Positions 1 through 64,000 of a DNA stretch of 64,000 nucleotides are shown one piece after another; the stretch's first letter is position 1; the number at the start of each line of letters is the position of its first letter. This DNA comes from Haloferax sulfurifontis ATCC BAA-897 (GTDB taxonomy: Archaea > Halobacteriota > Halobacteria > Halobacteriales > Haloferacaceae): contig NZ_AOLM01000004.1 in the NCBI RefSeq assembly GCF_000337835.1, forward strand, positions 124,001 through 188,000, in the 5' to 3' direction. The notes below the pieces were generated by a model, which did no database searches, was not told the origin of the DNA, and saw only the letters and a list, made by a program, of their open reading frames with translations. Both the position numbers and the translations under genes were made by a program.

Positions 1-2
1 AG

Positions 3-107
3 GACGTCTACTGGGGTCGCGGCGGCGCGGTGTGGAACAACGGCGGCGACACGGTCACGATTCGGGACGCCGGGGGAACGGAGGTCCTCTCGTACACGTA
101 CGAGTAG
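3..107 (+). CDS. lamin-tail-domain protein, C-terminal fragment
   Basis: The frame is open from the left edge and ends at TAG 105-107, so only the last 34 residues are present. They read as the closing strands of a lamin tail (LTD) domain: an acidic/glycine turn followed by NNGGDTVTIRDAGG and a terminal Leu-Ser-Tyr-Thr-Tyr-Glu. In haloarchaea such domains commonly end secreted nucleases or ComEC-like proteins, but the catalytic part lies outside the window, so the enzyme cannot be named. The domain call rests on a short segment. Confidence 0.6.
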   Translation, partial: DVYWGRGGAVWNNGGDTVTIRDAGGTEVLSYTYE

Positions 108-302
108 CAGTGTTGTCCGAGTAGAACCTCGTCGGGACGAGCAGAATCGCTCGCGCGGGGTCGAGGGGAATGGGGGTGGAGCGTGCTCCCCCAACGGTGG
201 TACGACACCTGTCAACATTAGTCTCTAGGTTGTCACGTTCGCGGAGATATCCGCGCGTCATCGGCGAATCTGCCTCTGCCTAATTACTACTGTGCATTTA
301 CA

Positions 303-316
303 AAGATATATAAATA
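303..316 (+). promoter_or_regulatory. TATA box for the 340-1361 gene pair
   Basis: An A/T-only stretch (AAGATATATAAATA) in GC-rich DNA lies 24-37 nt upstream of start codon 340. That spacing fits an archaeal TATA box driving a leaderless or nearly leaderless transcript. The rest of 108-302 shows no gene; it holds only a short GC-rich hairpin near 173-192 that could end transcription of the preceding gene. Confidence 0.5.
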
Positions 317-339
317 ACTAGAGAAAATGTATGCGCAAC

Positions 340-735
340 ATGAGCACGCTCGAATCCTCGTCCGTCGAAGCCGCCGTCACCGCCGGCCGCCCCGCCGACC
401 TGACTCCCGTCGTCCTCGACGCGTCGCGGCTGGAGTCGACCGCACCGTCGCACCTCCGCGACCTGAAGGCCGGACTCGCCGAGGAGGGCTACCTCCCGGC
501 CGAACTCACCGTCGAAGCCCGCTTCGGCGAGGACGACCCCCTCGCGGTGCAATCGGAGTCCGACCGCCTCCGCGAGTACGTCCGCGCCGCCGCGTTCCTC
601 GGCGTCGGCCGGGTCGCCGTCGACGTCGCGGAGTGCTGTCGCCCCGACGACGCCGAGTCGGCGCTCGCGGCGCTCGGCGAGCGCGCCCGGCGCGAGGGTG
701 TCGCTTTTGAGCTTCGAGGTTCCATCGACGGCTGA
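340..735 (+). CDS. conserved haloarchaeal protein, unknown function
   Basis: This is a 131-residue soluble acidic protein with no motif I can assign to a reaction. It has an alpha/beta look: 'VVLDASRLE' near the start, a central helix-rich region 'SDRLREYVRAAAFLGVGRVAVDV', and a Cys-Cys pair in 'AECCRPDD'. Its stop codon overlaps the ATG of the methyltransferase at 735 (TGATG), so the two are translated from one message and may cooperate. Start 340 gives an ordinary MSTLE N-terminus; in-frame ATG 331 is also possible and would add three residues. Confidence 0.75.
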   Translation: MSTLESSSVEAAVTAGRPADLTPVVLDASRLESTAPSHLRDLKAGLAEEGYLPAELTVEARFGEDDPLAVQSESDRLREYVRAAAFLGVGRVAVDVAECCRPDDAESALAALGERARREGVAFELRGSIDG

Positions 736-1361
736 TGGCAACCAAGGCCGCGCTGGAGGCGCAGTTGGCGGTGGTCGCCGGCTTCGAGAACCCGAAGGTC
801 TCGCTCGAACAGTACCCGACGCCGCCGGACCTCGCCGCGCACCTCGTCCACCTCGCGGACCTCCGCGGCGACATCGAGGGCGCGACGGTCCTCGATTTAG
901 GTTCGGGTACCGGCATGCTCGGACTGGGCGCGGCGCTCCGTTCGCCCGCCCGCGTCGTCGGCGTCGAACTCGACGACGACGCGCTCGCCACCGCGACGGA
1001 CAACGCCCGCCGGGTCGGCGCGAGCGCCCCCATCGACTGGATTCGCGCCGACGCCACCCGCCTGCCGCTCTGTCTCTCGGACGACCGGCAGGCCACGGTG
1101 CTCATGAACCCCCCGTTCGGCGCGCAACGGGGCAACGAACACGCCGACCGCGCTTTCCTCGAATCGGTCGCGTCGGTCGCCGACGTGTCCTACTCGGTCC
1201 ACAACGAGGGGAGCAAGGAGTTCGTCGAGTCGTTCGTCGCCGACGCCGGCGGCGACCTCACCGACGCCTTCCGGGCGACGTTCGACCTCGACCGCCAGTT
1301 CGAGTTCCACGACGAGGACCGCCGACAGCTCGACGCCGAAGTGTTCCGCATCGAGTGGTGA
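735..1361 (+). CDS. METTL5-family rRNA adenine N6-methyltransferase
   Basis: A Rossmann-fold SAM methyltransferase of 208 residues. Residues 25-36 hold the EQYPTPPDLAAH motif typical of the METTL5 family. The SAM loop is VLDLGSGTGMLGLG at about 52-65, and the catalytic NPPF motif, which positions an adenine amino group, is at 125-128. Family members methylate N6 of an adenosine in small-subunit rRNA, so a ribosomal target is the expected role here, though the substrate is inferred. Its ATG overlaps the stop of the preceding gene by one base. The length is normal for the family. Confidence 0.88.
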   Translation: MATKAALEAQLAVVAGFENPKVSLEQYPTPPDLAAHLVHLADLRGDIEGATVLDLGSGTGMLGLGAALRSPARVVGVELDDDALATATDNARRVGASAPIDWIRADATRLPLCLSDDRQATVLMNPPFGAQRGNEHADRAFLESVASVADVSYSVHNEGSKEFVESFVADAGGDLTDAFRATFDLDRQFEFHDEDRRQLDAEVFRIEW

Positions 1362-1442
1362 GCCGGCGGCGCACCGTCGCGCAGACCGGGAGCCGCGGCG
1401 GTCGTCCCGCCGGTACCGTCACCGCGCGACGCCTAACCCACG

Positions 1443-3095
1443 CTAATTGTACGTCTCTGCTCGCGCGACGCGGACTCTCGTCCCGCGCGACTCGGCGAAC
1501 ACGAGGGAGTTCTCGCGGACGAACCGAATCCCGTCGAGCGTCGTCGTCGTGTTCTCGGTCGGCATCGGTCCCCTGACGGTCCCGCTGTCGGACGACACCT
1601 GCACGTCGTAGCCCGTCGCCGTCGGCACGACCGAGACGCTCCGCCGGGCGACGACGGGTTCGGCCCGGACCGGGCCGGTGTCGTACGCCAGTCGCGCCTC
1701 GCCGTCGGCGACGAGGAACACCCGGTAGGCGGTTCCCGCGCCGGTGACGACGTAGCCGTCGCGGACCGCCGTCACCCGGTCGCGCCAGCCGAGACCGCCG
1801 AGTCTGACCGCGGATTCGCCGTCGAACGCCAGCCGGTTCGTCGAGACGGCGGTCGTCCAGATGCCGCGCCGCTCGCTTTTGACGATGACCCCCGAGGTGT
1901 TGGTCGTCGTCGACTCGCCGAACAGTTCGACGTCGAAGACGGCGGTCAGCCCGTTCGGCACGTCCTCGGCGTAGGTCACCTCGTAGTCCCTGACTGTGAC
2001 GCTCTCGCCCGGCAAGTCGTCGCCGCTCGCGGTGAACGTGTTGTACAGCATCGCCGGCCCCGACAGCGCCGCGACGACCACGAGGAGCACGGCGGCCCCG
2101 GCCTGCCAGCGGCGGGCCGAAAATATGGAGGTGTCGGGCGCGTACGCCCGGAGCGGCTTGTCGGAGGCCGCGACCGTCAGCGCGACGACGGTCGCGAGCG
2201 CGACGACGAGCGCGAAGCCGACGGCGCGAAACAGCACGTAGGTATCGCCCCCGCGGTACCAGTACACCGCCCACAGCGACTCGCTGACGGCAAACAGGAG
2301 GACGCCGGCGAAACTGCGGAGCGCGGGCGGGGGCGACCCCTCGCGGCGGTGACTGAGCCACACGCCGAGGAGGACGCCGAACAGGAAGCCGATGGCGTGG
2401 CCCTGAATGGCGATTTGGGACCACCACGGCGTCGAGAAAGTGGGGCGGGCCGACGAGACGACCTCGGGCGACAGCATCGCGTTGTAAAACAGGCTGACGA
2501 CGCGCCCGGAGACGAACGCCAACACGGTCGCGAGCGGGCGGAAGACGAGCGCGAAGCCGGCGAACGCGAACACGACGCCCGAGAAGCCGACGACCGGGCC
2601 GAGCGCGAAGACGGCCGTCAGGAGCCCCACACCGAAGACGACCGCGGGGAAGACGACGAGCGACCGGACGTACGGGTTCTCGCGGGCCGACCCGAACGAG
2701 GTGGACCCGCGGCGCGTCGGATAGTGGCTCCACGCGTACTCCGCGACCGGCGCGAGCGTGAGCGTGCCGACGAGGTTGCCGACGAGGTGGCCGGGACTGG
2801 AGTGGGCGAACGCGGCGGTCAGCATCCCGGTCGGATAGAAGTACGACCACGCCCGGAACGGGATGACGATGGGTCGGTACCACGACGACCAGCCGTCCTG
2901 AACCACGAGGTAGACGAGGAGGACGCCGCCGGCGCTGACGAGCGTTCCGAGCGGGAGGCCGAACAGGAAGCGCCGCCGGAGCGCCGCCGAGACCCGACTC
3001 GGTCTGTCGACGACGGCGAGCGCGACGGCGGCCGCGAGGAGCGCGAGGAGCGCGGCGAGCCGCTGGAACGGTATCCAGCCCGGAATCTCTAGCAT
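1443..3095 (-). CDS. rhoII: rhomboid-family intramembrane serine protease (RhoII-like)
   Basis: A multi-pass membrane protein of 550 residues. The rhomboid core carries the 'HSSPGHLVGN' segment, the nucleophile motif GFSGVVFAFAGF (Ser of GxSG) and the partner His in GHAIGFLFGVLLG, so the Ser-His dyad is intact. About eight hydrophobic helices are followed by a hydrophilic C-terminal domain of roughly 200 residues, predicted outside the cell, rich in beta-strand-like sequence. From memory, Haloferax volcanii has a rhomboid (RhoII) beside its menaquinone genes whose loss alters S-layer N-glycosylation; the name rests on that resemblance. Transcribed alone, convergent with the methyltransferase. 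Confidence 0.85.
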   Translation of the reverse strand: MLEIPGWIPFQRLAALLALLAAAVALAVVDRPSRVSAALRRRFLFGLPLGTLVSAGGVLLVYLVVQDGWSSWYRPIVIPFRAWSYFYPTGMLTAAFAHSSPGHLVGNLVGTLTLAPVAEYAWSHYPTRRGSTSFGSARENPYVRSLVVFPAVVFGVGLLTAVFALGPVVGFSGVVFAFAGFALVFRPLATVLAFVSGRVVSLFYNAMLSPEVVSSARPTFSTPWWSQIAIQGHAIGFLFGVLLGVWLSHRREGSPPPALRSFAGVLLFAVSESLWAVYWYRGGDTYVLFRAVGFALVVALATVVALTVAASDKPLRAYAPDTSIFSARRWQAGAAVLLVVVAALSGPAMLYNTFTASGDDLPGESVTVRDYEVTYAEDVPNGLTAVFDVELFGESTTTNTSGVIVKSERRGIWTTAVSTNRLAFDGESAVRLGGLGWRDRVTAVRDGYVVTGAGTAYRVFLVADGEARLAYDTGPVRAEPVVARRSVSVVPTATGYDVQVSSDSGTVRGPMPTENTTTTLDGIRFVRENSLVFAESRGTRVRVARAETYN

Positions 3096-3239
3096 TAGCT
3101 ACCTGTGTCGTGCGAACGGGTGGTAAAGAAACCCGCGGAGAACTGCTTGAGAAGTGCTAGCGAACGACACGAACCCGACCGCGAGAGGCGACTCCGCGTC
3201 GGGCGGTCGGTCGCGGGGAGCGTCGCGGTCGACGGCCGC

Positions 3240-3518
3240 TCAGATTTTGCCTTCGGCGTCGTCGGCCAACTCCTCCATGCGCTTGCCGACGCGGCCCGCG
3301 CTGGAGAACTCGTCGTCGCTCATCGCGGTCGCGAGGGCGTTGCCGAGCACGAACACGGCGTGTTTGTGCTCGCTTTTCGATTTGTGGACGTGGGAGGGCT
3401 CGACGGCGAGCTCGTCGTAGGGGTCGAACAGGCTCGAATCGACGTGCTCGCGGGCCGAGAAGTGGTCCTTGATGATAACCATCTGTTCGTGAAGCTCCAG
3501 CAGTTCGTCCTTGTGCAT
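3240..3518 (-). CDS. UPF0058 family protein
   Basis: A 92-residue acidic protein beginning MHKDELLELHEQMV, the signature opening of the archaeal UPF0058 family, with the later conserved 'HKSKSEHKHAVFVLG' segment. It is helical throughout with no enzymatic motif. The function of the family is not established. It stands alone between the rhomboid gene and the ribbon-helix-helix gene, all on the minus strand, with its own AT-rich upstream stretch at about 3540-3556. Confidence 0.85.
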   Translation of the reverse strand: MHKDELLELHEQMVIIKDHFSAREHVDSSLFDPYDELAVEPSHVHKSKSEHKHAVFVLGNALATAMSDDEFSSAGRVGKRMEELADDAEGKI

Positions 3519-3576
3519 GAGCGTTGGGTAGGAGCGAAGGCGGTTTAAGAGTTATTGGGGGATTCTGTCACTCGGC

Positions 3577-3789
3577 TCAGAAGACGTACTCGTCTTCGTG
3601 GCCCATCATTCCGTCGTCTTCGTACGCGCGGTCCTCGTCGGACATCGGACCGCTGGTCTTGTACGCGCGGATACCGGTCGACAGCAGGTCCTCAATGGCC
3701 TCGTCGCGGTTGACGAACTCGCCCTGTTCGACGAGTTGGACGATCTGCATCTCCAGGTGTTCCGGCACGGTAATCTCTACTTTGGGCAT
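3577..3789 (-). CDS. ribbon-helix-helix (CopG-like) DNA-binding protein
   Basis: A 70-residue protein starting MPKVEITVPEHLEMQIVQLVEQGEFVNRDEAIEDL. One N-terminal beta strand precedes two helices, the layout of the CopG/MetJ ribbon-helix-helix fold, in which the paired strands of a dimer read the major groove. A flexible acidic C-terminal tail follows. Start 3789 is chosen because the fold begins exactly there; the frame stays open further upstream but is GC-rich noise. A minus-strand TATA-like AGTTATATAC lies at about 3817-3826. Likely a small transcription regulator with unknown target. Confidence 0.82.
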   Translation of the reverse strand: MPKVEITVPEHLEMQIVQLVEQGEFVNRDEAIEDLLSTGIRAYKTSGPMSDEDRAYEDDGMMGHEDEYVF

Positions 3790-3972
3790 CTGAACGTCCG
3801 TCGCTTTGGAAGGGCCGTATATAACTCTACCGGGGGAATAATCGGGTTTTCCGAAGGTCGTCCGGGCGAACGCGAACCGTCGTTTACCTTCGGTTAGTGC
3901 GGTCCGTTTCTCCGGTCGCCGGCGGGTGTCCGGAGTCGTTAGTGATAGGTGCGTCGGGCCGAAGTTTCGAGC

Positions 3973-4566
3973 ATGGCCAACGACGTGACCCACCTCTACG
4001 AGGAGTTCGGCGGCGACCGACTCCCGCCGGGCCAACGCGAGACCCAGCGCTTTCCCGTCCTCTCCAAGAGCGGCACGCCCTCGTGGGACCCCGAGACGTG
4101 GTCGTTCGAGGCGTGGGGCGCGGTCGACACCGAACTCGACCTCTCGTTCGACGAGTTCCGCGACCTCCCCTCCGAGACGCAGGTACAGGACTTCCACTGC
4201 GTCACCGGCTGGAGCAAGTTCGACTGCGAGTTCGAGGGCGTCACGTTCCCGGCGCTCGCCGACGCGGTCGGCGTCGACGACGACGCGGTCCACGTGATGT
4301 TCCACGCCATGGACGGCTACACGACGAACCTGCCCCTCGACCAGTGCATGCGCGACGAGGTCATGTTCGTCTGGGGCTACGACGGCGAGGACCTGCCCGC
4401 CGACCACGGCGGCCCCCTCCGGGTCGTCACCCCGCACAAGTACGCCTACAAGGGCGCGAAGTGGGTCTCGGGCGTCGAGTTCCTCACCGAGCCCGAACGC
4501 GGCTACTGGGAGAAACGGGGCTACTCGAACACGGCGAACCCGTGGAACGAAGAGCGCTACAGCTAA
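3973..4566 (+). CDS. sulfite-oxidase-like molybdopterin oxidoreductase
   Basis: A 197-residue protein of the SUOX/MsrP-like molybdopterin fold. The molybdenum-ligating cysteine is in 'QDFHCVTGWSKFDCEFEGV' (about residues 74-92), followed by 'HAMDGYTTNLPL' and the closing 'GGPLRVVTPHKYAYKGAKWV' segment typical of the family. No signal peptide, haem or dimerisation domain is present, so this is the short cytoplasmic stand-alone form. The electron donor and substrate are not evident. Start 3973 gives the MANDVTHLYEEFGG N-terminus. Its last 34 bp are duplicated downstream (see repeat 4533-4713). Confidence 0.88.
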   Translation: MANDVTHLYEEFGGDRLPPGQRETQRFPVLSKSGTPSWDPETWSFEAWGAVDTELDLSFDEFRDLPSETQVQDFHCVTGWSKFDCEFEGVTFPALADAVGVDDDAVHVMFHAMDGYTTNLPLDQCMRDEVMFVWGYDGEDLPADHGGPLRVVTPHKYAYKGAKWVSGVEFLTEPERGYWEKRGYSNTANPWNEERYS

Positions 4567-4713
4567 CCTAAGTTTTTGGTCCACCGTGAGACTGCATGCA
4601 GTCTCACGAGCCTTCGCTCGCTATCGCTCGCGAAGACAGATTTTTGCGTGGTGAGCGTAGCGAACCACGGAAAAAGGTGGGCGAACCCGTGGAACGAAGA
4701 GCGCTACAGCTAA
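4533..4713. repeat. 34-bp direct repeat bracketing a 113-bp palindrome-rich insert
   Basis: Bases 4533-4566, the last ten codons and TAA stop of the oxidoreductase gene plus two bases before them, recur exactly at 4680-4713. The 113 bp between (4567-4679) contains a perfect 22-bp palindrome at 4586-4607 (GTGAGACTGCATGCAGTCTC plus AC), an imperfect one around 4611-4635, and short stems after it. The arrangement looks like an inserted or slipped palindromic unit that carried a copy of the gene's end. No open frame is inside. Confidence 0.85.
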
Positions 4714-4866
4714 GCTGATTTTCAGGCGTTTTCGGCGGTCGCTTCGCGTCCGAGCCACCGGCGTTGTCGCTCGGTGGACAGATGTGCACGTTCGACCGGG
4801 GTCGCCCGACCGGGGTGCGGAACAGAAGGGAGAGTTTCAAGCGTCCCCGGTCCTGAGCCACGGTCG

Positions 4867-6198
4867 ATGGAACCGTTGCGGACCGACGAGGTGGTGACCC
4901 ACCTCGTCAGCAGGTCGGTTCGACTGTCTGCGCCCCCCGTCTCGGCGTCGCTCGCGGCGATGCAACGCCCGCGGGCGCTGTGGACCGCCCCCGACGAGCC
5001 AACCGTCGTCGGCGGCGGCGTCGCCGTGGCCGTCGAGGCCGACGGTCCCGAGCGACTCGCGCGCGTCCGCCGGGCGGCCACGGCGCTGTTCGACGGCGCG
5101 GACGTGGACGCCCCCGACGCCGCTCGCCCGCGATTCTTCGGCGGCCTCGCCTTCCACGAGGAGGCGACCGGCCGCGACCCGTGGGCCGACTTCCCGGCCG
5201 CGCGCTTCGTCGTCCCCGAAGCGCAGGTCGTCTTCGACGGCGACGACGCGTGGCTCACGGTCACCGCCGTCGGCGCGGACGCCGACCCCGAGGCCGTCGG
5301 CGACCGACTCGACGAGGTCCGCGAGACGCTCGAATCGCTCGACGACACTCCCCCCGAGGGACCGCCGGGCGTCTCGAACCGCCACCGGACGACCTCGGTC
5401 GAGGCGTGGCACGAGAGCGTCGACGCCGCGGTCTCTCGCATCCGCGCCGGCGACCTTCAGAAGGTCGTCCTCGCGCAGGCGCTCGAAGTCGAACTCGACC
5501 GCCCCGCCGCCGCGCCCGACCTGCTCGCCCGCCTCGGTCGGACGTACCCCGACTGCCACCGCTTCCTCGTCGAACCGAACGGCGGGGCGAGCTTCCTCGG
5601 CGCGACGCCCGAGCGGCTCGTCTCGCTCCGCGGCCGCGAGGTCGAGACCGGCGCGCTCGCCGGGACGACCGGCCGCGGCGACACCGACGACGAAGACGAG
5701 TGGCTGGCGAACGAACTGCTCGGAAGCGAGAAGGACAACCACGAACACGAACTCGTCGCGGAGACGATTCGGGAACAGCTCGCGCCCCTGTCGGCCGAGA
5801 TTCGCGTCGGCGACCGCGGGATTCGGAAGCTCGCGACCGTCCAGCACCTCTGGACGCCCATCGACGCGACGCTCGAACGCGACGAGCACGTCCTTTCTCT
5901 CGTGGACGCGCTCCACCCGACGCCCGCGGTCGGCGGCCTCCCGCCGGAAGCCGCCCTCGACGTGATTCGGGACACCGAGCCGTTCGACCGCGGCTGGTAC
6001 GCCGCGCCGGTCGGCTGGTTCGACGCCGACGGCGACGGCAGTTTCGCGGTCGCGCTTCGCTCGGCAATCGTCGAGGAGACGCTGGCGACGCTGTTCGCGG
6101 GCGTCGGCCTCGTCGCCGACTCGGACCCCGACGCCGAGTGGGACGAGGTGCAACTGAAGTACCGACCCGTCCTCGACGAACTCGAACGCGACGACTGA
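4867..6198 (+). CDS. menF: isochorismate synthase MenF
   Basis: This enzyme isomerises chorismate to isochorismate, the first committed step of menaquinone synthesis. The 443-residue protein has the chorismate-binding domain in its C-terminal two thirds: 'RIRAGDLQKVVLAQ' (catalytic-lysine region), 'GATPERLVSL', 'ETGALAGTTGRG', 'EHELVAETIREQL', 'HPTPAVGG' and 'RGWYAAPVGWF', all in family order. The N-terminal third is the variable substrate-cap part. Start 4867 is the first ATG after a short GC-rich leader. menD follows after 90 bp, so the two are probably co-transcribed. A related anthranilate/salicylate synthase is excluded by the menD neighbour. Confidence 0.93.
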   Translation: MEPLRTDEVVTHLVSRSVRLSAPPVSASLAAMQRPRALWTAPDEPTVVGGGVAVAVEADGPERLARVRRAATALFDGADVDAPDAARPRFFGGLAFHEEATGRDPWADFPAARFVVPEAQVVFDGDDAWLTVTAVGADADPEAVGDRLDEVRETLESLDDTPPEGPPGVSNRHRTTSVEAWHESVDAAVSRIRAGDLQKVVLAQALEVELDRPAAAPDLLARLGRTYPDCHRFLVEPNGGASFLGATPERLVSLRGREVETGALAGTTGRGDTDDEDEWLANELLGSEKDNHEHELVAETIREQLAPLSAEIRVGDRGIRKLATVQHLWTPIDATLERDEHVLSLVDALHPTPAVGGLPPEAALDVIRDTEPFDRGWYAAPVGWFDADGDGSFAVALRSAIVEETLATLFAGVGLVADSDPDAEWDEVQLKYRPVLDELERDD

Positions 6199-6288
6199 GT
6201 TCGGGAGCGACGACCGGCACCGGAGCCGACGACCGCCTCCAATTCGAACCGATTCGATTCGACTCGATTTGACGACGACTTAGACGAG

Positions 6289-8037
6289 ATGACAGCACCG
6301 AACCGAAACGCCCTCTGGGCACGGACCTTCGCCGACGAACTGGCACGCACCGGCATCGACGCGGTGTGCATCGCACCCGGCAGTCGCTCGACGCCCCTCA
6401 CGGAGGCGTTCGACCGCCACGACGACATCGAGACGTTCTCGCACCTCGACGAGCGCTCGGCGGCCTACTTCGCGCTCGGCCGCGCCCGACGCACGGGCGA
6501 GGTGACGCCCGTCCTCTGCACCTCGGGGACCGCCGCGGCCAACTTCCACCCCGCGGTCATCGAGGCGTCGCAGGCCCGCGTGCCGATGCTCGTCCTCACG
6601 GCCGACCGCCCGCCGGAACTCCGCGACAGCGGGGCCAACCAGACCGTCGACCAGGAGAAGCTCTACGGCGACGCCGTCCGCTGGTACAAGGACATGCCCG
6701 AACCGGAGGCCACGGACAGGAAGCTCCGGAGCCTCCGAACCACCGCCGCCCGCGCGGTCTCCGAGGCGACCGGCGTCGACGCCGGTCCCATCCACCTCAA
6801 CTTCCCCTTCAGAAAGCCGCTCGAACCGACGTACGTCGAGGGCGACGTGCCCGCCGACCTCGACCCCGAGGCGCTCGACGGCCGGAGCGGGAGCCGACCC
6901 TACGTCAAGACGACCGCGGGCGCGCCGGAGCTCTCCGAGGACCACCTCCGAAAGCTGGCCGACGACCTCGCGGTCGACCGGGGGCTCGTCGTCGCCGGGG
7001 CCGCCGACCCGCCGGGATTCAACGCCGAGGCCGTCGCCGCGTTCGCCCACGCGACCGGCTTCCCCGTCGTCGCCGACCCGCTTTCGGGGCTTCGCTTCGG
7101 CGGCCACACCCGGACGACGACCGTCCTCGGCGGCTACGACGCCTACCTCGACGAGCGCGTCACCGCCGACTGGCCCGACCCGGAGGTCGTGGTCCGCATC
7201 GGCGCGTCGCCGACCTCGAAGGCGCTCCGGAAGTACCTCGCGCGCACCGACGCCCGACAGTACCTCGTCGACCCGACGGGCCGCTGGCGCGAGGCCGAGT
7301 TCGGCGCGACCGACCTCGTTGAGGCCGAGCCGTCGGTGCTCGCGTGGCGGCTCTCGCAACTCGTCCGCAACCGCCCCGACGAGGCGTGGAACGCGCTGTG
7401 GACCGACGCGGAAGACGGCTACTGGAGCCTCGTCGACGACGAGACCGACGCCTTCGAGGGCCGACTCGCGGCCGACGTGGCCGACCTCGCGCCCGAACCT
7501 TCGACGCTGTTCGTCTCGAACTCCATGCCCGTCCGCGACCTCGACCGCTTCGCGCGCCCCTCGACGAAGTCCCGAACGGTCCTCGGCAACCGCGGCGCGT
7601 CCGGCATCGACGGTATCGTCTCCTCGGCGCTCGGGGCCGGCTCCGCGGCGACCGACCACCTGACGCTCTTGACCGGCGATCTCGCGTACTACCACGACAT
7701 GAACGGCCTGCTCGCGCTCGGCCGCCTCGGCGTGGACGCGACTATCGTCCTCGTCAACAACGACGGCGGCGGCATCTTCCACATGCTCCCCATCGAGGAG
7801 TACGAGCCGCCCTTCACGGACCAGTTCAAGACGCCCCACGGTCTCGACTTCGAAGCAACCGAGGACCTCTACGACCTCTCGTTCGCGTCGGTCGACCCGG
7901 ACGACTTCCGCGACGCCTACGCCGAGTCGGTCGCCACCGACGGCACCGACGTCATCGAGGTCCGCACCGACGCCGAGTCCTCGCACCGCGTGCGCGAGCG
8001 CATCGCCGAGCGCGCGGTCGAGCGACTGTCCGATTGA
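6289..8037 (+). CDS. menD: MenD, SEPHCHC synthase (ThDP-dependent)
   Basis: It condenses isochorismate with 2-oxoglutarate-derived succinic semialdehyde on thiamine diphosphate to give SEPHCHC, step two of the classical menaquinone route. The 582 residues span the normal three-domain ThDP fold: the activating glutamate lies in 'SHLDERSAAYFALG' near the N-terminus, 'LCTSGTAAANFHPAV' follows, and the ThDP/Mg site is 'LLTGDLAYYHDMNGLLAL...VNNDGGGIFHMLP' near residues 460-500. 'NRGASGIDG' is also characteristic of MenD. The length is as expected, and the gene lies directly downstream of menF. Confidence 0.95.
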   Translation: MTAPNRNALWARTFADELARTGIDAVCIAPGSRSTPLTEAFDRHDDIETFSHLDERSAAYFALGRARRTGEVTPVLCTSGTAAANFHPAVIEASQARVPMLVLTADRPPELRDSGANQTVDQEKLYGDAVRWYKDMPEPEATDRKLRSLRTTAARAVSEATGVDAGPIHLNFPFRKPLEPTYVEGDVPADLDPEALDGRSGSRPYVKTTAGAPELSEDHLRKLADDLAVDRGLVVAGAADPPGFNAEAVAAFAHATGFPVVADPLSGLRFGGHTRTTTVLGGYDAYLDERVTADWPDPEVVVRIGASPTSKALRKYLARTDARQYLVDPTGRWREAEFGATDLVEAEPSVLAWRLSQLVRNRPDEAWNALWTDAEDGYWSLVDDETDAFEGRLAADVADLAPEPSTLFVSNSMPVRDLDRFARPSTKSRTVLGNRGASGIDGIVSSALGAGSAATDHLTLLTGDLAYYHDMNGLLALGRLGVDATIVLVNNDGGGIFHMLPIEEYEPPFTDQFKTPHGLDFEATEDLYDLSFASVDPDDFRDAYAESVATDGTDVIEVRTDAESSHRVRERIAERAVERLSD

Positions 8038-8096
8038 CCGACTGGCCGAACCAGTCGACCGACTGACTTTTCTCCCGCGCTCCGAATCGTGGCGAC

Positions 8097-8609
8097 ATGT
8101 CCTCCACGTCTTTCCGCCAGTATCGCGGCAGTGTCTACGCCGTCGCCGGGTTCCTCGGCGTCCTCGTGTTCGCGTACGCGACCGTCATCGCCTACGAACC
8201 GCTCGCCGGGGTCTTCGCCGGCGGGACCGTCGTCTTCGGCGTGGTGCTCCTGTCGGACCTCGCCGAGCGCGGCTATCCCTCGGCGCTCGGCCGCCGCGGG
8301 ACGCTCGCGCTCGTCGCGGCCGTGGTCGCATTTCCCGTCCTCTGGTTCGTCGTCCAGCGCCCCTTGACGGGCATCGGTCTCGCGCCGCTCGTCGCCGTGG
8401 TCGCGTGGGGCCTCGCGCGGTTCAACGCCGTCGGCTACCCCGAATCGATGAGTCGTCGCCGGTCGCTTGCCACCGCCTTCGTCGGAACGGGAATCGTCGC
8501 CTACGGCTCCGTGGCGGGAGCGACCGCCTTTCTCGTCGGCATCGCGGGCGCGATACTCGTCGGGCTGACGTCGTGGCTGACGAGCCCCCGCGGGCCGCTT
8601 CGAGGCTGA
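8097..8609 (+). CDS. small multi-pass membrane protein, unknown
   Basis: A 170-residue very hydrophobic protein with about five predicted membrane helices ('VYAVAGFLGVLVFAYATVIAY', 'GTVVFGVVLL', 'LALVAAVVAFPVLWFVV', 'GLAPLVAVVAWGL', and a C-terminal Gly/Ala-rich helix). I see no conserved catalytic or transport motif. It starts 59 bp after menD on the same strand and may be read through from menF-menD. Its membrane location fits a menaquinone neighbourhood but proves nothing. Confidence 0.72.
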   Translation: MSSTSFRQYRGSVYAVAGFLGVLVFAYATVIAYEPLAGVFAGGTVVFGVVLLSDLAERGYPSALGRRGTLALVAAVVAFPVLWFVVQRPLTGIGLAPLVAVVAWGLARFNAVGYPESMSRRRSLATAFVGTGIVAYGSVAGATAFLVGIAGAILVGLTSWLTSPRGPLRG

Positions 8610-8634
8610 CTGACTGACTGACTGGCTCACTCAC
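8606..8634. repeat. short CTGA/CTCA tandem tract
   Basis: A run of four CTGA units then CTGG and CTCA CTCA lies at the junction of two convergent genes. It supplies the stop codon of the plus-strand gene (TGA 8607-8609) and, at its right end, that of the minus-strand gene (8631-8633). Such tetranucleotide tracts can slip during replication, here harmlessly past the stop. A related GACTGGCC/GACCGACTGAC-rich stretch lies at 8036-8066. Confidence 0.7.
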
Positions 8635-9167
8635 TCCGCGTCGGCGGCCCGCCCCGAGGCGACCGACTCCGTCCACCGCCCGACGAGCCGGCCGGCCACC
8701 CAGTAACAGCCGGCGTCGAGGACGACCGACAGGCCGCCGATGACGCCCCCGACGACGCTCGCGGCCGCGACGCCGATGAGCGCGATGAATGCCAACGAGA
8801 GAAGCGGGGCTCCGTTCAGAACTGCGCCGACGAGGAGCACCCCGAGGAGGAACGCCGTCCCGATGAGCGCGCCCGCCGCGAACCCGCGGAGGACGAGTCG
8901 CCAGAGTCCGCGGAGGCCGTTCCGCAGGCCGGCCAGCCCGCCGTCAGCCAGCGCCCACCGGGTCGCGGCCGCGGTGAGGAGCCACAGGTAGGCGAAGACG
9001 GCGACGCCGGGGAGCGTCCCGAAGCCGGCGAGTTCGCCTTCGAGCGCGCCGCTCGCGTGCGCCGCGAGGAGTCCGACGAGGCTCAGAACGACGAGGTTGA
9101 ACGACGAGACGACCCACGCCTCGAAGTGCCCCCGCGCCCCGACGCGGCCGGCGGCGGCCTCAGCCAC
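8631..9167 (-). CDS. membrane protein, unknown
   Basis: A 178-residue protein with about four membrane helices ('SSFNLVVLSLVGLLAAHASGAL', 'LPGVAVFAYLWLLTAAATRWAL', 'GFAAGALIGTAFLLGVLLVGAVL', 'LSLAFIALIGVAAASVVGGVIGGLSVV'). No functional motif is recognised. A GTG start at 9167 is chosen because it sits 8 bp inside the end of the upstream CopD-like gene (stop 9162-9160), a typical translational-coupling overlap; upstream of it the frame is Arg/Ser-rich and not convincing. The two genes form one minus-strand unit. Confidence 0.7.
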   Translation of the reverse strand: MAEAAAGRVGARGHFEAWVVSSFNLVVLSLVGLLAAHASGALEGELAGFGTLPGVAVFAYLWLLTAAATRWALADGGLAGLRNGLRGLWRLVLRGFAAGALIGTAFLLGVLLVGAVLNGAPLLSLAFIALIGVAAASVVGGVIGGLSVVLDAGCYWVAGRLVGRWTESVASGRAADAE

Positions 9168-9624
9168 GCGCCAGCACCTCCGCGAGCGCGACGAGGACGA
9201 GGAGCACGGCGGTGGTCGCACCGTAGCTCTTCGCGAGGAGCGAGCGCCCGGCACCCGCCGAACCGACTCGTCGGAGCCGGAACACGGCGAGCGTCCGGAC
9301 GAACGACCCGAGGACGAACGCGGTCACCGCGAGGAGCTTCACCGTCAGTATCGTTCCCCAGCGACCGCTCGGTCCGGGCGGGCCGAGCGCGCCGAGGTTG
9401 CCGACCCCGGTGACGACCATCGCGCCCATGGTCGCCCAGAAGACCCACTCGTACGTGACTGCGAGCGTGGCTGGTTCGCCGAGAGAGGCGGTCGAGCCGC
9501 CGGCGTCCGCGCGTCCGGGACCGGCGGCTCTGAGCGTCGCCCACGCGAACGCCGCGCCGCCGAAGACGAGCGCCATTCCGACGAGGTGGACGAGTCTGAC
9601 GAGGAGGGTGGTCGCGGCCGACAT
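9160..9624 (-). CDS. CopD-like four-helix membrane protein
   Basis: A 154-residue protein with four membrane helices: 'LVRLVHLVGMALVFGGAAFAW', 'EWVFWATMGAMVVTGVGNLGAL', 'TILTVKLLAVTAFVLGSFVRTL', and 'SYGATTAVLLVLVALAEVLA'. The conserved His in the first helix (RLVHLVG), the GxGN of helix two and 'KLLAV' of helix three match the copper-resistance D domain family, membrane proteins often linked to copper or haem redox. Its substrate is unknown. Start 9624 (MSAATTLL) is preferred; in-frame 9651 is possible. It is transcribed with the next gene, overlapping it by 8 bp. Confidence 0.68.
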   Translation of the reverse strand: MSAATTLLVRLVHLVGMALVFGGAAFAWATLRAAGPGRADAGGSTASLGEPATLAVTYEWVFWATMGAMVVTGVGNLGALGPPGPSGRWGTILTVKLLAVTAFVLGSFVRTLAVFRLRRVGSAGAGRSLLAKSYGATTAVLLVLVALAEVLARG

Positions 9625-9746
9625 GCGCGGGAGTCGTTCGCGGACTGACAAATATTCCCGGGCCGGGGGAGCGGTCGGGCGGCGGGCCGCCCCCCGAACC
9701 GCCGCCGCAAGCGAATCTTTTTGCGCCGCCCGCGCCGCCTCTCGGT

Positions 9747-10664
9747 ATGGTCTCGGAGATTTTCGACCCCGACCGCTGGGAGCCCGTCCCGGGGTCCGAC
9801 GAGTTCGACGATATCACCTACCACCGCGCCGTCGACGTGCCGGCGGTCCGCATCGCGTTCGACCGCCCCGAGGTCCGAAACGCCTTCCGGCCCGGAACCG
9901 TGGACGAACTCTACGCCGCGCTCGACGACGCCAGAAAGCGCGCGAACGTCGGGTGCGTCCTCCTGACGGGCAACGGCCCCTCCGAGAAGGACGGCGGCTG
10001 GGCGTTCTGTTCCGGCGGCGACCAGTCGGTCCGCGGCGGCTCGGGCTACGAGTACCGCGACGACGACGAGGCCGACGCCTCCGATGACCCGCTCGTCCGC
10101 GAGGCGAAGGCCGGTCGCCTGCACATCCTCGAAGTCCAGCGGCTCATCCGATTCATGCCGAAACCCGTCGTCGCCGTCGTGCCGGGGTGGGCCGTCGGCG
10201 GCGGCCACTCCCTGCACGTCGTCTGCGACATGACGCTCGCCTCCGAGGAGCACGCGAAGTTCCTCCAGACCGACCCCGACGTGGCCTCCTTCGACGGCGG
10301 CTTCGGCTCCGCGTACCTCGCAAAGCAGGTCGGCCAGAAGAAGGCCCGCGAGGTGTTCTTCATGGGCAAGACCTACTCCGCCGAGGAGGCGGTGGACATG
10401 GGCATGGCGAACGAGGCGATTCCCCACGAGGAACTGGAGGAGGTGGCGCTGGAGTGGGCCGACGAGATGACGAAGAAGTCGCCGACGGCCATGCGTATGC
10501 TGAAGTACGCCTTCAACATGACCGACGACGGCATGGTCGGCCAGCAGGTGTTCGCCGGCGAGGCGACCCGACTCGCCTACATGACCGAGGAGGCACAGGA
10601 GGGCCGCGACGCCTTCCTCGAAAAGCGCGAACCGCGCTTCCGCGACTACCCGTGGCACTACTGA
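9747..10664 (+). CDS. menB: MenB, 1,4-dihydroxy-2-naphthoyl-CoA synthase
   Basis: It closes the second ring of the quinone by Dieckmann cyclisation of o-succinylbenzoyl-CoA. The 305-residue crotonase-fold protein contains 'FDRPEVRNAFRPGTVDEL', the oxyanion-hole segment 'WAFCSGGDQSVRG', 'VPGWAVGGGHSLHVVCDMTLAS' and the MenB-specific 'QTDPDVASFDGGFGSAYLAKQVGQKKAREVFFMGKTYSA'. The 'KREPRFRDYPWHY' C-terminus is also diagnostic and separates it from ordinary enoyl-CoA hydratases. It is preceded by a short AT-containing tract (TCTTTTTG, 9716-9723). The menaquinone genes are clustered here but not in one operon. Confidence 0.95.
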   Translation: MVSEIFDPDRWEPVPGSDEFDDITYHRAVDVPAVRIAFDRPEVRNAFRPGTVDELYAALDDARKRANVGCVLLTGNGPSEKDGGWAFCSGGDQSVRGGSGYEYRDDDEADASDDPLVREAKAGRLHILEVQRLIRFMPKPVVAVVPGWAVGGGHSLHVVCDMTLASEEHAKFLQTDPDVASFDGGFGSAYLAKQVGQKKAREVFFMGKTYSAEEAVDMGMANEAIPHEELEEVALEWADEMTKKSPTAMRMLKYAFNMTDDGMVGQQVFAGEATRLAYMTEEAQEGRDAFLEKREPRFRDYPWHY

Positions 10665-10770
10665 GATAACGCCGGCTCGCCGCCCGATACCGGTCTCTCG
10701 CCCGCGATGCGGCCTCGTTTCGTTTCGTCTCGGCTCGTCTCCCGCGACGAAACGCGTCACCTCGCCATAG

Positions 10771-10822
10771 TTTAGGCACGCCGAAAAATAGGAACGCTCT
10801 TGTGTGTTTAGGGTAGCCTAAA
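10771..10822 (+). promoter_or_regulatory. two DtxR-type iron-box palindromes upstream of the lipoprotein gene
   Basis: TTTAGGGTAGCCTAAA at 10807-10822 is a palindrome with perfect six-base arms ending four bases before the ATG at 10827. TTTAGGCACGCCGAAA at 10771-10786 is the same motif with one arm mismatch; the site centres are 36 bp apart. The TTAGG/CCTAA arms match the recognition pattern of DtxR/IdeR-type metal repressors, known in haloarchaea as Idr/SirR/TroR. The AT-rich stretch between (GAAAAATA, 10783-10790) is a plausible TATA box, so a bound repressor would cover promoter and start codon. Expected outcome: expression only when iron (or manganese) is low. Confidence 0.75.
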
Positions 10823-10826
10823 TCCT

Positions 10827-12044
10827 ATGGACGAGAACTCCACCGGGAACGAGGGACTCACGCGACGCAACTACATTCGCTACGGCGGCACGGCGCTCGG
10901 GGCCGGGATGCTCGCCGGCTGTACGTCGGACTCGTCGGGAAGCGACGAGACGACAGCCGCGGCCGAGACGGCGACCGAAACGACCGCCGCGACCGAGACG
11001 GAATCGGAGACCGAGACCACCGAGGCCGACGCCTCGTACTCGGTGACGATGGAGCCGATGGGCGAGGTCACGTTCGACTCGGTTCCCGAGTCGTGGGCCG
11101 CCTACGACGGCGGCTACGCGGACATGGCCGTCGCGCTCGGCGTCGGCGACGGGGTGACCGGCGTCGGCGGCGCGGGCCGGTACTACACCTACGTCTACGA
11201 CGAGCTTCCCGGCGTGAGCGTCGACCGCGAGCAGATCGAGGCGTACCCCGAGGTCAGGACGAAAGAGGAGTTCTACGAACTCGACAACGACGTCCACCTC
11301 TACGACCCGAACATGCTCATCAACTGGTTCGACTGGGACCAAGAGGACGTGGACGAAATCGCGGAGAACGTCGCCCCGTTCGTCGGCAATCTCATCTTCC
11401 GCCGGTCCGACGGCTGGCACGACTACCGCTACTACACCCTCTACGAGGCGTTCGAGAAGGTCGCGCAGGTGTTCCAGCGCGAAGAGCGCTACGAGGCGTT
11501 CGCGGCGCTCCACGACGAGTTCATCGCGGAGATACAGTCGCGACTGCCGCCGGCGGACGAGCGTCCGAACGTCTTTCTCACCTACGAGGGGACGACCGAG
11601 CCCGAGACGTTCTCGCCGTACCGCCTCAACGACAAGGGCACGAGCAAAAAGCAGTGGAACGACCTCGGCGTCACCGACGCGCTCACCGGGACCGACATCG
11701 AGAACCTCAGCACGACCAACCGCGGCGAACTCGACTACGAGAACCTCCTCGAAGTCGACCCCGACGTGATGCTCGTTCGCGGCCACGAGCGCAAGACGGC
11801 CGCGGAGTTCCGCGACACCGTCCTCGCGTACATGGAGGACCACCCCGTCGGCGGCGAGCTGACGGCCGTCCAGAACGGCCGGGTCTACCGCGGCGGCTAC
11901 CTCAATCAGGGGCCGATTCACAACCTGTTTCTGACCGAGCGCGCCGCGAAGCAGATGTACCCCGAGGAGTTCGGCGAGGTGACCGGCGACGCCGAACTGT
12001 TCGACCGCCAGCGCGTCGCGGACGTCGTCACCGGGGAGTTCTGA
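10827..12044 (+). CDS. TAT lipoprotein, ABC-type ferric-siderophore binding protein
   Basis: A 405-residue extracellular substrate-binding protein. The N-terminus has a twin-arginine signal (RRNYIRYGG, Arg13-Arg14) and a lipobox LAGC with lipidated Cys32, then an acidic Thr/Glu-rich tether of about 40 residues, then the two-lobed FecB/FepB-like binding domain ('VPESWAAYDGGYADMAVALGVGDGVTGVGG' onward, 'VLAYMEDHPVGGELTAVQNGRVYRGGYLNQGPIHNLFLTERAAKQMYP' at the end). The paired iron boxes upstream support iron/siderophore uptake. No permease or ATPase gene adjoins it, so the transporter is encoded elsewhere. It is followed after one base by a flavoprotein gene. Confidence 0.86.
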   Translation: MDENSTGNEGLTRRNYIRYGGTALGAGMLAGCTSDSSGSDETTAAAETATETTAATETESETETTEADASYSVTMEPMGEVTFDSVPESWAAYDGGYADMAVALGVGDGVTGVGGAGRYYTYVYDELPGVSVDREQIEAYPEVRTKEEFYELDNDVHLYDPNMLINWFDWDQEDVDEIAENVAPFVGNLIFRRSDGWHDYRYYTLYEAFEKVAQVFQREERYEAFAALHDEFIAEIQSRLPPADERPNVFLTYEGTTEPETFSPYRLNDKGTSKKQWNDLGVTDALTGTDIENLSTTNRGELDYENLLEVDPDVMLVRGHERKTAAEFRDTVLAYMEDHPVGGELTAVQNGRVYRGGYLNQGPIHNLFLTERAAKQMYPEEFGEVTGDAELFDRQRVADVVTGEF

Positions 12045-12045
12045 G

Positions 12046-12999
12046 ATGGCGGACGCCGCGGCGTTCGACTACGACGTGGCCATCGTCGGCGGCGGACCGA
12101 CGGGCTGTTCGGCGGGCGTCTTCACCGGCCGGTACGGCCTCGACACCGTCGTCTTCGACCGCGGTCGGTCGTCGCTCCAGCGCTGTGCCTATCTGGAGAA
12201 CTACCTCGGCTTCCCCGGCGGCGTCGACATCGAGACGTTCTACGGGCTCATCCACGACCACGTCGAGGCGGCCGGCTGTGACCTCGTTTCAGACCTCGTC
12301 GAGGCGGTCGAACTCGTCGGGGACGACGAGACCGCGACCGCGGACGTCGCGGGGGATTCCGGCGGGGATGCCGCCGACGCGGCCGCCACCGGCCCCGGCT
12401 TCGCGGTCACGACCCAGAGCGGCGAGACCGTCACCGCGAGGCGGGTCGTCGCGGCCGCCCGCTACGGCGGCGACTTCCTCGAACCGCTCGGCGACGACGA
12501 GATGTTCGTCACCTACGAGTACGACGGCGAGACGCGGACGACGTTCGACCGCGACTACGCCGACGTTGAGGGGCGCACGCCGATCGACGGGCTGTACGTC
12601 GCCGCACCGGTGAGCGAGGTCAACGTGCAGGCCATCATGTCGGCCGGACAGGGCGCGCGAGTCGGCCGGTCGGCCATCACCGACCACCGCCTCGAACGGG
12701 GGTACCCCGAGGACCTCGCGCGCCACTGGGACTGGTTGCGCCCCGAGGCGGAACTCGCCGACGAGGCGGCCGCCCGCGACGACTGGCGCGAGCGGTTCGA
12801 CAGCCGCGTTCCCGACGACTGCGACCTCCCCGAGGAGCGACTCCGCGAACTCCGCGAGGCCGACGTGGAGCGCCAGCGCGAGATGTACGTCTCCGACGAG
12901 ACGGTCGAAAACCGAGCCGAGAAGGGTCGCGAGCGACTCGCCGAGCACCTCGGCGTCGCCGCCGACTCGGATTCGGCTTCCGACGCCGGTCCCGAGTAG
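12046..12999 (+). CDS. FAD-dependent oxidoreductase, thioredoxin-reductase-like
   Basis: A 317-residue protein with the dinucleotide-binding motif 'YDVAIVGGGPTGCSAGVFTGRYGLDTVVFDRG' at the N-terminus and a second flavin contact 'GLYVAAPVSEVNVQAIMSAGQGARVGRSA' near residue 185-210. It lacks the CxxC redox pair of true thioredoxin reductases and has a helical charged C-terminal extension. The ATG lies one base after the stop of the iron-regulated binding protein, so it shares that promoter. A role in reducing Fe(III) or releasing iron from an imported siderophore is a reasonable inference from the linkage, not shown by sequence. Confidence 0.78.
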   Translation: MADAAAFDYDVAIVGGGPTGCSAGVFTGRYGLDTVVFDRGRSSLQRCAYLENYLGFPGGVDIETFYGLIHDHVEAAGCDLVSDLVEAVELVGDDETATADVAGDSGGDAADAAATGPGFAVTTQSGETVTARRVVAAARYGGDFLEPLGDDEMFVTYEYDGETRTTFDRDYADVEGRTPIDGLYVAAPVSEVNVQAIMSAGQGARVGRSAITDHRLERGYPEDLARHWDWLRPEAELADEAAARDDWRERFDSRVPDDCDLPEERLRELREADVERQREMYVSDETVENRAEKGRERLAEHLGVAADSDSASDAGPE

Positions 13000-13172
13000 C
13001 GAGGAATCCCCGTCACCGGGTCGGCTGACGGCGATGACCACGTCGTCGCCGACGCCGGGGAGAACGCGCCTCGTCGGGGGCGGCGCGACCGCCGAGCCAC
13101 CGTGTTCTCCCACTCATCGCCTCGGGGTCGCGCGCTTTCGGATAGGAACTTACTCACTGCTCCGGCACTCGT

Positions 13173-14120
13173 ATGCAGACAATGAGCACGCAGGACATCT
13201 CTCGCAGGCGGGCGTGGGTGATGGCGTCGCGGCCGCAGACGCTTCCGGCGGCCGCCGCGCCGGTCGTCGTCGGCACCGCGGTGGCCGTCCACGCCGACCT
13301 GTTCGCCCCGCTCCCCGCGCTCGCGGCGCTCGCGGGCGCGCTCCTCATCCAAGTCGGGACCAACTTCGCCAACGACTACTACGACGCGGTGCAGGGCGCG
13401 GACACCGAGGCCCGCGAGGGCTTCACCCGCGTCACCGCGGGCGGACTCATCCCCCCGGCCGAGGTCAAGCGGGCGATGTATCTCACCTTCGCCGCCGCCG
13501 TCCTCCTCGGCACGTACCTCGTCTACGTCGGCGGCGTGCCCATCCTCGTCATCGGCCTGCTCTCGGTCGCTTCGGGCATCGCCTACACCGGCGGTCCGTA
13601 CCCCCTCGGCTACCACGGCCTCGGCGACCTGTTCGTCTTCGTCTTCTTCGGTCTCGTCGCCGTCGTCGGCACGTTCTACGTGCAGGCCGCGAGCGTCCTC
13701 GCCGCCCCCCTCACGGTCGGGATTCCCGAGGGGACCGTCACGCTCGCCGCCGTCCTCGCCAGCCTCCCGATGGCGGCCATCTCCACGAACATCCTCGTCG
13801 TGAACAACGTCCGCGACAAGGAGGAAGACGCGACCACGGGCAAGCGGACGCTCGCGGTCCGGTTCGGCTACGGCTTCGCCCGCGCCGAGTACCTCGCCAT
13901 GCTCGCGCTCGCCTACGCCGTCCCCGTCTACCTCTGGACCCGCGCCGGCTTCGACTGGTTCGTCCTTCTCCCCATGTTCTCGATGCCCGTCGCGGCCCGC
14001 ATCGCGCGGACCGTCGTGACCGAGACGAAAGGCGAGAAGCTCAACCCCGCGCTCGAAGACACGGGGAAACTCCTCGCGCTCTACGCCGTCCTCTTCTCGG
14101 TCGGCCTCGTCCTCGCGTGA
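13173..14120 (+). CDS. menA: MenA, DHNA polyprenyltransferase
   Basis: It attaches the isoprenoid tail to 1,4-dihydroxy-2-naphthoate in the membrane. The 315-residue UbiA-superfamily protein has about nine helices. The first Mg-diphosphate motif is 'TNFANDYYDAVQGADTEAREG', and the second is 'NNVRDKEEDATTGKRTLAVRFG' (Asp-rich, about residue 210). The 'RPQTLPAAAAPVVVGTAVA' opening is typical of MenA. An alternative start at 13182 (MSTQDIS) is equally plausible. menC follows after two bases, so menA and menC form an operon. Confidence 0.93.
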   Translation: MQTMSTQDISRRRAWVMASRPQTLPAAAAPVVVGTAVAVHADLFAPLPALAALAGALLIQVGTNFANDYYDAVQGADTEAREGFTRVTAGGLIPPAEVKRAMYLTFAAAVLLGTYLVYVGGVPILVIGLLSVASGIAYTGGPYPLGYHGLGDLFVFVFFGLVAVVGTFYVQAASVLAAPLTVGIPEGTVTLAAVLASLPMAAISTNILVVNNVRDKEEDATTGKRTLAVRFGYGFARAEYLAMLALAYAVPVYLWTRAGFDWFVLLPMFSMPVAARIARTVVTETKGEKLNPALEDTGKLLALYAVLFSVGLVLA

Positions 14121-14122
14121 CG

Positions 14123-15175
14123 ATGCGCGTCCGCGAGTTCGCCGTCGACCTCCGAACGCCGCTTTCGACCGCCGCGGGCGATATCGAGCGCCGCGAGGGG
14201 CTCCTCGTCGCGGTCGACGTCGCGGGCGAAACCGGCGTCGGCGAGGCGACCCCGCTTCCGGGCTGGACCGAGTCGTTCGCCGACTGCCGTGACGCGCTCG
14301 CCGGGCTCGCCGAAGACGACGCCACCGGTGACGCCGACCCCGAGTCCCCGCTCGAAGACGGGACGCTCGCTGACGCGCCCGCCGCGAGACACGCCGTCTC
14401 GCTCGCCGTCGCCGACGCCCGCGCTCGCGCCGCCGGCCGGCCGCTCGCCGCGGCCCTAGACACCGACCCCCACACCTCGCTTCCGGTGAACGCGACCCTC
14501 GGCGACGACGGTCCCGAGGCGACCGTCGAGGCCGCCGAAACCGCCGTCGCGTCGGGGTACGACTGCCTCAAACTGAAGGTCGGCGCGCGGGACCCGACCG
14601 ACGACGTGGCGCGCCTGCGGGCGGTCCGCGAGGCGGTCGGTCCCGACGTGTCGCTCCGGGCCGACGCGAACGCCGCGTGGGACCGCTGGACCGCCGACCG
14701 CTTTCTCGACTCGGTCAAGGAGTCGGTCCTCGACCTCGACTACCTCGAACAGCCGCTTCCGGCCGACGAACTCGACGGCCACGCCGCGCTCCGACGGCTC
14801 CACGACACGCCCATCGCGCTCGACGAGTCGCTTTCGGCGGTCCCGGTGGGACGGGCCATCGCCTCGAACGCGGCGGACGTGCTCGTCTGCAAGCCGATGG
14901 CGCTCGGCGGCCCGGACCGCGTCCGCGACCTCGCCGCCCGCGCCCGCGACGCCGGCGTGGCCGTCGTCGTCACGACCACCATCGACGCCGTCGTCGCCCG
15001 ACTCGGCGCGCTCCACGTCGCGGCGTCGCTCCCCGGCGACCGGGCCCACGGGCTGGCGACCGCCTCGCTCCTCGATTCCGACCTCGCGGCCGACCCGGCA
15101 CCCGTGCGCGACGGCCGGATGCGTCTCCCCGACGGGCCCGGACTCGGAATCGACGTGTCCGCGGTGTTCCCGTAA
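14123..15175 (+). CDS. menC: MenC, o-succinylbenzoate synthase (enolase superfamily)
   Basis: It dehydrates SHCHC to o-succinylbenzoate. The 350-residue enolase-superfamily protein carries the catalytic lysine in '[10 protein letters not shown]' (KxK), metal ligands Asp in 'LRADANAAW', Glu in '[10 protein letters not shown]' and Asp in 'IALDESL', and the second catalytic lysine in '[11 protein letters not shown]'. The N-terminal capping domain includes '[14 protein letters not shown]', which contacts substrate. It starts two bases after menA. Dipeptide epimerases share the fold, but the operon with menA fixes the call. Confidence 0.93.
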
Positions 15176-15244
15176 ACCGGCCGCCGGCCCTTCAACTCTC
15201 CACGGACCCAACGTTTTTCACGATTCTGCACGTCGTCCCGGGGG

Positions 15245-16054
15245 ATGACCGAGGTCGAACTCGACTCCGACGCGGTACGGCTCGCGCTCGACGGCGGCGT
15301 GGCGACGGTGACGCTGGACGCCCCGGCGGTTCGGAACGCGCTGACGGTCGAGGTGACCGCGGGCGTGCGCGAGGCGCTGGACTCGCTCCCCGACGCGGCG
15401 CGCTGTGTCGTCGTCCGCGGGAGCGACGAGGCGGGCGCGTTCTGCGCCGGCGGCGACGTGAACGCCATGCTGGAGCTACAGGCCGACGCGATGTCGCTCC
15501 CCGAGGCGGTCGACCACGTCGTCCGCGACACCGCCGACGCCGTGCGCCGCGTCTACGAGTGCGACCTGCCGACGGTCGCGGCCATCGACGGCCCGGCCGT
15601 GGGCGCGGGCGGCGCGCTCGCCATCGCCTGCGACCTCCAACTCCTCCGCGAAGACGCCTTCGTCAGCTTCGGCTTCCGCCGGGTCGGCCTCGCGGTCGAT
15701 TCGGGCGCGTCGTACCTCCTTCCCCGACTCGTCGGGCGCAACGTCGCCATGGAACTCGTCTACACCGGCGAGGAACTCGGTCCCGAGCGGGCGCTCGAAC
15801 TCGGCGTCGTCAACCGCGTCGCGGGCGAGGACGAGTTCGAGGCCGACCTCGCCGCCCTCGCGGAGCGCATCGCCGGCGGCCCGACGAAGGCGCTCACCGC
15901 CTCCAAGCGCCTGCTCCGCCGCCCCGACGACTCCATCGAGGCGGCCATCGAACACGAGGCGTCGGCGCAGGCGGTCATACTCGACACCGACGACCACGCC
16001 GAGGGGCTGGAGTCGTTCGTGAGTCGCCGAGAACCGGAGTTCGAAGGGACGTAG
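15245..16054 (+). CDS. enoyl-CoA hydratase/isomerase family protein
   Basis: A 269-residue crotonase-fold protein. The oxyanion-hole segments are '[14 protein letters not shown]' and '[21 protein letters not shown]', and the hydratase-type region '[25 protein letters not shown]' follows. In this last segment the second catalytic glutamate of classical enoyl-CoA hydratase (usually in a P.E..G motif) is replaced by Val/Asp, so it may be an isomerase or act on an unusual acyl-CoA. It begins 69 bp after menC with its own TTTTTCACG AT-tract (15214-15222). A beta-oxidation role is inferred. Confidence 0.82.
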
Positions 16055-16143
16055 CCGGGCAGTCGGGCGGTCTCACCCGGCCTCGCGCCTCCGCCGGCCC
16101 CGCGTTCGGTGCATACTTGTCGCCGCCCGGCGACGCCGGGAGT

Positions 16144-16860
16144 ATGGTCACCGTCACCGTCTGGAACGAGTACCGACACGAGAAGGAAGACGACGAGGTC
16201 GCCGAAATCTACCCCGACGGCATCCACGCGACGATAGCCGAAGGGCTCCGCGAGGCCGGCTACGACGTGCAGACCGCCACGCTGGACGAACCCGAACACG
16301 GGCTCACCGAGTCGGTCCTCGACGACACCGACGTGCTGGCGTGGTGGGGCCACAAGGCCCACGACGAGGTGGACGACGACATCGTGGACCGCGTGGTCGA
16401 CCGCGTCCGCGACGGGATGGGGCTTCTCGTGCTCCACTCGGGGCACTACTCCAAGCCGTTCAAGCGCCTGATGGGGACGACCTGCTCGCTGAAGTGGCGC
16501 GAGTCGGGCGAGAAAGAGCGCGTCTGGGTCGTCGAGCCGGGCCACCCCATCGCCGACGGGCTTCCCGAGTCGTTCGAGGTCCCCCGCGCCGAGATGTACG
16601 GCGAGCGGTTCGACATCCCCGCGCCGGACGAACTCGTGTTCACGTCGTGGTTCGAGGGCGGCGAGGTGTTCCGCTCGGGCTGTTGTTACACCCGCGGCAA
16701 GGGCCGCGTCTTCTATTTCCGGCCGGGCCACGAGACCTACCCAATCTACGAGCAGGCGGAGGTTCGCACCGTCCTCGACAACGCCGTCGAATGGGCGGCC
16801 CCCGGCGACGGTCCCGACCCGTACTTCGGCAACGCGGACCCAATCGAAGACCTCGACTGA
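16144..16860 (+). CDS. ThuA-like (trehalose-utilisation) domain protein
   Basis: A 238-residue cytoplasmic protein of the class-I glutamine-amidotransferase-like fold. It opens '[34 protein letters not shown]', contains '[48 protein letters not shown]' where the usual Cys nucleophile is replaced by the ThuA-type H-S-G, and '[16 protein letters not shown]' near the end. ThuA proteins occur beside sugar dehydrogenases and their exact reaction is unsettled. It is a single gene here with no sugar genes adjoining. Start 16144 is the first Met of the fold. Confidence 0.84.
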
Positions 16861-16934
16861 GGCGGGGGTGGACCGCCCAGCGGGACCGTCCGGAGCGCCG
16901 ACTATCATAAGTGGATGCGGTCCGGAGAACGTCC

Positions 16935-17048
16935 ATGGCACAACCGACGAGCGGACAGCGGCGACTGATGTTCGCCCTGTTCGCGTTCGCGACGCTCGTC
17001 TTCCTCCTCGGCATCGTCGTCATCGGCTACCTCGCCGGCGCGTTCTGA
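16935..17048 (+). CDS. 37-residue single-helix membrane microprotein
   Basis: A short frame from ATG 16935 to TGA 17048 encodes MAQPTSGQRRLM followed by one strongly hydrophobic helix (FALFAFATLVFLLGIVVIGYL) and AGAF. The positive-inside Arg pair before the helix predicts an outward C-terminus. An upstream tract 'TATCATAAGTGG' (16903-16914) sits where a TATA box for a leaderless message would lie. It is convergent with the next gene. Function unknown; reality is supported by the clean membrane-helix pattern and promoter spacing. Confidence 0.6.
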   Translation: MAQPTSGQRRLMFALFAFATLVFLLGIVVIGYLAGAF

Positions 17049-17089
17049 GGTCGGTTCCGGGGCGGTCGCCTCGCCGATGAGCCCCGCGC

Positions 17090-17965
17090 TCAGCGGGTCG
17101 CGTCGTCGGGGTGGTAGGTCTTCCCGCGCGAGCCGTCGGCGGTCATCCGGCGGAGCGTCGCGGCGGCGTTGCTCGCGTCGTAGCCGAACAGCACGTCTTT
17201 GGCGTACTCGTCTGCGACCTCGATGGCGTGGATGAGGTCGTCCACGTCCACGTTCACGGCGTACAGTTCGAGCGAGAAGTCGGCGTCGTACGGCTCCAGA
17301 AGGGAGACGAAGCCGCGGGCGATGGTTTCGAGCCAGTAGGTCGTCCCGTAGTGGGTGTCGTACAGCGGGACGACGAACTCGTCGACGTACTCCGAGAGCG
17401 CCTCGATGTCGAGGCCGGCGCGGCGATAGAGGTGGCCCGGGTAGGGGTCGGGATACAGCGTGAGATACAGGCGGCCGGGGACGCGCTCGGCGGCGTCGGC
17501 GACGAACTCGGTGATGACCTCGGCGCGCCACTCGAACCACGCGCCCTCGTCGTCGGCGTCGCGGTCGCGGTCGTCGGCCCACGCCTCGAACTGCGAGGTA
17601 CACCGCTCACACCGGCAGTACTCGTCGCGGGGGAAGCCCACGTCGTCGAGGCGCACGTCGCCGTTGGCCGCGGCGGCGTCCGCGACGATTTCCAGCAGGC
17701 CGGCGCGGTACCTCTCGTTCGTCGGGCAGATGTACGCCCAGTCGAAGTACGTGCGGTCGCGCGTCGCCGGGTTCCCCTCGCCGTCGACGGGGACCAGTTC
17801 GGGGCTCTCGTTGGCGGCGGCGTTGTCGCCGAAACACGAGATCATGTTGACGGCGTTCGACAGCGGTTCGGCCGCCCGGCCGGTCACGTCTTTGACCTCG
17901 TAGAACCCGCGGTCGAACTCCGGCCAGTCGACTTCCTCCTCGTTGCGCGTGACGACCCCGTACAT
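17090..17965 (-). CDS. conserved protein, possible TIM-barrel glycosidase-like fold
   Basis: A 291-residue soluble protein. 'YFDWAYICPTNERYRAGLLEIVADAAAANGDVRLDDVGFPRDEYCRCERC' has the look of a barrel strand with acidic residues at its end followed by a CxCxxC cluster that could bind metal. Later segments 'RLYLTLYPDPYPGHLYRRAGLDIEALSEYVDEFVVPLYDTHYGTTYWLE' continue alternating strands and helices. This resembles uncharacterised glycoside-hydrolase-like proteins, but I do not recognise the family with certainty. Start 17965 (MYGVVTRNEEE) is chosen because upstream sequence loses coding character. Confidence 0.75.
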   Translation of the reverse strand: MYGVVTRNEEEVDWPEFDRGFYEVKDVTGRAAEPLSNAVNMISCFGDNAAANESPELVPVDGEGNPATRDRTYFDWAYICPTNERYRAGLLEIVADAAAANGDVRLDDVGFPRDEYCRCERCTSQFEAWADDRDRDADDEGAWFEWRAEVITEFVADAAERVPGRLYLTLYPDPYPGHLYRRAGLDIEALSEYVDEFVVPLYDTHYGTTYWLETIARGFVSLLEPYDADFSLELYAVNVDVDDLIHAIEVADEYAKDVLFGYDASNAAATLRRMTADGSRGKTYHPDDATR

Positions 17966-18095
17966 GGCTCCGCCTTCGCGCGGGCGTCGGGTAAGTCGTT
18001 CGCTCTCGGGCGTGCGGCTCGCTCCCCGGCTCGGCCGCTGGACGGTCGAGAGTCGGGCAGACTCGGTCGGAGTCGACCGAGCGCCGAGAACGTGG

Positions 18096-18200
18096 TTACT
18101 CTTCGATTTCGACTTCGACGGTCTCTCCGCTACCGGAAAACACGGTGTAGAGGACCGCGATGAGCGCCAGTACCAGGACCAGTTTGGCCTTCTTGGACAT
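18096..18200 (-). CDS. 34-residue single-helix membrane microprotein
   Basis: ATG at 18200 (minus) to TAA at 18096 encodes MSKKAKLVLVLALIAVLYTVF, then SGSGETVEVEIEE. Two lysines before the helix and an acidic strand-like tail after it give a clear single-pass orientation with the tail outside. It is below usual gene-calling length. It lies head-to-tail upstream of the 17090-17965 gene with a 130-bp gap. Function unknown. Confidence 0.6.
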   Translation of the reverse strand: MSKKAKLVLVLALIAVLYTVFSGSGETVEVEIEE

Positions 18201-18374
18201 ACCGAGAACTTCGACCGCACCGCACTAAGTGATTACGACACCGGGAGAACGCGCGCAGGTGACTGGGAACTGGCCACTCGCGCTCTACTGCGGTTCATTT
18301 TTTGTGAGAATTCACAGAAACGTTATATTATCTGAGACCATTCTGTTTGTCGTTCAGTTCGTTCCTTCCGCCCG

Positions 18375-19979
18375 ATGCCACTCGACTCCTCGATTCGCGT
18401 CCTTTCCGCCGACGGCGACCGCGCGATTTTCCGCGCCGTCCAGCGGGCGGTCTCGCCCGCCGTCGTCGACTCGGCGGCGACGCTCGCCGCCGCCCGCCGC
18501 GCCCTCGACGGCGACGCGTACGACTGTCTCGTCCTCGGCGCGGCGTTCCCCGACGGCGACGGCGTCGCCCTGCTCCGCGAGGTTCGCGCGACCGACGACG
18601 ACCTCCCGGTGGTCTTCCTCGCGACCGACGACGACCTCCCGGTGGTCTTCCTCGCGACCGACGACGCCGACCACGCCGTGACGGAACTGGTCGATTTGGG
18701 TATCGACGCCTACCTCGACCGTGTGGCGGTCCTGCGGCGGGCCGAGCGCGACAACGGCGACGACAGCGGCGACAGCGACGGCGATGGCACCGACGCCCCC
18801 GCCGACGCGCCCTCTGACGACGCGCTCGGTTCGCGCGTCCGGCGGCTCGCCTGCGAACACCACAAGGCGCGGGTCGCCATCGACGCGTTCGACCGGGGGG
18901 CGACCCCGGCCGACGCGAGTTGGTTCATCGAGGACGCCCTCGACGCGCTCGACGACGTGTTCTACGTCTACGACCGCGAGGGGAAACTCGTCTCGTGGAA
19001 CGAGCGGCTCACGGAGCTCACCGGGATGTCGGCCGCCGAACTCACCGGGATGTCGGCCGACGCGTTCTTCCACGAGGCCGACCGCCCGGCGGTCGAGCGC
19101 GCTGTCGAGGAGGTCATCCGAACGGGAACGACCGTCGTCGAAGCGCGGTTGCCGACCGACGACGGCGCGCTGTTGTTCCAACTCACCGGCCGCCGGCTCG
19201 CGGGACCTGACGGGGAGCTCGTCGGCTTCTGCGGCGTCGGCCGCGACATCACGACCCGCCGGCAACACGAAGAGCGCCTCGCACAGCAAAACGAGCGCCT
19301 CGGCGAGTTCGCGCGGGTCCTCTCGCACGACCTTCGGAACCCGCTTTCCGTCGCGATCGGCTTTCTCGACCTCGAACGACGGGCGAACGACTCCGCGAAC
19401 CTCGACCGGGTCGCCACCTCGCTGACCCGAATCGACGACATCGTCACCGACGTGTTGACCGCGGCCCGCCGCGGGACGGCCGTCGTCGAGTTCACGCCCG
19501 TCTCCGTCGAGGCGGTCGCCCGCCGCGCGTGGGACACGGTCGAGACGGGCGACGCGACGCTCGTCGTCGAGTCGACCGCGACGGTCCACGCCGACCCCGG
19601 CCGGCTCCAGCGGCTGTTCGAGAACCTGTTTCGGAACGCTGTGGAACACGGGACCGCGGACGAGCGGGCCTCGCCGCTGACCGTCCGCGTCACCGCGTCG
19701 CCCGCCGAGGGGACGGTCGCGGTCGAAGACGACGGCTCCGGCATCGCCGCCGCCGACGCCGCGCGGGTGTTCGAACGCGGCTTCACCACCTCGGCCGAGG
19801 GGACGGGCTTCGGCCTCGACATCGTCCGGTCGCTGGCGGAGGCCCACGGCTGGTCGGTCTCCGTCGGGGCCGCGGCGACAGGCGGCGCGAGATTCGAGTT
19901 CGACGGCGTCGAGTTCGCCGACGGGGACCACCGCTGTCCGGCGAGCGCCGCGAGAAAAAGGGGGTTGGACGACCCGTAA
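18375..19979 (+). CDS. hybrid sensor histidine kinase with degenerate receiver and PAS domains
   Basis: A 534-residue soluble kinase. Residues about 7-115 form a receiver-like domain in which the phospho-acceptor aspartate position is Gly55 ('DCLVLGAAFPDGDG') and the usual C-terminal lysine is absent, so it should not be phosphorylated. A PAS domain spans about 175-300 ('ALDDVFYVYDREGKLVSWNERLTEL' onward). The phospho-accepting His318 lies in 'EFARVLSHDLRNPLSV', then come the N box 'ENLFRNAVEHGT', G1 'EDDGSGI' and G2 'EGTGFGLDIV'. It has no membrane helices, so the signal is cytoplasmic. A TATA-like GTTATATTATC lies at about 18321-18331. Two in-frame tandem duplications are listed separately. 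Confidence 0.88.
   Translation: MPLDSSIRVLSADGDRAIFRAVQRAVSPAVVDSAATLAAARRALDGDAYDCLVLGAAFPDGDGVALLREVRATDDDLPVVFLATDDDLPVVFLATDDADHAVTELVDLGIDAYLDRVAVLRRAERDNGDDSGDSDGDGTDAPADAPSDDALGSRVRRLACEHHKARVAIDAFDRGATPADASWFIEDALDALDDVFYVYDREGKLVSWNERLTELTGMSAAELTGMSADAFFHEADRPAVERAVEEVIRTGTTVVEARLPTDDGALLFQLTGRRLAGPDGELVGFCGVGRDITTRRQHEERLAQQNERLGEFARVLSHDLRNPLSVAIGFLDLERRANDSANLDRVATSLTRIDDIVTDVLTAARRGTAVVEFTPVSVEAVARRAWDTVETGDATLVVESTATVHADPGRLQRLFENLFRNAVEHGTADERASPLTVRVTASPAEGTVAVEDDGSGIAAADAARVFERGFTTSAEGTGFGLDIVRSLAEAHGWSVSVGAAATGGARFEFDGVEFADGDHRCPASAARKRGLDDP
18588..18666 (+). repeat. 33-bp in-frame tandem duplication in the kinase receiver domain
   Basis: A 33-bp unit encoding ATDDDLPVVFL occurs at 18588-18620 and again at 18621-18653 with no mismatch, followed by 13 bp of a third copy. 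The added 11 residues fall at the strand that normally carries the conserved Ser/Thr of receiver domains. A second, 24-bp tandem unit (encoding LTGMSAAE) starts at 19017 in the PAS domain and repeats for 21 bp to 19061. Both keep the frame and are sequence-identical, so they are recent. Confidence 0.9.
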
Positions 19980-19985
19980 CGCCGG

Positions 19986-20453
19986 TCAGTTCACGTCGAG
20001 GTTGGCCGCGACTTCGTCCTCGCGGACGATGGTCTCGCAGTAGTCACAGCGCACGCCGTCCGAGAGGACCGTAAAGCGGGACTGGATGGGTTCGTCGGCG
20101 TTCGAGATGCAGTTTCTGTTCGGACACGAGATGATGCTCGCGACGGCGTCGGGGCGGACGACCCGGTTCTTCTCGACCACGTCGTAGTCGCGGACGATGT
20201 TGATGCTCGCGGCGGGCGCGATGAGCGACAGCACGTCCACCTCGGACTGGCTCAGCTCGCGGCCCTCGACCTTCACGATGTCCTTGCGGCCGAGGCGGTC
20301 GGAGGGGACGTTCATCCCGACCGAGACCGCCTCCCCGCTGGTGCCGTCGATGCCGAGGATGGCGAGGACGTTGAGCGCCTGTCCCGCGGCGACGTGGTCG
20401 ATGACGGTGCCGTTTCGAATCTTCGAGACGCGGAGTTGGTGGTCGTCAGTCAT
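19986..20453 (-). CDS. pyrI: aspartate carbamoyltransferase regulatory chain PyrI
   Basis: This is the 155-residue allosteric subunit that binds nucleotides and bridges PyrB trimers. The N-terminal nucleotide-binding domain begins '[28 protein letters not shown]'. The C-terminal zinc domain has Cys110, Cys115, Cys136 and Cys139 ('SCPNRNC' and 'RCDYCE'), the full ligand set. Its ATG (20453) overlaps the end of pyrB by 8 bp, so the two chains are translationally coupled, as needed for a fixed subunit ratio. Confidence 0.95.
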
Positions 20454-21363
20454 CGTCTTGGGAGAGGAGGATGTCCAGAAGCGCCATCCGGACCGGGATG
20501 CCGTTGTGGGCCTGTTCGAAGTACGTCGCGTGGTCGGTGTCGTCGATGTCCGGCGAAATCTCGTCCACGCGGGGGAGCGGGTGCATGATTGTGAGGTCGT
20601 CGGACGCCGCTTCCAGCGTCTCCGAGTCGATCTGGTACTGCCCCGCGACCTTGCGGTACTCGTTTTCGTCGGGGAAGCGCTCGCGCTGGATGCGCGTCAC
20701 GTAGAGCACGTCGAGTTCGGGGAGCACCTCGTCGAGTTCGGTGTGTTCTCTGACCTGCGCGCCCGAGGCGTGGAGGTCGTAGCGGACGTTCCGGGGGAGC
20801 CGCAGGCTCTCGGGGCTGATGAAGTGCTGGCTGGCGTCGAAGTTCGTCAGCGCCTCGGCCAGCGAGTGGACCGTCCGGCCGTACTTCAGGTCGCCCATGA
20901 TGCCGATGGTGAGGTCGTCGAGGCCGGCGTTCTCCCGGATGGTGTAGAGGTCCAGCAGGGTCTGACTCGGGTGCTGGCCCGCGCCGTCGCCCGCGTTGAC
21001 GAGCGGCACGTCGACGAACTCGGAGGCCATCGTGGCCGCGCCCTCGCTCGGGTGGCGGAGCACGAGCGCGTCCGCGTAGCCCTCGACCACGCGGACGGTG
21101 TCGGCGAGCGTCTCGCCCTTCTTGACCGACGACGACTCGACCGGGCCCATATCGACGGTCTGGCCGCCGAGGCGTTTCATCGCGGAGTCGAAGCTCATCC
21201 GGGTTCGCGTGCTCGGCTCGAAGAAACAGAGCCCGAGAACCTTTCCGGCGTGTCGTTGCCGGAACGCGGCCGGGTCGGCGTCGATGTCGGCCGCGCGGTC
21301 GAGCACCGCCTCGATGTCCTCCCGCGAGAGGTGCGACGCGGAGATGAGGTGGTCCTGACGCAT
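20446..21363 (-). CDS. pyrB: aspartate carbamoyltransferase catalytic chain PyrB
   Basis: It catalyses carbamoyl phosphate plus aspartate to carbamoyl aspartate, the committed step of pyrimidine synthesis. The 305-residue protein has the carbamoyl-phosphate motif '[12 protein letters not shown]', the Ser/Lys loop '[13 protein letters not shown]', 'VLRHPSEGA', '[20 protein letters not shown]', the aspartate-binding 'TRIQRERF' and 'HPLPRVDEI'. Start 21363 ([17 protein letters not shown]) matches the family N-terminus; the upstream in-frame sequence is Arg-rich and includes the repeat tract, so it is not coding. First gene of the pyrB-pyrI unit. Confidence 0.95.
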
Positions 21364-21507
21364 CGATGAATGACGCGACCTACACCGACTTGAATCCCCC
21401 GGCATCGGCCGCTCCGAGTGATATTCACCACCATGCACAGAATCGCCGGCGTCGGCGACTGCGGCGGACACGGCACGGCGGGCGAAACGGTCGAAAAGCG
21501 AGGCGAC

Positions 21508-21569
21508 GAGGCGGCACGACGAAACCGCTGAGGCGGCACGACGAAACCGCTGAGGCGGCACGACGAAAC
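21508..21569. repeat. 22-bp tandem repeat, nearly three copies
   Basis: The unit GAGGCGGCACGACGAAACCG plus CT is present at 21508-21529 and 21530-21551, and its first 18 bases again at 21552-21569. It lies between the pyrB start and the glutamate dehydrogenase stop (21364-21594), a stretch with no gene. The 16-base core GCGGCACGACGAAACG of the last copy recurs at 53375-53390 in the integrated element, inside a short open frame. Confidence 0.9.
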
Positions 21570-21594
21570 GCCGAGACGACGACTGACCTCGACC

Positions 21595-22848
21595 CTACGG
21601 CCAGTTGCCGGCGGAGTCGTAGGAGTCGACGACGCGGCGGATGGCGACGACGTAGGCCGCGGTGCGGAAGTTCGGCAGGTCGTGGGTCTCGTAGGCGTCG
21701 ACGAGTTCCTCGAAGGCGTCGACGATGACGCGCTCCAGCTCGTCGTTGACGCGCTGTTCGGTCCAGTAGAACCGCTGGCGGTTCTGGACCCACTCGAAGT
21801 ACGAGACGGTGACGCCGCCGGCGTTGGCGAGGATGTCGGGGAAGACGTGGACCTCGCGCTCGGTGAGCACGTCGTCGGCGTCGGGCGTGAGCGGGCCGTT
21901 GGCGGCCTCGACGACCACGTCCGCGTTCACGTCGTGGGCGAGTTCGCCGTCGATGGCGTTCTCCAGCGCGGCGGGGACGAGCAGGTCCACGTCGAGGGTG
22001 AGAAGCTCCTCGTTGGTGATGGCCTCCGTTCCCTCGTAGTCGGAGACGGTGCCCGTCTCGTTTTTGAACCCCTTGACCGCGCGGGTGTCGAGGCCGTCGG
22101 GGTCGTAGACGCCGCCGGAGGAGTCGGAGACGGCGACGACCGTCGCACCGAGGTCCTCGATGAGCTTCGCGGTGACGGAGCCGGCGTTCCCGTAGCCCTG
22201 GACGGCGACGGTCGCGCCCTCGATGTCGCGGCCGAGGTAGTCGAACGCCTCGCGGGCGGTGAGCATCGTCGAGCGCCCGGTCGCCTCGACGCGGCCCTCG
22301 CTTCCGCCGTTCGAGAGCGCCTTGCCGGTGATGACGCCCGGCGCGGTGGTGTTTTCGAGGGTCTCGTAGGTGTCCTTAATCCAGTTCATCTCGCGCTGGC
22401 CGGTGTTCACGTCGGGCGCGGGGATGTCGCGGCTCTCGCCGATGAGGGGCCGAAGCTCCTTGGCGAACGACCGGGTGATGCGTTCGAGCTCGGACTCGGA
22501 GTACGCCTTGGGGTCGATGACGATGCCGCCCTTGCCGCCGCCGTAGGGGATGTCCACGACGGCGCACTTGTACACCATCCAGCCCGAGAGCGCCTTCACC
22601 TCGTCGCGGCTGACGTTCGGGTGGTAGCGAATCCCGCCTTTGTACGGGCCGCGGTCGCCGTTGAACTGCGACCGGTAGGCGCGAAACAGCTCCACGTCGC
22701 CGTCGTCCATCTCGACGGCGAGGTTCGTTTCGAGGACTCGCTCGGGGTTCTTCAGCCGCTCGATAACGTCGTCTCGCACGTCGAGGTAGGCGGCCGCGTC
22801 GTCGATTTGCTCCTGTAGACTCTCGAAGGGATTCGCCTCTTGTGCCAT
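21595..22848 (-). CDS. gdhA: glutamate dehydrogenase (copy 1)
   Basis: It interconverts glutamate and 2-oxoglutarate plus ammonia with NAD(P). The 417-residue protein has the substrate-binding '[53 protein letters not shown]', the nicotinamide-domain glycine motif '[12 protein letters not shown]' and '[14 protein letters not shown]'. The Asp of '[16 protein letters not shown]' after the second strand is compatible with either cofactor, so specificity is not assigned. A second paralogue lies 1 kb upstream (23872-25158), separated by a CitE-like gene, all on the minus strand. Confidence 0.93.
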
Positions 22849-22980
22849 GCCCTAATACGCTCCGGGCATCCGGTTAAGCGTAGCGGGGATTTTAGCATAC
22901 CACAGTATTGAGACACATACCCAACGATAAAACGTGGCAGTCGGTGCGCCGACCGCGACGGCGCGCCGGCCGGGGCGCGC

Positions 22981-23820
22981 TCAGTACGACTCGCCGGCGC
23001 GGTCGAGAATGTTCTCGGCCTGCTTGACGAGCGGGGCGTCTATCATCTCGCCGTCGACGCCGAAGACGCCCCGGCCCTCCTCTGCGGCCTCGTCGCGGGC
23101 GCGAAGCACCTTTTTCGCCCACGCGACGTCCTCGTCGTCGGGTGAGAACGCCTCGTTGATGACGGGCACCTGCGCGGGGTGGATGGCGAGTTTCCCGTCG
23201 TAGCCGAGTCGCCGACCGAACGCGGCGTCCTCGCGGAGTCCCGCCTCGTCCTGATAATCGACGTGGAGCGTGTCGATGGCGTCGACGCCGGCGGCCGCGG
23301 CCGCGACGACGACGCGCTCGCGGGCGTAGAGCACCTCGGTCCCGTCGCCGGTCCGGGTCGCGCCCACGTCGGCGGCGAAGTCCTCCGCGCCGAAGACGAC
23401 GGCGGCGGTGTCGGGCGCGGCCGCGACCTCGGGCGCGGCGAGGACGCCCGCCGCGCTCTCGACGATGGCGATGACGGGACAGTCAGCGCCGACCTCGCGG
23501 GCCGCGCCGGCGACGCTCGTCACGTCCTCGGCGCTCGTCGCCTTCGGGACGACCAGCACGTCCGGCGGGTGTTCGGCGCAGACGGCCTCGATGTCGTCGC
23601 GCCCGGCGGCACCGGGGTTGACGCGGACCGCGACCTCGGCGTCCGGGTCGAACTCGGGGTCCGCGAGGACCGCGGCGACGGTCTCGCGGGCTTCGGCTTT
23701 CCTGTCGGGCGAGACGGCGTCTTCGAGGTCGAAGACGAGCACGTCCGCGCCCGCGCCGGGGGCCTTCCGCAGGAGTTCGGGTCGGTCGCCGGGGGAAAAC
23801 AGGACGCTTCGTCGGGGCAT
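22981..23820 (-). CDS. HpcH/HpaI aldolase, CitE-like acyl-CoA lyase
   Basis: A 279-residue TIM-barrel lyase of the CitE / malyl-CoA lyase family. 'RRSVLFSPGDRPELLRKAPGAGADVLVFDLEDAV' opens the barrel; 'AVRVNP' supplies the substrate Arg; 'IAIVESAAGVLAAPEVAA' and 'AVVFGAEDFAADVG' carry the Mg-binding Glu and Asp; 'GYDGKLAIHPAQVPVINEAFSP' is also diagnostic. There is no CitD/CitF partner, so citrate lyase is unlikely; malyl- or beta-methylmalyl-CoA cleavage or citramalyl-CoA lysis is more probable. Placement between two glutamate dehydrogenases and near a MaoC dehydratase hints at the methylaspartate route, by inference. Confidence 0.85.
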   Translation of the reverse strand: MPRRSVLFSPGDRPELLRKAPGAGADVLVFDLEDAVSPDRKAEARETVAAVLADPEFDPDAEVAVRVNPGAAGRDDIEAVCAEHPPDVLVVPKATSAEDVTSVAGAAREVGADCPVIAIVESAAGVLAAPEVAAAPDTAAVVFGAEDFAADVGATRTGDGTEVLYARERVVVAAAAAGVDAIDTLHVDYQDEAGLREDAAFGRRLGYDGKLAIHPAQVPVINEAFSPDDEDVAWAKKVLRARDEAAEEGRGVFGVDGEMIDAPLVKQAENILDRAGESY

Positions 23821-23871
23821 GGTGTGTGTATCGAGGGGGGCGGTGAAATATCGACGCGTCGGCGACCCGGC

Positions 23872-25158
23872 TCAGGGCCAGAGGCCGCGGTGTTCGTGGG
23901 CCTCGGAGACGCGTTCGAGCGCGACCATGTAGGCGGCGTCGCGCCACGTCACGTCGTGTTCCTCGACGCGCTCGCGGACGGCGGTCCACGCGCGGAGCAT
24001 CTCCGTCTCCAGTTCGTCGTGGACGCGTTCGAGCGACCACGAGCGGTGGTTGAGGTCCTGCAACCACTCGAAGTACGAGACGGTGACGCCGCCGGCGTTG
24101 GCGAGGATGTCGGGGACGACCGGAATCTCGCGTTCCTCGAAAATCTCGCTCGCCGCGGAGGTGGTCGGACCGTTCGCGCCCTCGACGACGAGGTCAGCCT
24201 GCACGTCGCCGGCGTTCTCGGCGGTCAGGACGTTGCCGACGGCGGCCGGGATGAGCACGTCGACGTCGAGTTCGAGCAGTTCCTCGTTCGAGAGCTTCCG
24301 CGGCGCGTCGTACTTCATGACCGCCTCGGGCTCTTCCTCGTGGGTCGGCACGTCGTGCGTGTCGAGGCCGTCGGGGTCGTAGATGGCCCCGTTCACGTCG
24401 GAGACGGCGACGACCGTCGCGCCCTCGTCGTCGAGGAGTCGCGCGGCGGGCGCGCCGACCGAGCCGAACCCCTGGACCGCGACGGTGGTGTCTTCGACGT
24501 CCCAGCCGAGGTAGTCGATGGCCTCACGGGCGATGATGGCGACGGAGCGGCCGGGCGCGGTGTCGCGGCCCTCGCTCCCGCCGACGACGGGCGGCTTGCC
24601 CGTCACGACGCCCGCCTTCGTCTCGCCTTCCTGCATCGAGTAGGCGTCCATGAACCACGCCATCGTCTGGGCGTCGGTTCCCATGTCGGGCGCGGGGATG
24701 TCCTTCGTGGGGCCGATGAAGGGCCGAAGCTCCTCGGCGAACCGCCGGGTGAGCCGCTCTTTCTCGTCGGCCGAGAGGTCCTTGGGGTCGACGACGATGC
24801 CGCCTTTGCCGCCGCCGAAGGGCAGGTCCATCACGGCGCACTTCCACGTCATCCACATCGAGAGCCCGATGCACTCGGCCTCGGTCACGCCGGGGTGGAA
24901 CCGGAGGCCGCCCTTGTAGGGGCCGCGGACGCTGTCGTGCTGGGCGCGGTAGCCGGTGTAGACCGCGGTCGAACCGTCGTCGCGCTCGAGCGGCACCGAG
25001 ACGCGGTGAACCTGATTCGGATGCCGAAGCCGCTCGATGACGCCGGGGTCGACGTCGAGGTTCGCCGCCGCGCGTTCGAGCTGTCGGCGGGCCGTCTGGA
25101 GGGCTGTCTCTTCGGTCGGTTCGTCGTCCGTCGCGGTGGATGGTACTGCGGATGCCAT
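23872..25158 (-). CDS. gdhA: glutamate dehydrogenase (copy 2)
   Basis: A 428-residue paralogue of the 21595-22848 enzyme with the same landmarks: '[54 protein letters not shown]', '[17 protein letters not shown]', '[16 protein letters not shown]'. It has a 25-residue Thr/Glu-rich N-terminal extension. The pair differs throughout, so this is an old duplication, and the two may differ in NAD/NADP use or direction. The start at 25158 faces the divergent MaoC gene across a 238-bp region with an AT-rich tract (25288-25325). The citE-like gene starts 51 bp downstream of its stop. Confidence 0.93.
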
Positions 25159-25367
25159 GATTGGTCGTGCCGGCCGAGCGCCGGCTGTGCCGGGGGACAG
25201 ACGCGTTGTCCCGCGCCCGCAGTGACGGCCGAACCGTCGACCGAACGGCCGACCGAATCAGCCGCCATCGGGCGCTTTCGCAATCCTCTATTGTGGATAA
25301 TTATAATGGTTGTTATCTAGTTTTGTTCGGGGCAATAGTTGTCACACGGTGCGACCGACCGGCACGG

Positions 25368-25375
25368 TTTTATCA
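25368..25375 (+). promoter_or_regulatory. TATA box for the MaoC dehydratase gene
   Basis: TTTTATCA is centred about 25 bp before ATG 25397, the spacing expected for a leaderless haloarchaeal transcript starting at or next to the A of the start codon. No ribosome-binding site lies between. Confidence 0.6.
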
Positions 25376-25396
25376 CGGTCTATCACACGCACCACT

Positions 25397-25879
25397 ATGA
25401 CCGGTCTGTACTACGAGGAGTTCGAGGTCGGCCGGACCATCGAACACGAAAAGCGCCGCACCGTCTCGGAGTCGGACAACCAGCGGTTCTGCGACATGAC
25501 GATGAATCAGCAACCGCTCCACCTCGACGCCGAGTTCGCGGCCGACTCGCAGTTCGGCGAGCGACTGGTCAACGGCCTCTACACGATGAGCCTCGCGGTC
25601 GGCCTCTCGATTCCCGACACGACCGACGGGACCATCGTGGCGAACCTCGGCTACGACGACGTGTCCCACCCGAACCCGGTGTTCTACGGCGACACGCTCC
25701 GGGCGCAGACGACCGTCCTCGACAAGCGCGAGACCTCCGACGGCGAGCGCGGCGTGGTGACGATGCGCGTCGAGGTGTTCAATCAGGACGACGAACTCGT
25801 CTGCGAGTTCGAGCGCACGGCGCTGTCGCTGAAACGCGAGTTCGCCGACGATGTCGACGCCGACGCGGACGACGCCTGA
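25397..25879 (+). CDS. MaoC-family (hot-dog fold) dehydratase
   Basis: A 160-residue R-hydratase-type protein. 'YYEEFEVGRTIEHEKRRTVSESDNQRFCDMTMNQQPLHLDAEFAADSQFGERLVNGLYTMSLAVGLS' holds the hydratase motif (catalytic Asp/Asn and His region), followed by 'NLGYDDVSHPNPVFYGDTLRAQTTVLDKR', characteristic of the mesaconyl-CoA / beta-methylmalyl-CoA hydratase branch. With the CitE-like lyase and glutamate dehydrogenases beside it, a role in mesaconyl-CoA hydration is possible, but glutamate mutase and methylaspartate ammonia-lyase are not in the window. It is divergent from the gdh gene. Confidence 0.82.
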   Translation: MTGLYYEEFEVGRTIEHEKRRTVSESDNQRFCDMTMNQQPLHLDAEFAADSQFGERLVNGLYTMSLAVGLSIPDTTDGTIVANLGYDDVSHPNPVFYGDTLRAQTTVLDKRETSDGERGVVTMRVEVFNQDDELVCEFERTALSLKREFADDVDADADDA

Positions 25880-25945
25880 ACCGGCTGACTGGACCGGCCT
25901 CCAACCCACCCGCACCGTTTTCTCTCCGGCGTCGCTAAGCCGGAC

Positions 25946-26401
25946 ATGGATTTCGACGGTCTCTCTGCGCGAGTCGCGTCGGCCAGCGACCGGGCCGCGT
26001 CGGTCGCCGACCGCGCCCCCGAACCGGCGACCGTCGCCCGAGTCGGCCTCGGCGCGATGGTGTTGGCCGCGGGCGTCCACAAACTTCTGGACCCGCTTTC
26101 GTGGTCGGCCTACGTCGTCCCGTGGCTCGCGCCGTTGCTCGTCGTCTCGCCGGTGACGTTCATGCTCGTAAACGGCGTCCTCGAAGTCGGCTTCGGCGCG
26201 GCCATCGTCGCCGACCGCTACACCGGCCTCGCGAGCGCCGTCGCGGCCGTCTCGCTGTCGGCGACGTGTCTCTACCTCGCGGTCGTCTTCGTCGTCGAGG
26301 GGGGCCTGTTCGGCGACGTGCTCGCCCGCGACATCGGACTGGCGGGGCTCGCGTGGGCCGTGCTTCTCGACTCGCTCCGGCGGCCTACCCGAACACCGTG
26401 A
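25946..26401 (+). CDS. DoxX-like membrane protein
   Basis: A 151-residue protein with four membrane helices: 'VARVGLGAMVLAAGVHKLLDPLSW', 'WLAPLLVVSPVTFMLVNGVLEVGFGAAIVA', 'LASAVAAVSLSATCLYLAVVFVV', 'IGLAGLAWAVLLDSL'. The 'R.GLG...AAGVHKLLDP..W..YV.PWLAP' opening matches the DoxX/DoxD-like family, small quinone-linked or redox membrane proteins. Its substrate is unknown. It begins 66 bp after the MaoC gene and its 3' end overlaps the convergent 26385-26744 gene by 17 bp. Confidence 0.72.
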   Translation: MDFDGLSARVASASDRAASVADRAPEPATVARVGLGAMVLAAGVHKLLDPLSWSAYVVPWLAPLLVVSPVTFMLVNGVLEVGFGAAIVADRYTGLASAVAAVSLSATCLYLAVVFVVEGGLFGDVLARDIGLAGLAWAVLLDSLRRPTRTP

Positions 26402-26744
26402 CGAGGATGAGTTGCGTGTTCATCAGCCCGGCGACGCCCCACGGGACGGCCACGCCGATTGGAATCGCCCCGCGGTAGCGACTCGGGAGGACGTGCCACG
26501 CGACGACCGCGACCGCGAGCACGACGAGTTTCAGCGAGATGAGCGCACCCACCGGCCCGAGCGCGGGCATGAGCGCGAGAACGACGGGGTTCAGTTCGGC
26601 CAGTCCCCGGCCGAGACCGTAGAGCGTCGTCAGCACGTCGAGGACGAACGCCAGCATCGTCACGGTCCAGAGGACGTGCTCGTCGCTCACCGCGTGTGTG
26701 AGTGCCGGTCGGGGCGTCTCGGGAATGGGGAGTTCGTGGCTCAT
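26385..26744 (-). CDS. DUF5658-like small membrane protein
   Basis: A 119-residue protein with three to four helices. The motif 'FVLDVLTTLYGLGRGLAELNPVV' (D..TT...G.......E.NP) in the first helix is the recurring signature of DUF5658 proteins, followed by 'PVGALISLKLVVLAVAVVAWHVLP' and a C-terminal helix. Function unknown. It converges with and overlaps the DoxX-like gene by 17 bp, so antisense interference is possible. Confidence 0.75.
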   Translation of the reverse strand: MSHELPIPETPRPALTHAVSDEHVLWTVTMLAFVLDVLTTLYGLGRGLAELNPVVLALMPALGPVGALISLKLVVLAVAVVAWHVLPSRYRGAIPIGVAVPWGVAGLMNTQLILVTVFG

Positions 26745-26931
26745 GGCGGGCTATCGGCAGGCGACAGTTCCCGAAACCGGGCCGAGACGACGGGCGGGAC
26801 GCGGTGGAGCGGGACGGGAGTCAGCAGGCGATAGCGTCCGTAGCACCCCCGACACCCTCAGTACGAACCGCTTAGGTCAGTTACCGTGAGATTACCCGCC
26901 GGAAAAACAGAGCATTAACCCCCGAGTCGGC

Positions 26932-28677
26932 TCAGATGACGGTCCCGTGTTTCTTGTCGGGGAGCGACTTGTCCACGTCCGCGTAGAACTCGAAGCGGGC
27001 CGCAAGCTCGTCGCGGAGGGTCGACGGCGGGACGATTTCGTCGATGACGACCTCGCTCGCCATCCGGTGGGCGTCGATGTCTTCTCTGTACTCCTCGCGG
27101 AGTTCGTCTTCCATCCGCGCCCGTTCTTCGGGGTCGTCGATGTCGGCGAGCTTGTTCGCGTACACCGCGTTGATGGCGGCCTCGGGGCCCATGATGCCGA
27201 TCTCCCCCGAGGGGAGCGCGATGACGCTCTCGGGGTCGTAGGCCGGGCCACCCATGGCGTAGATGCCCGCGCCGTAGGCCTTCCGCACGATGACGGTCTG
27301 CTTGGGCACCGTCGCCGACGACGTGGCGTAGATGAACTTCTTTCCCTTCTCGAGGATGGCGTCTTTTTCGACCTGCGAGCCGGCCATGAAGCCGGGCGTG
27401 TCACAGAGGTAGAGGAGCGGAATCTCGTAGGCGTCGCAGGTCCAGATGAACTCCGCGGCCTTCTCGGCGGCGTCGGGGAAGATGGCTCCCGAGCGCTCGG
27501 TGGGCTGGTTGGCGACGATGCCGACCGGGCGGCCGTCGATGCGGGCGAACGCGGTGACGATTTCCTCGCCGTAGTCGGGCTTCAGTTCGAACACCGACTC
27601 GGCGTCGACGACGCGCTCGATGAGGTCGTGGGCGTCGTAGGGTCGGTTCGGCGACTCGGGGATGAGTTCGTCGATGCCGTCGGGCGAGTACCGCGGCGGT
27701 TTCGACTCGGAGCGCGGCGGCTTCTCGCCGGCCTTGTCGGGGAGGTAGGTGACGAGTTGGGCGACGAGTTCGCGGGCGTGGGCCTCGTCGCGGGCGACGA
27801 GGTCGGCGCTCCCGGACTCCTCGGCGTGCATCCGCGCGCCGCCGAGGTCCTGCATGGAAATCTCCTCGCCGGTGACCATCTTCACCATGCGCGGCGAGGC
27901 GATGGCCATCGCGGACATCCCCTCGACCATGACCGTGAAGTCGGCGAAGACGGGCGTGTAGGCCGCGCCGGCGATACACGGCCCGTAGAGGACGCAAATC
28001 TGCGGGACGTACCCCGAGAGCATCGAGTGGTTGTAGTAGTACTTCCCGATGCCCTCGCGGTTGGCGAAGAAGCCGGTCTGCTGGTCGATGCGGCCGCCGG
28101 AAGAATCCATCAGGTAGAGCACCGGCTTGCCCGTCTTGAGCGCCCGCTGTTGCATCCGGAGGAACTTCTCGACGCCGCGGCGGGCCATCGACCCGGCCTT
28201 GACCGTGAAGTCGTTGGCCATGAAGTGGAGGTCGCGCCCTTCGAACTCGGCGGCCCCCGTGAGCAAGCCGTCGCCGGGGAGGCGGGTGTTCGGGTCCGCC
28301 TCGTCGACCTCGGGAGAGTTCTCGTGCCACGAGTCGAAGTTGGCGAACTTGCCGTCTTCGAACGCCAGCCCGTCGGGGAACCAGAGGTCGAGGCGGTCGC
28401 GGACGAACAGCTTTCCCGACTCCGGCAGGCGCTGTTTGTACTTCTCGGGGCCGCCGCCGAGGATGTCCGCGATTTCCTCGCGGAGTTTCTCCTCGCGCTC
28501 TGTCGGTCCCATGTCGTCGTCCAGCGGGAAGGTGTCCGCGGGCGGTTCGGCGTCCGCGACGGCCTCCTCGCCGTCGCCGACGAAGACGTTCACGTCCGTC
28601 CCGAGGTGTCGCGCCAGCGCGTTGGCGATGGCCTCGGCCTCGTCGCCGGTCGCGCCGTCGCCGATTCTGACCTTCAT
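26932..28677 (-). CDS. acyl-CoA carboxylase carboxyltransferase subunit
   Basis: It transfers CO2 from biotin to an acyl-CoA such as propionyl-, acetyl- or methylcrotonyl-CoA. The 581 residues hold both crotonase-like halves: the acyl-CoA half with 'KPVLYLMDSSGGRIDQQ' and 'GPCIAGAAYTPVFADFTVMVEG', and the biotin half with 'PTERSGAIFPDAAEKAAEFIWTCDAYEIPLLYLCDTPGFMAGSQVE' and 'RKAYGAGIYAMGGPAYDPE'. About 80 N-terminal residues ('MKVRIGDGATGDEAEAIANAL...') are an added acidic domain not found in typical PccB. No biotin carboxylase gene adjoins it. Start 28677 is preferred over in-frame 28716. Confidence 0.88.
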   Translation of the reverse strand: MKVRIGDGATGDEAEAIANALARHLGTDVNVFVGDGEEAVADAEPPADTFPLDDDMGPTEREEKLREEIADILGGGPEKYKQRLPESGKLFVRDRLDLWFPDGLAFEDGKFANFDSWHENSPEVDEADPNTRLPGDGLLTGAAEFEGRDLHFMANDFTVKAGSMARRGVEKFLRMQQRALKTGKPVLYLMDSSGGRIDQQTGFFANREGIGKYYYNHSMLSGYVPQICVLYGPCIAGAAYTPVFADFTVMVEGMSAMAIASPRMVKMVTGEEISMQDLGGARMHAEESGSADLVARDEAHARELVAQLVTYLPDKAGEKPPRSESKPPRYSPDGIDELIPESPNRPYDAHDLIERVVDAESVFELKPDYGEEIVTAFARIDGRPVGIVANQPTERSGAIFPDAAEKAAEFIWTCDAYEIPLLYLCDTPGFMAGSQVEKDAILEKGKKFIYATSSATVPKQTVIVRKAYGAGIYAMGGPAYDPESVIALPSGEIGIMGPEAAINAVYANKLADIDDPEERARMEDELREEYREDIDAHRMASEVVIDEIVPPSTLRDELAARFEFYADVDKSLPDKKHGTVI

Positions 28678-28883
28678 ACTCGGTGATGCACCACCGTATT
28701 CAAAATGGTTTTCCATGCACGATTTGCCGGGCGGTCGAATAGAGGCCGGCGGCAGTCCGGCCGCAGTCCGCTCGGAGACCAGTCGCTATCGACTGCGGAG
28801 TCCGTGGAAAACGAGTGTGCCCGGTCGTTTCGGTTCGCTCGGTGCGGTCGGTGCGGTTACTGTGGTCGACGAGTCGGGCGCGC

Positions 28884-29777
28884 TCAGTCCAGCGCGGCTT
28901 CGAGCATCGCCACGAGGTCGGTGTTGCCGACGTACATCGGGGTCCGCGCGTGGAGTTCGTCCTTGTCCACGTCGAGAAGCGACTTCGTGCCGTCGGAGGT
29001 CGCGCCGCCGGCCGTCTCGATGACGTAGCCGATGGGGTAGCCCTCGAACTGGACGCGGAGTTTGCCCTCGGGGGCGGACTCCAGCGTCGGGTACGCGAAG
29101 ATGCCGCCGTAGGTCAGAATCTGGTTCACGTCGCCGATCATCGACCCGCCGTAGCGGAGCTTACGCGAGGCGTCCTGTTCGACCTCGCGGGCGAACGCCT
29201 CGAAGTCGTCGGTCCAGTCGGGGACGCGGCCGCCGAAGCCGTACACCGACCCCTCGTCGGGGAGCGTAACGTCCTCGCGGACGAGCTCGTGGCTCGCGTC
29301 GTCGTGGATGACGTACTCGTCGACGGTCCCGTTGCGGGCGACGACCATCGTCATGACCGGGCCGTAGAGGACGTAGCCGGCGGCGACGAGGTCGCGGCCG
29401 TGGGCCGGCAGGGGGGCCTCGTACACCGCGAAGATGGTCCCCATCGTGTTGTTCGGCTTCAGGTTAGACGAGCCGTCGAGCGGGTCGACAGCGACCGACA
29501 GGCGACCGGTGCCAACGTCCACGGACTCGGGCCGCTCCTCGCTGGCGTACTCGCCGACGCCGTCGAGCGCGCCGATGCGCTCGCAGAGGAGGTCGTCGGC
29601 GAACACGTCGGCGGCCATCTGCGTCTCGCCGCTCGGGTTCTCGTCTTCGGCGGTGACGCGCCGGCCGGGCAGGCCGGTCCGAATCTCGGGCGCGGTGCTC
29701 GCGATGACGTCGACCACGCCGTCGATGGTCCGCACGTCGCGGGCGGTCTCGGCGGTGTTGATGTCTGTCGTCGCCAT
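28884..29777 (-). CDS. fbp: fructose-1,6-bisphosphatase, class I
   Basis: It hydrolyses fructose 1,6-bisphosphate to fructose 6-phosphate in gluconeogenesis. The 297-residue protein has the metal-binding '[24 protein letters not shown]', the '[21 protein letters not shown]' insert and '[24 protein letters not shown]' close to the sugar-phosphate site, ending '[18 protein letters not shown]'. Start 29777 ([15 protein letters not shown]) is chosen; GTG 29786 would add three residues. It is a single gene on the minus strand. Confidence 0.94.
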
Positions 29778-30080
29778 CAGGCCCACCCCTCGGAGCGTCG
29801 GCGAGTCGTCGGCGAGTCGTCGGCGAGGCGGGAACTGCCCCCGAGCGTCGTCGGGGCGGAAGATACCGTCTGCGGGGAGTCGACGGCCGTGTCGGAACCG
29901 GGCATCATCTGATTCAAAATGGTGTAACTACCTATATAAATACTGCGTCTAGAGTGGTTTAGGAGATATTGCTGGATTCAGTCGTTATGAGGTCTGTAAC
30001 AAAATATTACGGGAGAATACGATGCGAATAAAAATTACTACTCAGATAGTAAAAATTCGGACGGCAGTCAGAACCGGCGG
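29778..30080. other. intergenic stretch upstream of fbp
   Basis: 303 bp without a gene. It contains a 12-bp quasi-repeat (GTCGGCGAGTC three times, about 29798-29832) and, further right, several AT-rich tracts (CTATATAAATACTG at 29932-29945; ATACGATGCGAATAAAAATT near 30017-30036). The tract at 29932-29945 reads as a TATA box on either strand but is about 155 bp from the fbp start, so fbp may have a long leader or a nearer, weaker promoter. Confidence 0.5.
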
Positions 30081-31013
30081 TCATTCCATGGCGTCGCGCG
30101 CCTGGCCCTTCCACGCGCTGACGACGGTCGGGTCGATTTGGAGGGCGTCGGCGACGTGTTCCGGGTCGGCGGTGGCGAGTCGCCTGACGGACCGGACGCC
30201 CGCCTCGGCGAGCAGTTCGGCGTCGGCCTCGTCGACGCCGGCGAGCGTCGTGAGCGGTTCGGGTTTCGACCGCTCGCGCCACGCCGCCTCGGCCGCGAGC
30301 GCGTCTCCCGAGCCGTCGGCCGACGCGCCGGTCGTCTCCCGCCCGCTGGGCGTCCAATCACCCGACGCCGTCGGCCCCGAGGGCGTGTCCCGCCCGCCTT
30401 CAGACCCCGACGGCGTCCAGTCCCCGTCTCGCGCGGACCCGTTCGTCCCTGTCGTCTCGCCCCGGCCGCTCGGCGTCCAATCGCCGGCCTCGCCGTCGCT
30501 GTCGCCGTCGTCGGCGTCGTCTGCGCCGCCGGTCTCGTCCCAGTCGCCCGAACTCGCGGCGACCCACGCGCGCTCGTCGTCGCCCAGTCCGCGGACCTGC
30601 GACGAGCGCCGGTCGAGGTCGTCGCCGGAGTTGAACGACCACGAAAGCGAGTGCCAGCGCCGAATCTTCGCCGCCACGCCGGGGTTCGTCCCCGCGGCGA
30701 CGAGGTCGCGGTAACACACCTCGCCGTCGACGATAGCGGCCGCGTCGATGTTCGCCCCGGCGAGGCAGTCGGCGGTCGCCGGGCCGACGTATTTCAGGTC
30801 CTGTAGCTCGGTCGGGACGCCGTCGCTCGCGCGGTCGCCCCGCGGTCTGAGCAGGTGGGTCAGCGCCTCCTCGGGGTCTTTCGGTCCCTCGTCCGGCCCG
30901 TTCCCCCGGGTCGAGCCCTCGCCGTCGCTCGGGCGCGCGTCCGAGACGGCTTCCCCTCCGTCCCCGCTCGCGTCGTCTCCGTCGTATCTGCCGGCGTCGT
31001 TCACCCCAGTCAC
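30081..31013 (-). CDS. helix-hairpin-helix protein with GDWTPSG repeats
   Basis: A 310-residue acidic protein. Two helix-hairpin-helix-like segments ('[28 protein letters not shown]' near residue 70 and '[38 protein letters not shown]' near the C-terminus) suggest DNA binding. '[18 protein letters not shown]' follows the first. The disordered middle carries the heptad GDWTPSG three times at roughly 20-30-residue spacing, plus a decayed copy (DTPSG), as in short linear binding motifs for one partner. The start is GTG 31013. It lies divergent from the hbd-type dehydrogenase. Partner and role unknown. Confidence 0.78.
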
Positions 31014-31128
31014 CGTTGCATATCCCCATTCTTGCGCCCGACTTGAGTCTTCCCGTGGTAGTCACGGGTCTGTCACTATTCCGAACGCATCGGCAAGTTT
31101 TACCCCCCCACCTCGCGCAGAACCGGAC

Positions 31129-31989
31129 ATGTACGATACCGAAGATATCGACACGGTGGGCGTCGTCGGCGCGGGAACGATGGGCAACGGCATCGCGCAG
31201 GTGGCCGCGATGGCCGGCTACGACGTGGTCATGCGCGACCTCGAACCCGAGTACGTCGAGCGCGGCCTGTCGGCTATCGACGACAGCCTCTCGCGATTCG
31301 TCTCCAAGGAGAAACTGACCGCGGAGGAGGCCGACGCGACCAAAGGGCGCGTCTCGGGGACGACCGAACTCGCGGACCTCGCCGACTGCGACCTCGTGGT
31401 CGAGGCGGCCGTCGAGAACATGGACGTCAAGCGCGAGGTCTTCGCCGACCTCGACGACATCGTCCCGGAGGGCGTCGTGCTGGCGACGAACACCAGCACG
31501 CTCTCCATCACGACCATCGCGGCCGCGACCGAGCGCCCCGAACTCGTCGTCGGCCTCCACTTCATGAACCCCGTGCCGATTATGAAGGGCGTCGAGGTCG
31601 TCCGCGGCGAGAAGACCGACGACGACGTCGTCGCGTTCGCCCACGAGTTCTCCGAGGACCTCGGCAAGGAGACGTGGGAGTCCGACGACAAGCCCGGCTT
31701 CGTCACCAACCGCATCCTCATGCCGTGGCTCAACGAGGGCATCCGCGCCTACGACGAGGGCGTCGCCGAAAAGGAGGACATCGACCGCGGCATGACCCTC
31801 GGCACGAACGTCCCGATGGGGCCGCTCACCCTCGCGGACCACATCGGCCTCGACATCTGTCTGGACGCCTCCGAGACGCTGTTCGAGGAGCTCGGCGACC
31901 GCTACAAGCCGGCGTACCTGCTCAAGCGCAAGGTCGCGGCGGGCGACCTCGGCAAGAAGACGGGCAAGGGCTTCTACGAGTACGACTAA
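31129..31989 (+). CDS. 3-hydroxyacyl-CoA dehydrogenase
   Basis: It oxidises 3-hydroxyacyl-CoA to 3-oxoacyl-CoA with NAD. The 286-residue single-domain form (3-hydroxybutyryl-CoA dehydrogenase size) has '[30 protein letters not shown]' at the N-terminus, the catalytic His in '[21 protein letters not shown]', the partner Glu/Asn in the '[27 protein letters not shown]' region, and ends '[13 protein letters not shown]'. There is a TTTTACC tract at 31099-31105, about 27 bp before the ATG. It is a stand-alone gene likely serving beta-oxidation or polyhydroxyalkanoate/butanoate metabolism. Confidence 0.93.
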
Positions 31990-32095
31990 CGGCGCTCGTC
32001 GGGCGTCTGCGGTCGTCCCCTTTCGTCAGCCGCGGGACGGCGAAACTGTTGCCCCGCGAATGGGAAGGCTATCAATCCTGAAACCCCGCGCGAAC

Positions 32096-32105
32096 GCTTT
32101 TTATG
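32096..32105 (+). promoter_or_regulatory. TATA box for the ABC-2 export operon
   Basis: GCTTTTTATG in otherwise GC-rich DNA is centred about 28 bp before the ATG at 32129, fitting a leaderless start for the ATPase gene. It serves a three-gene operon whose members overlap. Confidence 0.6.
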
Positions 32106-32128
32106 CCGTCCCGCGTGAAACTCTCACA

Positions 32129-33115
32129 ATGATTACGGTCGAGAACCTGCGGAAGACCTACGGCGACTTCCCCGCCGTCGTGGGAAGCGACTTCTCGGTC
32201 GAGTCGGGCGAGGTGTTCGGCATCGTCGGCCCCAACGGCGCGGGGAAGACGACGACGCTGAAGATGCTCGCCGGGCTCGTCGAGCCGACCGGCGGGTCGG
32301 CGTCGGTGCTCGGATACGACCCCGAGGAGCCGGCGATGCGGCGCAAACTCGGCTTTCTCCCCGAGGAGTCGCCGCTGTACGAGGACATGACGGCGCGGTC
32401 GTACCTCCGGTTTTTCGCCGACCTCTACGACGTGCCCCGCGACGTGGCCGACGAGCGCACCGGCGCGGTGCTCGACCGCCTCGACCTCGAATACCGCGAC
32501 CGGCGACTCGGCGACATGTCGAAGGGAATGAAGCGAAAAGTCGCCATCGCCCGGTCGCTCGTCAACGACCCCGACCTGCTCATCTACGACGAACCGGCCA
32601 GCGGCCTCGACCCGCTGACGACGAACGTCGTCTTGGAGTTCGTCCGCGAACTCCGCGACGAGGACAAGACCGTCGTCTTCAGCGCGCACAACCTCTTTCA
32701 CGTCGAGTCCATCTGCGACCGCGTGGTCATCATGAACCGCGGGGAAATCATCGCCCGCGGGACGGTCCCCGAGATTCGCGCGGAACACGGCGAGACGACC
32801 TACCGCGTGTTCACGACCGTCCCGCTCGCGGAGACGCTCCCCGCGGACGACGAGGCCGACGGCGAGGAGCGCCACGTCGCCGTCGTCGACGAGATGTCGG
32901 CCGTCGAGTCGCTCCGCGAGCGCGCCGAGGCCGCCGGCGGCCGCGTCGCCGACATCCGAACCGACGAGGCGTCGCTGGAGGACATCTTCCTCCGCCTCGC
33001 CCGCGAGGCGCCCACGACGAGCGAAGCCGAGGGCGGACGCGGCGGGGGCGCCGGCGGGACCACCGCCGTCGACGAGCCCGAACGGCGCGTCGCCGGAGGG
33101 AACGAGCAGTCGTGA
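32129..33115 (+). CDS. ABC transporter ATPase (NatA/CcmA-like)
   Basis: A 328-residue nucleotide-binding subunit. Walker A is 'GIVGPNGAGKTTTLKML', the Q loop is in 'GFLPEESPLYEDMT', the signature is 'LGDMSKGMKRKVAIARSL' (SKGM instead of LSGGQ, common in the ABC-2 type), Walker B is 'LLIYDEPASGLDP', and the H loop is 'VVFSAHNLFHVE'. An additional 80-residue C-terminal domain and a Gly-rich tail follow. Its stop overlaps the GTG of the next gene by four bases, so ATPase and permease are coupled. The substrate of this export-type system is not evident. Confidence 0.92.
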   Translation: MITVENLRKTYGDFPAVVGSDFSVESGEVFGIVGPNGAGKTTTLKMLAGLVEPTGGSASVLGYDPEEPAMRRKLGFLPEESPLYEDMTARSYLRFFADLYDVPRDVADERTGAVLDRLDLEYRDRRLGDMSKGMKRKVAIARSLVNDPDLLIYDEPASGLDPLTTNVVLEFVRELRDEDKTVVFSAHNLFHVESICDRVVIMNRGEIIARGTVPEIRAEHGETTYRVFTTVPLAETLPADDEADGEERHVAVVDEMSAVESLRERAEAAGGRVADIRTDEASLEDIFLRLAREAPTTSEAEGGRGGGAGGTTAVDEPERRVAGGNEQS

Positions 33116-34971
33116 GCGACCGCCGAACCCGACTCGTCGCGCACGCCCGGACCGTCCTCCGCATCGCCCGCTGGGAGGTGTCGCGCTCGGCGGGGACGCT
33201 CGACCGCCGAACCGCCGTCATCGGCCTCGTCGCCGTCCTCGTCGCCGGCGGCATCGCGGCGGGCGCGGCGGGCGGCGGCGTCGCGCTCGACCGCGACCTC
33301 TACCGCGTCGGCATCGCCGGCGACAACCCCTACTACGACGCGGTCGAGCAGTCGTCGGCGCTCGACCCGCGCCCCGTCTCGGACCCGAACGTCGAGCTCG
33401 TCGTCAGCGAGACGCACATCTCGGTCGCGGACACGCAGACCGGCCGGGCCGCCTACGCCGCGTTCCGCGACGCGGTCCAGTCGTACAACGAGCGACAGAT
33501 GGCCCGCGAGGAGAACCAGTCCGCCGCGTTCCCCGTCGTCGTGGACCTCCAGTACCGCGAACGGGACGCGCTGGTCCCGACCGGAAGCCGCGTCGACGCC
33601 AGTGCAGGCGGTGGCGGCGACCCCGGGACTGCTGGCGGCGGCGGAACCGACACCGAAGCAGGGGATGGCGGTGGAACCGGCGACACCGCGGGCGGGACAG
33701 CCGGCGGCGGCCCGAGCGCGTCCGACGCCGCGGCGGCCGACGACGGCAGTGTCGACGCCCCGTCGCTCGGCGGGATGGCTGGTCTGTTCGGCGGCGACAC
33801 CAGCGGGTCGCCGGCGAGCATCAGCCCGCCGTTCCCCTTTGCCTCGCTCGTCCTCGCCTTCGCCTTCCTCGTGCCGATGAACTTCGTGATTCAGGCCTAC
33901 GGGTCGAGCGTCCTCAACGAGCGCATCAACCGCCGCGGCGAACTGCTCCTCGTCGCGCCCATCTCGCCGGGCGACATCGTCGCCGGCAAGACGCTCCCGT
34001 ACCTGCTCGGCACGGTCGCTATCACCGTCGCAATCGCGGCGGCGGTCGGCGGGGGCGTCGTCTCGGTGGCCGCGGTCGTCCCCGTCGGCCTGCTGTTCCT
34101 CGCGTCGACGTTCGTCGGCGCGATGTTCGCCCGGTCGTTCAAGGAGCTCACGTTCGTCACGGTGACGGTGTCGGTGTTCCTGACGACGTACACGTTCGTC
34201 CCGGCCATCTTCACGAACATCACGCCCATCGCGCTCATCTCGCCGCTGACGCTCGTCGTCCGCGACCTCGCCGGCGAGTCGATTCCGCTCGGCGAGTTCC
34301 TGTTTTCGGTCGGGCCGATTCTCCTCGCCGCGGGCGTGTTGTTCCTGCTCGGCGTCGGCGTCTACCGGGAGGAGGACATGTTCACCCAACGCCCGGTCCC
34401 GCTGAAGTTCCTCGACGCGCTCGACAGCCGCATCTCGCGGGCGCGCTCGGTTGCGACGCTGTCGGCGCTGTCGATTCCGTTCGTCTTCATCGCCGAACTG
34501 CTGGCCATCGCCGTGCTTTTCGTCCTCCCCATCGACCTGACCGTCCCGATGATTCTCGTCGCGGTCGCGGTCGTCGAGGAGCTGGCAAAGAGCCTCCACG
34601 TCCTCGCCGCCTTCGAGAAGGCGCGGTTTTCCCGGACGCTCCGGTCGTCGCTCGTCCTCGGCGGGCTCTCGGGGCTCGGCTTCTTCGTCGGCGAGAAGTT
34701 CACCGCCATCGCCCAACTCGCCGGGTTGCAGTCTCTCACCCTCGGACAGACCGCCTTCGCGCCCTCCGGCGTCGGCATCGCCGACGGCACCGGCGTGAGC
34801 GTCCTCGTCGTCCTCGGGCTGTTCCTCGCGCCGCTTGTGCTCCACGCGGTGACCGCCAGCGTGACCGCCTTCGGAGCGAGTCGGGGGCGCTCGGCGTACG
34901 GCGTCGCGCTCGTGGGCGCAATCGCCATTCACCTCGTCTACAACCTGCAGGTGGTGAGCTCCCTTGGGTAA
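33112..34971 (+). CDS. ABC-2 permease fused to PrsW-like intramembrane protease domain
   Basis: A 619-residue protein. The first about 420 residues form an ABC-2/NatB-type permease: one helix, a large external loop with a Gly/Asp-rich linker (about residues 163-208), then five helices. The last about 190 residues resemble PrsW-family glutamic intramembrane proteases: Glu489-Glu490 in 'VVEELAKSLHV', Glu528 in 'GLGFFVGEKF', His578 in 'APLVLHAVTA' and His607 in 'GAIAIHLVYNL', each within a predicted helix and in family order. The GTG start overlaps the ATPase stop. Protease activity is inferred from these residues. Confidence 0.78.
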   Translation: MSDRRTRLVAHARTVLRIARWEVSRSAGTLDRRTAVIGLVAVLVAGGIAAGAAGGGVALDRDLYRVGIAGDNPYYDAVEQSSALDPRPVSDPNVELVVSETHISVADTQTGRAAYAAFRDAVQSYNERQMAREENQSAAFPVVVDLQYRERDALVPTGSRVDASAGGGGDPGTAGGGGTDTEAGDGGGTGDTAGGTAGGGPSASDAAAADDGSVDAPSLGGMAGLFGGDTSGSPASISPPFPFASLVLAFAFLVPMNFVIQAYGSSVLNERINRRGELLLVAPISPGDIVAGKTLPYLLGTVAITVAIAAAVGGGVVSVAAVVPVGLLFLASTFVGAMFARSFKELTFVTVTVSVFLTTYTFVPAIFTNITPIALISPLTLVVRDLAGESIPLGEFLFSVGPILLAAGVLFLLGVGVYREEDMFTQRPVPLKFLDALDSRISRARSVATLSALSIPFVFIAELLAIAVLFVLPIDLTVPMILVAVAVVEELAKSLHVLAAFEKARFSRTLRSSLVLGGLSGLGFFVGEKFTAIAQLAGLQSLTLGQTAFAPSGVGIADGTGVSVLVVLGLFLAPLVLHAVTASVTAFGASRGRSAYGVALVGAIAIHLVYNLQVVSSLG

Positions 34972-36022
34972 CCCGCGATTCGCCATCGCCCGGCGCGAAC
35001 TCGGCAGTCTCCGCAAGGAGAAGACCATCGTGCTGGCGCTGGCCATCCAGCTGTTCGTCGCGGCGTTCTCGTCGTTCCTCGTCGTCGGCCTCGTCTCGCT
35101 GTACGACCCCGGCGCGGCGAGCTATCAGGTCGACGTGGCCGTCACGGGCGACGAGGAGGCCGTCGAGGACCTGCTCCGCGCCGTCGGGACCGAAGACGGA
35201 CTCAGCGGGCGGCCGTACGCCTCCTCGTCGGACGCGCTGACGGCGTTCCAACAGCGGGAGGTCGATGCCGTCTTAGAGGCCTCGACGGGCGAAGACGACA
35301 GGATACGAGTCACGGCTGTCGCGCCCGACTCGGGGGTAGAGACGACGGCGGTCGTCGTCCGCCTCCGCGACGCGCTCCGCGAGCTGGAGCGCACCGAGCG
35401 CGCGGAGCGGAGCGCGTCCCTCGCAACGGACCCGCTTTCCCTCCCACCGGCGACGGAGTCGAGCCCGTACTTCGGCTTCACCTACACGGTGCTCGTCCCG
35501 CTTCTGCTGTTCCTGCCCGTGTTCATCTCCGGGTCGCTGGTGGTGGATTCGCTCGCCGAGGAGGTCGCCCGCGGCACGCTCGAACTCCTCCGCGTCGCGC
35601 CCGTGAGCTTCGCGGCCGTCGTGGACGGGAAGCTCCTCGCGGCCGGCGGACTGGCCCCGGTGCAGGCCATCGCGTGGATGCTCCTCCTCCAACTGAACGG
35701 GACCGCTATCGAGAGCGTGCCGTGGCTGTTCGGTATGGTCGCCGGACTGTCGGCCGTCGTCGTCACCCTCGGCGCGGCGGTGGCGATTACGTCGCCCGAC
35801 CGCCGGGTGGCACAACTCCTGTACTCCATCGGCGTGCTCCTCGTCTTCGCGGGCACGTCGCTTCTGCCCCTGAACCCCGCGAACACGGCCGCGCGACTGG
35901 CGCTCGGGACCGCGGGCGTCGGCGCGAAGGCCGCCGTCGCGGGGCTGGTCTTCGTCGGCGTCGTCGCGCTTGTCGGCCTCCGATTCCTCGTCGACCGGGT
36001 GGACCCGAACGAACTCGGCTGA
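34964..36022 (+). CDS. ABC-2 type permease
   Basis: A 352-residue membrane protein with one N-terminal helix ('IVLALAIQLFVAAFSSFLVVGLVSLYDPG'), an external domain of about 130 residues, and five or six C-terminal helices starting 'YFGFTYTVLVPLLLFLPVFISGSLVVDSLAEEVARGTLELLRVAPVSF'. That last segment is the ABC-2 coupling region where the ATPase docks. The TTG start (34964) overlaps the previous stop by 8 bp. With the fused permease it would make a heterodimeric pore driven by the 32129 ATPase. Confidence 0.86.
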   Translation: MGNPRFAIARRELGSLRKEKTIVLALAIQLFVAAFSSFLVVGLVSLYDPGAASYQVDVAVTGDEEAVEDLLRAVGTEDGLSGRPYASSSDALTAFQQREVDAVLEASTGEDDRIRVTAVAPDSGVETTAVVVRLRDALRELERTERAERSASLATDPLSLPPATESSPYFGFTYTVLVPLLLFLPVFISGSLVVDSLAEEVARGTLELLRVAPVSFAAVVDGKLLAAGGLAPVQAIAWMLLLQLNGTAIESVPWLFGMVAGLSAVVVTLGAAVAITSPDRRVAQLLYSIGVLLVFAGTSLLPLNPANTAARLALGTAGVGAKAAVAGLVFVGVVALVGLRFLVDRVDPNELG

Positions 36023-36120
36023 GGTGCTCGGGTGTCGTCCCCGGGTTTCGGCGCTCGCGTTTTCGGTGCCGGCCACGCCGCACCGGAAGTCGTACAAGCC
36101 CCGAGTCCGAGAGGCGACAC

Positions 36121-36450
36121 ATGGCACTCGGAGGAACCGCGAAGAAGCTCCAGAAGGTCGCAGAGATGGCCGAAGACGTGTACAAGAAGCTCAACGAACT
36201 GCGCGAGCAGGTCGTCGAGGTCCGCGAGACGGTCAACGAGACGAAGTCGCGCGTCGACCGACTCGAAGCCGAGAACGCCGAACAGCGGGCGATTCTCGAA
36301 GCCATCGCCGAAGAGCAGGGTATCGACCTCGACGCCGTCATCGCCGACGCACACATCGCCGAGGCCGAGGAGGACGCGGCCGGCGACGAGACCGCAGACG
36401 CCGACGCATCTGACGCCGACGCGTCGAGTGACGCCACCGACGAAGCGTAA
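36121..36450 (+). CDS. coiled-coil acidic protein, conserved haloarchaeal
   Basis: A 109-residue protein: 'MALGGTAKKLQKVAEMAEDVYKKLNELREQVVEVRETVNETKSRVDRLEAENAEQRAILEAIAEEQ' is a continuous heptad-type coiled coil of about 65 residues, then a short 'IDLDAVIADAHI' helix and an Asp/Ala/Glu tail. It resembles the DUF5798 group. Likely an oligomerising scaffold; function unknown. Start 36121 is the only good Met and lies 98 bp after the permease stop. Confidence 0.78.
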   Translation: MALGGTAKKLQKVAEMAEDVYKKLNELREQVVEVRETVNETKSRVDRLEAENAEQRAILEAIAEEQGIDLDAVIADAHIAEAEEDAAGDETADADASDADASSDATDEA

Positions 36451-36622
36451 GCCGACTAGCCCCTCCGTCTCTCTGGTTCTCTTTCGGCACCACGCTCCCG
36501 TCGGAGCCCCGACTCGGACTTCAGAGCGGCGTCTCTCGACTCGTTCTCGTGCGAGTCCGCTTCCGGCGAGGGGGAACGACGGGATGAAAACGTTCAGGGT
36601 CTGGGGCAACTTTTGCCCGCGT

Positions 36623-37603
36623 ATGACCACGCACCGCGGCCCCTTCGACTCGGTGCTCGACACCGTCGGCGAGACGCCGCTCGTCAGGGTCCACGCGTCG
36701 CCCGACGAGGTGCCCGTCTACGCGAAGCTCGAATCGTTCAACCCGGGCGCGAGCGTCAAGGACCGCATCGGGAAGTACATGCTCGAACGGATGCTCGAAT
36801 CTGGCGAGCTCCCCGAGGGCGGCACCATCGTCGAGCCGACCGCCGGCAACACCGGTATCGGCTTCGCCGTCGCGGCCGGCCAGCTCGGCATCCGCGCGGT
36901 GTTCGTCGTCCCCGAGCGGTTCAGCGTGGAGAAACAGACGCTCATGCGCGCGCTCGGAGCCGACGTGGTGAACACGCCCACCGCCGACGGGATGGGCGGC
37001 GCTATCGACCGCGCCCACAAGCTCGCCGACGAACTCGACGACGCCGTCGTCCCCCAGCAGTTCTCCAATCCGCTCAACCCCGAGGCGCACTACGAGACGA
37101 CCGCGCCCGAGATTTACGACGCGCTCGACGGCGCGGTCGGCGCGCTCGTCGCCGGCTGTGGCACCGCGGGCACGCTCATGGGGCTGGCGCGCTACGGCCG
37201 CGAACGCCACGAAGACACGTTCGTCACCGCCGTCGAACCCGAGGGGTCGCTCTACGCCCGGCTCCACGGCCGCGACGTGGCGGAGGCGTCGTACAAGACC
37301 GAGGGCATCGGCACGCACGACCCCGCGACCAACGAGCTGTTCGACCCCGAACTGGTGGACGAAATCGTCCAAATCGGCGACCGCGACACCCACGCCGAGA
37401 TGCAACGCCTCGCCGCGGAGGAGGGACACCTCGTCGCGTCGAGCGCCGCCGCCAACTCGCTGGCCGCCATCGACGTGGCCGAGCGCGCCGCCGCCGGCGA
37501 CCTCGACCTCCCCCACGACGCCGTGGTCACGGTGTTCCCCGACTCCTCGGAGCGATACCTCTCGAAGGGCGTCTACGGCGACTTCGAGTCGTGGGAAGGG
37601 TAG
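36623..37603 (+). CDS. PLP-dependent cysteine synthase / cystathionine beta-synthase family enzyme
   Basis: A 326-residue fold-type-II PLP enzyme for beta-replacement on serine or O-acetylserine. The PLP lysine is in 'FNPGASVKDRIGKYMLERM', the substrate loop is 'IVEPTAGNTGIGFAVAAGQLGIRAVFVVPE' (TAGNT), and the phosphate cup is 'GALVAGCGTAGTLMGLARY'. 'EGIGTHDPATNELFDPELVDEIVQI' is in the usual place. The length fits the catalytic core without a regulatory CBS pair. Whether cysteine or cystathionine is made cannot be read from the sequence. Confidence 0.9.
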   Translation: MTTHRGPFDSVLDTVGETPLVRVHASPDEVPVYAKLESFNPGASVKDRIGKYMLERMLESGELPEGGTIVEPTAGNTGIGFAVAAGQLGIRAVFVVPERFSVEKQTLMRALGADVVNTPTADGMGGAIDRAHKLADELDDAVVPQQFSNPLNPEAHYETTAPEIYDALDGAVGALVAGCGTAGTLMGLARYGRERHEDTFVTAVEPEGSLYARLHGRDVAEASYKTEGIGTHDPATNELFDPELVDEIVQIGDRDTHAEMQRLAAEEGHLVASSAAANSLAAIDVAERAAAGDLDLPHDAVVTVFPDSSERYLSKGVYGDFESWEG

Positions 37604-37654
37604 CAAAGGCCGGCCGGAAGCCGACCCGGGTCGAACCGCCGGTTCGGCGGGCGC

Positions 37655-38074
37655 TCAGGCGAGCCGCGAGTGCTCGACCTTGAAGCACCGGTCCTGAACG
37701 AACGAGAGCCCCGCCTCCTCGGCGCGGGCGGCCGCGTCGTCGTCGCGGATGCCGAGTTGGAGCCAGACGGCGGCCACGTCGCCGCGGGCGTCGGCGCGCT
37801 CGATTGCGGCGTCGACGATGTCGCCCGCCTCCTCGGACGGTCGGAACACGTCGACGATATCGACGTCCTCGTCCACGTCGGCGAGCGAGTCGTACGCCGT
37901 CTCGCCGAGAATCTCGTCGTGGAACGGGTTGACGGGGACGACGCGGTAGCCCTGTCTCTGTATGTACGCCGGGACGTCGTGGGCGGGCTTGCCGGGCGTG
38001 GCCGAACAGCCGACGACCGCGACGGTCTCGGCGTCGAACAGCGCGCGGATGTCGTCGTCGCTGGTGATGGGCAT
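37655..38074 (-). CDS. CoA-binding (succinyl-CoA ligase-like) protein
   Basis: A 139-residue single Rossmann-domain protein. 'ETVAVVGCSATPGKPAHDVPAYIQRQGYRVVPVNPFHDEILGETAYDSLADVDEDVDIVDVFRPSEEAGDIVDAAI' is the CoA_binding_2 pattern, followed by 'AVWLQLGIRDDDAAARAEEAGLSFVQDRCFKVEH', with Cys in the position conserved in the family. These proteins bind CoA or acyl-CoA; they are not known to have catalytic activity. It is transcribed convergently with the PLP enzyme. Confidence 0.88.
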   Translation of the reverse strand: MPITSDDDIRALFDAETVAVVGCSATPGKPAHDVPAYIQRQGYRVVPVNPFHDEILGETAYDSLADVDEDVDIVDVFRPSEEAGDIVDAAIERADARGDVAAVWLQLGIRDDDAAARAEEAGLSFVQDRCFKVEHSRLA

Positions 38075-38212
38075 ACGTACGAGGAGACGGGGCGCGGATA
38101 AAAACGTCAGGCGGCTGTGCGGCGCGGCCGCCGTCCCACTCCCGCCCGTCGGTCCGCAGTCTCTGGTCTCTGGAATCGACGTCTCACAGTCGTAGACGGC
38201 GCGAGGTCTCGT

Positions 38213-38824
38213 CTAGTGGTCCGCGATGCGGATGTCCGGCGGCGCGTCCTCGTGGGTCGTGATGATGCCGTCGAAAAGCTGTTTGATGGTGTTCATCGTC
38301 CGGTCGTCGTGGGCGTCGGCGTCGATGGTGAACAGGCCGAGTCCGCCCACGCTCTGGATGCGGCCGGTGAACACGTGGAGGAACCGGAAGACGGTCTGGA
38401 GGTCGGCGTACATCAGGAGCGTCGACAGCGAGTGGAGCATGATGCGGTTCTCCGAGAGCCCGCGGTCCTGGTAGTACTCCTGCAGAATCTCCGAAAGCTT
38501 GATTCCGATACCGGTCATGTCGACCGGCGACGACGTGTAGCGGATTCGCTCGTCGTCGCGGACTTCGCCGACGCCCTGCTGTTTCGTGACGCAGTCGACG
38601 ACTGCGACGGGTTTGCCCTCGTAGTCGAGTCGTTTGCCGAAGTCCGAGAGGATGCGGTCCGCGCCGTCTTTGGTCGTGACGATGATTGACCCCTCGCCGT
38701 TTCGAGTCCCCGCCGCGAGGATGTCGAGCGCCAGCGAGCGCTTGCCGGTCAGCGGCGGTCCGACGAGGAGGAGGTTCGTGCCCGGTTCGACCTCGACGTC
38801 GAGATCAGCGCCCAGGTTATACAT
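38213..38824 (-). CDS. RecA/KaiC-superfamily ATPase-like protein
   Basis: A 203-residue haloarchaeal protein of the RecA/RadA/GvpD-like P-loop group. Walker A is 'NLLLVGPPLTGKRSLALDIL', and 'GSIIVTTKDGADRIL', 'VAVVDCVTKQQG' and 'NRIMLHSLSTLLMYADLQTVFRFLHVFTGRI' follow the fold. The Walker B acidic residue is weak, so ATP hydrolysis may be lost. Homologues sit in haloarchaeal signalling clusters. Start 38824 (MYNLGADLDV) is preferred over GTG 38866. An AT-rich TATA-like tract (AGAATATTAC on the minus strand) lies at about 38925-38934. Confidence 0.8.
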   Translation of the reverse strand: MYNLGADLDVEVEPGTNLLLVGPPLTGKRSLALDILAAGTRNGEGSIIVTTKDGADRILSDFGKRLDYEGKPVAVVDCVTKQQGVGEVRDDERIRYTSSPVDMTGIGIKLSEILQEYYQDRGLSENRIMLHSLSTLLMYADLQTVFRFLHVFTGRIQSVGGLGLFTIDADAHDDRTMNTIKQLFDGIITTHEDAPPDIRIADH

Positions 38825-39010
38825 GCAGGTACCTCGGCTCGATGTCGTCGACTCCGAGGAATGCACTCGCCTGACGCTTCCGCTCGCCGGGGGTCATCGG
38901 ATAGTACGACCATACAGTGAGCCGGTAATATTCTTTTTGATTGGAGGATCGAACACTTCCGGTTCGTCGGGGTGTTCTCCGGGAACTGACCGGTCGCTCG
39001 TCCCCACCGT

Positions 39011-39865
39011 TTATATGAGTCCTCCCGCCGGTGCCGCCGCCCGTCCGAGGATGAACGCGAACGCCGCGAGGAACATTCCGTGTTTGAGCCGACGCTGGGC
39101 CGCGGCCGGGTCACTGAACGACCGGGCGGCGGCGACGAGCATGAGCGCGTCGGCGGGGACGACCACGGCGAGGTACGCCAGTCCGAACTCCCCCCGGACG
39201 AACGGCACCGCGCTCGCGCCGACCGCGACCACGAGGACGGCCGCACCGAACCACAGCGACGCCGCCTCGCCGACGACGATGGGGAGCGTCCGAAGCCCCT
39301 CGGCTCTGTCGCCGCCGATGTCTTCGACGTCCTTGACGATTTCGCGGGTCAGCGTCGCCAGCGCGGCGAGCACGCAGAGGACGGCCGCGCCCAACGGCTC
39401 GCCGATGGCCGCGCCGCCGAACAGGAACGTCGAGCCGGTGAGCGCGGCGACGACGACGTTGCCGACGCCGGGGAGTCCCTTGAAGAACTCCGTGTACGCG
39501 AGGAGCGCGACGAGGTTGACCACGGCGATGGCGATGGCGACGACCGGGAGGACGAGCGCCGAGACGACCGCGCCGCCGAACAGCGCGACGCTGAACCACT
39601 TGGCCTCGGCGGCGCTCACCGCGCCGCGGGGAATCGGCCGGTCCGGTCGGTTGATGCGGTCGATGTCGCGGTCGAAGTAGTCGTTGACGGCGTTGCCCGC
39701 GCCCGTGGCGAACACGGTGGCGAGCACCGCCGCGACGACGACGAGCGCATCGCTCGGGGACGCCCCGGCGACGAACGCCCCGGTGAACGTGAGCACGCCC
39801 GCGGCGACCGCGTTTCCCGGTCGGGTGAGTTCGGCGAACCCGCGCGCCCGCGCTCCGAGAGACAT
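39011..39865 (-). CDS. UbiA prenyltransferase, DGGGP synthase-like
   Basis: A 284-residue membrane protein with about eight helices. The first diphosphate motif is 'GNAVNDYFDRDIDRINRPDRPIPRG' and the second is 'REIVKDVEDIGGDRAEGLRTLPIVVG'. This pair, with the 'RPGNAVAAGVLTFTGAFVAG' N-terminus, is characteristic of archaeal digeranylgeranylglyceryl phosphate synthase, which adds the second C20 chain to make the ether-lipid backbone. A quinone prenyltransferase is the alternative, but MenA is present at 13173. TATA box 39887-39897 (minus) gives a leaderless start at 39865. Confidence 0.88.
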   Translation of the reverse strand: MSLGARARGFAELTRPGNAVAAGVLTFTGAFVAGASPSDALVVVAAVLATVFATGAGNAVNDYFDRDIDRINRPDRPIPRGAVSAAEAKWFSVALFGGAVVSALVLPVVAIAIAVVNLVALLAYTEFFKGLPGVGNVVVAALTGSTFLFGGAAIGEPLGAAVLCVLAALATLTREIVKDVEDIGGDRAEGLRTLPIVVGEAASLWFGAAVLVVAVGASAVPFVRGEFGLAYLAVVVPADALMLVAAARSFSDPAAAQRRLKHGMFLAAFAFILGRAAAPAGGLI

Positions 39866-39886
39866 ACCCCGTATTGTTCCGAGGTC

Positions 39887-39897
39887 GGGTATAAATC
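39887..39897 (-). promoter_or_regulatory. TATA box for the DGGGP synthase gene
   Basis: On the minus strand the sequence reads GATTTATACCC and is centred about 27 bp before the ATG at 39865, the spacing for a leaderless transcript. Confidence 0.65.
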
Positions 39898-39959
39898 GCG
39901 CGGAGTCGCCGCCTCGAATCAATCCATTTAAAGCAGTCCACAACAGACGAAGTCATGTA

Positions 39960-40034
39960 GGGCGCTTAGCTCAGTCTGGACAGAGTGCTTGGCTTCGGAC
40001 CAAGTTGCCGTGGGTTCAAATCCTGCAGCGCCCA
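39960..40034 (+). tRNA. tRNA-Arg (anticodon TCG)
   Basis: A 7-bp acceptor stem pairs GGGCGCT (39960-39966) with AGCGCCC (40027-40033), discriminator A40034. The D arm is TAGCTCAGTCTGGACAGAGTGC. The anticodon stem CTTGG/CCAAG encloses CTTCGGA with anticodon TCG, and the T loop is GTGGG-TTCAAAT-CCTGC. No intron is present and CCA is not encoded. A change of gene content and composition begins right after its 3' end, and a tyrosine integrase lies 0.7 kb on, so this tRNA is the probable integration site of the element to its right. Confidence 0.95.
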
Positions 40035-40175
40035 TTCGTTTTCCGAACGATCTAGATTCAACAGACGGCGTAGACTTCCTTTTAAACAAGTCGCTCTTCG
40101 CGCGAAAGAGTCCGTTCCGATCCATCACGGGGGTCGTCGCCGTCATGCGATTCGCTAGCGCTAAAGTATCGGCGT

Positions 40176-40193
40176 ACCCACAAAAAGGTGGGT
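40176..40193. other. small hairpin in the gap after the tRNA
   Basis: ACCCAC and GTGGGT form a 6-bp stem around AAAAAG. It lies in the 259-bp gap between the tRNA and the first small gene of the island. It is possibly a terminator or an integrase arm site; otherwise 40035-40293 contains no gene I can support. Confidence 0.35.
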
Positions 40194-40293
40194 GGTCCTC
40201 GTCATTGATCAATATAGGGATGAAACGCTCAACGAAAGGGAGATGCTCTGACCGGGCGCTGGGGTTTTGTTAGTTGACGAAATATGATTCGAT

Positions 40294-40488
40294 ATGGCTG
40301 ACGGTCGCCCGCCGTCCAGCGAGGAATTTCGCCGCTACATCGCCAGTCTCCATCAATTAAACCGGATGTGTAGACGTCCAACCGACAGCCCCGCCGAAGA
40401 CGGATTCACTGAACAGGTGGATGATGATGACCTCGAACGCGAACTTGATGACCTAGAAGAGGAACTTCGGGAAGACAGATTACTCTGA
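40294..40488 (+). CDS. small acidic helical protein, unknown
   Basis: A 64-residue frame: a basic-polar N-terminal half ('RPPSSEEFRRYIASLHQLNRMCRRPTDS') and an acidic helix ('DDDLERELDDLEEELREDRLL'). There is no domain I recognise. It is the first gene after the attachment tRNA, facing the integrase gene, the place where excision factors often lie, but there is no DNA-binding motif to back that. The acidic heptad end suggests oligomerisation. Confidence 0.5.
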   Translation: MADGRPPSSEEFRRYIASLHQLNRMCRRPTDSPAEDGFTEQVDDDDLERELDDLEEELREDRLL

Positions 40489-40698
40489 ACGGTATGCGGT
40501 TTACCCGTCTGGATCTCGTTCGTCGCCAGCATTCGACGTCGATACACAATAACTCGTTCTCCTTCTGTGATTCCCAGAGGTAGACTAGGATAATTCACAG
40601 ATGCAGTGCGCCATATCGTACTACCCCGCACCGCTGGGGACGTCCTCACGGAAATGTTTTTCGCTGAATCGGACCGGGCGCGCGCCCGGCCAGCGCGT

Positions 40699-42138
40699 CT
40701 ACTGAAAGAGAAGAGAGAGGTCCACAGCCAATGGACCCACAACCAGCACGAGATACGCAGCCATCCCTTTCGCCAGTCGTTCCGCACTTGGAACAGCGCC
40801 CTCATCAGCAGTCCAGTACTCAGTCCACTCCTGACCCAGCCGCGACCACACAGCCCCAACCGAAAATGCGGCTGCGCCCGTGATCGTCGCCGCCGCCATT
40901 CTGTTGCTGTCGTGGTCACCGTCGTAATAGTCCGACAGCCGTGTGTCAACCGTCTCCGCCCGGTAGTCTTCCGGTGGCGCATGTTCGCTTGGATCTACGC
41001 GGTGTGGGTCTTCGATGTCTGCAATCGTTGTCGCAGTCGTCACGGGCCGACCGTCCTCGAACTGGACGCGGTCGGAATCCCGCTTTATGTTACCAGGGAG
41101 ATCGTGTTTCCGGGGGTCGTAACTCAACTCGTCCACGTCAGGGAAGCCAGCGTACTTGAAAGGGAGCGACGCCTTGCGCGGATGGACAAGCTGAATCGGA
41201 GTGTCACGTTGCTCGTGGTGGCGGGTAAGCCGGACATCCCGGTCGAACCGAATTCCATCTGGCGTGATCGGCGCGAACGGCTCCCCCTGGAACGGGGTCG
41301 GGTTCATCACGACTGGATACCGATACCCAGGTTCGGCCGGCACGACCGGCGGCGCTTCGTCTTCCTTCCCGAGCAGCGAGTACACCTTGTGACTGGTAAT
41401 GCGACCACTCTGCCGCAGGTACCGGGCGGCAGTCTGGATATCCTGCCAACCCGCAAGATCACAGAGCATCTTCGGATCAACCGAGATGTCCGCAAGAAAC
41501 GTGAGACCAGTCGCCCGGAGCGGATGGGGGGACAGCTCATCAGGGTCCAAGCCGTTGGCGTTTTCTGCAGCTTTCGTAATCAGTCGGCTCACCGAGTACC
41601 GCTGGTGTTGAAGGCAGTCATTGTGGTCGAAAAAGGTCATCAGGCACGCAGTGATGCGCTCAGACCACCCGAATGGGACAGTGCGTGCTGACCGGTCGTA
41701 TTTGGGCTCCCAGCGCTCACTATAGAGGATGTCCTCAAGTGTCTCCGGCCGACAGTAGCTAGCCTTCTCAACGACGGTATCGCGGGCGTCTGCGTTCAGG
41801 TCTCGCCACTTGACGTCATCAGCCCACTCGCCCTTATCTTGTAGCTCCTTTAGTCCGCGGCGGCCCCAGATGTCGCGGGCAGTGAGCCAGCATCGTTTGC
41901 AGCCGCAGGGGTCATAGCTCGGGATCTTGATTTCGCCTCGCCGCCAGTCGATCCACTCCTCACGGAGGTGCTGGATCTCTTGGAGACGGAGACCTAGTCG
42001 CCCTGCGAGTAGGATGATGTAGCAGGCGGCGAGTCGCGCACTAGGATTCTTAATCTTGAGCGCACCCTGATAGAGTCTGAAATAGGCGTCGGTGTTGAGG
42101 GCTTTATCGGCCGATGGAAGAGCGTTTGGGTTCGTCAT
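40699..42138 (-). CDS. tyrosine recombinase/integrase with C-terminal membrane tail
   Basis: It should insert and excise the island at tRNA-Arg. The 479-residue protein has the catalytic set of phage-type integrases: Arg in 'AGRLGLRLQEIQHLREEW', the 'SPHPLRATGLTFLADI' box (H..R), 'LAGWQDIQTAARYLRQSG' with the nucleophile Tyr. A Cys-rich insert ('YDPCGCKRCWLTARDIWGRRG') may bind metal. The last about 230 residues are not recombinase-like and end with two hydrophobic segments ('MAAATITGAAAFSVGAVW' and 'GMAAYLVLVVGPLAVDLSLLF'), so the protein may be membrane-anchored. ATG 42138 is preferred over GTG 42144. Confidence 0.87.
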   Translation of the reverse strand: MTNPNALPSADKALNTDAYFRLYQGALKIKNPSARLAACYIILLAGRLGLRLQEIQHLREEWIDWRRGEIKIPSYDPCGCKRCWLTARDIWGRRGLKELQDKGEWADDVKWRDLNADARDTVVEKASYCRPETLEDILYSERWEPKYDRSARTVPFGWSERITACLMTFFDHNDCLQHQRYSVSRLITKAAENANGLDPDELSPHPLRATGLTFLADISVDPKMLCDLAGWQDIQTAARYLRQSGRITSHKVYSLLGKEDEAPPVVPAEPGYRYPVVMNPTPFQGEPFAPITPDGIRFDRDVRLTRHHEQRDTPIQLVHPRKASLPFKYAGFPDVDELSYDPRKHDLPGNIKRDSDRVQFEDGRPVTTATTIADIEDPHRVDPSEHAPPEDYRAETVDTRLSDYYDGDHDSNRMAAATITGAAAFSVGAVWSRLGQEWTEYWTADEGAVPSAERLAKGMAAYLVLVVGPLAVDLSLLFQ

Positions 42139-42201
42139 GCACACCTCATATGAGCGTTTGCGGTAAAAGGGTCAGCCGTGAGACAGGGACGTAACTGACA
42201 G

Positions 42202-45200
42202 CTACTGGCGAACCAGAGAGGCGAGTCTCCGTTCGACAATCTCTGACGGCCACGATGATTCGATTGTGTCACGCTCAACTCCGAAGGTCTCCACTGCCCG
42301 ATTCACGGTGGTTGTCGAGCATTCCTGTTGCTCGAAGAGGTACGAGTAGGCTGTCACCTGTAGCTCGTACCGACGTCTTGTCTCTGGCGTTTGGTTCGTC
42401 AGTGTAATCTTCACGTCGGAAACGTGCCGTTCGCCCGAATGTAACTCGACGACGAAGTCGCTCGTCCCGTGGATCTCGATCTCGACGTCGTCGATTGTCA
42501 CGAGTCCATCGACAGGTCTCTCGACGGCAACCCGGTCGGCCCGCTGAATCCGACTCCACAGGTCCGACGCTAGGAAGTCGTCCAATACCTCCTCTCTGAA
42601 GAAGTTGAACAGTCCGTCACGTTCGTCCTCGTCGATTCGCGGAGCGTGGTCATCCACGACGTCGTCGAACACGTGGCGAACTTCGCTCTCTGCCGAACGA
42701 AGTGTCTCTTCGGACATCTCGCGTTCGACGAGCGTGGTCAGAGCCTCGTGTAAGCAGGTGCCGACATCGTCCGGACCCAGTTCGTCGAACTGGAGAGGGA
42801 CATCGTCAGGAACGTCGTTAGCCTCTGTGTGCAGAGCTTTCCCGAGGAGGTGATTGAGAACCTGTGCGTCGGGGTCGTCCGTGAGTGGGTACATCGTACT
42901 TGGGTTGATGAACCGTGGAACCCACGGGTCAAGATCCGCGCGACGCGGTGGATTGACGGCAACGTCGTCGTTACGGGATGTGGATCTATTCGTCCACGTA
43001 GCGCGAAGCTCGACGTCGTTGACGCCGACGTCGAACGCTCCCGTCTCTGTATCGACCGTGTAGGACCCAGTCTGATCGCCGTTGAAGTTGAGTCCGTCCC
43101 GTATCGTGTCGAGCCACCGGTCACGAGGACGGGGTTCACCGGGTAGCGACCGTGGAAGCGGTACGACGAGGTGATCTCTCGCCCGCGTGAGCGCGACGTA
43201 CAGGAGTCGCCACGCCTCGGCTCGCTCGTTCGCCGCAACTCGCCTGAGGCGTTCGGGACCGACAAGTGACGTCGAGTCCGCGGACTCGGCGACGTCGTCG
43301 CACCAGTGACCCGTGGCCCACCGCAATCCGACGTCGCGGTCGCGCGTGTCCTCCGGGTCGTAGAGCCCGTTGACGAACGGTGGGAGCGAAGTGTCCGAGG
43401 GAATGTCGGTGTCGGTCGGGGGTGCGAGTCCGGCTATGTTCCCTTGAGTGATGAAGCGTTGGGCCTGTGGCCCGTGCTTCCAGAGGCCGAATCCGGGATT
43501 CGCAATCACGACGACGTCGTCTTGGTCGCCCTTCGCGTCGTGTATCGTGCGGAATTCGACGTCGTGACTCGTGTCTGCCGTACTCGGCTGGTTCGGCCCC
43601 ATGTAGGTATTTTCTCGAAATGGGGCGATCAGCTCAGTGAGTTCGAGGGGAGTGAAGTGCTCGTCCGCTTCCCACTCTTCTATGGTTTCTACGAGTGCAT
43701 CGAGGTTGGCGACTCGCTGTGCAGAATCGACGTCAAAGCATCTGTTGGGATCTGCTCGAAGGGCGAGTCTCTCGATGATGTCCTCGATATAGACTGCAGC
43801 GGGACGGGAGAGGAAGCTATCGCGCCGTTCGCGCAGTTCAGCGAGGCCATCGAGTAGGTGCTGGTGAGAATCCGACAGATTGCAGTCGTCGAGAACCGCG
43901 TCGATGTCCCAACGATGGGTTTCGAAGTTGCTTGCAAGTGGTTCGAGACCGAGGTTCGACTCGGTGACGAGGTTGCGGGTTCGCTCTGGGTCAGCAGGCG
44001 CGACCAGCCATTCACAGACATCGAGAACTGCGTCCACGACGTCACACTCAAAGAGATCTTCGCTCGCGTTTCGAACGCTGAGTCCCATCTCCTCGAACGC
44101 CTCTTCGTAGGCGTCCATCTTCGACGACCATCTGAACAGAACCGTAATTCCGAGAGGCTCTCCGCCGTCGTCGGTGAACGTCCCATCCGCGAGTCCCTTC
44201 GAGACCAGTGTCGCTAACGTCGTCGCTTCGCCACGGCCTTCGACAGGTTTGACCCACGTGTAGGAATCGGGGTCAGAAGCCAGAGGGTCGAAGGACGCGA
44301 TGTGGACACTCGATTCGTCGGTCGAATCTCGATCCGCTTCGAGCCCAGGGTATCGGACGTCCAACTCTCCAATGTTCCCACGTGCTGGATCGGTGAGAGC
44401 CGTCTCAGAGATTTCGTTGATCGCACTGGCTATGTCGGGGACGCACCGGTACGTGGTCTTCGCGGTCCGGTGCTCGTGGACGTCCCAGTCGATCCCGAGG
44501 TATTCTCCTTCGACCGTCGCCGTCTCGAAGAGAGTTGGTTCCGCGTGCCTCCACAAGTAGACGCTCTGGAGCAGGTCACCGGCACCCAACACACGCGTAG
44601 TGGGTGTAACTAAGTGTGAGAGGGCAGCGTGCTGTATCGACGAGACGTCTTGCGCTTCGTCGATGATCAAGCTCTGCACCCGCGTATGGTACCGCTGTCT
44701 GATCCGGGTACGGTGCGCGTCATCGACGTCGTCGAGGCGGTCGTCGAAGTAGGCGTCCACGAGATAAGCGACGTCCGTATGCGACACGACTCCGAGGTCA
44801 CGGATGGTCTGCCGGTACGTTCGCCGGTACTCTTCAAGTACAACACAGAGGTCATCGATGCGTGCGCTCCAGTCGTCGTGGAGCGCCGAATCTGCCTCAT
44901 AGATCTTCTCTCGGTCGTCCTCGTCGATATCGTCGTAGGCACTCTCGTCAACGTCTGCTCCGACACAGCGATTAGCCGCGGCGACGACGTCGTCGAACGC
45001 TTTCGGGCGACCATCCGCGTACACGTCTTCGAAGGTCTGTTCCAGTTCAGTTCGGAACTCGTCTGTAGAGATCCGACGGTCCCGGCAATGTGCGACGGCT
45101 GTCTCAAGCATTTCGCTCACGTCGTCGTCGAATTCGGCATCGGGATAGGCATCCTCCAGCCGTTCCAGCCGCCGCGCCAAGTTCGAATCGTTCTGGATAG

Positions 45201-45678
45201 CCCGGTAACATACAGCGTGCAGGTGTTTCTGTCGAGCCGCGTTCCCGACGACAGGCATCTCTTGGAAGCCGATATCGTGTGCGATCTCACTCAACACATC
45301 TCGAAGAATACTGTCGATGGTGCCGACATACGGGGCACGTCTGATCCGTTGGACCAAGAGTTCCACCTCCTCAACTGAGACTTGGTCCGCGGCAGGGACG
45401 AGGTCGTGTTCGACTATCTCTCGAAGACGGTCACAGATCTCCGGGATGATACCCGACGCTTCACTCCTGTTGAAGGAGATGACTGCGACTCGCTGTTCGG
45501 GAGTCGCGTCCCCCTCAGCGTACCGGCGGAGAATGTCTTCTGCGGCGATGTGGTTCGTGACTTCAGATTTACCTGCCCCCGGGACACAGTTGAGTGTATA
45601 CAACCCGGAATCGTGTCGGAAGTACGCGTCCCGAATTGCTCGCTGTGCGTTCTGGAGGCGGATCGGACCGTCACTCAC
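42202..45678 (-). CDS. AddA/RecB-like UvrD-family helicase with PD-(D/E)XK nuclease
   Basis: A 1158-residue superfamily-1 helicase-nuclease. The helicase has Walker A 'NCVPGAGKSEVTNHI' near residue 30, motif II 'SLIIDEAQDVSSIQH', 'GAGDLLQSVYLWR', 'RTIHDAKGDQDDVVVIANP' and motif VI 'LLYVALTRARDHLVVPL'. The nuclease domain fills the last 250 residues: 'GTCLHEALTTLVEREM', 'EIHGTSDFVVELHSGERHVSDVKI' (Asp, then DxK) and the 'YELQVTAYSYL' QxxxY motif, complete as in AddA/RecB. The GTG start overlaps the upstream gene by 8 bp. Last gene of a five-gene operon. It would unwind and degrade linear DNA. Confidence 0.87.
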   Translation of the reverse strand: MSDGPIRLQNAQRAIRDAYFRHDSGLYTLNCVPGAGKSEVTNHIAAEDILRRYAEGDATPEQRVAVISFNRSEASGIIPEICDRLREIVEHDLVPAADQVSVEEVELLVQRIRRAPYVGTIDSILRDVLSEIAHDIGFQEMPVVGNAARQKHLHAVCYRAIQNDSNLARRLERLEDAYPDAEFDDDVSEMLETAVAHCRDRRISTDEFRTELEQTFEDVYADGRPKAFDDVVAAANRCVGADVDESAYDDIDEDDREKIYEADSALHDDWSARIDDLCVVLEEYRRTYRQTIRDLGVVSHTDVAYLVDAYFDDRLDDVDDAHRTRIRQRYHTRVQSLIIDEAQDVSSIQHAALSHLVTPTTRVLGAGDLLQSVYLWRHAEPTLFETATVEGEYLGIDWDVHEHRTAKTTYRCVPDIASAINEISETALTDPARGNIGELDVRYPGLEADRDSTDESSVHIASFDPLASDPDSYTWVKPVEGRGEATTLATLVSKGLADGTFTDDGGEPLGITVLFRWSSKMDAYEEAFEEMGLSVRNASEDLFECDVVDAVLDVCEWLVAPADPERTRNLVTESNLGLEPLASNFETHRWDIDAVLDDCNLSDSHQHLLDGLAELRERRDSFLSRPAAVYIEDIIERLALRADPNRCFDVDSAQRVANLDALVETIEEWEADEHFTPLELTELIAPFRENTYMGPNQPSTADTSHDVEFRTIHDAKGDQDDVVVIANPGFGLWKHGPQAQRFITQGNIAGLAPPTDTDIPSDTSLPPFVNGLYDPEDTRDRDVGLRWATGHWCDDVAESADSTSLVGPERLRRVAANERAEAWRLLYVALTRARDHLVVPLPRSLPGEPRPRDRWLDTIRDGLNFNGDQTGSYTVDTETGAFDVGVNDVELRATWTNRSTSRNDDVAVNPPRRADLDPWVPRFINPSTMYPLTDDPDAQVLNHLLGKALHTEANDVPDDVPLQFDELGPDDVGTCLHEALTTLVEREMSEETLRSAESEVRHVFDDVVDDHAPRIDEDERDGLFNFFREEVLDDFLASDLWSRIQRADRVAVERPVDGLVTIDDVEIEIHGTSDFVVELHSGERHVSDVKITLTNQTPETRRRYELQVTAYSYLFEQQECSTTTVNRAVETFGVERDTIESSWPSEIVERRLASLVRQ

Positions 45679-46909
45679 CGCCGGTCACCTCGTTGTCGAG
45701 CATTGCTCGAACGACGTCCGGAAGTTCGCGTTCGGGGCTCAACAACCGCTTCTGCTCAGCATCAGGAACGACGTCCGTCTCCAGATGCTCTATTAGAGGA
45801 GATGGACGACGTTCCTCACCAGCCAGGTTTTCGATGTGACGGGTGACGATTAATCCCTCCCCGGCAGCTCTCAGAACATCGTCGAACTGATCTCGGTCCC
45901 GACCAGTCGTCCAAGCGGTTCGCGGCGCGAGCGTTCCAACACGACTGTCTCCGCGGAGGATCTCTTCCTGGAGTTCTGGGGGGATGACACTCTCAGTTTG
46001 CTTCGGCCACTCGCCATCGACCAATCCAACGGTAATGACGTACGGGACGTCCAACAGCCACACGTCGTTCGCTTCGAGGATATCTACTGCACGTGCGTTC
46101 GAGTGTTCCCTTCGACCGGGGCGTTGTGTTGCGATTAGCTGGGCAAGCTCTGCGACGCTACTCCACGACCGGTCAAGGGTTCCTTCGTCGAGTCGATCTG
46201 CGTACTTGTGACGCAATTGCTGGACGAGGGTTTTGACGCGAACGACCGCCCGTGCGTCACGCTCTGTCTCGATGAGAGCCGGCGAATCGTTCGCTTTCGT
46301 CACCGGAAGGCCGTGTTCCTCGTACATTTCGACGACGTCAGTAAGGACGTCAGTCACTGCCGCCGGCGTCGGTTCCGGGCATTCTCCAAGCCACTCGACG
46401 TACGTCACGAGACGTTCGTCAGCTTCCGGGTTCTCTTCGAGTTCGTCGTGCCACTCTCCAAGCGTCCGTGGTCCATCGGGCAACGCCTGCATCGACACTT
46501 GAACCCCTCCTGGGTCGATTGGCCACGACGGCGACGTCGCCGACGCAGGACACCAGCGGTGTTCGAGCGGCCGGCACAGGGTCTCCCGAGATGGTTCCCT
46601 GGTGCCAAGCACGTCGCACACCGACTCGATGAGTGCGTATGGACGCGTCTGCGTCACCCGGAGCTGAACCCAGAATACGGGCGTAATACCGTACTGCACA
46701 GCTGCGCGGTAGAGCGACTCTTCGTACTGGTCCAAATTACGTGCGACGACGGCGACGTCGCGTACGGGAACACCGACATCCCGGAGGCCAGCTACGGTCG
46801 CCATCACTGTTCGAGCCTCCTCGCGGCGCGTCGTCGTCGCCAACTCTGCAACGGGAACATCGGCGTCGTCGAGTGGCTCCACGAGGGAAAGGCGATCTGT
46901 GGATGTCAC
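45671..46909 (-). CDS. RecC/AddB-like protein, C-terminal half
   Basis: 412 residues from GTG 46909. 'DDADVPVAELATTTRREEARTVMATVAGLRDVGVPVRDVAVVARNLDQYEESLYRAAVQYGITPVFW' matches the region of inactivated UvrD-like helicases (RecC, AddB) that handles the second motor domain, and 'VWLLDVPYVITVGLVDGEWPKQ' is the characteristic 'GL.dGeWP' element. The start GTG is part of GTGA shared with the stop of the upstream gene, so the two halves are translated together. There is no PD-(D/E)XK nuclease motif. It is either a split subunit or one gene broken by a one-base shift. Confidence 0.7.
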   Translation of the reverse strand: MTSTDRLSLVEPLDDADVPVAELATTTRREEARTVMATVAGLRDVGVPVRDVAVVARNLDQYEESLYRAAVQYGITPVFWVQLRVTQTRPYALIESVCDVLGTREPSRETLCRPLEHRWCPASATSPSWPIDPGGVQVSMQALPDGPRTLGEWHDELEENPEADERLVTYVEWLGECPEPTPAAVTDVLTDVVEMYEEHGLPVTKANDSPALIETERDARAVVRVKTLVQQLRHKYADRLDEGTLDRSWSSVAELAQLIATQRPGRREHSNARAVDILEANDVWLLDVPYVITVGLVDGEWPKQTESVIPPELQEEILRGDSRVGTLAPRTAWTTGRDRDQFDDVLRAAGEGLIVTRHIENLAGEERRPSPLIEHLETDVVPDAEQKRLLSPERELPDVVRAMLDNEVTGGE

Positions 46910-47703
46910 GGATCGAACACCACCGCTCCCGGTTCGGCGACGTCGAATAGTTGCGGTACTCGCCGGGAGAGATACGATCCTGTCCCACGTCGGAAATGGA
47001 TGTGGACAGACACAGACACGGAGTTCAGTACGGCGTGCAAGAGGTCGATGTGTGCCGCGGGGACGCTGCTGACGCCGACGAGCGAAACACAGTCCACCTC
47101 TGGGAACGCTTCGTGCCAAACCTTTCCGTCGGTGGCGAGGATATTCCTCGCCGCGCGGCGGACGAACTCCACCTCAGAGATCGACTTCGACGTACGCTGG
47201 CGGAGTGCTCGTTCGATGCCTGTCGCAGCACTCAGGATTTCAGCTGCGTCCGCGTCAATCGGCGCTGTGAGCCCATCTGCGACGTCCCGGAATATTCCGA
47301 GTCGTTCTGGGTGGAATCCGGTCACGTTCTCGATCTCTGTCCGAACCTGTTCGACGGTCTGTGGATCCGAAGGCACGGCAGGAGATGTGATCGGCATCTC
47401 GTCTTCAGATAGTACGGATCGAATCATCGACAGGCGGTCGATGCGGTCAATTGTCGTCGTCGGAAGACCTGCAGCGTCGAGGATTCGTTCCCCGACCTCT
47501 GAAGGGTCGGCAAACTGTAAGCCGTCTTTTGGCGTCTGTGACTCTCGGAGTCTCCGCTGGATGTTGCGTCGGTGTAACTCCACGGGAGCCAGGACTAACT
47601 CCGTCTGATTCCACAAATTGTCTGCACGCTCAAGTAAGGCTTCTTCGTGCCCAACGTGGAGAGTCAGATTCCGAGGGAGTTGTTCCTGGAGTGTCTTAGC
47701 CAT
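46906..47703 (-). CDS. RecC/AddB-like protein, N-terminal half
   Basis: 265 residues ('MAKTLQEQLPRNLTLHVGHEEALLERADNLWNQTELVLAPVELHRRNIQRRLRES' to 'GTGSYLSRRVPQLFDVAEPGAVVFDP'). The pattern of a deteriorated helicase 1A domain without a Walker lysine, followed by a helical 1B part, continues smoothly into the next gene. The frame ends at TGA 46908-46906. The in-frame ATG at 47793 would lengthen it by 30 residues; 47703 is preferred for its clean N-terminus. It forms an operon with the HTH genes upstream. Confidence 0.68.
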   Translation of the reverse strand: MAKTLQEQLPRNLTLHVGHEEALLERADNLWNQTELVLAPVELHRRNIQRRLRESQTPKDGLQFADPSEVGERILDAAGLPTTTIDRIDRLSMIRSVLSEDEMPITSPAVPSDPQTVEQVRTEIENVTGFHPERLGIFRDVADGLTAPIDADAAEILSAATGIERALRQRTSKSISEVEFVRRAARNILATDGKVWHEAFPEVDCVSLVGVSSVPAAHIDLLHAVLNSVSVSVHIHFRRGTGSYLSRRVPQLFDVAEPGAVVFDP

Positions 47704-47801
47704 GGGTGTGTCACAGTCTGTGGCGGAGGTGTGGCCGAGATGTACGATCTCGCTACTCACCGCATCCTCGTCACGTATTGTTAAAGCAATCATCGGTCAC
47801 T

Positions 47802-48188
47802 TTAACTATCTGATTCTACCGATTCCTCCGCAGGAGTGTAACACTCGGTCGTAATGCGGCGGATCTGTCGTGCGAGCGGGTTCGTTGCATCTGTCGGCTT
47901 AACCTGTTTCGAGCGGTCGTCGTACTGCGCAACTCCGAGTTCGTCGAGTGTCTCCAGATGAACCTGTGTCAACCCGATGTAGACGCGGGTACGCTGTTCA
48001 CCCGTGACTCGACTCGGATCGACGGCGTTCTCACGCGCAGCGATTTCGACGGCGAGTTCACCAACAGAAACAGAGTCCTCTGACCGAGAGAGTGAGAGAA
48101 TTACCCTTCTTCGTCTGCTGTTCGAGAGTGCGTCGAAGACGTCGGCCGGGTCCAACGGGATCGCGTGATCACATTCGACGTCGGTCAT
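47802..48188 (-). CDS. winged-helix regulator (ArsR/DUF7344-like)
   Basis: 128 residues starting MTDVECDHAIPLDPADVFDALSNSRRRRVILSLSRSEDSVSVGELAVEIAARENAV. The 'ALSNSRRRRVILSLS' helix and 'SVSVGELAVEIAAREN' are the opening of a winged helix common in haloarchaeal regulators; 'RVYIGLTQVHLETLDELGVAQYDDRSKQV' is the recognition helix and wing. Its ATG shares one base with the stop of the upstream HTH gene, and the AddB-like gene follows after 98 bp. It probably controls the operon. Confidence 0.78.
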   Translation of the reverse strand: MTDVECDHAIPLDPADVFDALSNSRRRRVILSLSRSEDSVSVGELAVEIAARENAVDPSRVTGEQRTRVYIGLTQVHLETLDELGVAQYDDRSKQVKPTDATNPLARQIRRITTECYTPAEESVESDS

Positions 48189-48490
48189 CACATTCCCTCC
48201 TGAGCAAGCCACTCTCCACGAGTCGTGAGCAAGACCACCTGTCGATCCAGCTCTCCAATGAGGTCTGCGTACCCTTCAGATTCGAGTTGATGGAGAAGTT
48301 CGTCGATCTCAGTCAGGAGGAGTCCGGTCTCTACAGCGAGGTCCTGACGTGTCGTTGCGCCGGCGGCATCGTACGCACACCTGGCGATTCGTACTAGTTC
48401 TGGGTCGTGGGCCGAGGGGTGAATTCTGTCCTTCGCCGACTGAGAGACAGAGTTTTCACTGTCGGCACTACTACTTTCGTTTGCTGTCAT
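48188..48490 (-). CDS. small winged-helix / MarR-like HTH protein
   Basis: A 100-residue protein with a disordered Ser-rich N-terminus and the HTH 'ELVRIARCAYDAAGATTRQDLAVETGLLLTEIDELLHQLESEGYADLIGELDRQVVLLTTRGEWLAQEGM', a typical helix-turn-helix-wing with 'LTTRGEW' in the wing. The stop overlaps the next ATG by one base (TGATG). First gene of the AddA/AddB operon, with a TATA-like tract at 48561-48570, so the leader is about 50 nt. Two HTH proteins in tandem imply sensing or autoregulation of the nuclease. Confidence 0.78.
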   Translation of the reverse strand: MTANESSSADSENSVSQSAKDRIHPSAHDPELVRIARCAYDAAGATTRQDLAVETGLLLTEIDELLHQLESEGYADLIGELDRQVVLLTTRGEWLAQEGM

Positions 48491-48560
48491 TGTCGGCAGC
48501 TTAGTCTCCGGTGTACACGCACCGGGGGCGATTTCGCGCCACCTGTGGCTACTTACTAGA

Positions 48561-48570
48561 GTATAAAAGA
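48561..48570 (-). promoter_or_regulatory. TATA box for the HTH-AddB-AddA operon
   Basis: On the minus strand the sequence is TCTTTTATAC, inside the AT-rich 48548-48590 block. It is about 75 bp before the first gene, so transcription would begin near 48540. The palindromic GGTGTACACGCACC stretch around 48509-48523, downstream of that start, could be an operator or a leader hairpin. Confidence 0.45.
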
Positions 48571-48697
48571 TATTTGTATTCTTAGCAAGCGTTTGGGTAG
48601 ATAGGCTCTATGAAGGCTCCACCGCTGGAATCCGACGTGGAGTTTAGAAAGCGATTAGAGTAGTGCCTTCAGGGAGACGAAGTTCTGCGGAACGGCG

Positions 48698-49042
48698 TCA
48701 CTCAATCAACGTGAAGTTCTCCTCAACCTCATCAAAATACTCACGCCAGGTTGCGGGGATGTCGTCTAGGGTGTATTCACCATTATTCGCCATTTTCAGC
48801 AACTCAATTGCTTCTTCGTCAGAAGCTCGAACCAGATCTATGTCTTGGATAGCTCGGACTCTGGATTCCGGCGTACTCATGACTCGTTCCCTCTTGAGGG
48901 CGTTTCTGAAGTAGAACCAATACATCATGTTCCCTTCAGCGACGATTCCCGTCGGAGTTGGATTCACATCGTGCTCTTTGCTGGACACGAACGGAAGCGC
49001 CGATAGGTGAGTGATTGTGGCGAGGTATGTTCGGCGGAGCAT
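48698..49042 (-). CDS. hypothetical protein, divergent from the STAND gene
   Basis: 114 residues: a hydrophobic N-terminal stretch ('MLRRTYLATITHLSALPFVSS'), 'MMYWFYFRNALKRERVMSTPESRVRAIQDIDLVRASDEEAIELLKMANNGEYTLDDIPATWREYFDEVEENFTLIE' to the end. I do not recognise a family. Base composition is as AT-rich as the STAND gene. ATG 49042 is chosen over GTG 49054. It shares the 225-bp region 49043-49267 with the STAND gene and could be its regulator or immunity partner; nothing in the sequence proves it. Confidence 0.6.
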   Translation of the reverse strand: MLRRTYLATITHLSALPFVSSKEHDVNPTPTGIVAEGNMMYWFYFRNALKRERVMSTPESRVRAIQDIDLVRASDEEAIELLKMANNGEYTLDDIPATWREYFDEVEENFTLIE

Positions 49043-49267
49043 TGCTGTCGACACAGATGTCGGGGGGCTTCAATTATTCCCCCAACTACTCGCAGGTGCG
49101 AGATTACTTTTGCCGGTGTCACCGGATTGGGAGCGGATAAACTTGGATCCGGATAACCTATCCGCCGAGGGATCAGCCCACGTTGGGGCGTCTACAACTG
49201 GCTATGAGAGAGGTATAGTCGCGCGCGGGGAAAGGCTCAATATCTATTCTCCTCAACTTCCGACTCA

Positions 49268-52200
49268 ATGCGAAACGGGGATACTGAACCGGAACACTAT
49301 GTCTCACGTCCGGAAATTGAGGAACAGCTATTCGCATTCATTGATGACGAAGTAGACCTGCTACATATCGCTGGGGAGCCGGGCGTAGGAAAGACATGGA
49401 CGATAGAGAAGATCGACCGGGCGTACAGCGGTAGCAAGGATGTTGAAATCGTTTCTATCGGAGGCCATCTTGATGTGGAAGACTTCTATCGCAAAATCTA
49501 TCGAAGCATCCTCGACAACCTGCCCGAAGAAAAGAAAGAGGAAGGTAGGCGACTAACCGGCGTCGGCGTAGCTCCAGTTGGTAGTCTTTCATGGGATGCC
49601 GAATCGGCCGACGCACCTCAAGTACAGCTCAAGTATCGAGACGTACTCGAAGGAGTCGCCGAACTTTACCCCGAAGATCAGCACCTTCTACTCTGTATCG
49701 ACGATATTCACAAACTCAGCATCGAAGAGGATCCGATCAGGGATGCTGTTCGAGAGGCAGCCGACCTACTTACAGAGAATATCACTCTGATTACTGCCGG
49801 ACAGCTCTCGTTCGACCGATTAGACACCGAAGTAAACATCTCCACCTTCACGGAGCAACAGACCACATCTCTGCTTCAGGACGAGTTCAAGTATCTCCCT
49901 GAAGAGGAGGCAGCGGAGATACACCAGGAATTGGGCGGTCATCCGCTCTATATCGGATTACTCATCGAAGCCAACGACCCCGACGAAATACCGGAAATAC
50001 CGAAGGGAGAGGTGTACGATGAGATCCAGCAGCGGTATCTCCACTCACTTTCAGCGGACGAACAACGGTTCCTCCGACTCACATCTCCACTCCCCGAACT
50101 CAACGAACGCCTCTGTAACGCGGTCATTCCCAACGACGAATCGTTCGACAGCGTCAGCATCGACCGCCTACTCCGAGGACTCAGCGAGCGAGTAATCACC
50201 CAAGACTTCGGATGGAACGAGAACAGTATCAAATCCTACCGGATTCACGATACATTCCGCGAATTCCTCCAGAAACGGCTCAACCCGTCGAAGGAAGCAC
50301 AGGTTCGTCGAAACGCATTCCGATACTACAGTGAGCGAATCCATTCACTCCTCAGCACCAGCGACGTAGATCTAAACACGGAAGTGGATCTCGTCTTCTC
50401 CTGTCTTAACCACCTCTCAAAAGACATCGAAACCGAAGAACATCAGGAACTCCGTCAGCTCATCAAATCTGGATTCGACCAAGACGGACTATCGTACTAC
50501 CCTGCATCCCTTCTGACAGAGGAACTCAAGACATGGCGCACCGAGGAACTACCCGACGACACTGTAAACGCGCTAATCAGCACGCTCGATCAACGTGAAG
50601 AAATTGCAAGAGCCTTCTATGACGAGAACACACACCCGAGTTGGGGTGAAGAACTCCTCCACCGAGATTTATTCAACGAGCCGGACGGCTATCTCCTCGG
50701 ATATCAAAACCAGATTGTCAACGACCAACCCGACTTCATCCTCCAAGTCATCCAATCAACCACAACAGAAAGCCCCAATACGCGACGATTCTTCGTCAAC
50801 ATCGCCACAGAACTACCTCCGGAAACAGCTGCAAAAACCACGTCAATTGTCGCAGACTGGATTCGCACAACCGGGGACGTACACGCTTTCGAATACCAGG
50901 GCCTCCAGCTGGTCGAATATCTGTGTAACCACGGTGAAACCGAGGCTGCGCTCGAAGTCCTCGAAGCAATCCTCCACCCCAAGCAGCGAGATATCGAGGA
51001 GGAACGACAGCAGGAACGCCGATTTGAACGATACAGCACCATCGAAACCCTCGACGATACCTTCGACCAGTTCGTTACGGAAGCCGGCGAGGACTTTATC
51101 CAAGTGCTTGAGGACACCCTCCGAGAGACACTCCAGTCAGAACAGGACGAAGAAGGGACGATTCACCACGAATCAGTTGCCGACCAAAAGCCGATCAAGG
51201 ACCTCGATTACGACGAAACCAACAGGGGCAAACGGAAGCACATCATCTACACCTACCTCTCACGCGCCGCCACCCACTGGGTAGACGAGAACCCAACCGA
51301 CGCAGACCGGAAACAGCTGATTCAGAACTATCTGGACGACGAAAATCCGAATTTCCGACGACTCGGACTCTTCCTACTGAGCAAGCATCCTAAAGCCATC
51401 ACCGACCGTACCAGATCAGAGCTTCTCGAAGAAGAAAACTACTATCAAGGGGATGTCCAGTTCGAGTTCTATCGACTGCTAGAGAACGGCTTCCAGCACC
51501 TGTCTGCGGATGATCAGGGACAAATCTGCCAGTTGATTCGCAACGGACCCCCGGACAGCGAAGGAATGGAACAACGAGCAGAATATTTAGCCGAACAAAG
51601 TGGAGAACCCGTCGAAGAAGTCAAACAGCGGATTATCGAGAAGTGGCACCGAAATCGGCTCTACCTCATCGAAAACCACCTCCCCCAGAATCATCACGAG
51701 TATCTGGAGCACAGCCTCGACAAACACGGCCAACCAGAACGCCTACCGACAGAGCCGTATACTCCAGATGTCCGCGGGGGAATGGTCGCACAGAAAGAAC
51801 CTGACGAACTCAGCCAGATACCCGGCGACTCGGCTGTAGAAGTCCTCAAGTTCTTAGCCGAATGGGAACCCTCCGAAGAGGAGAAATGGGAACCACAGGG
51901 CGAAGGCGGTTTCGAAGAGGTCAGCTATCACGGTGTCTCGGACGAACTCGAAGACCGCATCCAGGAACATCCACAGGAATATGCGGCCGAAATCACGCTC
52001 CTGAAAGACGCCAAACCACAGTACGCCGACATCGCTCTCCGCGCATTTCGAGACGCTCTCGATGACGACCGAACCTTCCCTTGGAGTCCTGTACTGGAGC
52101 TATGTGAGTATATCGTAGAGCATCCTGAAGGATGGAGTGACCGCTGCCGGTTCGATATAGCAACCCTGACATATAATGCGATAGTCTTAGATGCAACCGA

Positions 52201-53350
52201 CTTCCCAACCGGCCACGTAGACCGCACTAAGCAGTTACTCCTGAACCTGGTCGTTGAGATAGATATCAACCCTGACGACCAGCCCCTGAGCTGGATCGGT
52301 GGCGTCGGAACAACTCAGGAAGAAGTACGAGGGCGAGCCGTTGAAGCAATAGTAATGCTCGCCGTGTGGCAGCACGACGAGGAAGATAAGTCAACGTTGG
52401 ACGGGGAAATCAGGGAGGCCATCCGGACGAAACTCAGCTCTGATACCGACTTAGAAGTTCGGACGGCTCTGGGCCGTCAGTTCGGCAACCTCTGGGCCTT
52501 AGACGAAGAACTGGTTAAAGAAGGCCTCGATGATCTGTTCCCGACCGGTGACAGTCTGGATGCGAAACAACGGTTTTCCAGAGCGTTCAATGGCTATCTA
52601 TCCCGGCACGGATGCCACGCACCCGCGTACAATTTCATTCGACCATACTACATCCATGCCGTCAGCCTCGTGACTGAGGAAGACTCCGAGCAAGAGTTCG
52701 TCAACGCAGATGGTCTTGCCGGCCACATCGGAGCCTCGTATATCTTCCAAAACGAAGCCCTGGACGATGACGACAGCCTGATCAGGCGATATTATAAACA
52801 GAGTTCGCCAGAACTAGCCGCGAAAATCGCTGATGCGATCTCACGTACAATCGAAAATGGAGACGCTCTGGATGGTGAATGGGAGCAGGTTAGTCTGCTC
52901 TGGAGATGGAGACTCCACCAGGTCGAACAGGACATCCAGAGCCCCGAAGAGGAAGAAGACTATCGGCGTGAATTCCACCGTTTCTTCGACTGCCTGAAAA
53001 ACACCGATGAGTCAGGGCTTCCTGAAGAACAGGAGCTACTCGAACGCTCCGTCCGGTTCATCATCCACGACTCGTTCGGCGTCCGTTCCTTGGAGGAATG
53101 GTTGGCCGACCAGTCCGACGAGCACCCTCAAGAAGCAATCACGGTGTACGAGCAGGTTATCGAACCCTCATCCCCCGCGAAATGGCCGGAAATAGTTCGG
53201 TCGAGTCAGGACGAACACCGCGAGCAACTGTATACGAACGCCGTCGAACACAATAATTCAGCATGTAACACCGCGGTCAGGATAGCTAATCAGTTCGCAG
53301 CACAGGGCCAAGAGTATGATCGAGACTTCCTTGACGACCAACTTCGATAA
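49268..53350 (+). CDS. giant STAND-type NTPase (candidate antiviral sensor)
   Basis: A 1360-residue protein with no N-terminal effector: the ATPase begins at once. Walker A is GEPGVGKT (36-43), Walker B is LLLCIDD (140-146), a sensor segment 'ITLITAGQLSFDR' follows near 175, and 'QELGGHPLYIGLLIEAN' (the GxP motif of STAND proteins) near 222, then a winged helix ending 'SYRIHDTFREFLQKRL' near 330. The remaining roughly 1000 residues are mostly acidic helices in repeated pairs, as in an alpha-solenoid sensor. STAND proteins of this build include the Avs antiviral family. TATA-like CAATATCTATT (49238-49248) predicts a leaderless start. The DNA is much AT-richer than the core. Confidence 0.82.
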   Translation: MRNGDTEPEHYVSRPEIEEQLFAFIDDEVDLLHIAGEPGVGKTWTIEKIDRAYSGSKDVEIVSIGGHLDVEDFYRKIYRSILDNLPEEKKEEGRRLTGVGVAPVGSLSWDAESADAPQVQLKYRDVLEGVAELYPEDQHLLLCIDDIHKLSIEEDPIRDAVREAADLLTENITLITAGQLSFDRLDTEVNISTFTEQQTTSLLQDEFKYLPEEEAAEIHQELGGHPLYIGLLIEANDPDEIPEIPKGEVYDEIQQRYLHSLSADEQRFLRLTSPLPELNERLCNAVIPNDESFDSVSIDRLLRGLSERVITQDFGWNENSIKSYRIHDTFREFLQKRLNPSKEAQVRRNAFRYYSERIHSLLSTSDVDLNTEVDLVFSCLNHLSKDIETEEHQELRQLIKSGFDQDGLSYYPASLLTEELKTWRTEELPDDTVNALISTLDQREEIARAFYDENTHPSWGEELLHRDLFNEPDGYLLGYQNQIVNDQPDFILQVIQSTTTESPNTRRFFVNIATELPPETAAKTTSIVADWIRTTGDVHAFEYQGLQLVEYLCNHGETEAALEVLEAILHPKQRDIEEERQQERRFERYSTIETLDDTFDQFVTEAGEDFIQVLEDTLRETLQSEQDEEGTIHHESVADQKPIKDLDYDETNRGKRKHIIYTYLSRAATHWVDENPTDADRKQLIQNYLDDENPNFRRLGLFLLSKHPKAITDRTRSELLEEENYYQGDVQFEFYRLLENGFQHLSADDQGQICQLIRNGPPDSEGMEQRAEYLAEQSGEPVEEVKQRIIEKWHRNRLYLIENHLPQNHHEYLEHSLDKHGQPERLPTEPYTPDVRGGMVAQKEPDELSQIPGDSAVEVLKFLAEWEPSEEEKWEPQGEGGFEEVSYHGVSDELEDRIQEHPQEYAAEITLLKDAKPQYADIALRAFRDALDDDRTFPWSPVLELCEYIVEHPEGWSDRCRFDIATLTYNAIVLDATDFPTGHVDRTKQLLLNLVVEIDINPDDQPLSWIGGVGTTQEEVRGRAVEAIVMLAVWQHDEEDKSTLDGEIREAIRTKLSSDTDLEVRTALGRQFGNLWALDEELVKEGLDDLFPTGDSLDAKQRFSRAFNGYLSRHGCHAPAYNFIRPYYIHAVSLVTEEDSEQEFVNADGLAGHIGASYIFQNEALDDDDSLIRRYYKQSSPELAAKIADAISRTIENGDALDGEWEQVSLLWRWRLHQVEQDIQSPEEEEDYRREFHRFFDCLKNTDESGLPEEQELLERSVRFIIHDSFGVRSLEEWLADQSDEHPQEAITVYEQVIEPSSPAKWPEIVRSSQDEHREQLYTNAVEHNNSACNTAVRIANQFAAQGQEYDRDFLDDQLR

Positions 53351-53487
53351 TGAAGGCTACAGGTCAATTCAGCAGCGGCACGACGAAACGTGAGCCGACG
53401 GACATCCTCGTTGAGCGGTTTCTGAACTTGCCGGGGTTTAAAATCTCCATTCGGGTTGGACTAGTCGCAGAATGGCTGTCGCTCTGA
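53350..53487 (+). CDS. 45-residue protein translationally coupled to the STAND gene
   Basis: The ATG shares the last A of the STAND stop codon (TAATG). The frame encodes 'MKATGQFSSGTTKREP', then 'TDILVERFLNLPGFK', and ends 'ISIRVGLVAEWLSL' at TGA 53487. The one-base overlap is a strong sign of coupled translation. A basic N-terminus and an amphipathic hydrophobic C-terminus would suit a membrane-active or binding peptide. Below ordinary gene-calling length; no homologue is recognised. Confidence 0.45.
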   Translation: MKATGQFSSGTTKREPTDILVERFLNLPGFKISIRVGLVAEWLSL

Positions 53488-53549
53488 AAGCAAGGGGTCT
53501 CCAAGATGAGTATGATTCAGTTTCCGGAATAGATAGGTTTGCTGTGCGA

Positions 53550-53720
53550 TTAGTCCTGCTCTGCGTCGTGAACCGGCAGGTCAGTAAGAACCTCCGGATC
53601 GCAGTCGAACGGACTCGGGAGTTCGTCAACGAAGACCGTCTTTCCCGGTTCAACCATCACCTCGGCATCGGCGTGTACCGCCTCACCCTTCTCGTTCTCG
53701 TAGGTCGTGGGGACGAGCAC
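53550..53720 (-). CDS. 56-residue acidic protein
   Basis: GTG at 53720 preceded by AGGTGG, to TAA at 53550. It encodes VLVPTTYENEKGEAVHADAE, then 'VMVEPGKTVFVDELPSPFDCDPEV', and ends 'DLPVHDAEQD'. Strand-like alternation and acidic codon use typical of haloarchaea argue that it is a real gene or a recent remnant. Nothing is known of its function. It converges with the STAND unit. Confidence 0.45.
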   Translation of the reverse strand: MLVPTTYENEKGEAVHADAEVMVEPGKTVFVDELPSPFDCDPEVLTDLPVHDAEQD

Positions 53721-53764
53721 CCACCTTTATCTTACCGGTGGATTATTCTTTGTCATGTGTCCTC

Positions 53765-53839
53765 TCAGGCCTTCTTCTCGCCGCCCTCCGAATGTTCGAT
53801 CATTGGTTCCAGGAGGACCGCCCATTCCGCGACGGTCAT
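53765..53839 (-). CDS. 24-residue possible microprotein
   Basis: ATG 53839 to TGA 53765 encodes 'MTVAEWAVLLEPMIEHSEGG' and EKKA. It lies 44 bp upstream of the 56-residue gene on the same strand and could be its leader peptide or the remains of a longer gene. Short and unsupported by any motif. Confidence 0.25.
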   Translation of the reverse strand: MTVAEWAVLLEPMIEHSEGGEKKA

Positions 53840-54177
53840 GTAGGGCGAACCCCTACTTGCGTGTATGGACGTGAATTTCTTTTTACCGCCACGTGCTGAC
53901 TACATTCCCTGTATTCAGCAGACCACTTCTGTCAGGCGGTGAGGGTTTCACAGAGCCGCTGATTCCAAATCGGACCGTGCCCATCGCTCGGAAACCGTAG
54001 TGGGGACTGTAAGCTAGAAAATCCGGCTTTTGAATTCTCACTTACTGATAGTGTGGGATCGAGTGTGTACAATGTAGAGGTGGTACTTACTGATCATTCC
54101 CAGCGAACGCTGGGTAACTAGTAGTCATTTTTTGAAACCGAAGTAATGAATTGAGAGAGTGTCGATTTGGGTACAGT
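53840..54177. other. gene-poor stretch before the HNH gene
   Basis: 338 bp with no supported gene. It contains a perfect hairpin CCCAGCG-AA-CGCTGGG (54099-54114) and AT-rich tracts (TTTCTTTTTACCGCC near 53876-53890). Codon patterns are broken in all frames; this could be scar DNA from past insertions. Confidence 0.5.
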
Positions 54178-54861
54178 ATGGGAGAGGACAGGAGAGAGGA
54201 TCTGCTTGATGCCCTTCATCGACTGGCGGAGGAGCTCGGTGAAACACCGACGACTACGGAGATGAATGACCAAGGGGAGTATTGGGCATCGCAGTATCAA
54301 AATGAATTCGGGGGGTGGAATGAGGCACTCCGGGAGGCGGGGTTTGAGCCGAATCAGGTGTGGAAAGTGCCGACGGATGATTTATTGAACGAGATCAGGC
54401 AGCTGGCGAGGGAGTTGAATCGAACGCCGACGAAAGAACAGATGGATGATCGGGGGGAGTATTATGGTCGAAGTTATCTGAAGCGGTTTGGGAGTTGGAA
54501 CGAGGCGGTTCATCAAGCGGGGTTCGAGCCGAATCAGCGAATTCCACAGTCTGCGTTCCGAGAGCCTCCTGACGCATGCCGATTGTGTGGTGACGCTCCT
54601 GACGTGGGGTTGGATTTTCACCATTGGCGGTATGGTGAGAACAAAGCGGGGTGTTATCTCTGTCGTGCGTGTCACGATGATGTTCATGCTGCCGGTGCAC
54701 GACCAGATAACGATCCCGGGTGGTTGATGGGCGCTGTCGAGAATTTAATTAGGTGTCACGCGAAACACTCTGAAGAGACGAGTGTGCGGGCAATCACTAC
54801 TCGGTACAATATTCCTTCTGAAGGGCTTGTAGCGTCTGCGATGTCGAATGTAGAGGTGTGA
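54178..54861 (+). CDS. HNH endonuclease with two homing-endonuclease-associated repeats
   Basis: 227 residues. Two tandem about 55-residue repeats of the homing endonuclease associated type ('LLDALHRLAEELGETPTTTEMNDQGEYWASQYQNEFGGWNEALREAGFEPN' and a near copy from about residue 68) bind DNA. After them comes a treble-clef HNH: CRLC (near 136), 'GLDFHHWRYGENKAGCYLCRACHDDVH' with His-His and the second Cys pair. The C-terminal helix 'ETSVRAITTRYNIPSEGLVASAMS' is HTH-like. Stand-alone, not inside an intein or intron here. It could nick a specific phage or plasmid site. Confidence 0.85.
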   Translation: MGEDRREDLLDALHRLAEELGETPTTTEMNDQGEYWASQYQNEFGGWNEALREAGFEPNQVWKVPTDDLLNEIRQLARELNRTPTKEQMDDRGEYYGRSYLKRFGSWNEAVHQAGFEPNQRIPQSAFREPPDACRLCGDAPDVGLDFHHWRYGENKAGCYLCRACHDDVHAAGARPDNDPGWLMGAVENLIRCHAKHSEETSVRAITTRYNIPSEGLVASAMSNVEV

Positions 54862-55033
54862 TTGAAGTTATAGATGATTCACGGGGTCTATCTGTAGCGC
54901 TGAATCCGACCGTGTGCCGTGACCGATACTCATCACGTTTTGCTCACGCCATCCATTGCCAATCTCGGAGGAGTTCAACACCGCCGTCTATTTCCATAGG
55001 TATTATGTCGAGATCACTGTGCGTTCACCTCTG

Positions 55034-55092
55034 TTATCGCACAGTCTGTGCGATAAGACAATTCTTTAAGTATAAATGGACCATGTGCGATA
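55034..55092 (+). promoter_or_regulatory. palindromic operator and TATA box of the serine recombinase gene
   Basis: TTATCGCACAG-T-CTGTGCGATAA (55034-55056) is an exact 11-bp inverted repeat with a one-base centre. A third half-site, TGTGCGATA, lies at 55084-55092, and between them is a TATA-like TTTAAGTATAAA (55063-55074). The arrangement brackets the core promoter, as in autoregulated recombinase genes; the palindrome could also be the recombinase's own recombination (res-like) site. The start codon at 55111 follows. Confidence 0.72.
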
Positions 55093-55110
55093 TCGAGGTG
55101 AGATGACCTG

Positions 55111-55845
55111 ATGATTGCCTGCTACGCGCGCGTCTCCACTACCGATCAGAAACTCCCCCGGCAAGTTAGGTCGGTGCTCTCTTACGTTGAGAACAGCTTC
55201 GACATCGCTATCGACAGCGATGTACGTGAGGTTGCTGACTACGTCGCCGACGAAGATACCGGCGATGAGCCAATCCCACTTGCGGGTGGAGAAGTGGTAC
55301 TGTACTACGACCGGCTCACCGGAACGAACACCGACCGTGACGGGTACCGCGACATGATGAGTGCTATCGACGACGGTCGAGTAGACGCCGTCGTCAGTGA
55401 TGCAGTGAGTCGCGTAAGCCGGTCTCTACGGGACCTCGACCGAACGGCTGAACGGGTCGTTGAAGAGAACGGCGCAGAATTGCATCTGATCAAGGAAGGG
55501 TTTCAGTTGATCCCCGGCGAGGACGACCCGTTCCAACGCGCCCTGTTCCGTCTTCTTGGTGTATTTGCGGAGTTAGAGGCTGAGCTAGCTCAAATGAGGG
55601 CACGGGAGGGTCTTCAGACCCGGATGGAAAGCGACGAAGACTACCGACACGGTCGGGCCCCCTTGGGATTTGTCAAGGATGAGGGAGAGATCAGACCAGG
55701 GCCAGAATACGATCACGTATGCTCGGTCCTGGACCAAGTGAAGAAAGACGAACTCAGTAAACGAAAAGCAGCCAAAGAACTCGGAACAAGTCGGAAGACG
55801 ATCAACCGCTCCCTCAACGAGCGCGAAGAACTGTACGGAATTTAG
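55111..55845 (+). CDS. serine recombinase / resolvase
   Basis: A 244-residue small serine recombinase. The nucleophile is Ser9 in 'CYARVSTTDQKLPRQ', with 'YYDRLTGTNTDRDGYRDMMSAIDDGRVDAVVSDAVSRVSRSLRDLDR' (catalytic Arg region) and the long dimer helix 'RLLGVFAELEAELAQMRAREGLQTRM'. The C-terminus 'LSKRKAAKELGTSRKTINRSLNERE' is a resolvase HTH. The length fits resolvase/invertase rather than large integrase. The palindrome 55 bp upstream is a probable binding site. It could resolve element dimers or invert a segment. Confidence 0.88.
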   Translation: MIACYARVSTTDQKLPRQVRSVLSYVENSFDIAIDSDVREVADYVADEDTGDEPIPLAGGEVVLYYDRLTGTNTDRDGYRDMMSAIDDGRVDAVVSDAVSRVSRSLRDLDRTAERVVEENGAELHLIKEGFQLIPGEDDPFQRALFRLLGVFAELEAELAQMRAREGLQTRMESDEDYRHGRAPLGFVKDEGEIRPGPEYDHVCSVLDQVKKDELSKRKAAKELGTSRKTINRSLNEREELYGI

Positions 55846-55876
55846 ATGGTACGTCTGTTTTCGACTAACTGGGGCA

Positions 55877-56359
55877 CTAACCGACTTCTTCGAGGACTTC
55901 CGACTCCTTGAGGCCGTATTCTGACTCGAAGAACAGCGATTCCGCTGTCACCGCCACAACGCGGTAGTATCGATGTTTCTTGTTGGTGTGACTCGCTCCG
56001 CTAACCTTGATGATGTCGCCCTCAGCTAACTCACTGACATCCATGTGGTATTTCCCATCGATCTTCTGCTTGTCGAGCCACTCTCCGTCAACCGTGTATT
56101 CCTCGTGAGCTCCAGTGACCCTCATAATCCACGGCTTTACGGCCTTGAGATTCGGATGTGCAGAGAGATCCGCCCACGCGACGTACTGCCCATTCACTAA
56201 TTCAACTGCTTCAGCCTCCTCCAGGTCTACATCGTGGTTACGCTGTTGGAGTTCGTTGACGATCTCGTCACGAAATGCTTCGAGTTCCTTGGTTGTGAAC
56301 TCCTCAAGCCCAGACTGTCCTTGCTGCCTCAATTCGGCCGGGGATGGCTTCTGCGTCAT
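55877..56359 (-). CDS. hypothetical protein beside McrBC
   Basis: 160 residues: an N-terminal helical part ('SPAELRQQGQSGLEEFTTKELEAFRDEIVNELQQRNHDVDLEEAEAVELVN'), then 'AWADLSAHPNLKAVKPWIMRVTGAHEEYTVDGEWLDKQKIDGKYHMDVSELAEGDIIKVSGASHTNKKHRYYRVVAV', beta-rich like an OB or SH3-type barrel. Such a domain could bind nucleic acid. TATA-like TTATTTAACC on the minus strand (about 56382-56391) predicts a leaderless start at 56359. It is divergent from mcrB. Family not recognised. Confidence 0.7.
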   Translation of the reverse strand: MTQKPSPAELRQQGQSGLEEFTTKELEAFRDEIVNELQQRNHDVDLEEAEAVELVNGQYVAWADLSAHPNLKAVKPWIMRVTGAHEEYTVDGEWLDKQKIDGKYHMDVSELAEGDIIKVSGASHTNKKHRYYRVVAVTAESLFFESEYGLKESEVLEEVG

Positions 56360-56612
56360 TCTACCGCATCGGGAAATTACCTGGTTAAATAAAGGGGTTA
56401 GCCCCCAATCATAGAAAAGACGCAGGAACACAGCCTGTACGCGCCGATTCCGGACTCACAGTCTGGATGTCCGGCTGTCAGTACGACCATATTGCATGTT
56501 TGGAGGGAAACAACGACTCTGGGACTGAGAATCCCATCTAGCGGTGCAATGGAATCTCCGTAATCCGATAAGGGGAAAGCGGACAGAGGAATTCTCGGGT
56601 TTTTGAATGGGA

Positions 56613-56621
56613 TTTTATATA
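56613..56621 (+). promoter_or_regulatory. TATA box for mcrBC
   Basis: TTTTATATA is centred 28 bp before ATG 56645; the message should be leaderless. The surrounding 56360-56644 region holds no gene. Confidence 0.65.
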
Positions 56622-56644
56622 CTCTGGTGCATCTGTATTCGACA

Positions 56645-57877
56645 ATGAGTGACTCGTCTGACGATAGTTACACTCTCGAAGACGCAAAAGAGGAGATCGG
56701 AATCCTCCGCCGTGTAGCAGACGACGTCGTCGAAGCGATTCATGACGCAGAGAGTGAGGAGGTCTTAGAATTCCTCATCGAAGTCGAGAAGCTTGACGTC
56801 ATCCACGACGGCGAACGTGGTCTCGGTCAAGTGCGACGTGCCGTTCTCGAATCCTCCCGGGCGTCAGATCGTCTCAAACGTGTCGTGAGTCTTCGTGGTG
56901 ACGAAACCCCCGAAGAGATCCTCGTCCCGAACGACGTGGAACGCAACGCCAAAGTCGCGCTCGAAGCCGGTAAGCCAGTCGTCCTGTACGGGCCAACCGG
57001 TACGGGGAAGACGACGTTCGCCAAGCAGCTCGCACGTGAGACTGGAATCGGATATGCCCTCAACACCGCGACACCCTCGTGGACGCCGTCGGACATCATC
57101 GGTGGGATCAGTCCGGACTACACCGGTGACTCGCTAAGCTACCGGACGAAACTCGGGTGCGTATCCGAAGCCGTTCAGCGTGCTCGCCGATTCGACGTCG
57201 AGTACGGCGTCATCCTCGACGAGATCACTCGGGCAGACATCTCGAAGATATTCGGCCCGCTGTACACCGCCATCGAGAACCCCCATCAGACCATTTTCGA
57301 GACCGACGAGGGCGAGACCATCGAACTGGACGAGCGCGTGAACATCATCTGTACGATGAACATGTCCGACCGGACGGTGAACGAACTCGACAACGCGATC
57401 ACCCGCCGGTTCGCCATGATCGAGCTCGACGAGTACGAGGAGGACAAGCGCCGACAGCTGTTCAAAGACTGGATCACCACGCACGTCACCGACCACACGG
57501 ACCTCGGAGAAAGCGAGATCCTCCGCCTGTTCGAGCGGGACTACCAAGGGATCAACCACGGCCACGAATCGACGTCACAAGGGTCGATAATGCGGTTCGG
57601 CCCGATGCATTACCGCGACGTCGCCGTCTTCCTCGGCGTCGGTTGTCGAGAAGGTGGGGAGTACGAGTACGACCAGACCGACGCGGTCGGACAGGCGTTC
57701 CGGACGTACATCGTTCCACGGCTCCTGAACGCCGCCGCGTTCCCGCAGATCGAGCGGATCGCAGAACACTACCGCGCGATGAACGGCGAGTTCGAGGAGT
57801 TCGATCTCGCGCCAGCGGCTGAACTCGCCGAACGAGAACTCGAACAGGAACGACGTCAGATGGGCTCCTACGAGTAA
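56645..57877 (+). CDS. mcrB: McrB-like AAA+ GTPase of a type IV restriction system
   Basis: A 410-residue AAA+ motor. Walker A is 'VVLYGPTGTGKTTFAKQLARETG', Walker B is 'YGVILDEITRADISKIFGPLYTAIE', and the McrB signature is 'NIICTMNMSDRTVNELDNAITRRFAMIEL' (MN..DR, which replaces the usual sensor 1 and gives GTP preference in the family). The about 100 N-terminal residues are helical, with no methyl-DNA-binding domain visible, so target recognition may reside elsewhere. The stop overlaps the McrC start (TAATG). It would translocate DNA and drive McrC cleavage. Confidence 0.9.
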   Translation: MSDSSDDSYTLEDAKEEIGILRRVADDVVEAIHDAESEEVLEFLIEVEKLDVIHDGERGLGQVRRAVLESSRASDRLKRVVSLRGDETPEEILVPNDVERNAKVALEAGKPVVLYGPTGTGKTTFAKQLARETGIGYALNTATPSWTPSDIIGGISPDYTGDSLSYRTKLGCVSEAVQRARRFDVEYGVILDEITRADISKIFGPLYTAIENPHQTIFETDEGETIELDERVNIICTMNMSDRTVNELDNAITRRFAMIELDEYEEDKRRQLFKDWITTHVTDHTDLGESEILRLFERDYQGINHGHESTSQGSIMRFGPMHYRDVAVFLGVGCREGGEYEYDQTDAVGQAFRTYIVPRLLNAAAFPQIERIAEHYRAMNGEFEEFDLAPAAELAERELEQERRQMGSYE

Positions 57878-59637
57878 TGAGCACCGTTGACGAAGTCTAC
57901 GAGTACGGGCAGGACACCTTCAACGTCCCCGAGCGTGGGGAGATCCGGATAGAGGGCTGTCCGTCGTCCATTGCGGACCAGCTTCGTCGCGCGTCGTTCA
58001 CACAGCAGAGTCCCAGCGTCTTCACGAAGAGTCAGGCGGCACTTGACGGCGAGCAGGAGTACGAGGTCGTCACGGTCACCGTAGACGGCGACGAGAACGA
58101 GGTACTCCACGTCGAGGCGACGGACATCATCGGCGTCGTGAGCCTCACGCCGTCGTCGAAGGTGCAGGTCGATCCCAAAATCGACTGGGAGTACATCTTC
58201 GATATGTTGCTGGCTGTGTACGATCAGAACAGGTCTATCGAGTATCACGGAATTCCGCTTCAGGACTTCCTCTCCGACGATATCCACCTCGACGACGTCT
58301 TCGTGGTTCTGGCGATCAACTATCTCGACGGGTTAGAGACGATTCATCGGCAGGGGTACATCCGCGATCTCATCATTCGGCGTGTCGACAGCCTTGATGG
58401 TCGTGGTGAGATCGACGTCGAACAGACGCTCCTGAACCACGCACGCGGGACGCTGGAGCCACACTGGATCCGCAACGAGACCGAGTACGACAACCCCGCG
58501 AACTCGCTGCTGCACTTCGCTGGAAAAACCCTTCTTCGACTCTTCCGGCAGAATTCTCACGAGAACGATCACCCTGCGTACGACCGAATCTTCTCAGAGG
58601 TTCACCGGGAGGTGGAACGCTTGGAGAGTATGGGCGTCGGAAGTGGGTTGGACCGAATGGATGAGTATCGCCGGATCTCGCTCCACGATCTCCCGAAGCA
58701 GCGTCGATACTACCAGAAGGCGTTCGATGTCGCCAAGGCAGTGATGTCGTCGTCGCTCGGCCAACAACTCCGCGACGGCCCGAGAGAGCTCGTCGTGGAC
58801 TATGTGTTGAATATGGAGTCGCTGTTCGAACAGTACTCGCAGGTCGTCATCGAGCGCGAACTCGCGTACATCAAGTCCTACGACCACCTCGGCGATCTCG
58901 ACGACGTGACACCTGTTCGGTCACCGTCGGTGAATCCGTTCGAGGGTGAGGGCCAGATCTACCACGAACCAGACCACGCCCTGCAGGAAGGTGAGGAGAC
59001 GTTGGCCGTGTTGGACTCGAAGTACTACGCTGAAGGCCACGATCCGGTGAAGGAATCGCCGTCTCGGTCACGACTATTCAGCTACGCCTACCTCCTCCAC
59101 GCTGACCGACTCGCGTTCCTGTGTCCGCTGCTTGAACCCAAGCGTCGTCGAGTCGCCCAGACTGGAGCCGAACTACAGATCGTCTCACCCGAGCAGGAGT
59201 TCGCCTTGGACAAGTACGACGACGTCGTCCAGAGCTATCTACACGACGTCCTCGTCACGAGATCTCCCGAACTCGAAGCTTTCCGTGCCGTCGCGGAGAA
59301 CCGACTGTGCCTCGACGGCGTCGAAGAAACGGACCTGACCGACGCGAAGTCGATGAGCGGTCCGTTCACGTTCAAGGACGCTCGGGACTTCTCGCTCCGC
59401 GTCCTCAAGGCCGCTGCCGACGAACACTCGTGGGAAGTTCGTAACCGGTATGACCTAGAGCAAGACGGTGACTGGACGCGAGAACAGATCGAGACTCGCT
59501 GTGAACAGCGCTACGAGCACACGACGACGTGCGTGCCGGTGTTCTGCCGTGAGCACGGACAGGAATGGATCGACCTCTACTTCCTCCAAAACGGATCCAG
59601 TGAGGTGGAGAAGGAAGGCCCGCTGAAACTGCTGTAG
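57877..59637 (+). CDS. mcrC: McrC-like nuclease subunit
   Basis: A 586-residue protein. An N-terminal beta-domain precedes 'VVSLTPSSKVQVDPKIDWEYIFDMLLAVYDQNRSIEYHGIPLQDFL', the usual McrC opening. The PD-(D/E)XK core is 'YHEPDHALQEGEETLAVLDSKYYAEG' (Asp, then DxK) near residue 370. An about 150-residue C-terminal extension ('FTFKDARDFSLRVLKAAADEHSWEVRNRYDLEQDG' onward) is beyond the standard McrC length (about 350-450). It is coupled to mcrB by a one-base stop/start overlap. With McrB it should cut modified DNA. Confidence 0.88.
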   Translation: MSTVDEVYEYGQDTFNVPERGEIRIEGCPSSIADQLRRASFTQQSPSVFTKSQAALDGEQEYEVVTVTVDGDENEVLHVEATDIIGVVSLTPSSKVQVDPKIDWEYIFDMLLAVYDQNRSIEYHGIPLQDFLSDDIHLDDVFVVLAINYLDGLETIHRQGYIRDLIIRRVDSLDGRGEIDVEQTLLNHARGTLEPHWIRNETEYDNPANSLLHFAGKTLLRLFRQNSHENDHPAYDRIFSEVHREVERLESMGVGSGLDRMDEYRRISLHDLPKQRRYYQKAFDVAKAVMSSSLGQQLRDGPRELVVDYVLNMESLFEQYSQVVIERELAYIKSYDHLGDLDDVTPVRSPSVNPFEGEGQIYHEPDHALQEGEETLAVLDSKYYAEGHDPVKESPSRSRLFSYAYLLHADRLAFLCPLLEPKRRRVAQTGAELQIVSPEQEFALDKYDDVVQSYLHDVLVTRSPELEAFRAVAENRLCLDGVEETDLTDAKSMSGPFTFKDARDFSLRVLKAAADEHSWEVRNRYDLEQDGDWTREQIETRCEQRYEHTTTCVPVFCREHGQEWIDLYFLQNGSSEVEKEGPLKLL

Positions 59638-59641
59638 CGCG

Positions 59642-60025
59642 TTAGAATGGCGCGACGAGCCACTCTCCCTCTTCTTTTCGTTCGAGTTGTGGGCCGAAAA
59701 CCTGCTGGAGAGAGTAGAGGGCGTCGTCGTACCGGAGATCGTAGGTCTTCCCGCTTCGGTGGAACGAGCCTTCGACGACGAACTGTATCGTGGGGCTTTG
59801 ATATTCCAGATCGTTCGCGCGTTTGTCCATCTCGCGGGCGAGTTCGTTTGCGACGTCGTCGTCACTCAGCGCATCCGCGAGCCCGACGACACTCACTTTC
59901 TGCGGGACATCGTCTTCCTTGAGTCGCTGGAGGAACTCCTTCACGGGAATCTGATGTTCGAAGGTTTCGTAGCCACCTTCGATGACGAGATTATACCGTC
60001 CGGGAATCTGTCCGGGAGCTGCCAT
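59642..60025 (-). CDS. hypothetical protein, convergent with mcrC
   Basis: 127 residues: 'MAAPGQIPGRYNLVIEGGYETFEHQIPVKEFLQRLKEDDVPQKVSVVGLADALSDDDVANELAREMDKRANDLEYQSPTIQFVVEGSFHRSGKTYDLRYDDALYSLQQVF'. A beta-alpha-beta pattern with a charged helix; no recognised family. Convergent with mcrC, whose stop lies 4 bp away, suggesting that it belongs to the same module. It could be a regulator or accessory subunit. Confidence 0.65.
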   Translation of the reverse strand: MAAPGQIPGRYNLVIEGGYETFEHQIPVKEFLQRLKEDDVPQKVSVVGLADALSDDDVANELAREMDKRANDLEYQSPTIQFVVEGSFHRSGKTYDLRYDDALYSLQQVFGPQLERKEEGEWLVAPF

Positions 60026-60138
60026 TACCTACATAACGGCTTCGAGGGTTGAAAAATGGGTGCGTTTGCCTGACTGGAAACGTCCGTGGAGTGTGACGCG
60101 TTGTGCCGATTATCCGCATATGAGGAACCGAAGGCAAA

Positions 60139-60263
60139 GGCTCTGTTGAAACCCTCTTGCCGTCTTGCGATTTGTTGAGACGCTAGTTTCGCATCGGATC
60201 CGCGAAAACCGGTCGGGAGAATCGCTCTTCCCGATGTCAGCTCTGAAGGATTTCAACAGAGCC
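60139..60263. mobile_element. 125-bp MITE with 8-bp target-site duplication
   Basis: The termini are GGCTCTGTTGAAA (60139-60151) and its exact reverse complement TTTCAACAGAGCC (60251-60263). The element is bracketed by AAGGCAAA at 60131-60138 and 60264-60271, a perfect 8-bp target duplication. There is no open frame within, so it is a non-autonomous miniature element moved by a related transposase. An 8-bp duplication is usual for the IS1595 group; that assignment is inferred. It fills most of the 355-bp gap 60026-60380. Confidence 0.88.
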
Positions 60264-60380
60264 AAGGCAAAATAATCCGCCACGTTGTCCTCACGCGTTT
60301 CGGTCATACACGTATTCACATTTGTACAGACAGGATGTCAACCGACTCATGAAGCAGGCACCTTTTTCCCGACTCCCCGG

Positions 60381-62855
60381 ATGTCAACTATAATGGTAGA
60401 CGATTCGGGGAGTGGTCTCACCCGTCTTCAACGTCAGATCGTCCACTCCGTCGCGCACGGATCAGGTCAAGTCCGTGATGTCGCTGAGGAACTGGATTGT
60501 TCAAAATCGTACGTTAGGACCGTGATGAGCGAGTATGACCAACAAATCGAAGCTGCTAAAGACCTTTCAGATGCAGATTGCTTACCTGTCTTTTTCGAAC
60601 CTTATTCAATATTCTTTCAACAGGAAGCACTAGATCACCTAAGCCTATCGGAAGGTGACGTGCTGAAATTGACCGGTACACATGAGGGGGAGACTGAGGT
60701 TACGTATGGGAAAGTCAAGCAGATTGATCCTGACTTCTTTACTAAAGAAACCCTCGCACGAGTGAGCGGTGCATACTTTTCTGCGGAGCAGTTGAACGGA
60801 TCTAATAATGACTCGTTCAATACAATCCCAACATTATCCAACGGACGAGCAAATCCCCATTCTGCTGAAAACTTTCACACACTTATACAAAGTGTAGAAA
60901 CTTCATTGAGAAAATCAGTTAATTTCTGCGAGCCGGATATGTTGATTGGTGCGGGGATCCTAGAGGTCATTCACGGGAAGCGCGACCCGACTGACGTTAT
61001 CTCGACGCCGTATTTTACATTCGAAAAAAGCAGCTTCGTGAGCTACGTCTCTGATGATTTTCCAGACATTGTGGACATACAATTGCACGTCGATACGGTG
61101 CAAGAACCCGAGGAGGTCTATTTCACGTGCTACGGTGAGAGGCTCACAGACTCACAACGGGCTGAACTTCAAGAAAGCCTCCTATCGCAAGAGTACTTTA
61201 AGTCTAATTGGAACTACGCTCAGCCCGGCACAGGGTCGCTTGTCGGACCAACGAGTACGGAGATAACTTCCGACCTAGTTCGGGTGATTCCAGAGGCAAT
61301 CCGAGTCGTGCCTGGAATAACTCAGTCCGTTAGCTTCTATGAGGAAGACGGTTCCCCGGTCACAAACTTGGACATAGAAACCGTTTACGAAGCTATTCAG
61401 GACGCTGAGCCCGAGTTTGACGCGTTAGACGCGACTCGGGGAGGAGTTGACAGAGAATTCCCTATACGTCGAGATGGTGAGTCACTCAGCTTCCTTTTCG
61501 ACCAGGTCACCCTTGTGCTTACTCCACGTGGTGATTCGATTGAGTGGCAACGACCTGCGGAAGTGTCTATGTTAGATACGTTTGTTTCCGCAGTAAACCG
61601 GATGATCGCATCACAATTGGATATAGAGTCAATTCAATTGGGAGATCCCCAGGAACCTCAATACACTCGCGTAGATGACGACCACTGGGCGTTCGATACA
61701 AATACGTTATACCACGATCATGTCGGAGACGAGCCATCTACCATCCTACATACGGTCATGGCCCACCCTTTCTTCGAAGGAACGACGATCCATATCCCGT
61801 GGGCGGTCCTTTTTGAGTTCAATAAGCACGCTGATCCGGGTGAAGGAACCAACCGGATGAATCGCCAAGGATTCGAAAATCTCACAACGTTACGGACGTT
61901 GGAGAAGCTTGGTTATCTGACAGTTGCCGTCCAAGATCTCCCGAGCGAGATAGACGGCGGTCTGAACATTGGAGATATCGCCGATATGTATATGCTCGCA
62001 CACGCTGACGAGGTTGGCGCAAGACTCGTAACGGGCGACCACACACTCCAAGAACTCGGACATCTAGCAGACGTTCCCGTCGTGAACGTCGCCGATCTGA
62101 AGACCTACTCTGCGCCCATCGAAGGCGAATCACCCGATGAAGTGGTTCTTCCACGTGTCGGTGATGACATTCATAAAAAGTCGGATATTATCCGAGAGAT
62201 TGAGTCCTTGATTAACAGTGACTCGTCACTGCGACCAGTTGAAGGGAGCCAACCTTCGCCGTTCGATCCCCAGTCAACATTGGACAGGTGGTGCTCAACC
62301 GAACGGCTAGCGGCGTTCTACGATTCCGCAGCTGGAGAAACGTGCTACGCACATCGGTGTGATTTGACTGTCGTTCCAACAAGTAGCGTGATCCCACAGC
62401 TGGCGGAATACACTAACGATGAAACGAATCTGTTCACGCGACAGTTGAAAGACCACCTCGAAGCCGAAAGTGCGGGCTTCCCAATCGATCAGAATGAGTT
62501 CCCGTTCGTGCATCTACTCGTACCCACAGAATACGTTGTTCGGGAAATGAAACCTGGGCAGGGACCTTCAGGTTTCAACACTAAGTTATTGAAGTTACAG
62601 AGACTTCGGGGTCTCCAGTACAGTACGACGTCGGCGTTCACCGCACAGTCGGAAATGCTCAAACGTGTAGGTGAAGCTACCGATAACGGTGAAAATGAGG
62701 GTGAAGTTTTGTCCCTTCAAGACTACTTAGGCCTCTGCCTCGCTAGTGCCACAGACGACGCTATTTTGCTCGTTAACGAGAATCAGACTGGTCTCTGGAA
62801 GTTCAGCCATCTATTCGGAGTAGACGCGCTACGACTGACATCGCAAACTGAGTGA
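60381..62855 (+). CDS. HTH-PIN nuclease protein of unknown system
   Basis: 824 residues. The N-terminal HTH is 'LTRLQRQIVHSVAHGSGQVRDVAEELDCSKSYVRTVMSEYDQ'. A long middle of about 360 residues has mixed strands and is not recognised. A PIN-type RNase core follows: Asp439 ('WAFDTNTLYHD'), Glu479 ('VLFEFNKH'), Asp532/Asp535 ('GDIADMYMLAHA') and Asp553 ('LVTGDHTLQEL'), all four catalytic acids in order. The C-terminal about 230 residues end 'SLQDYLGLCLASATDDAILLVNENQTGLWKF', which looks like a second, decayed PIN half. In-frame ATG 60393 (MVDDSGSG) is the alternative start. The low GC marks foreign DNA. Confidence 0.75.
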   Translation: MSTIMVDDSGSGLTRLQRQIVHSVAHGSGQVRDVAEELDCSKSYVRTVMSEYDQQIEAAKDLSDADCLPVFFEPYSIFFQQEALDHLSLSEGDVLKLTGTHEGETEVTYGKVKQIDPDFFTKETLARVSGAYFSAEQLNGSNNDSFNTIPTLSNGRANPHSAENFHTLIQSVETSLRKSVNFCEPDMLIGAGILEVIHGKRDPTDVISTPYFTFEKSSFVSYVSDDFPDIVDIQLHVDTVQEPEEVYFTCYGERLTDSQRAELQESLLSQEYFKSNWNYAQPGTGSLVGPTSTEITSDLVRVIPEAIRVVPGITQSVSFYEEDGSPVTNLDIETVYEAIQDAEPEFDALDATRGGVDREFPIRRDGESLSFLFDQVTLVLTPRGDSIEWQRPAEVSMLDTFVSAVNRMIASQLDIESIQLGDPQEPQYTRVDDDHWAFDTNTLYHDHVGDEPSTILHTVMAHPFFEGTTIHIPWAVLFEFNKHADPGEGTNRMNRQGFENLTTLRTLEKLGYLTVAVQDLPSEIDGGLNIGDIADMYMLAHADEVGARLVTGDHTLQELGHLADVPVVNVADLKTYSAPIEGESPDEVVLPRVGDDIHKKSDIIREIESLINSDSSLRPVEGSQPSPFDPQSTLDRWCSTERLAAFYDSAAGETCYAHRCDLTVVPTSSVIPQLAEYTNDETNLFTRQLKDHLEAESAGFPIDQNEFPFVHLLVPTEYVVREMKPGQGPSGFNTKLLKLQRLRGLQYSTTSAFTAQSEMLKRVGEATDNGENEGEVLSLQDYLGLCLASATDDAILLVNENQTGLWKFSHLFGVDALRLTSQTE

Positions 62856-62874
62856 GATCCGAAAACCGTTCCAA

Positions 62875-62994
62875 CTACTCGTCAAACTCGACGGTAACTG
62901 TCTCGCCGTCTGCGTTCTTGTACTTCAGCACAGCACCACTGAGATGGCCAAGCTGTAACCTACTCTCTTCGTTCTTGTGGGTCGTGGCGCTCAT
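62875..62994 (-). CDS. 39-residue small protein
   Basis: ATG 62994 to TAG 62875 encodes 'MSATTHKNEESRLQLGHLSG', then 'AVLKYKNADGETVTVEFDE'. The last part is a two-strand beta pattern. Its stop is 20 bp from the convergent HTH-PIN stop, and its codon use is clean. Below gene-calling length; could be a small antitoxin-like partner but no motif shows it. Confidence 0.5.
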   Translation of the reverse strand: MSATTHKNEESRLQLGHLSGAVLKYKNADGETVTVEFDE

Positions 62995-63079
62995 CACAAA
63001 TCATACTTCAACTTCACCGGTCAAAAACGTTCCTCATGTACGACGCCGAACACATAGTGGGTTCGTGTAACAAGGAGAA

Positions 63080-63232
63080 CTACCGGTAGAAGCCTACCTG
63101 CCTTGGTTTCGGAACCTGCGCCGCCCACCGGAGTGCCCGACAATTAAACCCATCCAGACCTGTCGTCAACTCCGCATGGGGCACCGGAACAACTTGTTCA
63201 TAGAGGCGCTCACTGTATTCTGTCCCAACCAT
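63080..63232 (-). CDS. 50-residue small protein after the methylase gene
   Basis: ATG 63232 to TAG 63080 encodes 'MVGTEYSERLYEQVVPVPHAE', then 'LTTGLDGFNCRALRWAAQVPKPRQVGFYR'. It starts 7 bp after the end of the DUF1156-type methylase gene and may be read from the same message. No motif is recognised. It might instead be the remains of a longer gene. Confidence 0.35.
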   Translation of the reverse strand: MVGTEYSERLYEQVVPVPHAELTTGLDGFNCRALRWAAQVPKPRQVGFYR

Positions 63233-63239
63233 CTGGTCC

Positions 63240-64000
63240 TCAGTAGCTCGTGATATCCCGATCCCCGAGCACGCGCGTGTACGTGTCGTCGCCGGTCACG
63301 TCGGCGAGCCGACCGGCGAGCTCGCGCAGGTCGTCATCGACGTCCCACTTCTCGACGTAGTTCTGGACCGCCTGCCCCTTCTCGTAGCGGTAGCGGAGGA
63401 ACTGGAGCTTGTCGAGGTTCGAGAGGTGGTCGCCACCGTCGCCGTTGACGCGCTCCTGGATGTACGCCTGGCGTTTCTCGTTGTCCCAGGTGCCGAGTTC
63501 GAAGCCGTCGTCTTGGTTGTACAGGCGCATCTCCTTGAGCTCCTCCGGCGTGGCGTTCGTCCCGCGACAGAGCTTGTTGACGTCGTCGTAGGAGACGTTC
63601 GACGTGTCGAGCAGGTCGATGAACACGTCCTCGACGCCGATGTCGCTGGCCTCCTGGATGATGCCGTAGATCTCCTGGACGACCTCCTTCGCGGACATGA
63701 TCTCGCCGTCGCGCTGCACCTTCCCATGGTGCTTGGAGTACTCGCGGAAACATGCACCCATCTCCATCACGCCAATGTCGCCGCGGGAGAGGTCGCGGTT
63801 CTCTTCGAGTTGCTGGCGAGTGCGTCGAGCCGTGCGGTAAATATCGCGGCGGAGCGATTTCCACGAGGCAGGCTCGGTGTCGTCAATGGGACGAGCGACG
63901 ACGACGATGTCGAATGAGACGGCTTCGCCACCGATGAACTTGTTAATGTCTGCCGTAATTGGGTACGTCGCTGTTACCTCGAAGCCGACATTACAGAGAG
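63240..64000 (-). CDS. DUF1156-type adenine-specific DNA methylase, C-terminal part
   Basis: The open frame enters from the right edge; about 253 C-terminal residues are present and end at TGA 63242-63240. 'CNVGFEVTATYPITADINKFIGGEAVSFDIVVVARP' and 'NRDLSRGDIGVMEMGACFREYSKHHGKVQRDGEIMSAKEVVQEI' match the conserved end of DUF1156 methylases (the G..vt...P region, then the 'GPGM..F.rY..V...dG..m....al..I' block). The SAM-binding part lies outside. These methylases normally occur with DUF499 ATPases and helicases in defence islands, so such genes are expected to the right. Confidence 0.78.
   Translation of the reverse strand, partial: LCNVGFEVTATYPITADINKFIGGEAVSFDIVVVARPIDDTEPASWKSLRRDIYRTARRTRQQLEENRDLSRGDIGVMEMGACFREYSKHHGKVQRDGEIMSAKEVVQEIYGIIQEASDIGVEDVFIDLLDTSNVSYDDVNKLCRGTNATPEELKEMRLYNQDDGFELGTWDNEKRQAYIQERVNGDGGDHLSNLDKLQFLRYRYEKGQAVQNYVEKWDVDDDLRELAGRLADVTGDDTYTRVLGDRDITSY

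What the first reader, a model, noticed from the sequence alone, without database searches (positions are those of the whole stretch)
42202..48490. Five-gene operon: two HTH regulators, split AddB-like subunit and AddA-like helicase-nuclease in a mobile island
All five genes are tightly spaced, with overlaps of 1, 4 and 8 bp at three of the junctions. AddAB/RecBCD are housekeeping in bacteria and haloarchaea normally rely on Mre11-Rad50/HerA-NurA, so a complete helicase-nuclease with its own regulators on an integrated element is unexpected. It could degrade invading linear DNA, act as an anti-restriction or recombination engine of the element, or form a new defence system.
Basis: partly seen in the sequence, partly recalled or inferred. 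Interest (0 to 1): 0.7.

Follow-up and report, generated by a model that had tools for sequence, protein, structure and literature searches.

The report
Split AddAB-like DNA-shredding enzyme in haloarchaea
A mobile stretch of DNA in a salt-loving archaeon carries a stripped-down version of the bacterial AddAB machine that unwinds and cuts DNA from its ends, with one subunit divided in two and its own regulators, probably used to destroy or process broken and incoming DNA.

Summary
The five-gene operon is real, with the stated overlaps (1, 4, 8 bp). It lies in a 50,699-bp element inserted at a tRNA-Arg gene and bounded by a 14-bp repeat. Gene A is an AddA relative: best PDB match B. subtilis AddA (E 1.6e-46), ATPase and nuclease residues invariant in 67 of 67 homologues. 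The next two genes are one AddB-like subunit divided at the start of its second helicase-like lobe; BC is homologous to AddB lobe 2, BN is assigned by position only. The split is no error: 35 of 65 B-bearing loci have it, 34 with the same (A/G)TGA overlap, and both halves are under purifying selection (dN/dS 0.11-0.20 where measurable). The AddB nuclease domain is missing. The system is patchy (73 of 391 class genomes; 2 of 14 congeners), up to 84% identical across families, found on plasmids, not in phages. In 11 loci two HTH genes follow a conserved promoter with an inverted repeat, a pattern found nowhere else in 391 genomes. Most likely a DNA-end-dependent helicase-nuclease acting on incoming or broken DNA. 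Defence fits this island, but neighbours of 17 related loci show no defence enrichment.

The parts
39960..40034 (+). tRNA-Arg(TCG), integration target; the 14-bp att core is 40022-40035
   Evidence: ARAGORN; homology of 7 of 7 congener genomes stops at 40035; 14-bp repeat at both ends
40699..42144 (-). tyrosine integrase of the element
   Evidence: PF00589 E 1.3e-9
42202..45678 (-). A: AddA-like SF1A helicase with C-terminal RecB-type PD-(D/E)XK nuclease, 1158 aa
   Evidence: Pfam UvrD-helicase E 1e-15, PDDEXK_1 E 1e-8; profile best PDB match AddA 3u44_A E 1.6e-46; catalytic residues invariant in 67 of 67 homologues
45671..46909 (-). BC: AddB lobe 2 (2A/2B), 412 aa, GTG start overlapping the BN stop by 4 bp
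   Evidence: hhalign to bacterial AddB profile E 8e-14 over 325 columns; model residues 82-264 match AddB 3u44_B at Z 12.2
46906..47793 (-). BN: N-terminal half of the AddB-like subunit, presumed lobe 1, no P-loop, 295 aa
   Evidence: in one chain with BC in 30 of 65 loci; no P-loop in 35 of 35 split loci; homology to AddB lobe 1 not shown
47802..48188 (-). HTH2, DUF7344/ArsR-like winged-helix regulator
   Evidence: PF24035 E 9.3e-23; NF033788 E 5.9e-4
48188..48490 (-).
   Evidence: no Pfam or NCBIfam match; homologues in 12 loci
48478..48582 (-). conserved promoter/leader: TATA-like box 48562-48568 and inverted repeat CCGGTG-N6-CACCGG 48508-48525
   Evidence: same region in 11 loci; pattern in 10 of 391 genomes, 11 places, all at this operon

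Best explanation
An accessory, mobile helicase-nuclease derived from AddAB. A is the only motor and the only nuclease: it binds a free double-stranded DNA end, moves 3'-5' along one strand, and its C-terminal nuclease cuts the unwound DNA. BN and BC together make the non-motor partner that holds and splits the duplex, as AddB and RecC do; they are made from overlapping cistrons by coupled translation and presumably reassemble. Since the AddB nuclease is gone, one nuclease must serve, as in RecBCD. The HTH pair binds the inverted repeat at its own promoter and keeps the operon low until needed. Net effect: destruction or resection of linear DNA (injected viral genomes, taken-up DNA, cleavage products of the restriction systems in the same island). 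Shown by sequence: families of A and BC, intact active sites, the split and overlap, selection, transfer, conserved promoter. Inferred: assembly, direction, single-nuclease action, regulation, biological target.
For: AddA identity; motifs invariant in 67 of 67; AddB lobe 2 by profile and fold; B upstream of A in 65 of 67 loci where the upstream region is present; (A/G)TGA overlap in 34 of 35 split loci; dN/dS 0.116-0.183 for BN, BC and A between the window and L002, L128, L129, 0.109-0.141 for BC and A against L125 and L126 (BN saturated there), 0.138-0.198 between L125 and L126. Patchy and transferred, on plasmids, in a defence-rich island. Operon-specific promoter. Precedent: loss of AddAB in Thermus thermophilus raises natural transformation by about three orders of magnitude (PMC9751324, abstract and passages; PMC11143384, abstract and passages).
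Against: Neighbours of 17 related loci carry no more PADLOC families than same-contig controls (62 vs 57 families). BN has no detectable similarity to AddB lobe 1 (hhalign E 0.38) and its model is unusable (pLDDT 38.8). Two loci carry A without a detectable B. No biochemical evidence exists here.
Confidence: 0.55

Rival explanations
1. A recombination and repair engine of plasmids and islands: it resects broken ends (perhaps at Chi-like sites) to make 3' tails for RadA and serves replicon maintenance or spread, not destruction.
For: Found on large haloarchaeal plasmids and near ordinary metabolic genes; no defence enrichment around 17 copies; bacterial AddAB does both jobs (recalled).
Against: Absent from 318 of 391 genomes and 12 of 14 congeners, so not needed for routine repair; I noticed no constant recombination partner in the seven annotated plasmid neighbourhoods.
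Confidence: 0.3
2. A stand-alone ancillary UvrD-nuclease of the UvrD-Cas4 type described in defence contexts (PMC5704561, passages read), the small genes being unrelated.
For: A scores on Cas4, PDDEXK and GajB models.
Against: Best solved relative is AddA, 161.8 bits against 90.3 for AdnB and 56.7 for RecB; Fe-S-type cysteines absent in 53 of 53 split and short loci; BC is AddB-like.
Confidence: 0.08
3. The split AddB is a frameshift, an assembly error or a decaying gene.
For: A one-chain form exists in 30 of 65 loci.
Against: 34 of 35 split loci have the same overlap over a range of 32-100% identity of A; low dN/dS in both halves.
Confidence: 0.02

Closest known systems
Bacillus subtilis AddAB (3u44, 4cej)
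   Same: AddA-type helicase and nuclease (E 1.6e-46); AddB-type lobe 2 (Z 12.2); adjacent genes
   Different: no AddB nuclease domain, AddB in two cistrons in 35 of 65 loci, accessory and mobile, own HTH genes in some loci, archaeal host
RecBCD
   Same: one nuclease in the motor subunit; partner related to RecC (1w36_C Z 10.1)
   Different: partner much shorter; no RecD gene in the operon
Full-length haloarchaeal AddAB relatives (L008, L162-L172; found here)
   Same: same gene pair; A keeps four Fe-S-type cysteines (12 of 12)
   Different: B is about 1,090-1,160 aa from the BN domain start, with a C-terminal Cys-rich domain in which I saw no D-x-K; A is 23-27% identical to the window's
UvrD-Cas4 fusions (PMC5704561)
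   Same: SF1 helicase fused to a PD-(D/E)XK nuclease, also in archaea, defence-linked
   Different: no AddB partner mentioned in the passages read; Cas4-like nuclease
Gabija GajB
   Same: UvrD-type helicase; PADLOC GajB models match A up to E 6e-15
   Different: no GajA-like gene in the operon; A has its own nuclease

Membership tests
AddAB | AddA SF1A helicase motifs intact | tested here: met
   GxGK[ST], DExQD, K716, R832 in 67 of 67
AddAB | AddA C-terminal RecB-type nuclease site | tested here: met
   H977, D1074, (D/E)1088-x-K1090, Q1107, Y1111 in 67 of 67; that these are the catalytic positions is recalled from RecB
AddAB | AddB helicase-like lobe 2 | tested here: met
   hhalign E 8e-14; AddB chains are the top four of 988 chains aligned, Z 11.5-12.2 (the tool warns that Z under about 13 can be weak for helical folds)
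AddAB | AddB helicase-like lobe 1 | tested here: inconclusive
   hhalign E 0.38; poor model
AddAB | AddB C-terminal Fe-S nuclease domain | tested here: not met
   B ends after lobe 2 in 53 of 65 loci including the window
AddAB | AddB as one chain | tested here: not met
   split in 35 of 65 loci including the window
AddAB | NCBI equivalog cut-offs | tested here: not met
   53.8 bits vs cut-off 707.65 (AddA); 13.8 vs 903.7 (AddB)
AddAB | DNA-end-dependent, Chi-regulated resection | not testable with these tools
   needs biochemistry
Gabija | GajA partner | tested here: not met
   no GajA match among the 8 proteins of and around the operon scanned against PADLOC at E 0.1
UvrD-Cas4 fusion | Cas4-like Fe-S cysteines in the nuclease | tested here: not met
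   0 of 53 split and short loci have the aligned cysteines

The most novel reading that the evidence does not exclude
A horizontally moving archaeal defence system built on AddAB: a single-nuclease DNA shredder whose DNA-holding subunit was cut in two at a lobe boundary, whose N-terminal half can be exchanged independently (window vs L125: BN 62%, BC 78%, A 84%), and which is switched by a dedicated HTH pair from an operon-specific promoter.
Probability: 0.35. Interest if true: 0.75.

Novelty: new variant of a known kind. Interest (0 to 1): 0.6.

Why it matters
Archaeal end resection is discussed in terms of Mre11-Rad50 and HerA-NurA, with RecBCD/AddAB as the bacterial route (PMC12977600, PMC9960219; passages read). 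About one in five haloarchaeal genomes sampled here holds a mobile AddAB relative whose partner gene is annotated 'hypothetical protein'. It makes testable whether an AddAB-type machine works without the AddB nuclease and with AddB in two pieces, and whether it limits DNA entry in hosts with working genetics (Haloferax, Haloarcula).

Tried and rejected
Viral origin: no phage record matches A; 36 IMG/VR loci match only 43 to 455 residues of A at 21-49% identity. Defence by neighbourhood: tested with controls and negative (17 of 31 fetched locus pairs were scanned because of the residue limit, genes of 250 aa or more only, and only 25 families per search are listed). AddB lobe 1 identity of BN: not established. 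Nuclease identity of the C-terminal domain of full-length B: PDDEXK_1 E 0.085, hhalign E 0.032; suggestive cysteines only. RNA structure in the leader: the repeat arms are nearly invariant, so no covariation; Rfam gives nothing above threshold. The genome-contig scan was too unspecific; only L009 and L010 proved close relatives. Literature: I saw no archaeal AddAB in the listings, which cover open-licence PMC papers only; DUF7344 with 'haloarchaea' gave no paper. In one search the 73 genomes count any match at E 1e-10, broken or partial copies included (e.g. G296 with stops). Distinct A homologues that matched only UvrD motifs (e.g. rows H18-H23) were not treated as members.

Full report
Observation. 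The ORFs and overlaps are as described. HTH2 most likely starts at 48188, which gives the 1-bp overlap. The operon ends 57 bp from the integrase gene (42144 to 42202), whose far end lies about 660 bp inside the element. Homology to seven of seven congener genomes ends at window 40035. Following the contig past the window, the 14-mer CCTGCAGCGCCCAT recurs at C4:214735, where homology to same-species genome G189 resumes; G189 carries a different insert of about 11.5 kb between two copies of the same 14-mer. The element is therefore 50,699 bp, GC 0.552 against 0.69 outside.

What the proteins are. An 8-row profile of A finds B. subtilis AddA best in the PDB (161.8 bits), ahead of AdnB (90.3) and RecB (56.7). 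In 67 aligned homologues (L180 left out: it begins at a contig end) the ATPase residues and the nuclease residues H977, D1074, D/E1088, K1090, Q1107 and Y1111 never fail. A profile of four B proteins has one significant PDB match, AddB (E 6.8e-4), at the start of lobe 2. BC compared with six bacterial AddB-like proteins gives hhalign probability 98.1, E 8e-14 over 325 columns (the six were gathered locally from one AddB that Pfam confirms). The AlphaFold model of BC is only partly confident (mean pLDDT 58.1), but its good part, residues 82-264, matches AddB chains first (Z 11.5-12.2), then Rep (10.1), RecC (10.1) and PcrA/UvrD. Foldseek alone gave nothing below E 0.001; its top two hits were AdnA and AddB. 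BN has no demonstrable homologue in AddB; its role rests on lying in front of BC in one chain in 30 of 65 loci.

Three architectures. Of 68 loci (window, 7 plasmid records, 60 genome regions), 65 have BN and BC. Twelve have a full-length B of roughly 1,100 aa, 18 a one-chain short B, 35 a split B. In 34 of 35 split loci the BC start overlaps the BN stop as ATGA or GTGA; L155 has CTGA. In a tree of A rooted on the full-length group, the short group is one clade (support 100) and the split group needs 3 changes; counting split against one chain, parsimony gives 2 changes (quick search, rooted on a long branch). One fission and one refusion, or repeated fissions, are both possible. The full-length group keeps four Fe-S-type cysteines in A in 12 of 12; the split and short groups have none of the four aligned cysteines, 0 of 53. 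In the alignment of 12 full-length B proteins I saw no D-x-K nuclease motif (by eye), so the nuclease of B may have been dead before it was lost; this is inference.

Selection. Nei-Gojobori dN/dS between the window and L002, L128 and L129 is 0.117-0.183 for BN, 0.116-0.173 for BC and 0.129-0.159 for A. Against L125-L127, BN is only 62% identical while BC is 77-78% and A 82-84%, and BN synonymous sites are saturated against L125 and L126: recombination has probably exchanged the 5' part of the operon.

Distribution. 73 of 391 class genomes match A at E 1e-10, in 32 of 86 genera; within the genus 2 of 14 others do, and the same-species genome does not; copies at 79-84% identity lie in four other families. 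23 plasmid records match, 16 over at least 80% of A. No match in 50,697 phage records. A search of 392 phylum genomes with the B profile hit 18, all within the same order. The full-length B was found in 11 of 391 class genomes over its whole length.

Regulation. HTH1 and HTH2 are both present in 11 of 68 loci; one more locus has HTH1 alone (L149) and one HTH2 in two pieces and no HTH1 (L002). Some relatives hold extra genes between HTH2 and BN: a Cys-rich small protein and an HNH protein (PF01844 E 0.0015, below its cut-off); the window lacks them. Upstream of HTH1 all 11 loci share a TATA-like box and CCGGTG-N6/7-CACCGG. This composite pattern occurs 11 times in 10 of 391 genomes, always at this operon, with no hit for the reversed control. 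The simplest reading is an operator for the HTH pair; binding is untested.

Defence or repair. The island also encodes a Dsr1-like protein (E 4.1e-37), a GmrSD-type restriction enzyme, a TmtA-like protein and DUF1156/DUF499/SNF2 genes resembling Hma components. But flanks of 17 other copies match 62 PADLOC families against 57 in 17 same-contig control regions (89 and 98 proteins), and most of those families are redundant models of a few proteins. Thermus thermophilus offers a precedent for AddAB as a barrier to incoming DNA. I favour destruction of linear foreign DNA, with repair possible as a side or main role; the choice between these is open.

Verdict. A real, conserved, under-annotated archaeal derivative of AddAB. 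By its anatomy it should work like AddAB, but it fails two structural criteria of the bacterial family, so it is filed as a new variant and not as a member.

Noticed in passing
window 49268-53350: 1360-aa STAND-type ATPase matching PADLOC Dsr1 over residues 504-1354, with an AAA ATPase at its N-terminal end.
   Followed up: no
G000:C4:187001-208000 (L227, start of L228), beyond the window: The same element carries GmrSD, TmtA-like, DUF1156 methyltransferase, DUF499 and SNF2 helicase genes: a defence island.
   Followed up: partly
window 48478-48582: Conserved promoter/leader with inverted repeat, found only at this operon in 391 genomes.
   Followed up: partly
L134:6569-7871, L138, L141: Extra genes (Cys-rich small protein, HNH protein) inside the operon of relatives.
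   Followed up: partly
L160, L178: A genes without any detectable B upstream.
   Followed up: no
G078:C2:99488-99817: Fragment of B with two internal stops in a congener, probably a relic of a lost copy.
   Followed up: no
L125-L127 vs window 46906-47793: BN far more diverged than BC and A, as if the 5' part of the operon had been exchanged.
   Followed up: partly
L229 (G189), reverse strand 1515-13048: The same-species genome has another insert of about 11.5 kb at the same tRNA-Arg site between the same 14-bp repeats.
   Followed up: no

Follow-up and report, generated by a model that had tools for sequence, protein, structure and literature searches.

Genomic context of the gene

The window analyzed here is a 64,000-nucleotide stretch of the Haloferax sulfurifontis ATCC BAA-897 genome (contig NZ_AOLM01000004.1, positions 124,001 to 188,000, forward strand). 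Toward its right end lies an intact open reading frame of 824 codons (Table 1), which an earlier note on this DNA had described as a large HTH-PIN protein of about 820 residues. That description was confirmed, along with two remarks on the setting of the gene: its GC content is low (49%, compared with 66–74% over the window's first 40 kb), and it is placed between McrB- and McrC-like genes upstream and a DUF1156/HmaB-like methylase gene downstream. No PADLOC 2.0 model matched the 824-aa protein, nor was there a match in PHROGs. Just upstream of the gene, at 60139–60263, sits a 125-bp MITE-like repeat with 17-bp terminal inverted repeats (GGCTCTGTTGAAA...), which is present in three copies in the genome at 76–100% identity. 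The regions upstream of the different PIN gene copies had no operator-like repeat in common.

Table 1. Features of the locus in window coordinates.
Feature	Coordinates	Strand	Remarks
tRNA-Arg(TCG), left island boundary	39960..40034	+	G189 diverges after 40035
Genomic island	40035..64000	.	Right end 26.7 kb past the window, at window-equivalent 90735
McrB-like AAA_5 ATPase and McrC-like protein, neighbors	56603..59637	+	
wHTH / predicted Cdc48-N-like / PIN / degenerate-PIN protein	60381..62855	+	824 aa, intact frame; homologues
Winged helix-turn-helix (wHTH), residues 11–62	60411..60566	+	Pfam, model, conservation
Middle domain, residues 66–432	60576..61676	+	Predicted Cdc48/p97-N-like: double-psi barrel and beta-clam, with insert
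PIN domain, residues 435–575	61683..62105	+	Acids D439, E479, D535, D553
Degenerate PIN-like domain, residues 650–820	62328..62840	+	Without the conserved catalytic set
Convergent 39-aa micro-ORF	62875..62994	-	MSATTHKNEESRLQLGHLSGAVLKYKNADGETVTVEFDE; found at all six loci
DUF1156/HmaB-like DNA methylase, C-terminal part	63240..64000	-	890 aa, runs past the window end

A 50.7-kb exchangeable island at the tRNA-Arg gene contains the PIN gene: the match to G189, a genome of the same species that lacks the PIN gene, breaks off after 40035 and is regained at window-equivalent 90735. Between those two points, G189 has another insert of about 11.5 kb. The right junction carries a 14-bp exact copy of the tRNA-Arg 3' end. 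Among the contents of the island are McrBC and the DUF1156-like methylase and, past the window, a DUF262 protein and a sacsin-like HNH protein, both named from sequence inspection. The sacsin-like HNH protein is a 1692-aa frame (L009:12108–17186) with, by inspection, a sacsin-like N-terminal ATPase region and a C-terminal HNH motif. The window also encodes, at 49268–53350, a protein of 1360 aa that begins with an AAA_16-like ATPase; its C-terminal region (residues 504–1354) matches Dsr1 (E = 4e-37) without the SIR2 part, and it is possibly a Dsr1-like defense protein in which the effector has been swapped.

Domain architecture of the 824-aa protein

The N-terminal helix-turn-helix was weak in Pfam (HTH_27, E = 0.13) yet conserved. 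In the structure model, its helices span residues 15–25, 31–38, 42–51, and 53–64, and the same HTH was seen in many haloarchaeal proteins of ~130 aa. In genome G239, a 338-aa protein (L050:1811–2827) carries a wHTH of the same type ahead of an Mrr-type restriction nuclease domain, which suggests that the wHTH is a mobile module of haloarchaeal defense proteins.

The presence of a PIN fold at residues 430–570 was recovered by both profile and model. The single sequence reached Pfam PIN at E = 0.12, the best of the six homologues matched PIN_4 at E = 2.4e-6, and a profile of all six matched the solved PIN protein TTHA0540 (3ix7, E = 9e-5) and RNA-free RNase P (E = 0.005). The model of this region had PIN topology, a Rossmann-like fold, and Foldseek placed it with the solved PIN proteins 1o4w (prob 1.00), 3i8o, 3ix7, and 2mdt. 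The earlier note had listed four PIN acids, with D532 and D535 as alternatives for the third. Residues D439, E479, D535, and D553 were invariant in the six homologues at 21–38% identity, while D532 was replaced by His in one of them; the third acid is therefore D535, and the D532 alternative was dropped.

A flap- or nick-cutting DNA nuclease of the PIN-like FEN fold, directed against invading DNA, would suit the DNA-modification and restriction genes nearby. We consider this extremely improbable, as the profile and structure comparisons led to PIN proteins and RNA-free RNase P and not to FEN1-type nucleases. The reach of the PIN profile to RNA-free RNase P, together with the N-terminal HTH, would also agree with a regulatory RNase or transcription factor, in which the HTH sits on DNA and the PIN domain trims a transcript with no toxin involved. 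That reading is very improbable given that the gene is too rare and too mobile for housekeeping and is missing from the same-species genome.

The proposal of a second, decayed PIN domain at the C-terminus was supported by an hhalign comparison of the PIN and C-terminal blocks (P = 2e-4 over 97 columns) and by a predicted order of strands and helices that fits PIN. The detail that Asn had replaced the last Asp in this half did not hold up, since the column reads N/P/H/T/A/T among the six homologues and is unconserved; the next candidate column reads N/S/D/N/A/L. The domain order, the intact PIN acids, and the degenerate second PIN are established at the level of sequence.

The middle of the protein, some 360 residues, had been left unassigned. 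We modeled this domain alone from six sequences (model m74f5850f0190; pLDDT 76, pTM 0.70, moderate confidence). In a Foldseek search of this model against the PDB, all 50 of the 50 best matches were N-domain chains of p97/Cdc48 (best E 3.8e-4, TM-score on target up to 0.65), and a double-psi barrel followed by a beta-clam was present in this moderate-confidence model. A UFD1-like protein in a viral library was also matched, weakly. The N-domain match was interpretable only because the middle domain was modeled separately; a likeness to full-length p97 was rejected, the whole-protein search against the PDB having given a TM-score of about 0.12. When the middle domain was compared with ten haloarchaeal Cdc48 N-domains by profile, the GD-box fell in register and the result was not significant (hhalign P = 0.029). 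Because structure matches but sequence stays at that value, the Cdc48/p97-N-like fold is a supported prediction by structure and not proven ancestry. Elsewhere, this fold serves protein–protein recognition.

A convergent micro-ORF accompanies every copy

All six copies of the PIN gene are followed, 6–35 bp past the stop codon, by a convergent ORF of 39–42 aa on the opposite strand (the L013 ORF measures 40 or 31 aa, according to which start is used). Of 107 other genes of the same loci, 4 are followed by a similar ORF (Fisher p = 8e-8 vs. 6/6). Homology is clear between the Haloferax micro-ORF and that of its closest relative, G486 (locus L053; 62%), and plausible for G334 (L010; 37%); those of L011–L013 are recognized mainly by position and size, with L013 a poor match. 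Between the Haloferax and G486 micro-ORFs, 38 of 120 bases differ, 24 of the 38 at third positions (dN = 0.27, dS = 1.76), and the 13 base changes within the final 20 codons alter three amino acids, a number below all 5000 random placements. As read from these substitutions, the micro-ORF of this closest pair is under protein-coding selection. The encoded micro-protein has no AbrB or RHH domain and is probably an inhibitor or activator of the PIN protein. Apart from one chance match, the Haloferax micro-ORF sequence was absent elsewhere in 392 genomes; the match, in G065 (51% over 35 aa), was rejected, as it lies inside an unrelated acetyltransferase-like frame.

These observations bear on how many proteins the system comprises. 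DS-3, a one-protein PIN system, protects E. coli from phage, requires its PIN catalytic residues, and has no cognate antitoxin (PMC13092281). The 824-aa protein could likewise bring about abortive infection by itself, kept in check by its Cdc48-N-like and pseudo-PIN domains, with the micro-ORF a separate gene that is unrelated or regulatory. DS-3 does act without an antitoxin (PMC13092281), and the Haloferax gene is monocistronic with the micro-ORF on the other strand, but the micro-ORF tracks the gene into six unrelated contexts and its own sequence is not found elsewhere in the genomes searched. We regard the stand-alone reading as unlikely, though it deserves to be weighed. DS-3 (DefensePredictor) and the 824-aa protein both carry PIN catalytic acids and lack an upstream antitoxin. 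They are set apart by description, in that the PIN of DS-3 is split between the N- and C-terminus, whereas here one intact and one degenerate PIN are present; the wHTH, the predicted Cdc48-N-like domain, and the convergent micro-ORF are additional. DS-5, a two-protein PIN system that also protects E. coli from phage, requires both its PIN catalytic residues and the second protein and is probably not a toxin–antitoxin pair (PMC13092281).

Distribution and mobility

Full-length homologues sharing 22–38% identity were rare: among about 500 further haloarchaeal genomes, five carried one, namely G334, G486, Natrinema altunense AJ2 (G004), Halomarina oriensis (G158), and G265. The remaining matches of this search were HTH only, PIN only, or chance. 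A contig scan of genomes with the single sequence gave no matches, and with the alignment it matched only Natrinema altunense and Halomarina oriensis. No relatives of the 824-aa protein were present in the viral, plasmid, and phage collections. Among partial matches, L007 was a PilT-N ATPase and thereby a genuine, if remote, PIN relative; L006 and L008 were rejected as chance. The homologues did not prove to be housekeeping RNases outside defense.

The neighborhoods of the homologues vary. The G334 copy adjoins Orc1/ParA genes, the Natrinema and G265 copies are solitary in the chromosome, and the G486 copy lies in a BREX operon. The Halomarina oriensis copy is located between two integrase-like ORFs and near capsid-like ORFs, all recognized by inspection (L012:1433–11136). 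That locus is a possible provirus; the capsid-like ORFs are small and matched no known virus, so a provirus around this copy is not claimed. A mobile, accessory distribution of the gene is established from these sequence comparisons. Only one of the six copies is within a known defense operon, and two stand alone in ordinary chromosome.

The brxC-pglX interval as a cargo slot

The closest homologue (G486) lies between brxC and pglX, in opposite orientation, in a BREX locus in which PADLOC recognized brxHII, pglZ, pglX, two brxC, and brxB. It is the one copy of six within or next to core BREX genes; the window copy is outside. The slot is empty in the related loci L083 (146 bp) and L087 (80 bp). 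Elsewhere, it contains a VapBC pair (L095), a PIN protein (L094), a HEPN protein (L091), or an RFC-like ATPase (L086), and the brxC-pglX interval appears as a cargo slot in haloarchaeal BREX loci. In this small and non-systematic sample, an RNase-type domain was present in four of five occupied slots, G486 counted.

The occurrence of VapBC in the equivalent slot in G065, together with the plasmid-like Orc1/ParA, integrase-bounded, and tRNA-island contexts, would accord with a classical toxin–antitoxin addiction module that stabilizes islands, plasmids, or defense operons and has no antiviral role of its own. An addiction toxin would need neither this size nor so many domains, and the partner is convergent where antitoxins are normally upstream and co-directional; an addiction module is distinctly unlikely in our judgment. 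VapBC shares the PIN catalytic acids and the brxC-pglX slot with the module studied here, but a VapBC toxin is a single PIN of about 130 aa, far from the size of an 824-aa multidomain protein. Among the ORFs listed for the window and for the five homologous loci, no VapBC-type upstream, co-directional AbrB, RHH, or Phd antitoxin lies beside the gene.

PIN, HEPN, and Schlafen RNases are listed as backup effectors inside BREX loci, and PIN endoRNases are described there as uncommon, with OLD-ABC-paired forms named (PMC12839542). The PIN-type effectors of that list resemble the G486 copy in being RNases set among core BREX genes, and they are predicted to form a second, suicidal layer. They differ from the present case in that this architecture is not described in PMC12839542 and five of the six copies are outside BREX.

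Other PIN proteins resemble the 824-aa protein in part. The closest PIN sequences are those of archaeal PilT-N/PIN ATPases (PRK13764) and TTHA0540-type proteins; the 824-aa protein has no ATPase and no TRAM, and the surrounding domains are unrelated. A second family of ~805 aa occurs in two haloarchaeal genomes (L046:1702–4131 and L047:890–3304), with a ~450-residue N-terminal region, a PIN domain in the same relative place, and a C-terminal region, as here. The two families aligned with an hhalign probability of 93% over 255 columns, but the N-terminal half of the second is unrelated and unalignable and lacks a wHTH. Next to L046, the ORF in convergent position is a wHTH-like one of 72 aa and not a micro-ORF.

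A candidate mobile PIN-RNase effector module

The gene gives the impression of a self-sufficient toxin or suicide system directed against viruses. The reading we favor, with somewhat better than an even chance of being right, is a two-gene mobile PIN-RNase toxin or backup-effector module made up of the 824-aa protein and a 39-aa partner of its own, the two genes lying tail-to-tail. The earlier note had suggested a single-protein RNA-cleaving abortive-infection system. An accessory RNase effector of defense or abortive infection does fit best, given the patchy, mobile spread, the tRNA island with restriction genes, and the one BREX copy; "single-protein" is probably wrong, because every copy has the conserved convergent micro-ORF.

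We infer RNase activity, toxicity, a part in defense, and a role for the micro-protein, and the module might work as follows. The wHTH would bind nucleic acid or the promoter of the module itself, and the PIN and pseudo-PIN domains would pair with each other inside a single polypeptide, a pairing that PIN domains normally achieve by dimerizing. The Cdc48-N-like domain, the micro-protein, or both would keep the nuclease inactive; infection, or the loss or failure of the adjacent restriction system, would release it. By analogy with PIN precedents, the PIN domain would then cleave cellular RNA, most likely tRNA, and growth would stop before the virus could spread.

A more specific version, which we consider quite improbable, has the RNase held by a Cdc48/Ufd1-like recognition domain together with the convergent micro-protein, and perhaps responding to ubiquitin-like (SAMP) tagging or Cdc48-type remodeling of proteins during archaeal virus infection. 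If true, it would be a new kind of toxin control.

As far as our searches reach, the literature offers no precedent for the architecture, the predicted Cdc48-N-like middle, or the convergent micro-ORF. The micro-protein is an example of a small gene easily missed by gene callers, and the brxC-pglX slot offers a concrete, testable case of BREX loci swapping RNase toxins (the 824-aa module, VapBC, PIN, and HEPN) at one position. Archaeal antiviral RNases are little characterized. If the two-gene reading is right, a compact unit would be shuttling among islands, plasmid-like elements, and a BREX operon, and it would carry a PIN nuclease joined to a domain that the literature searched had not connected with PIN toxins before.
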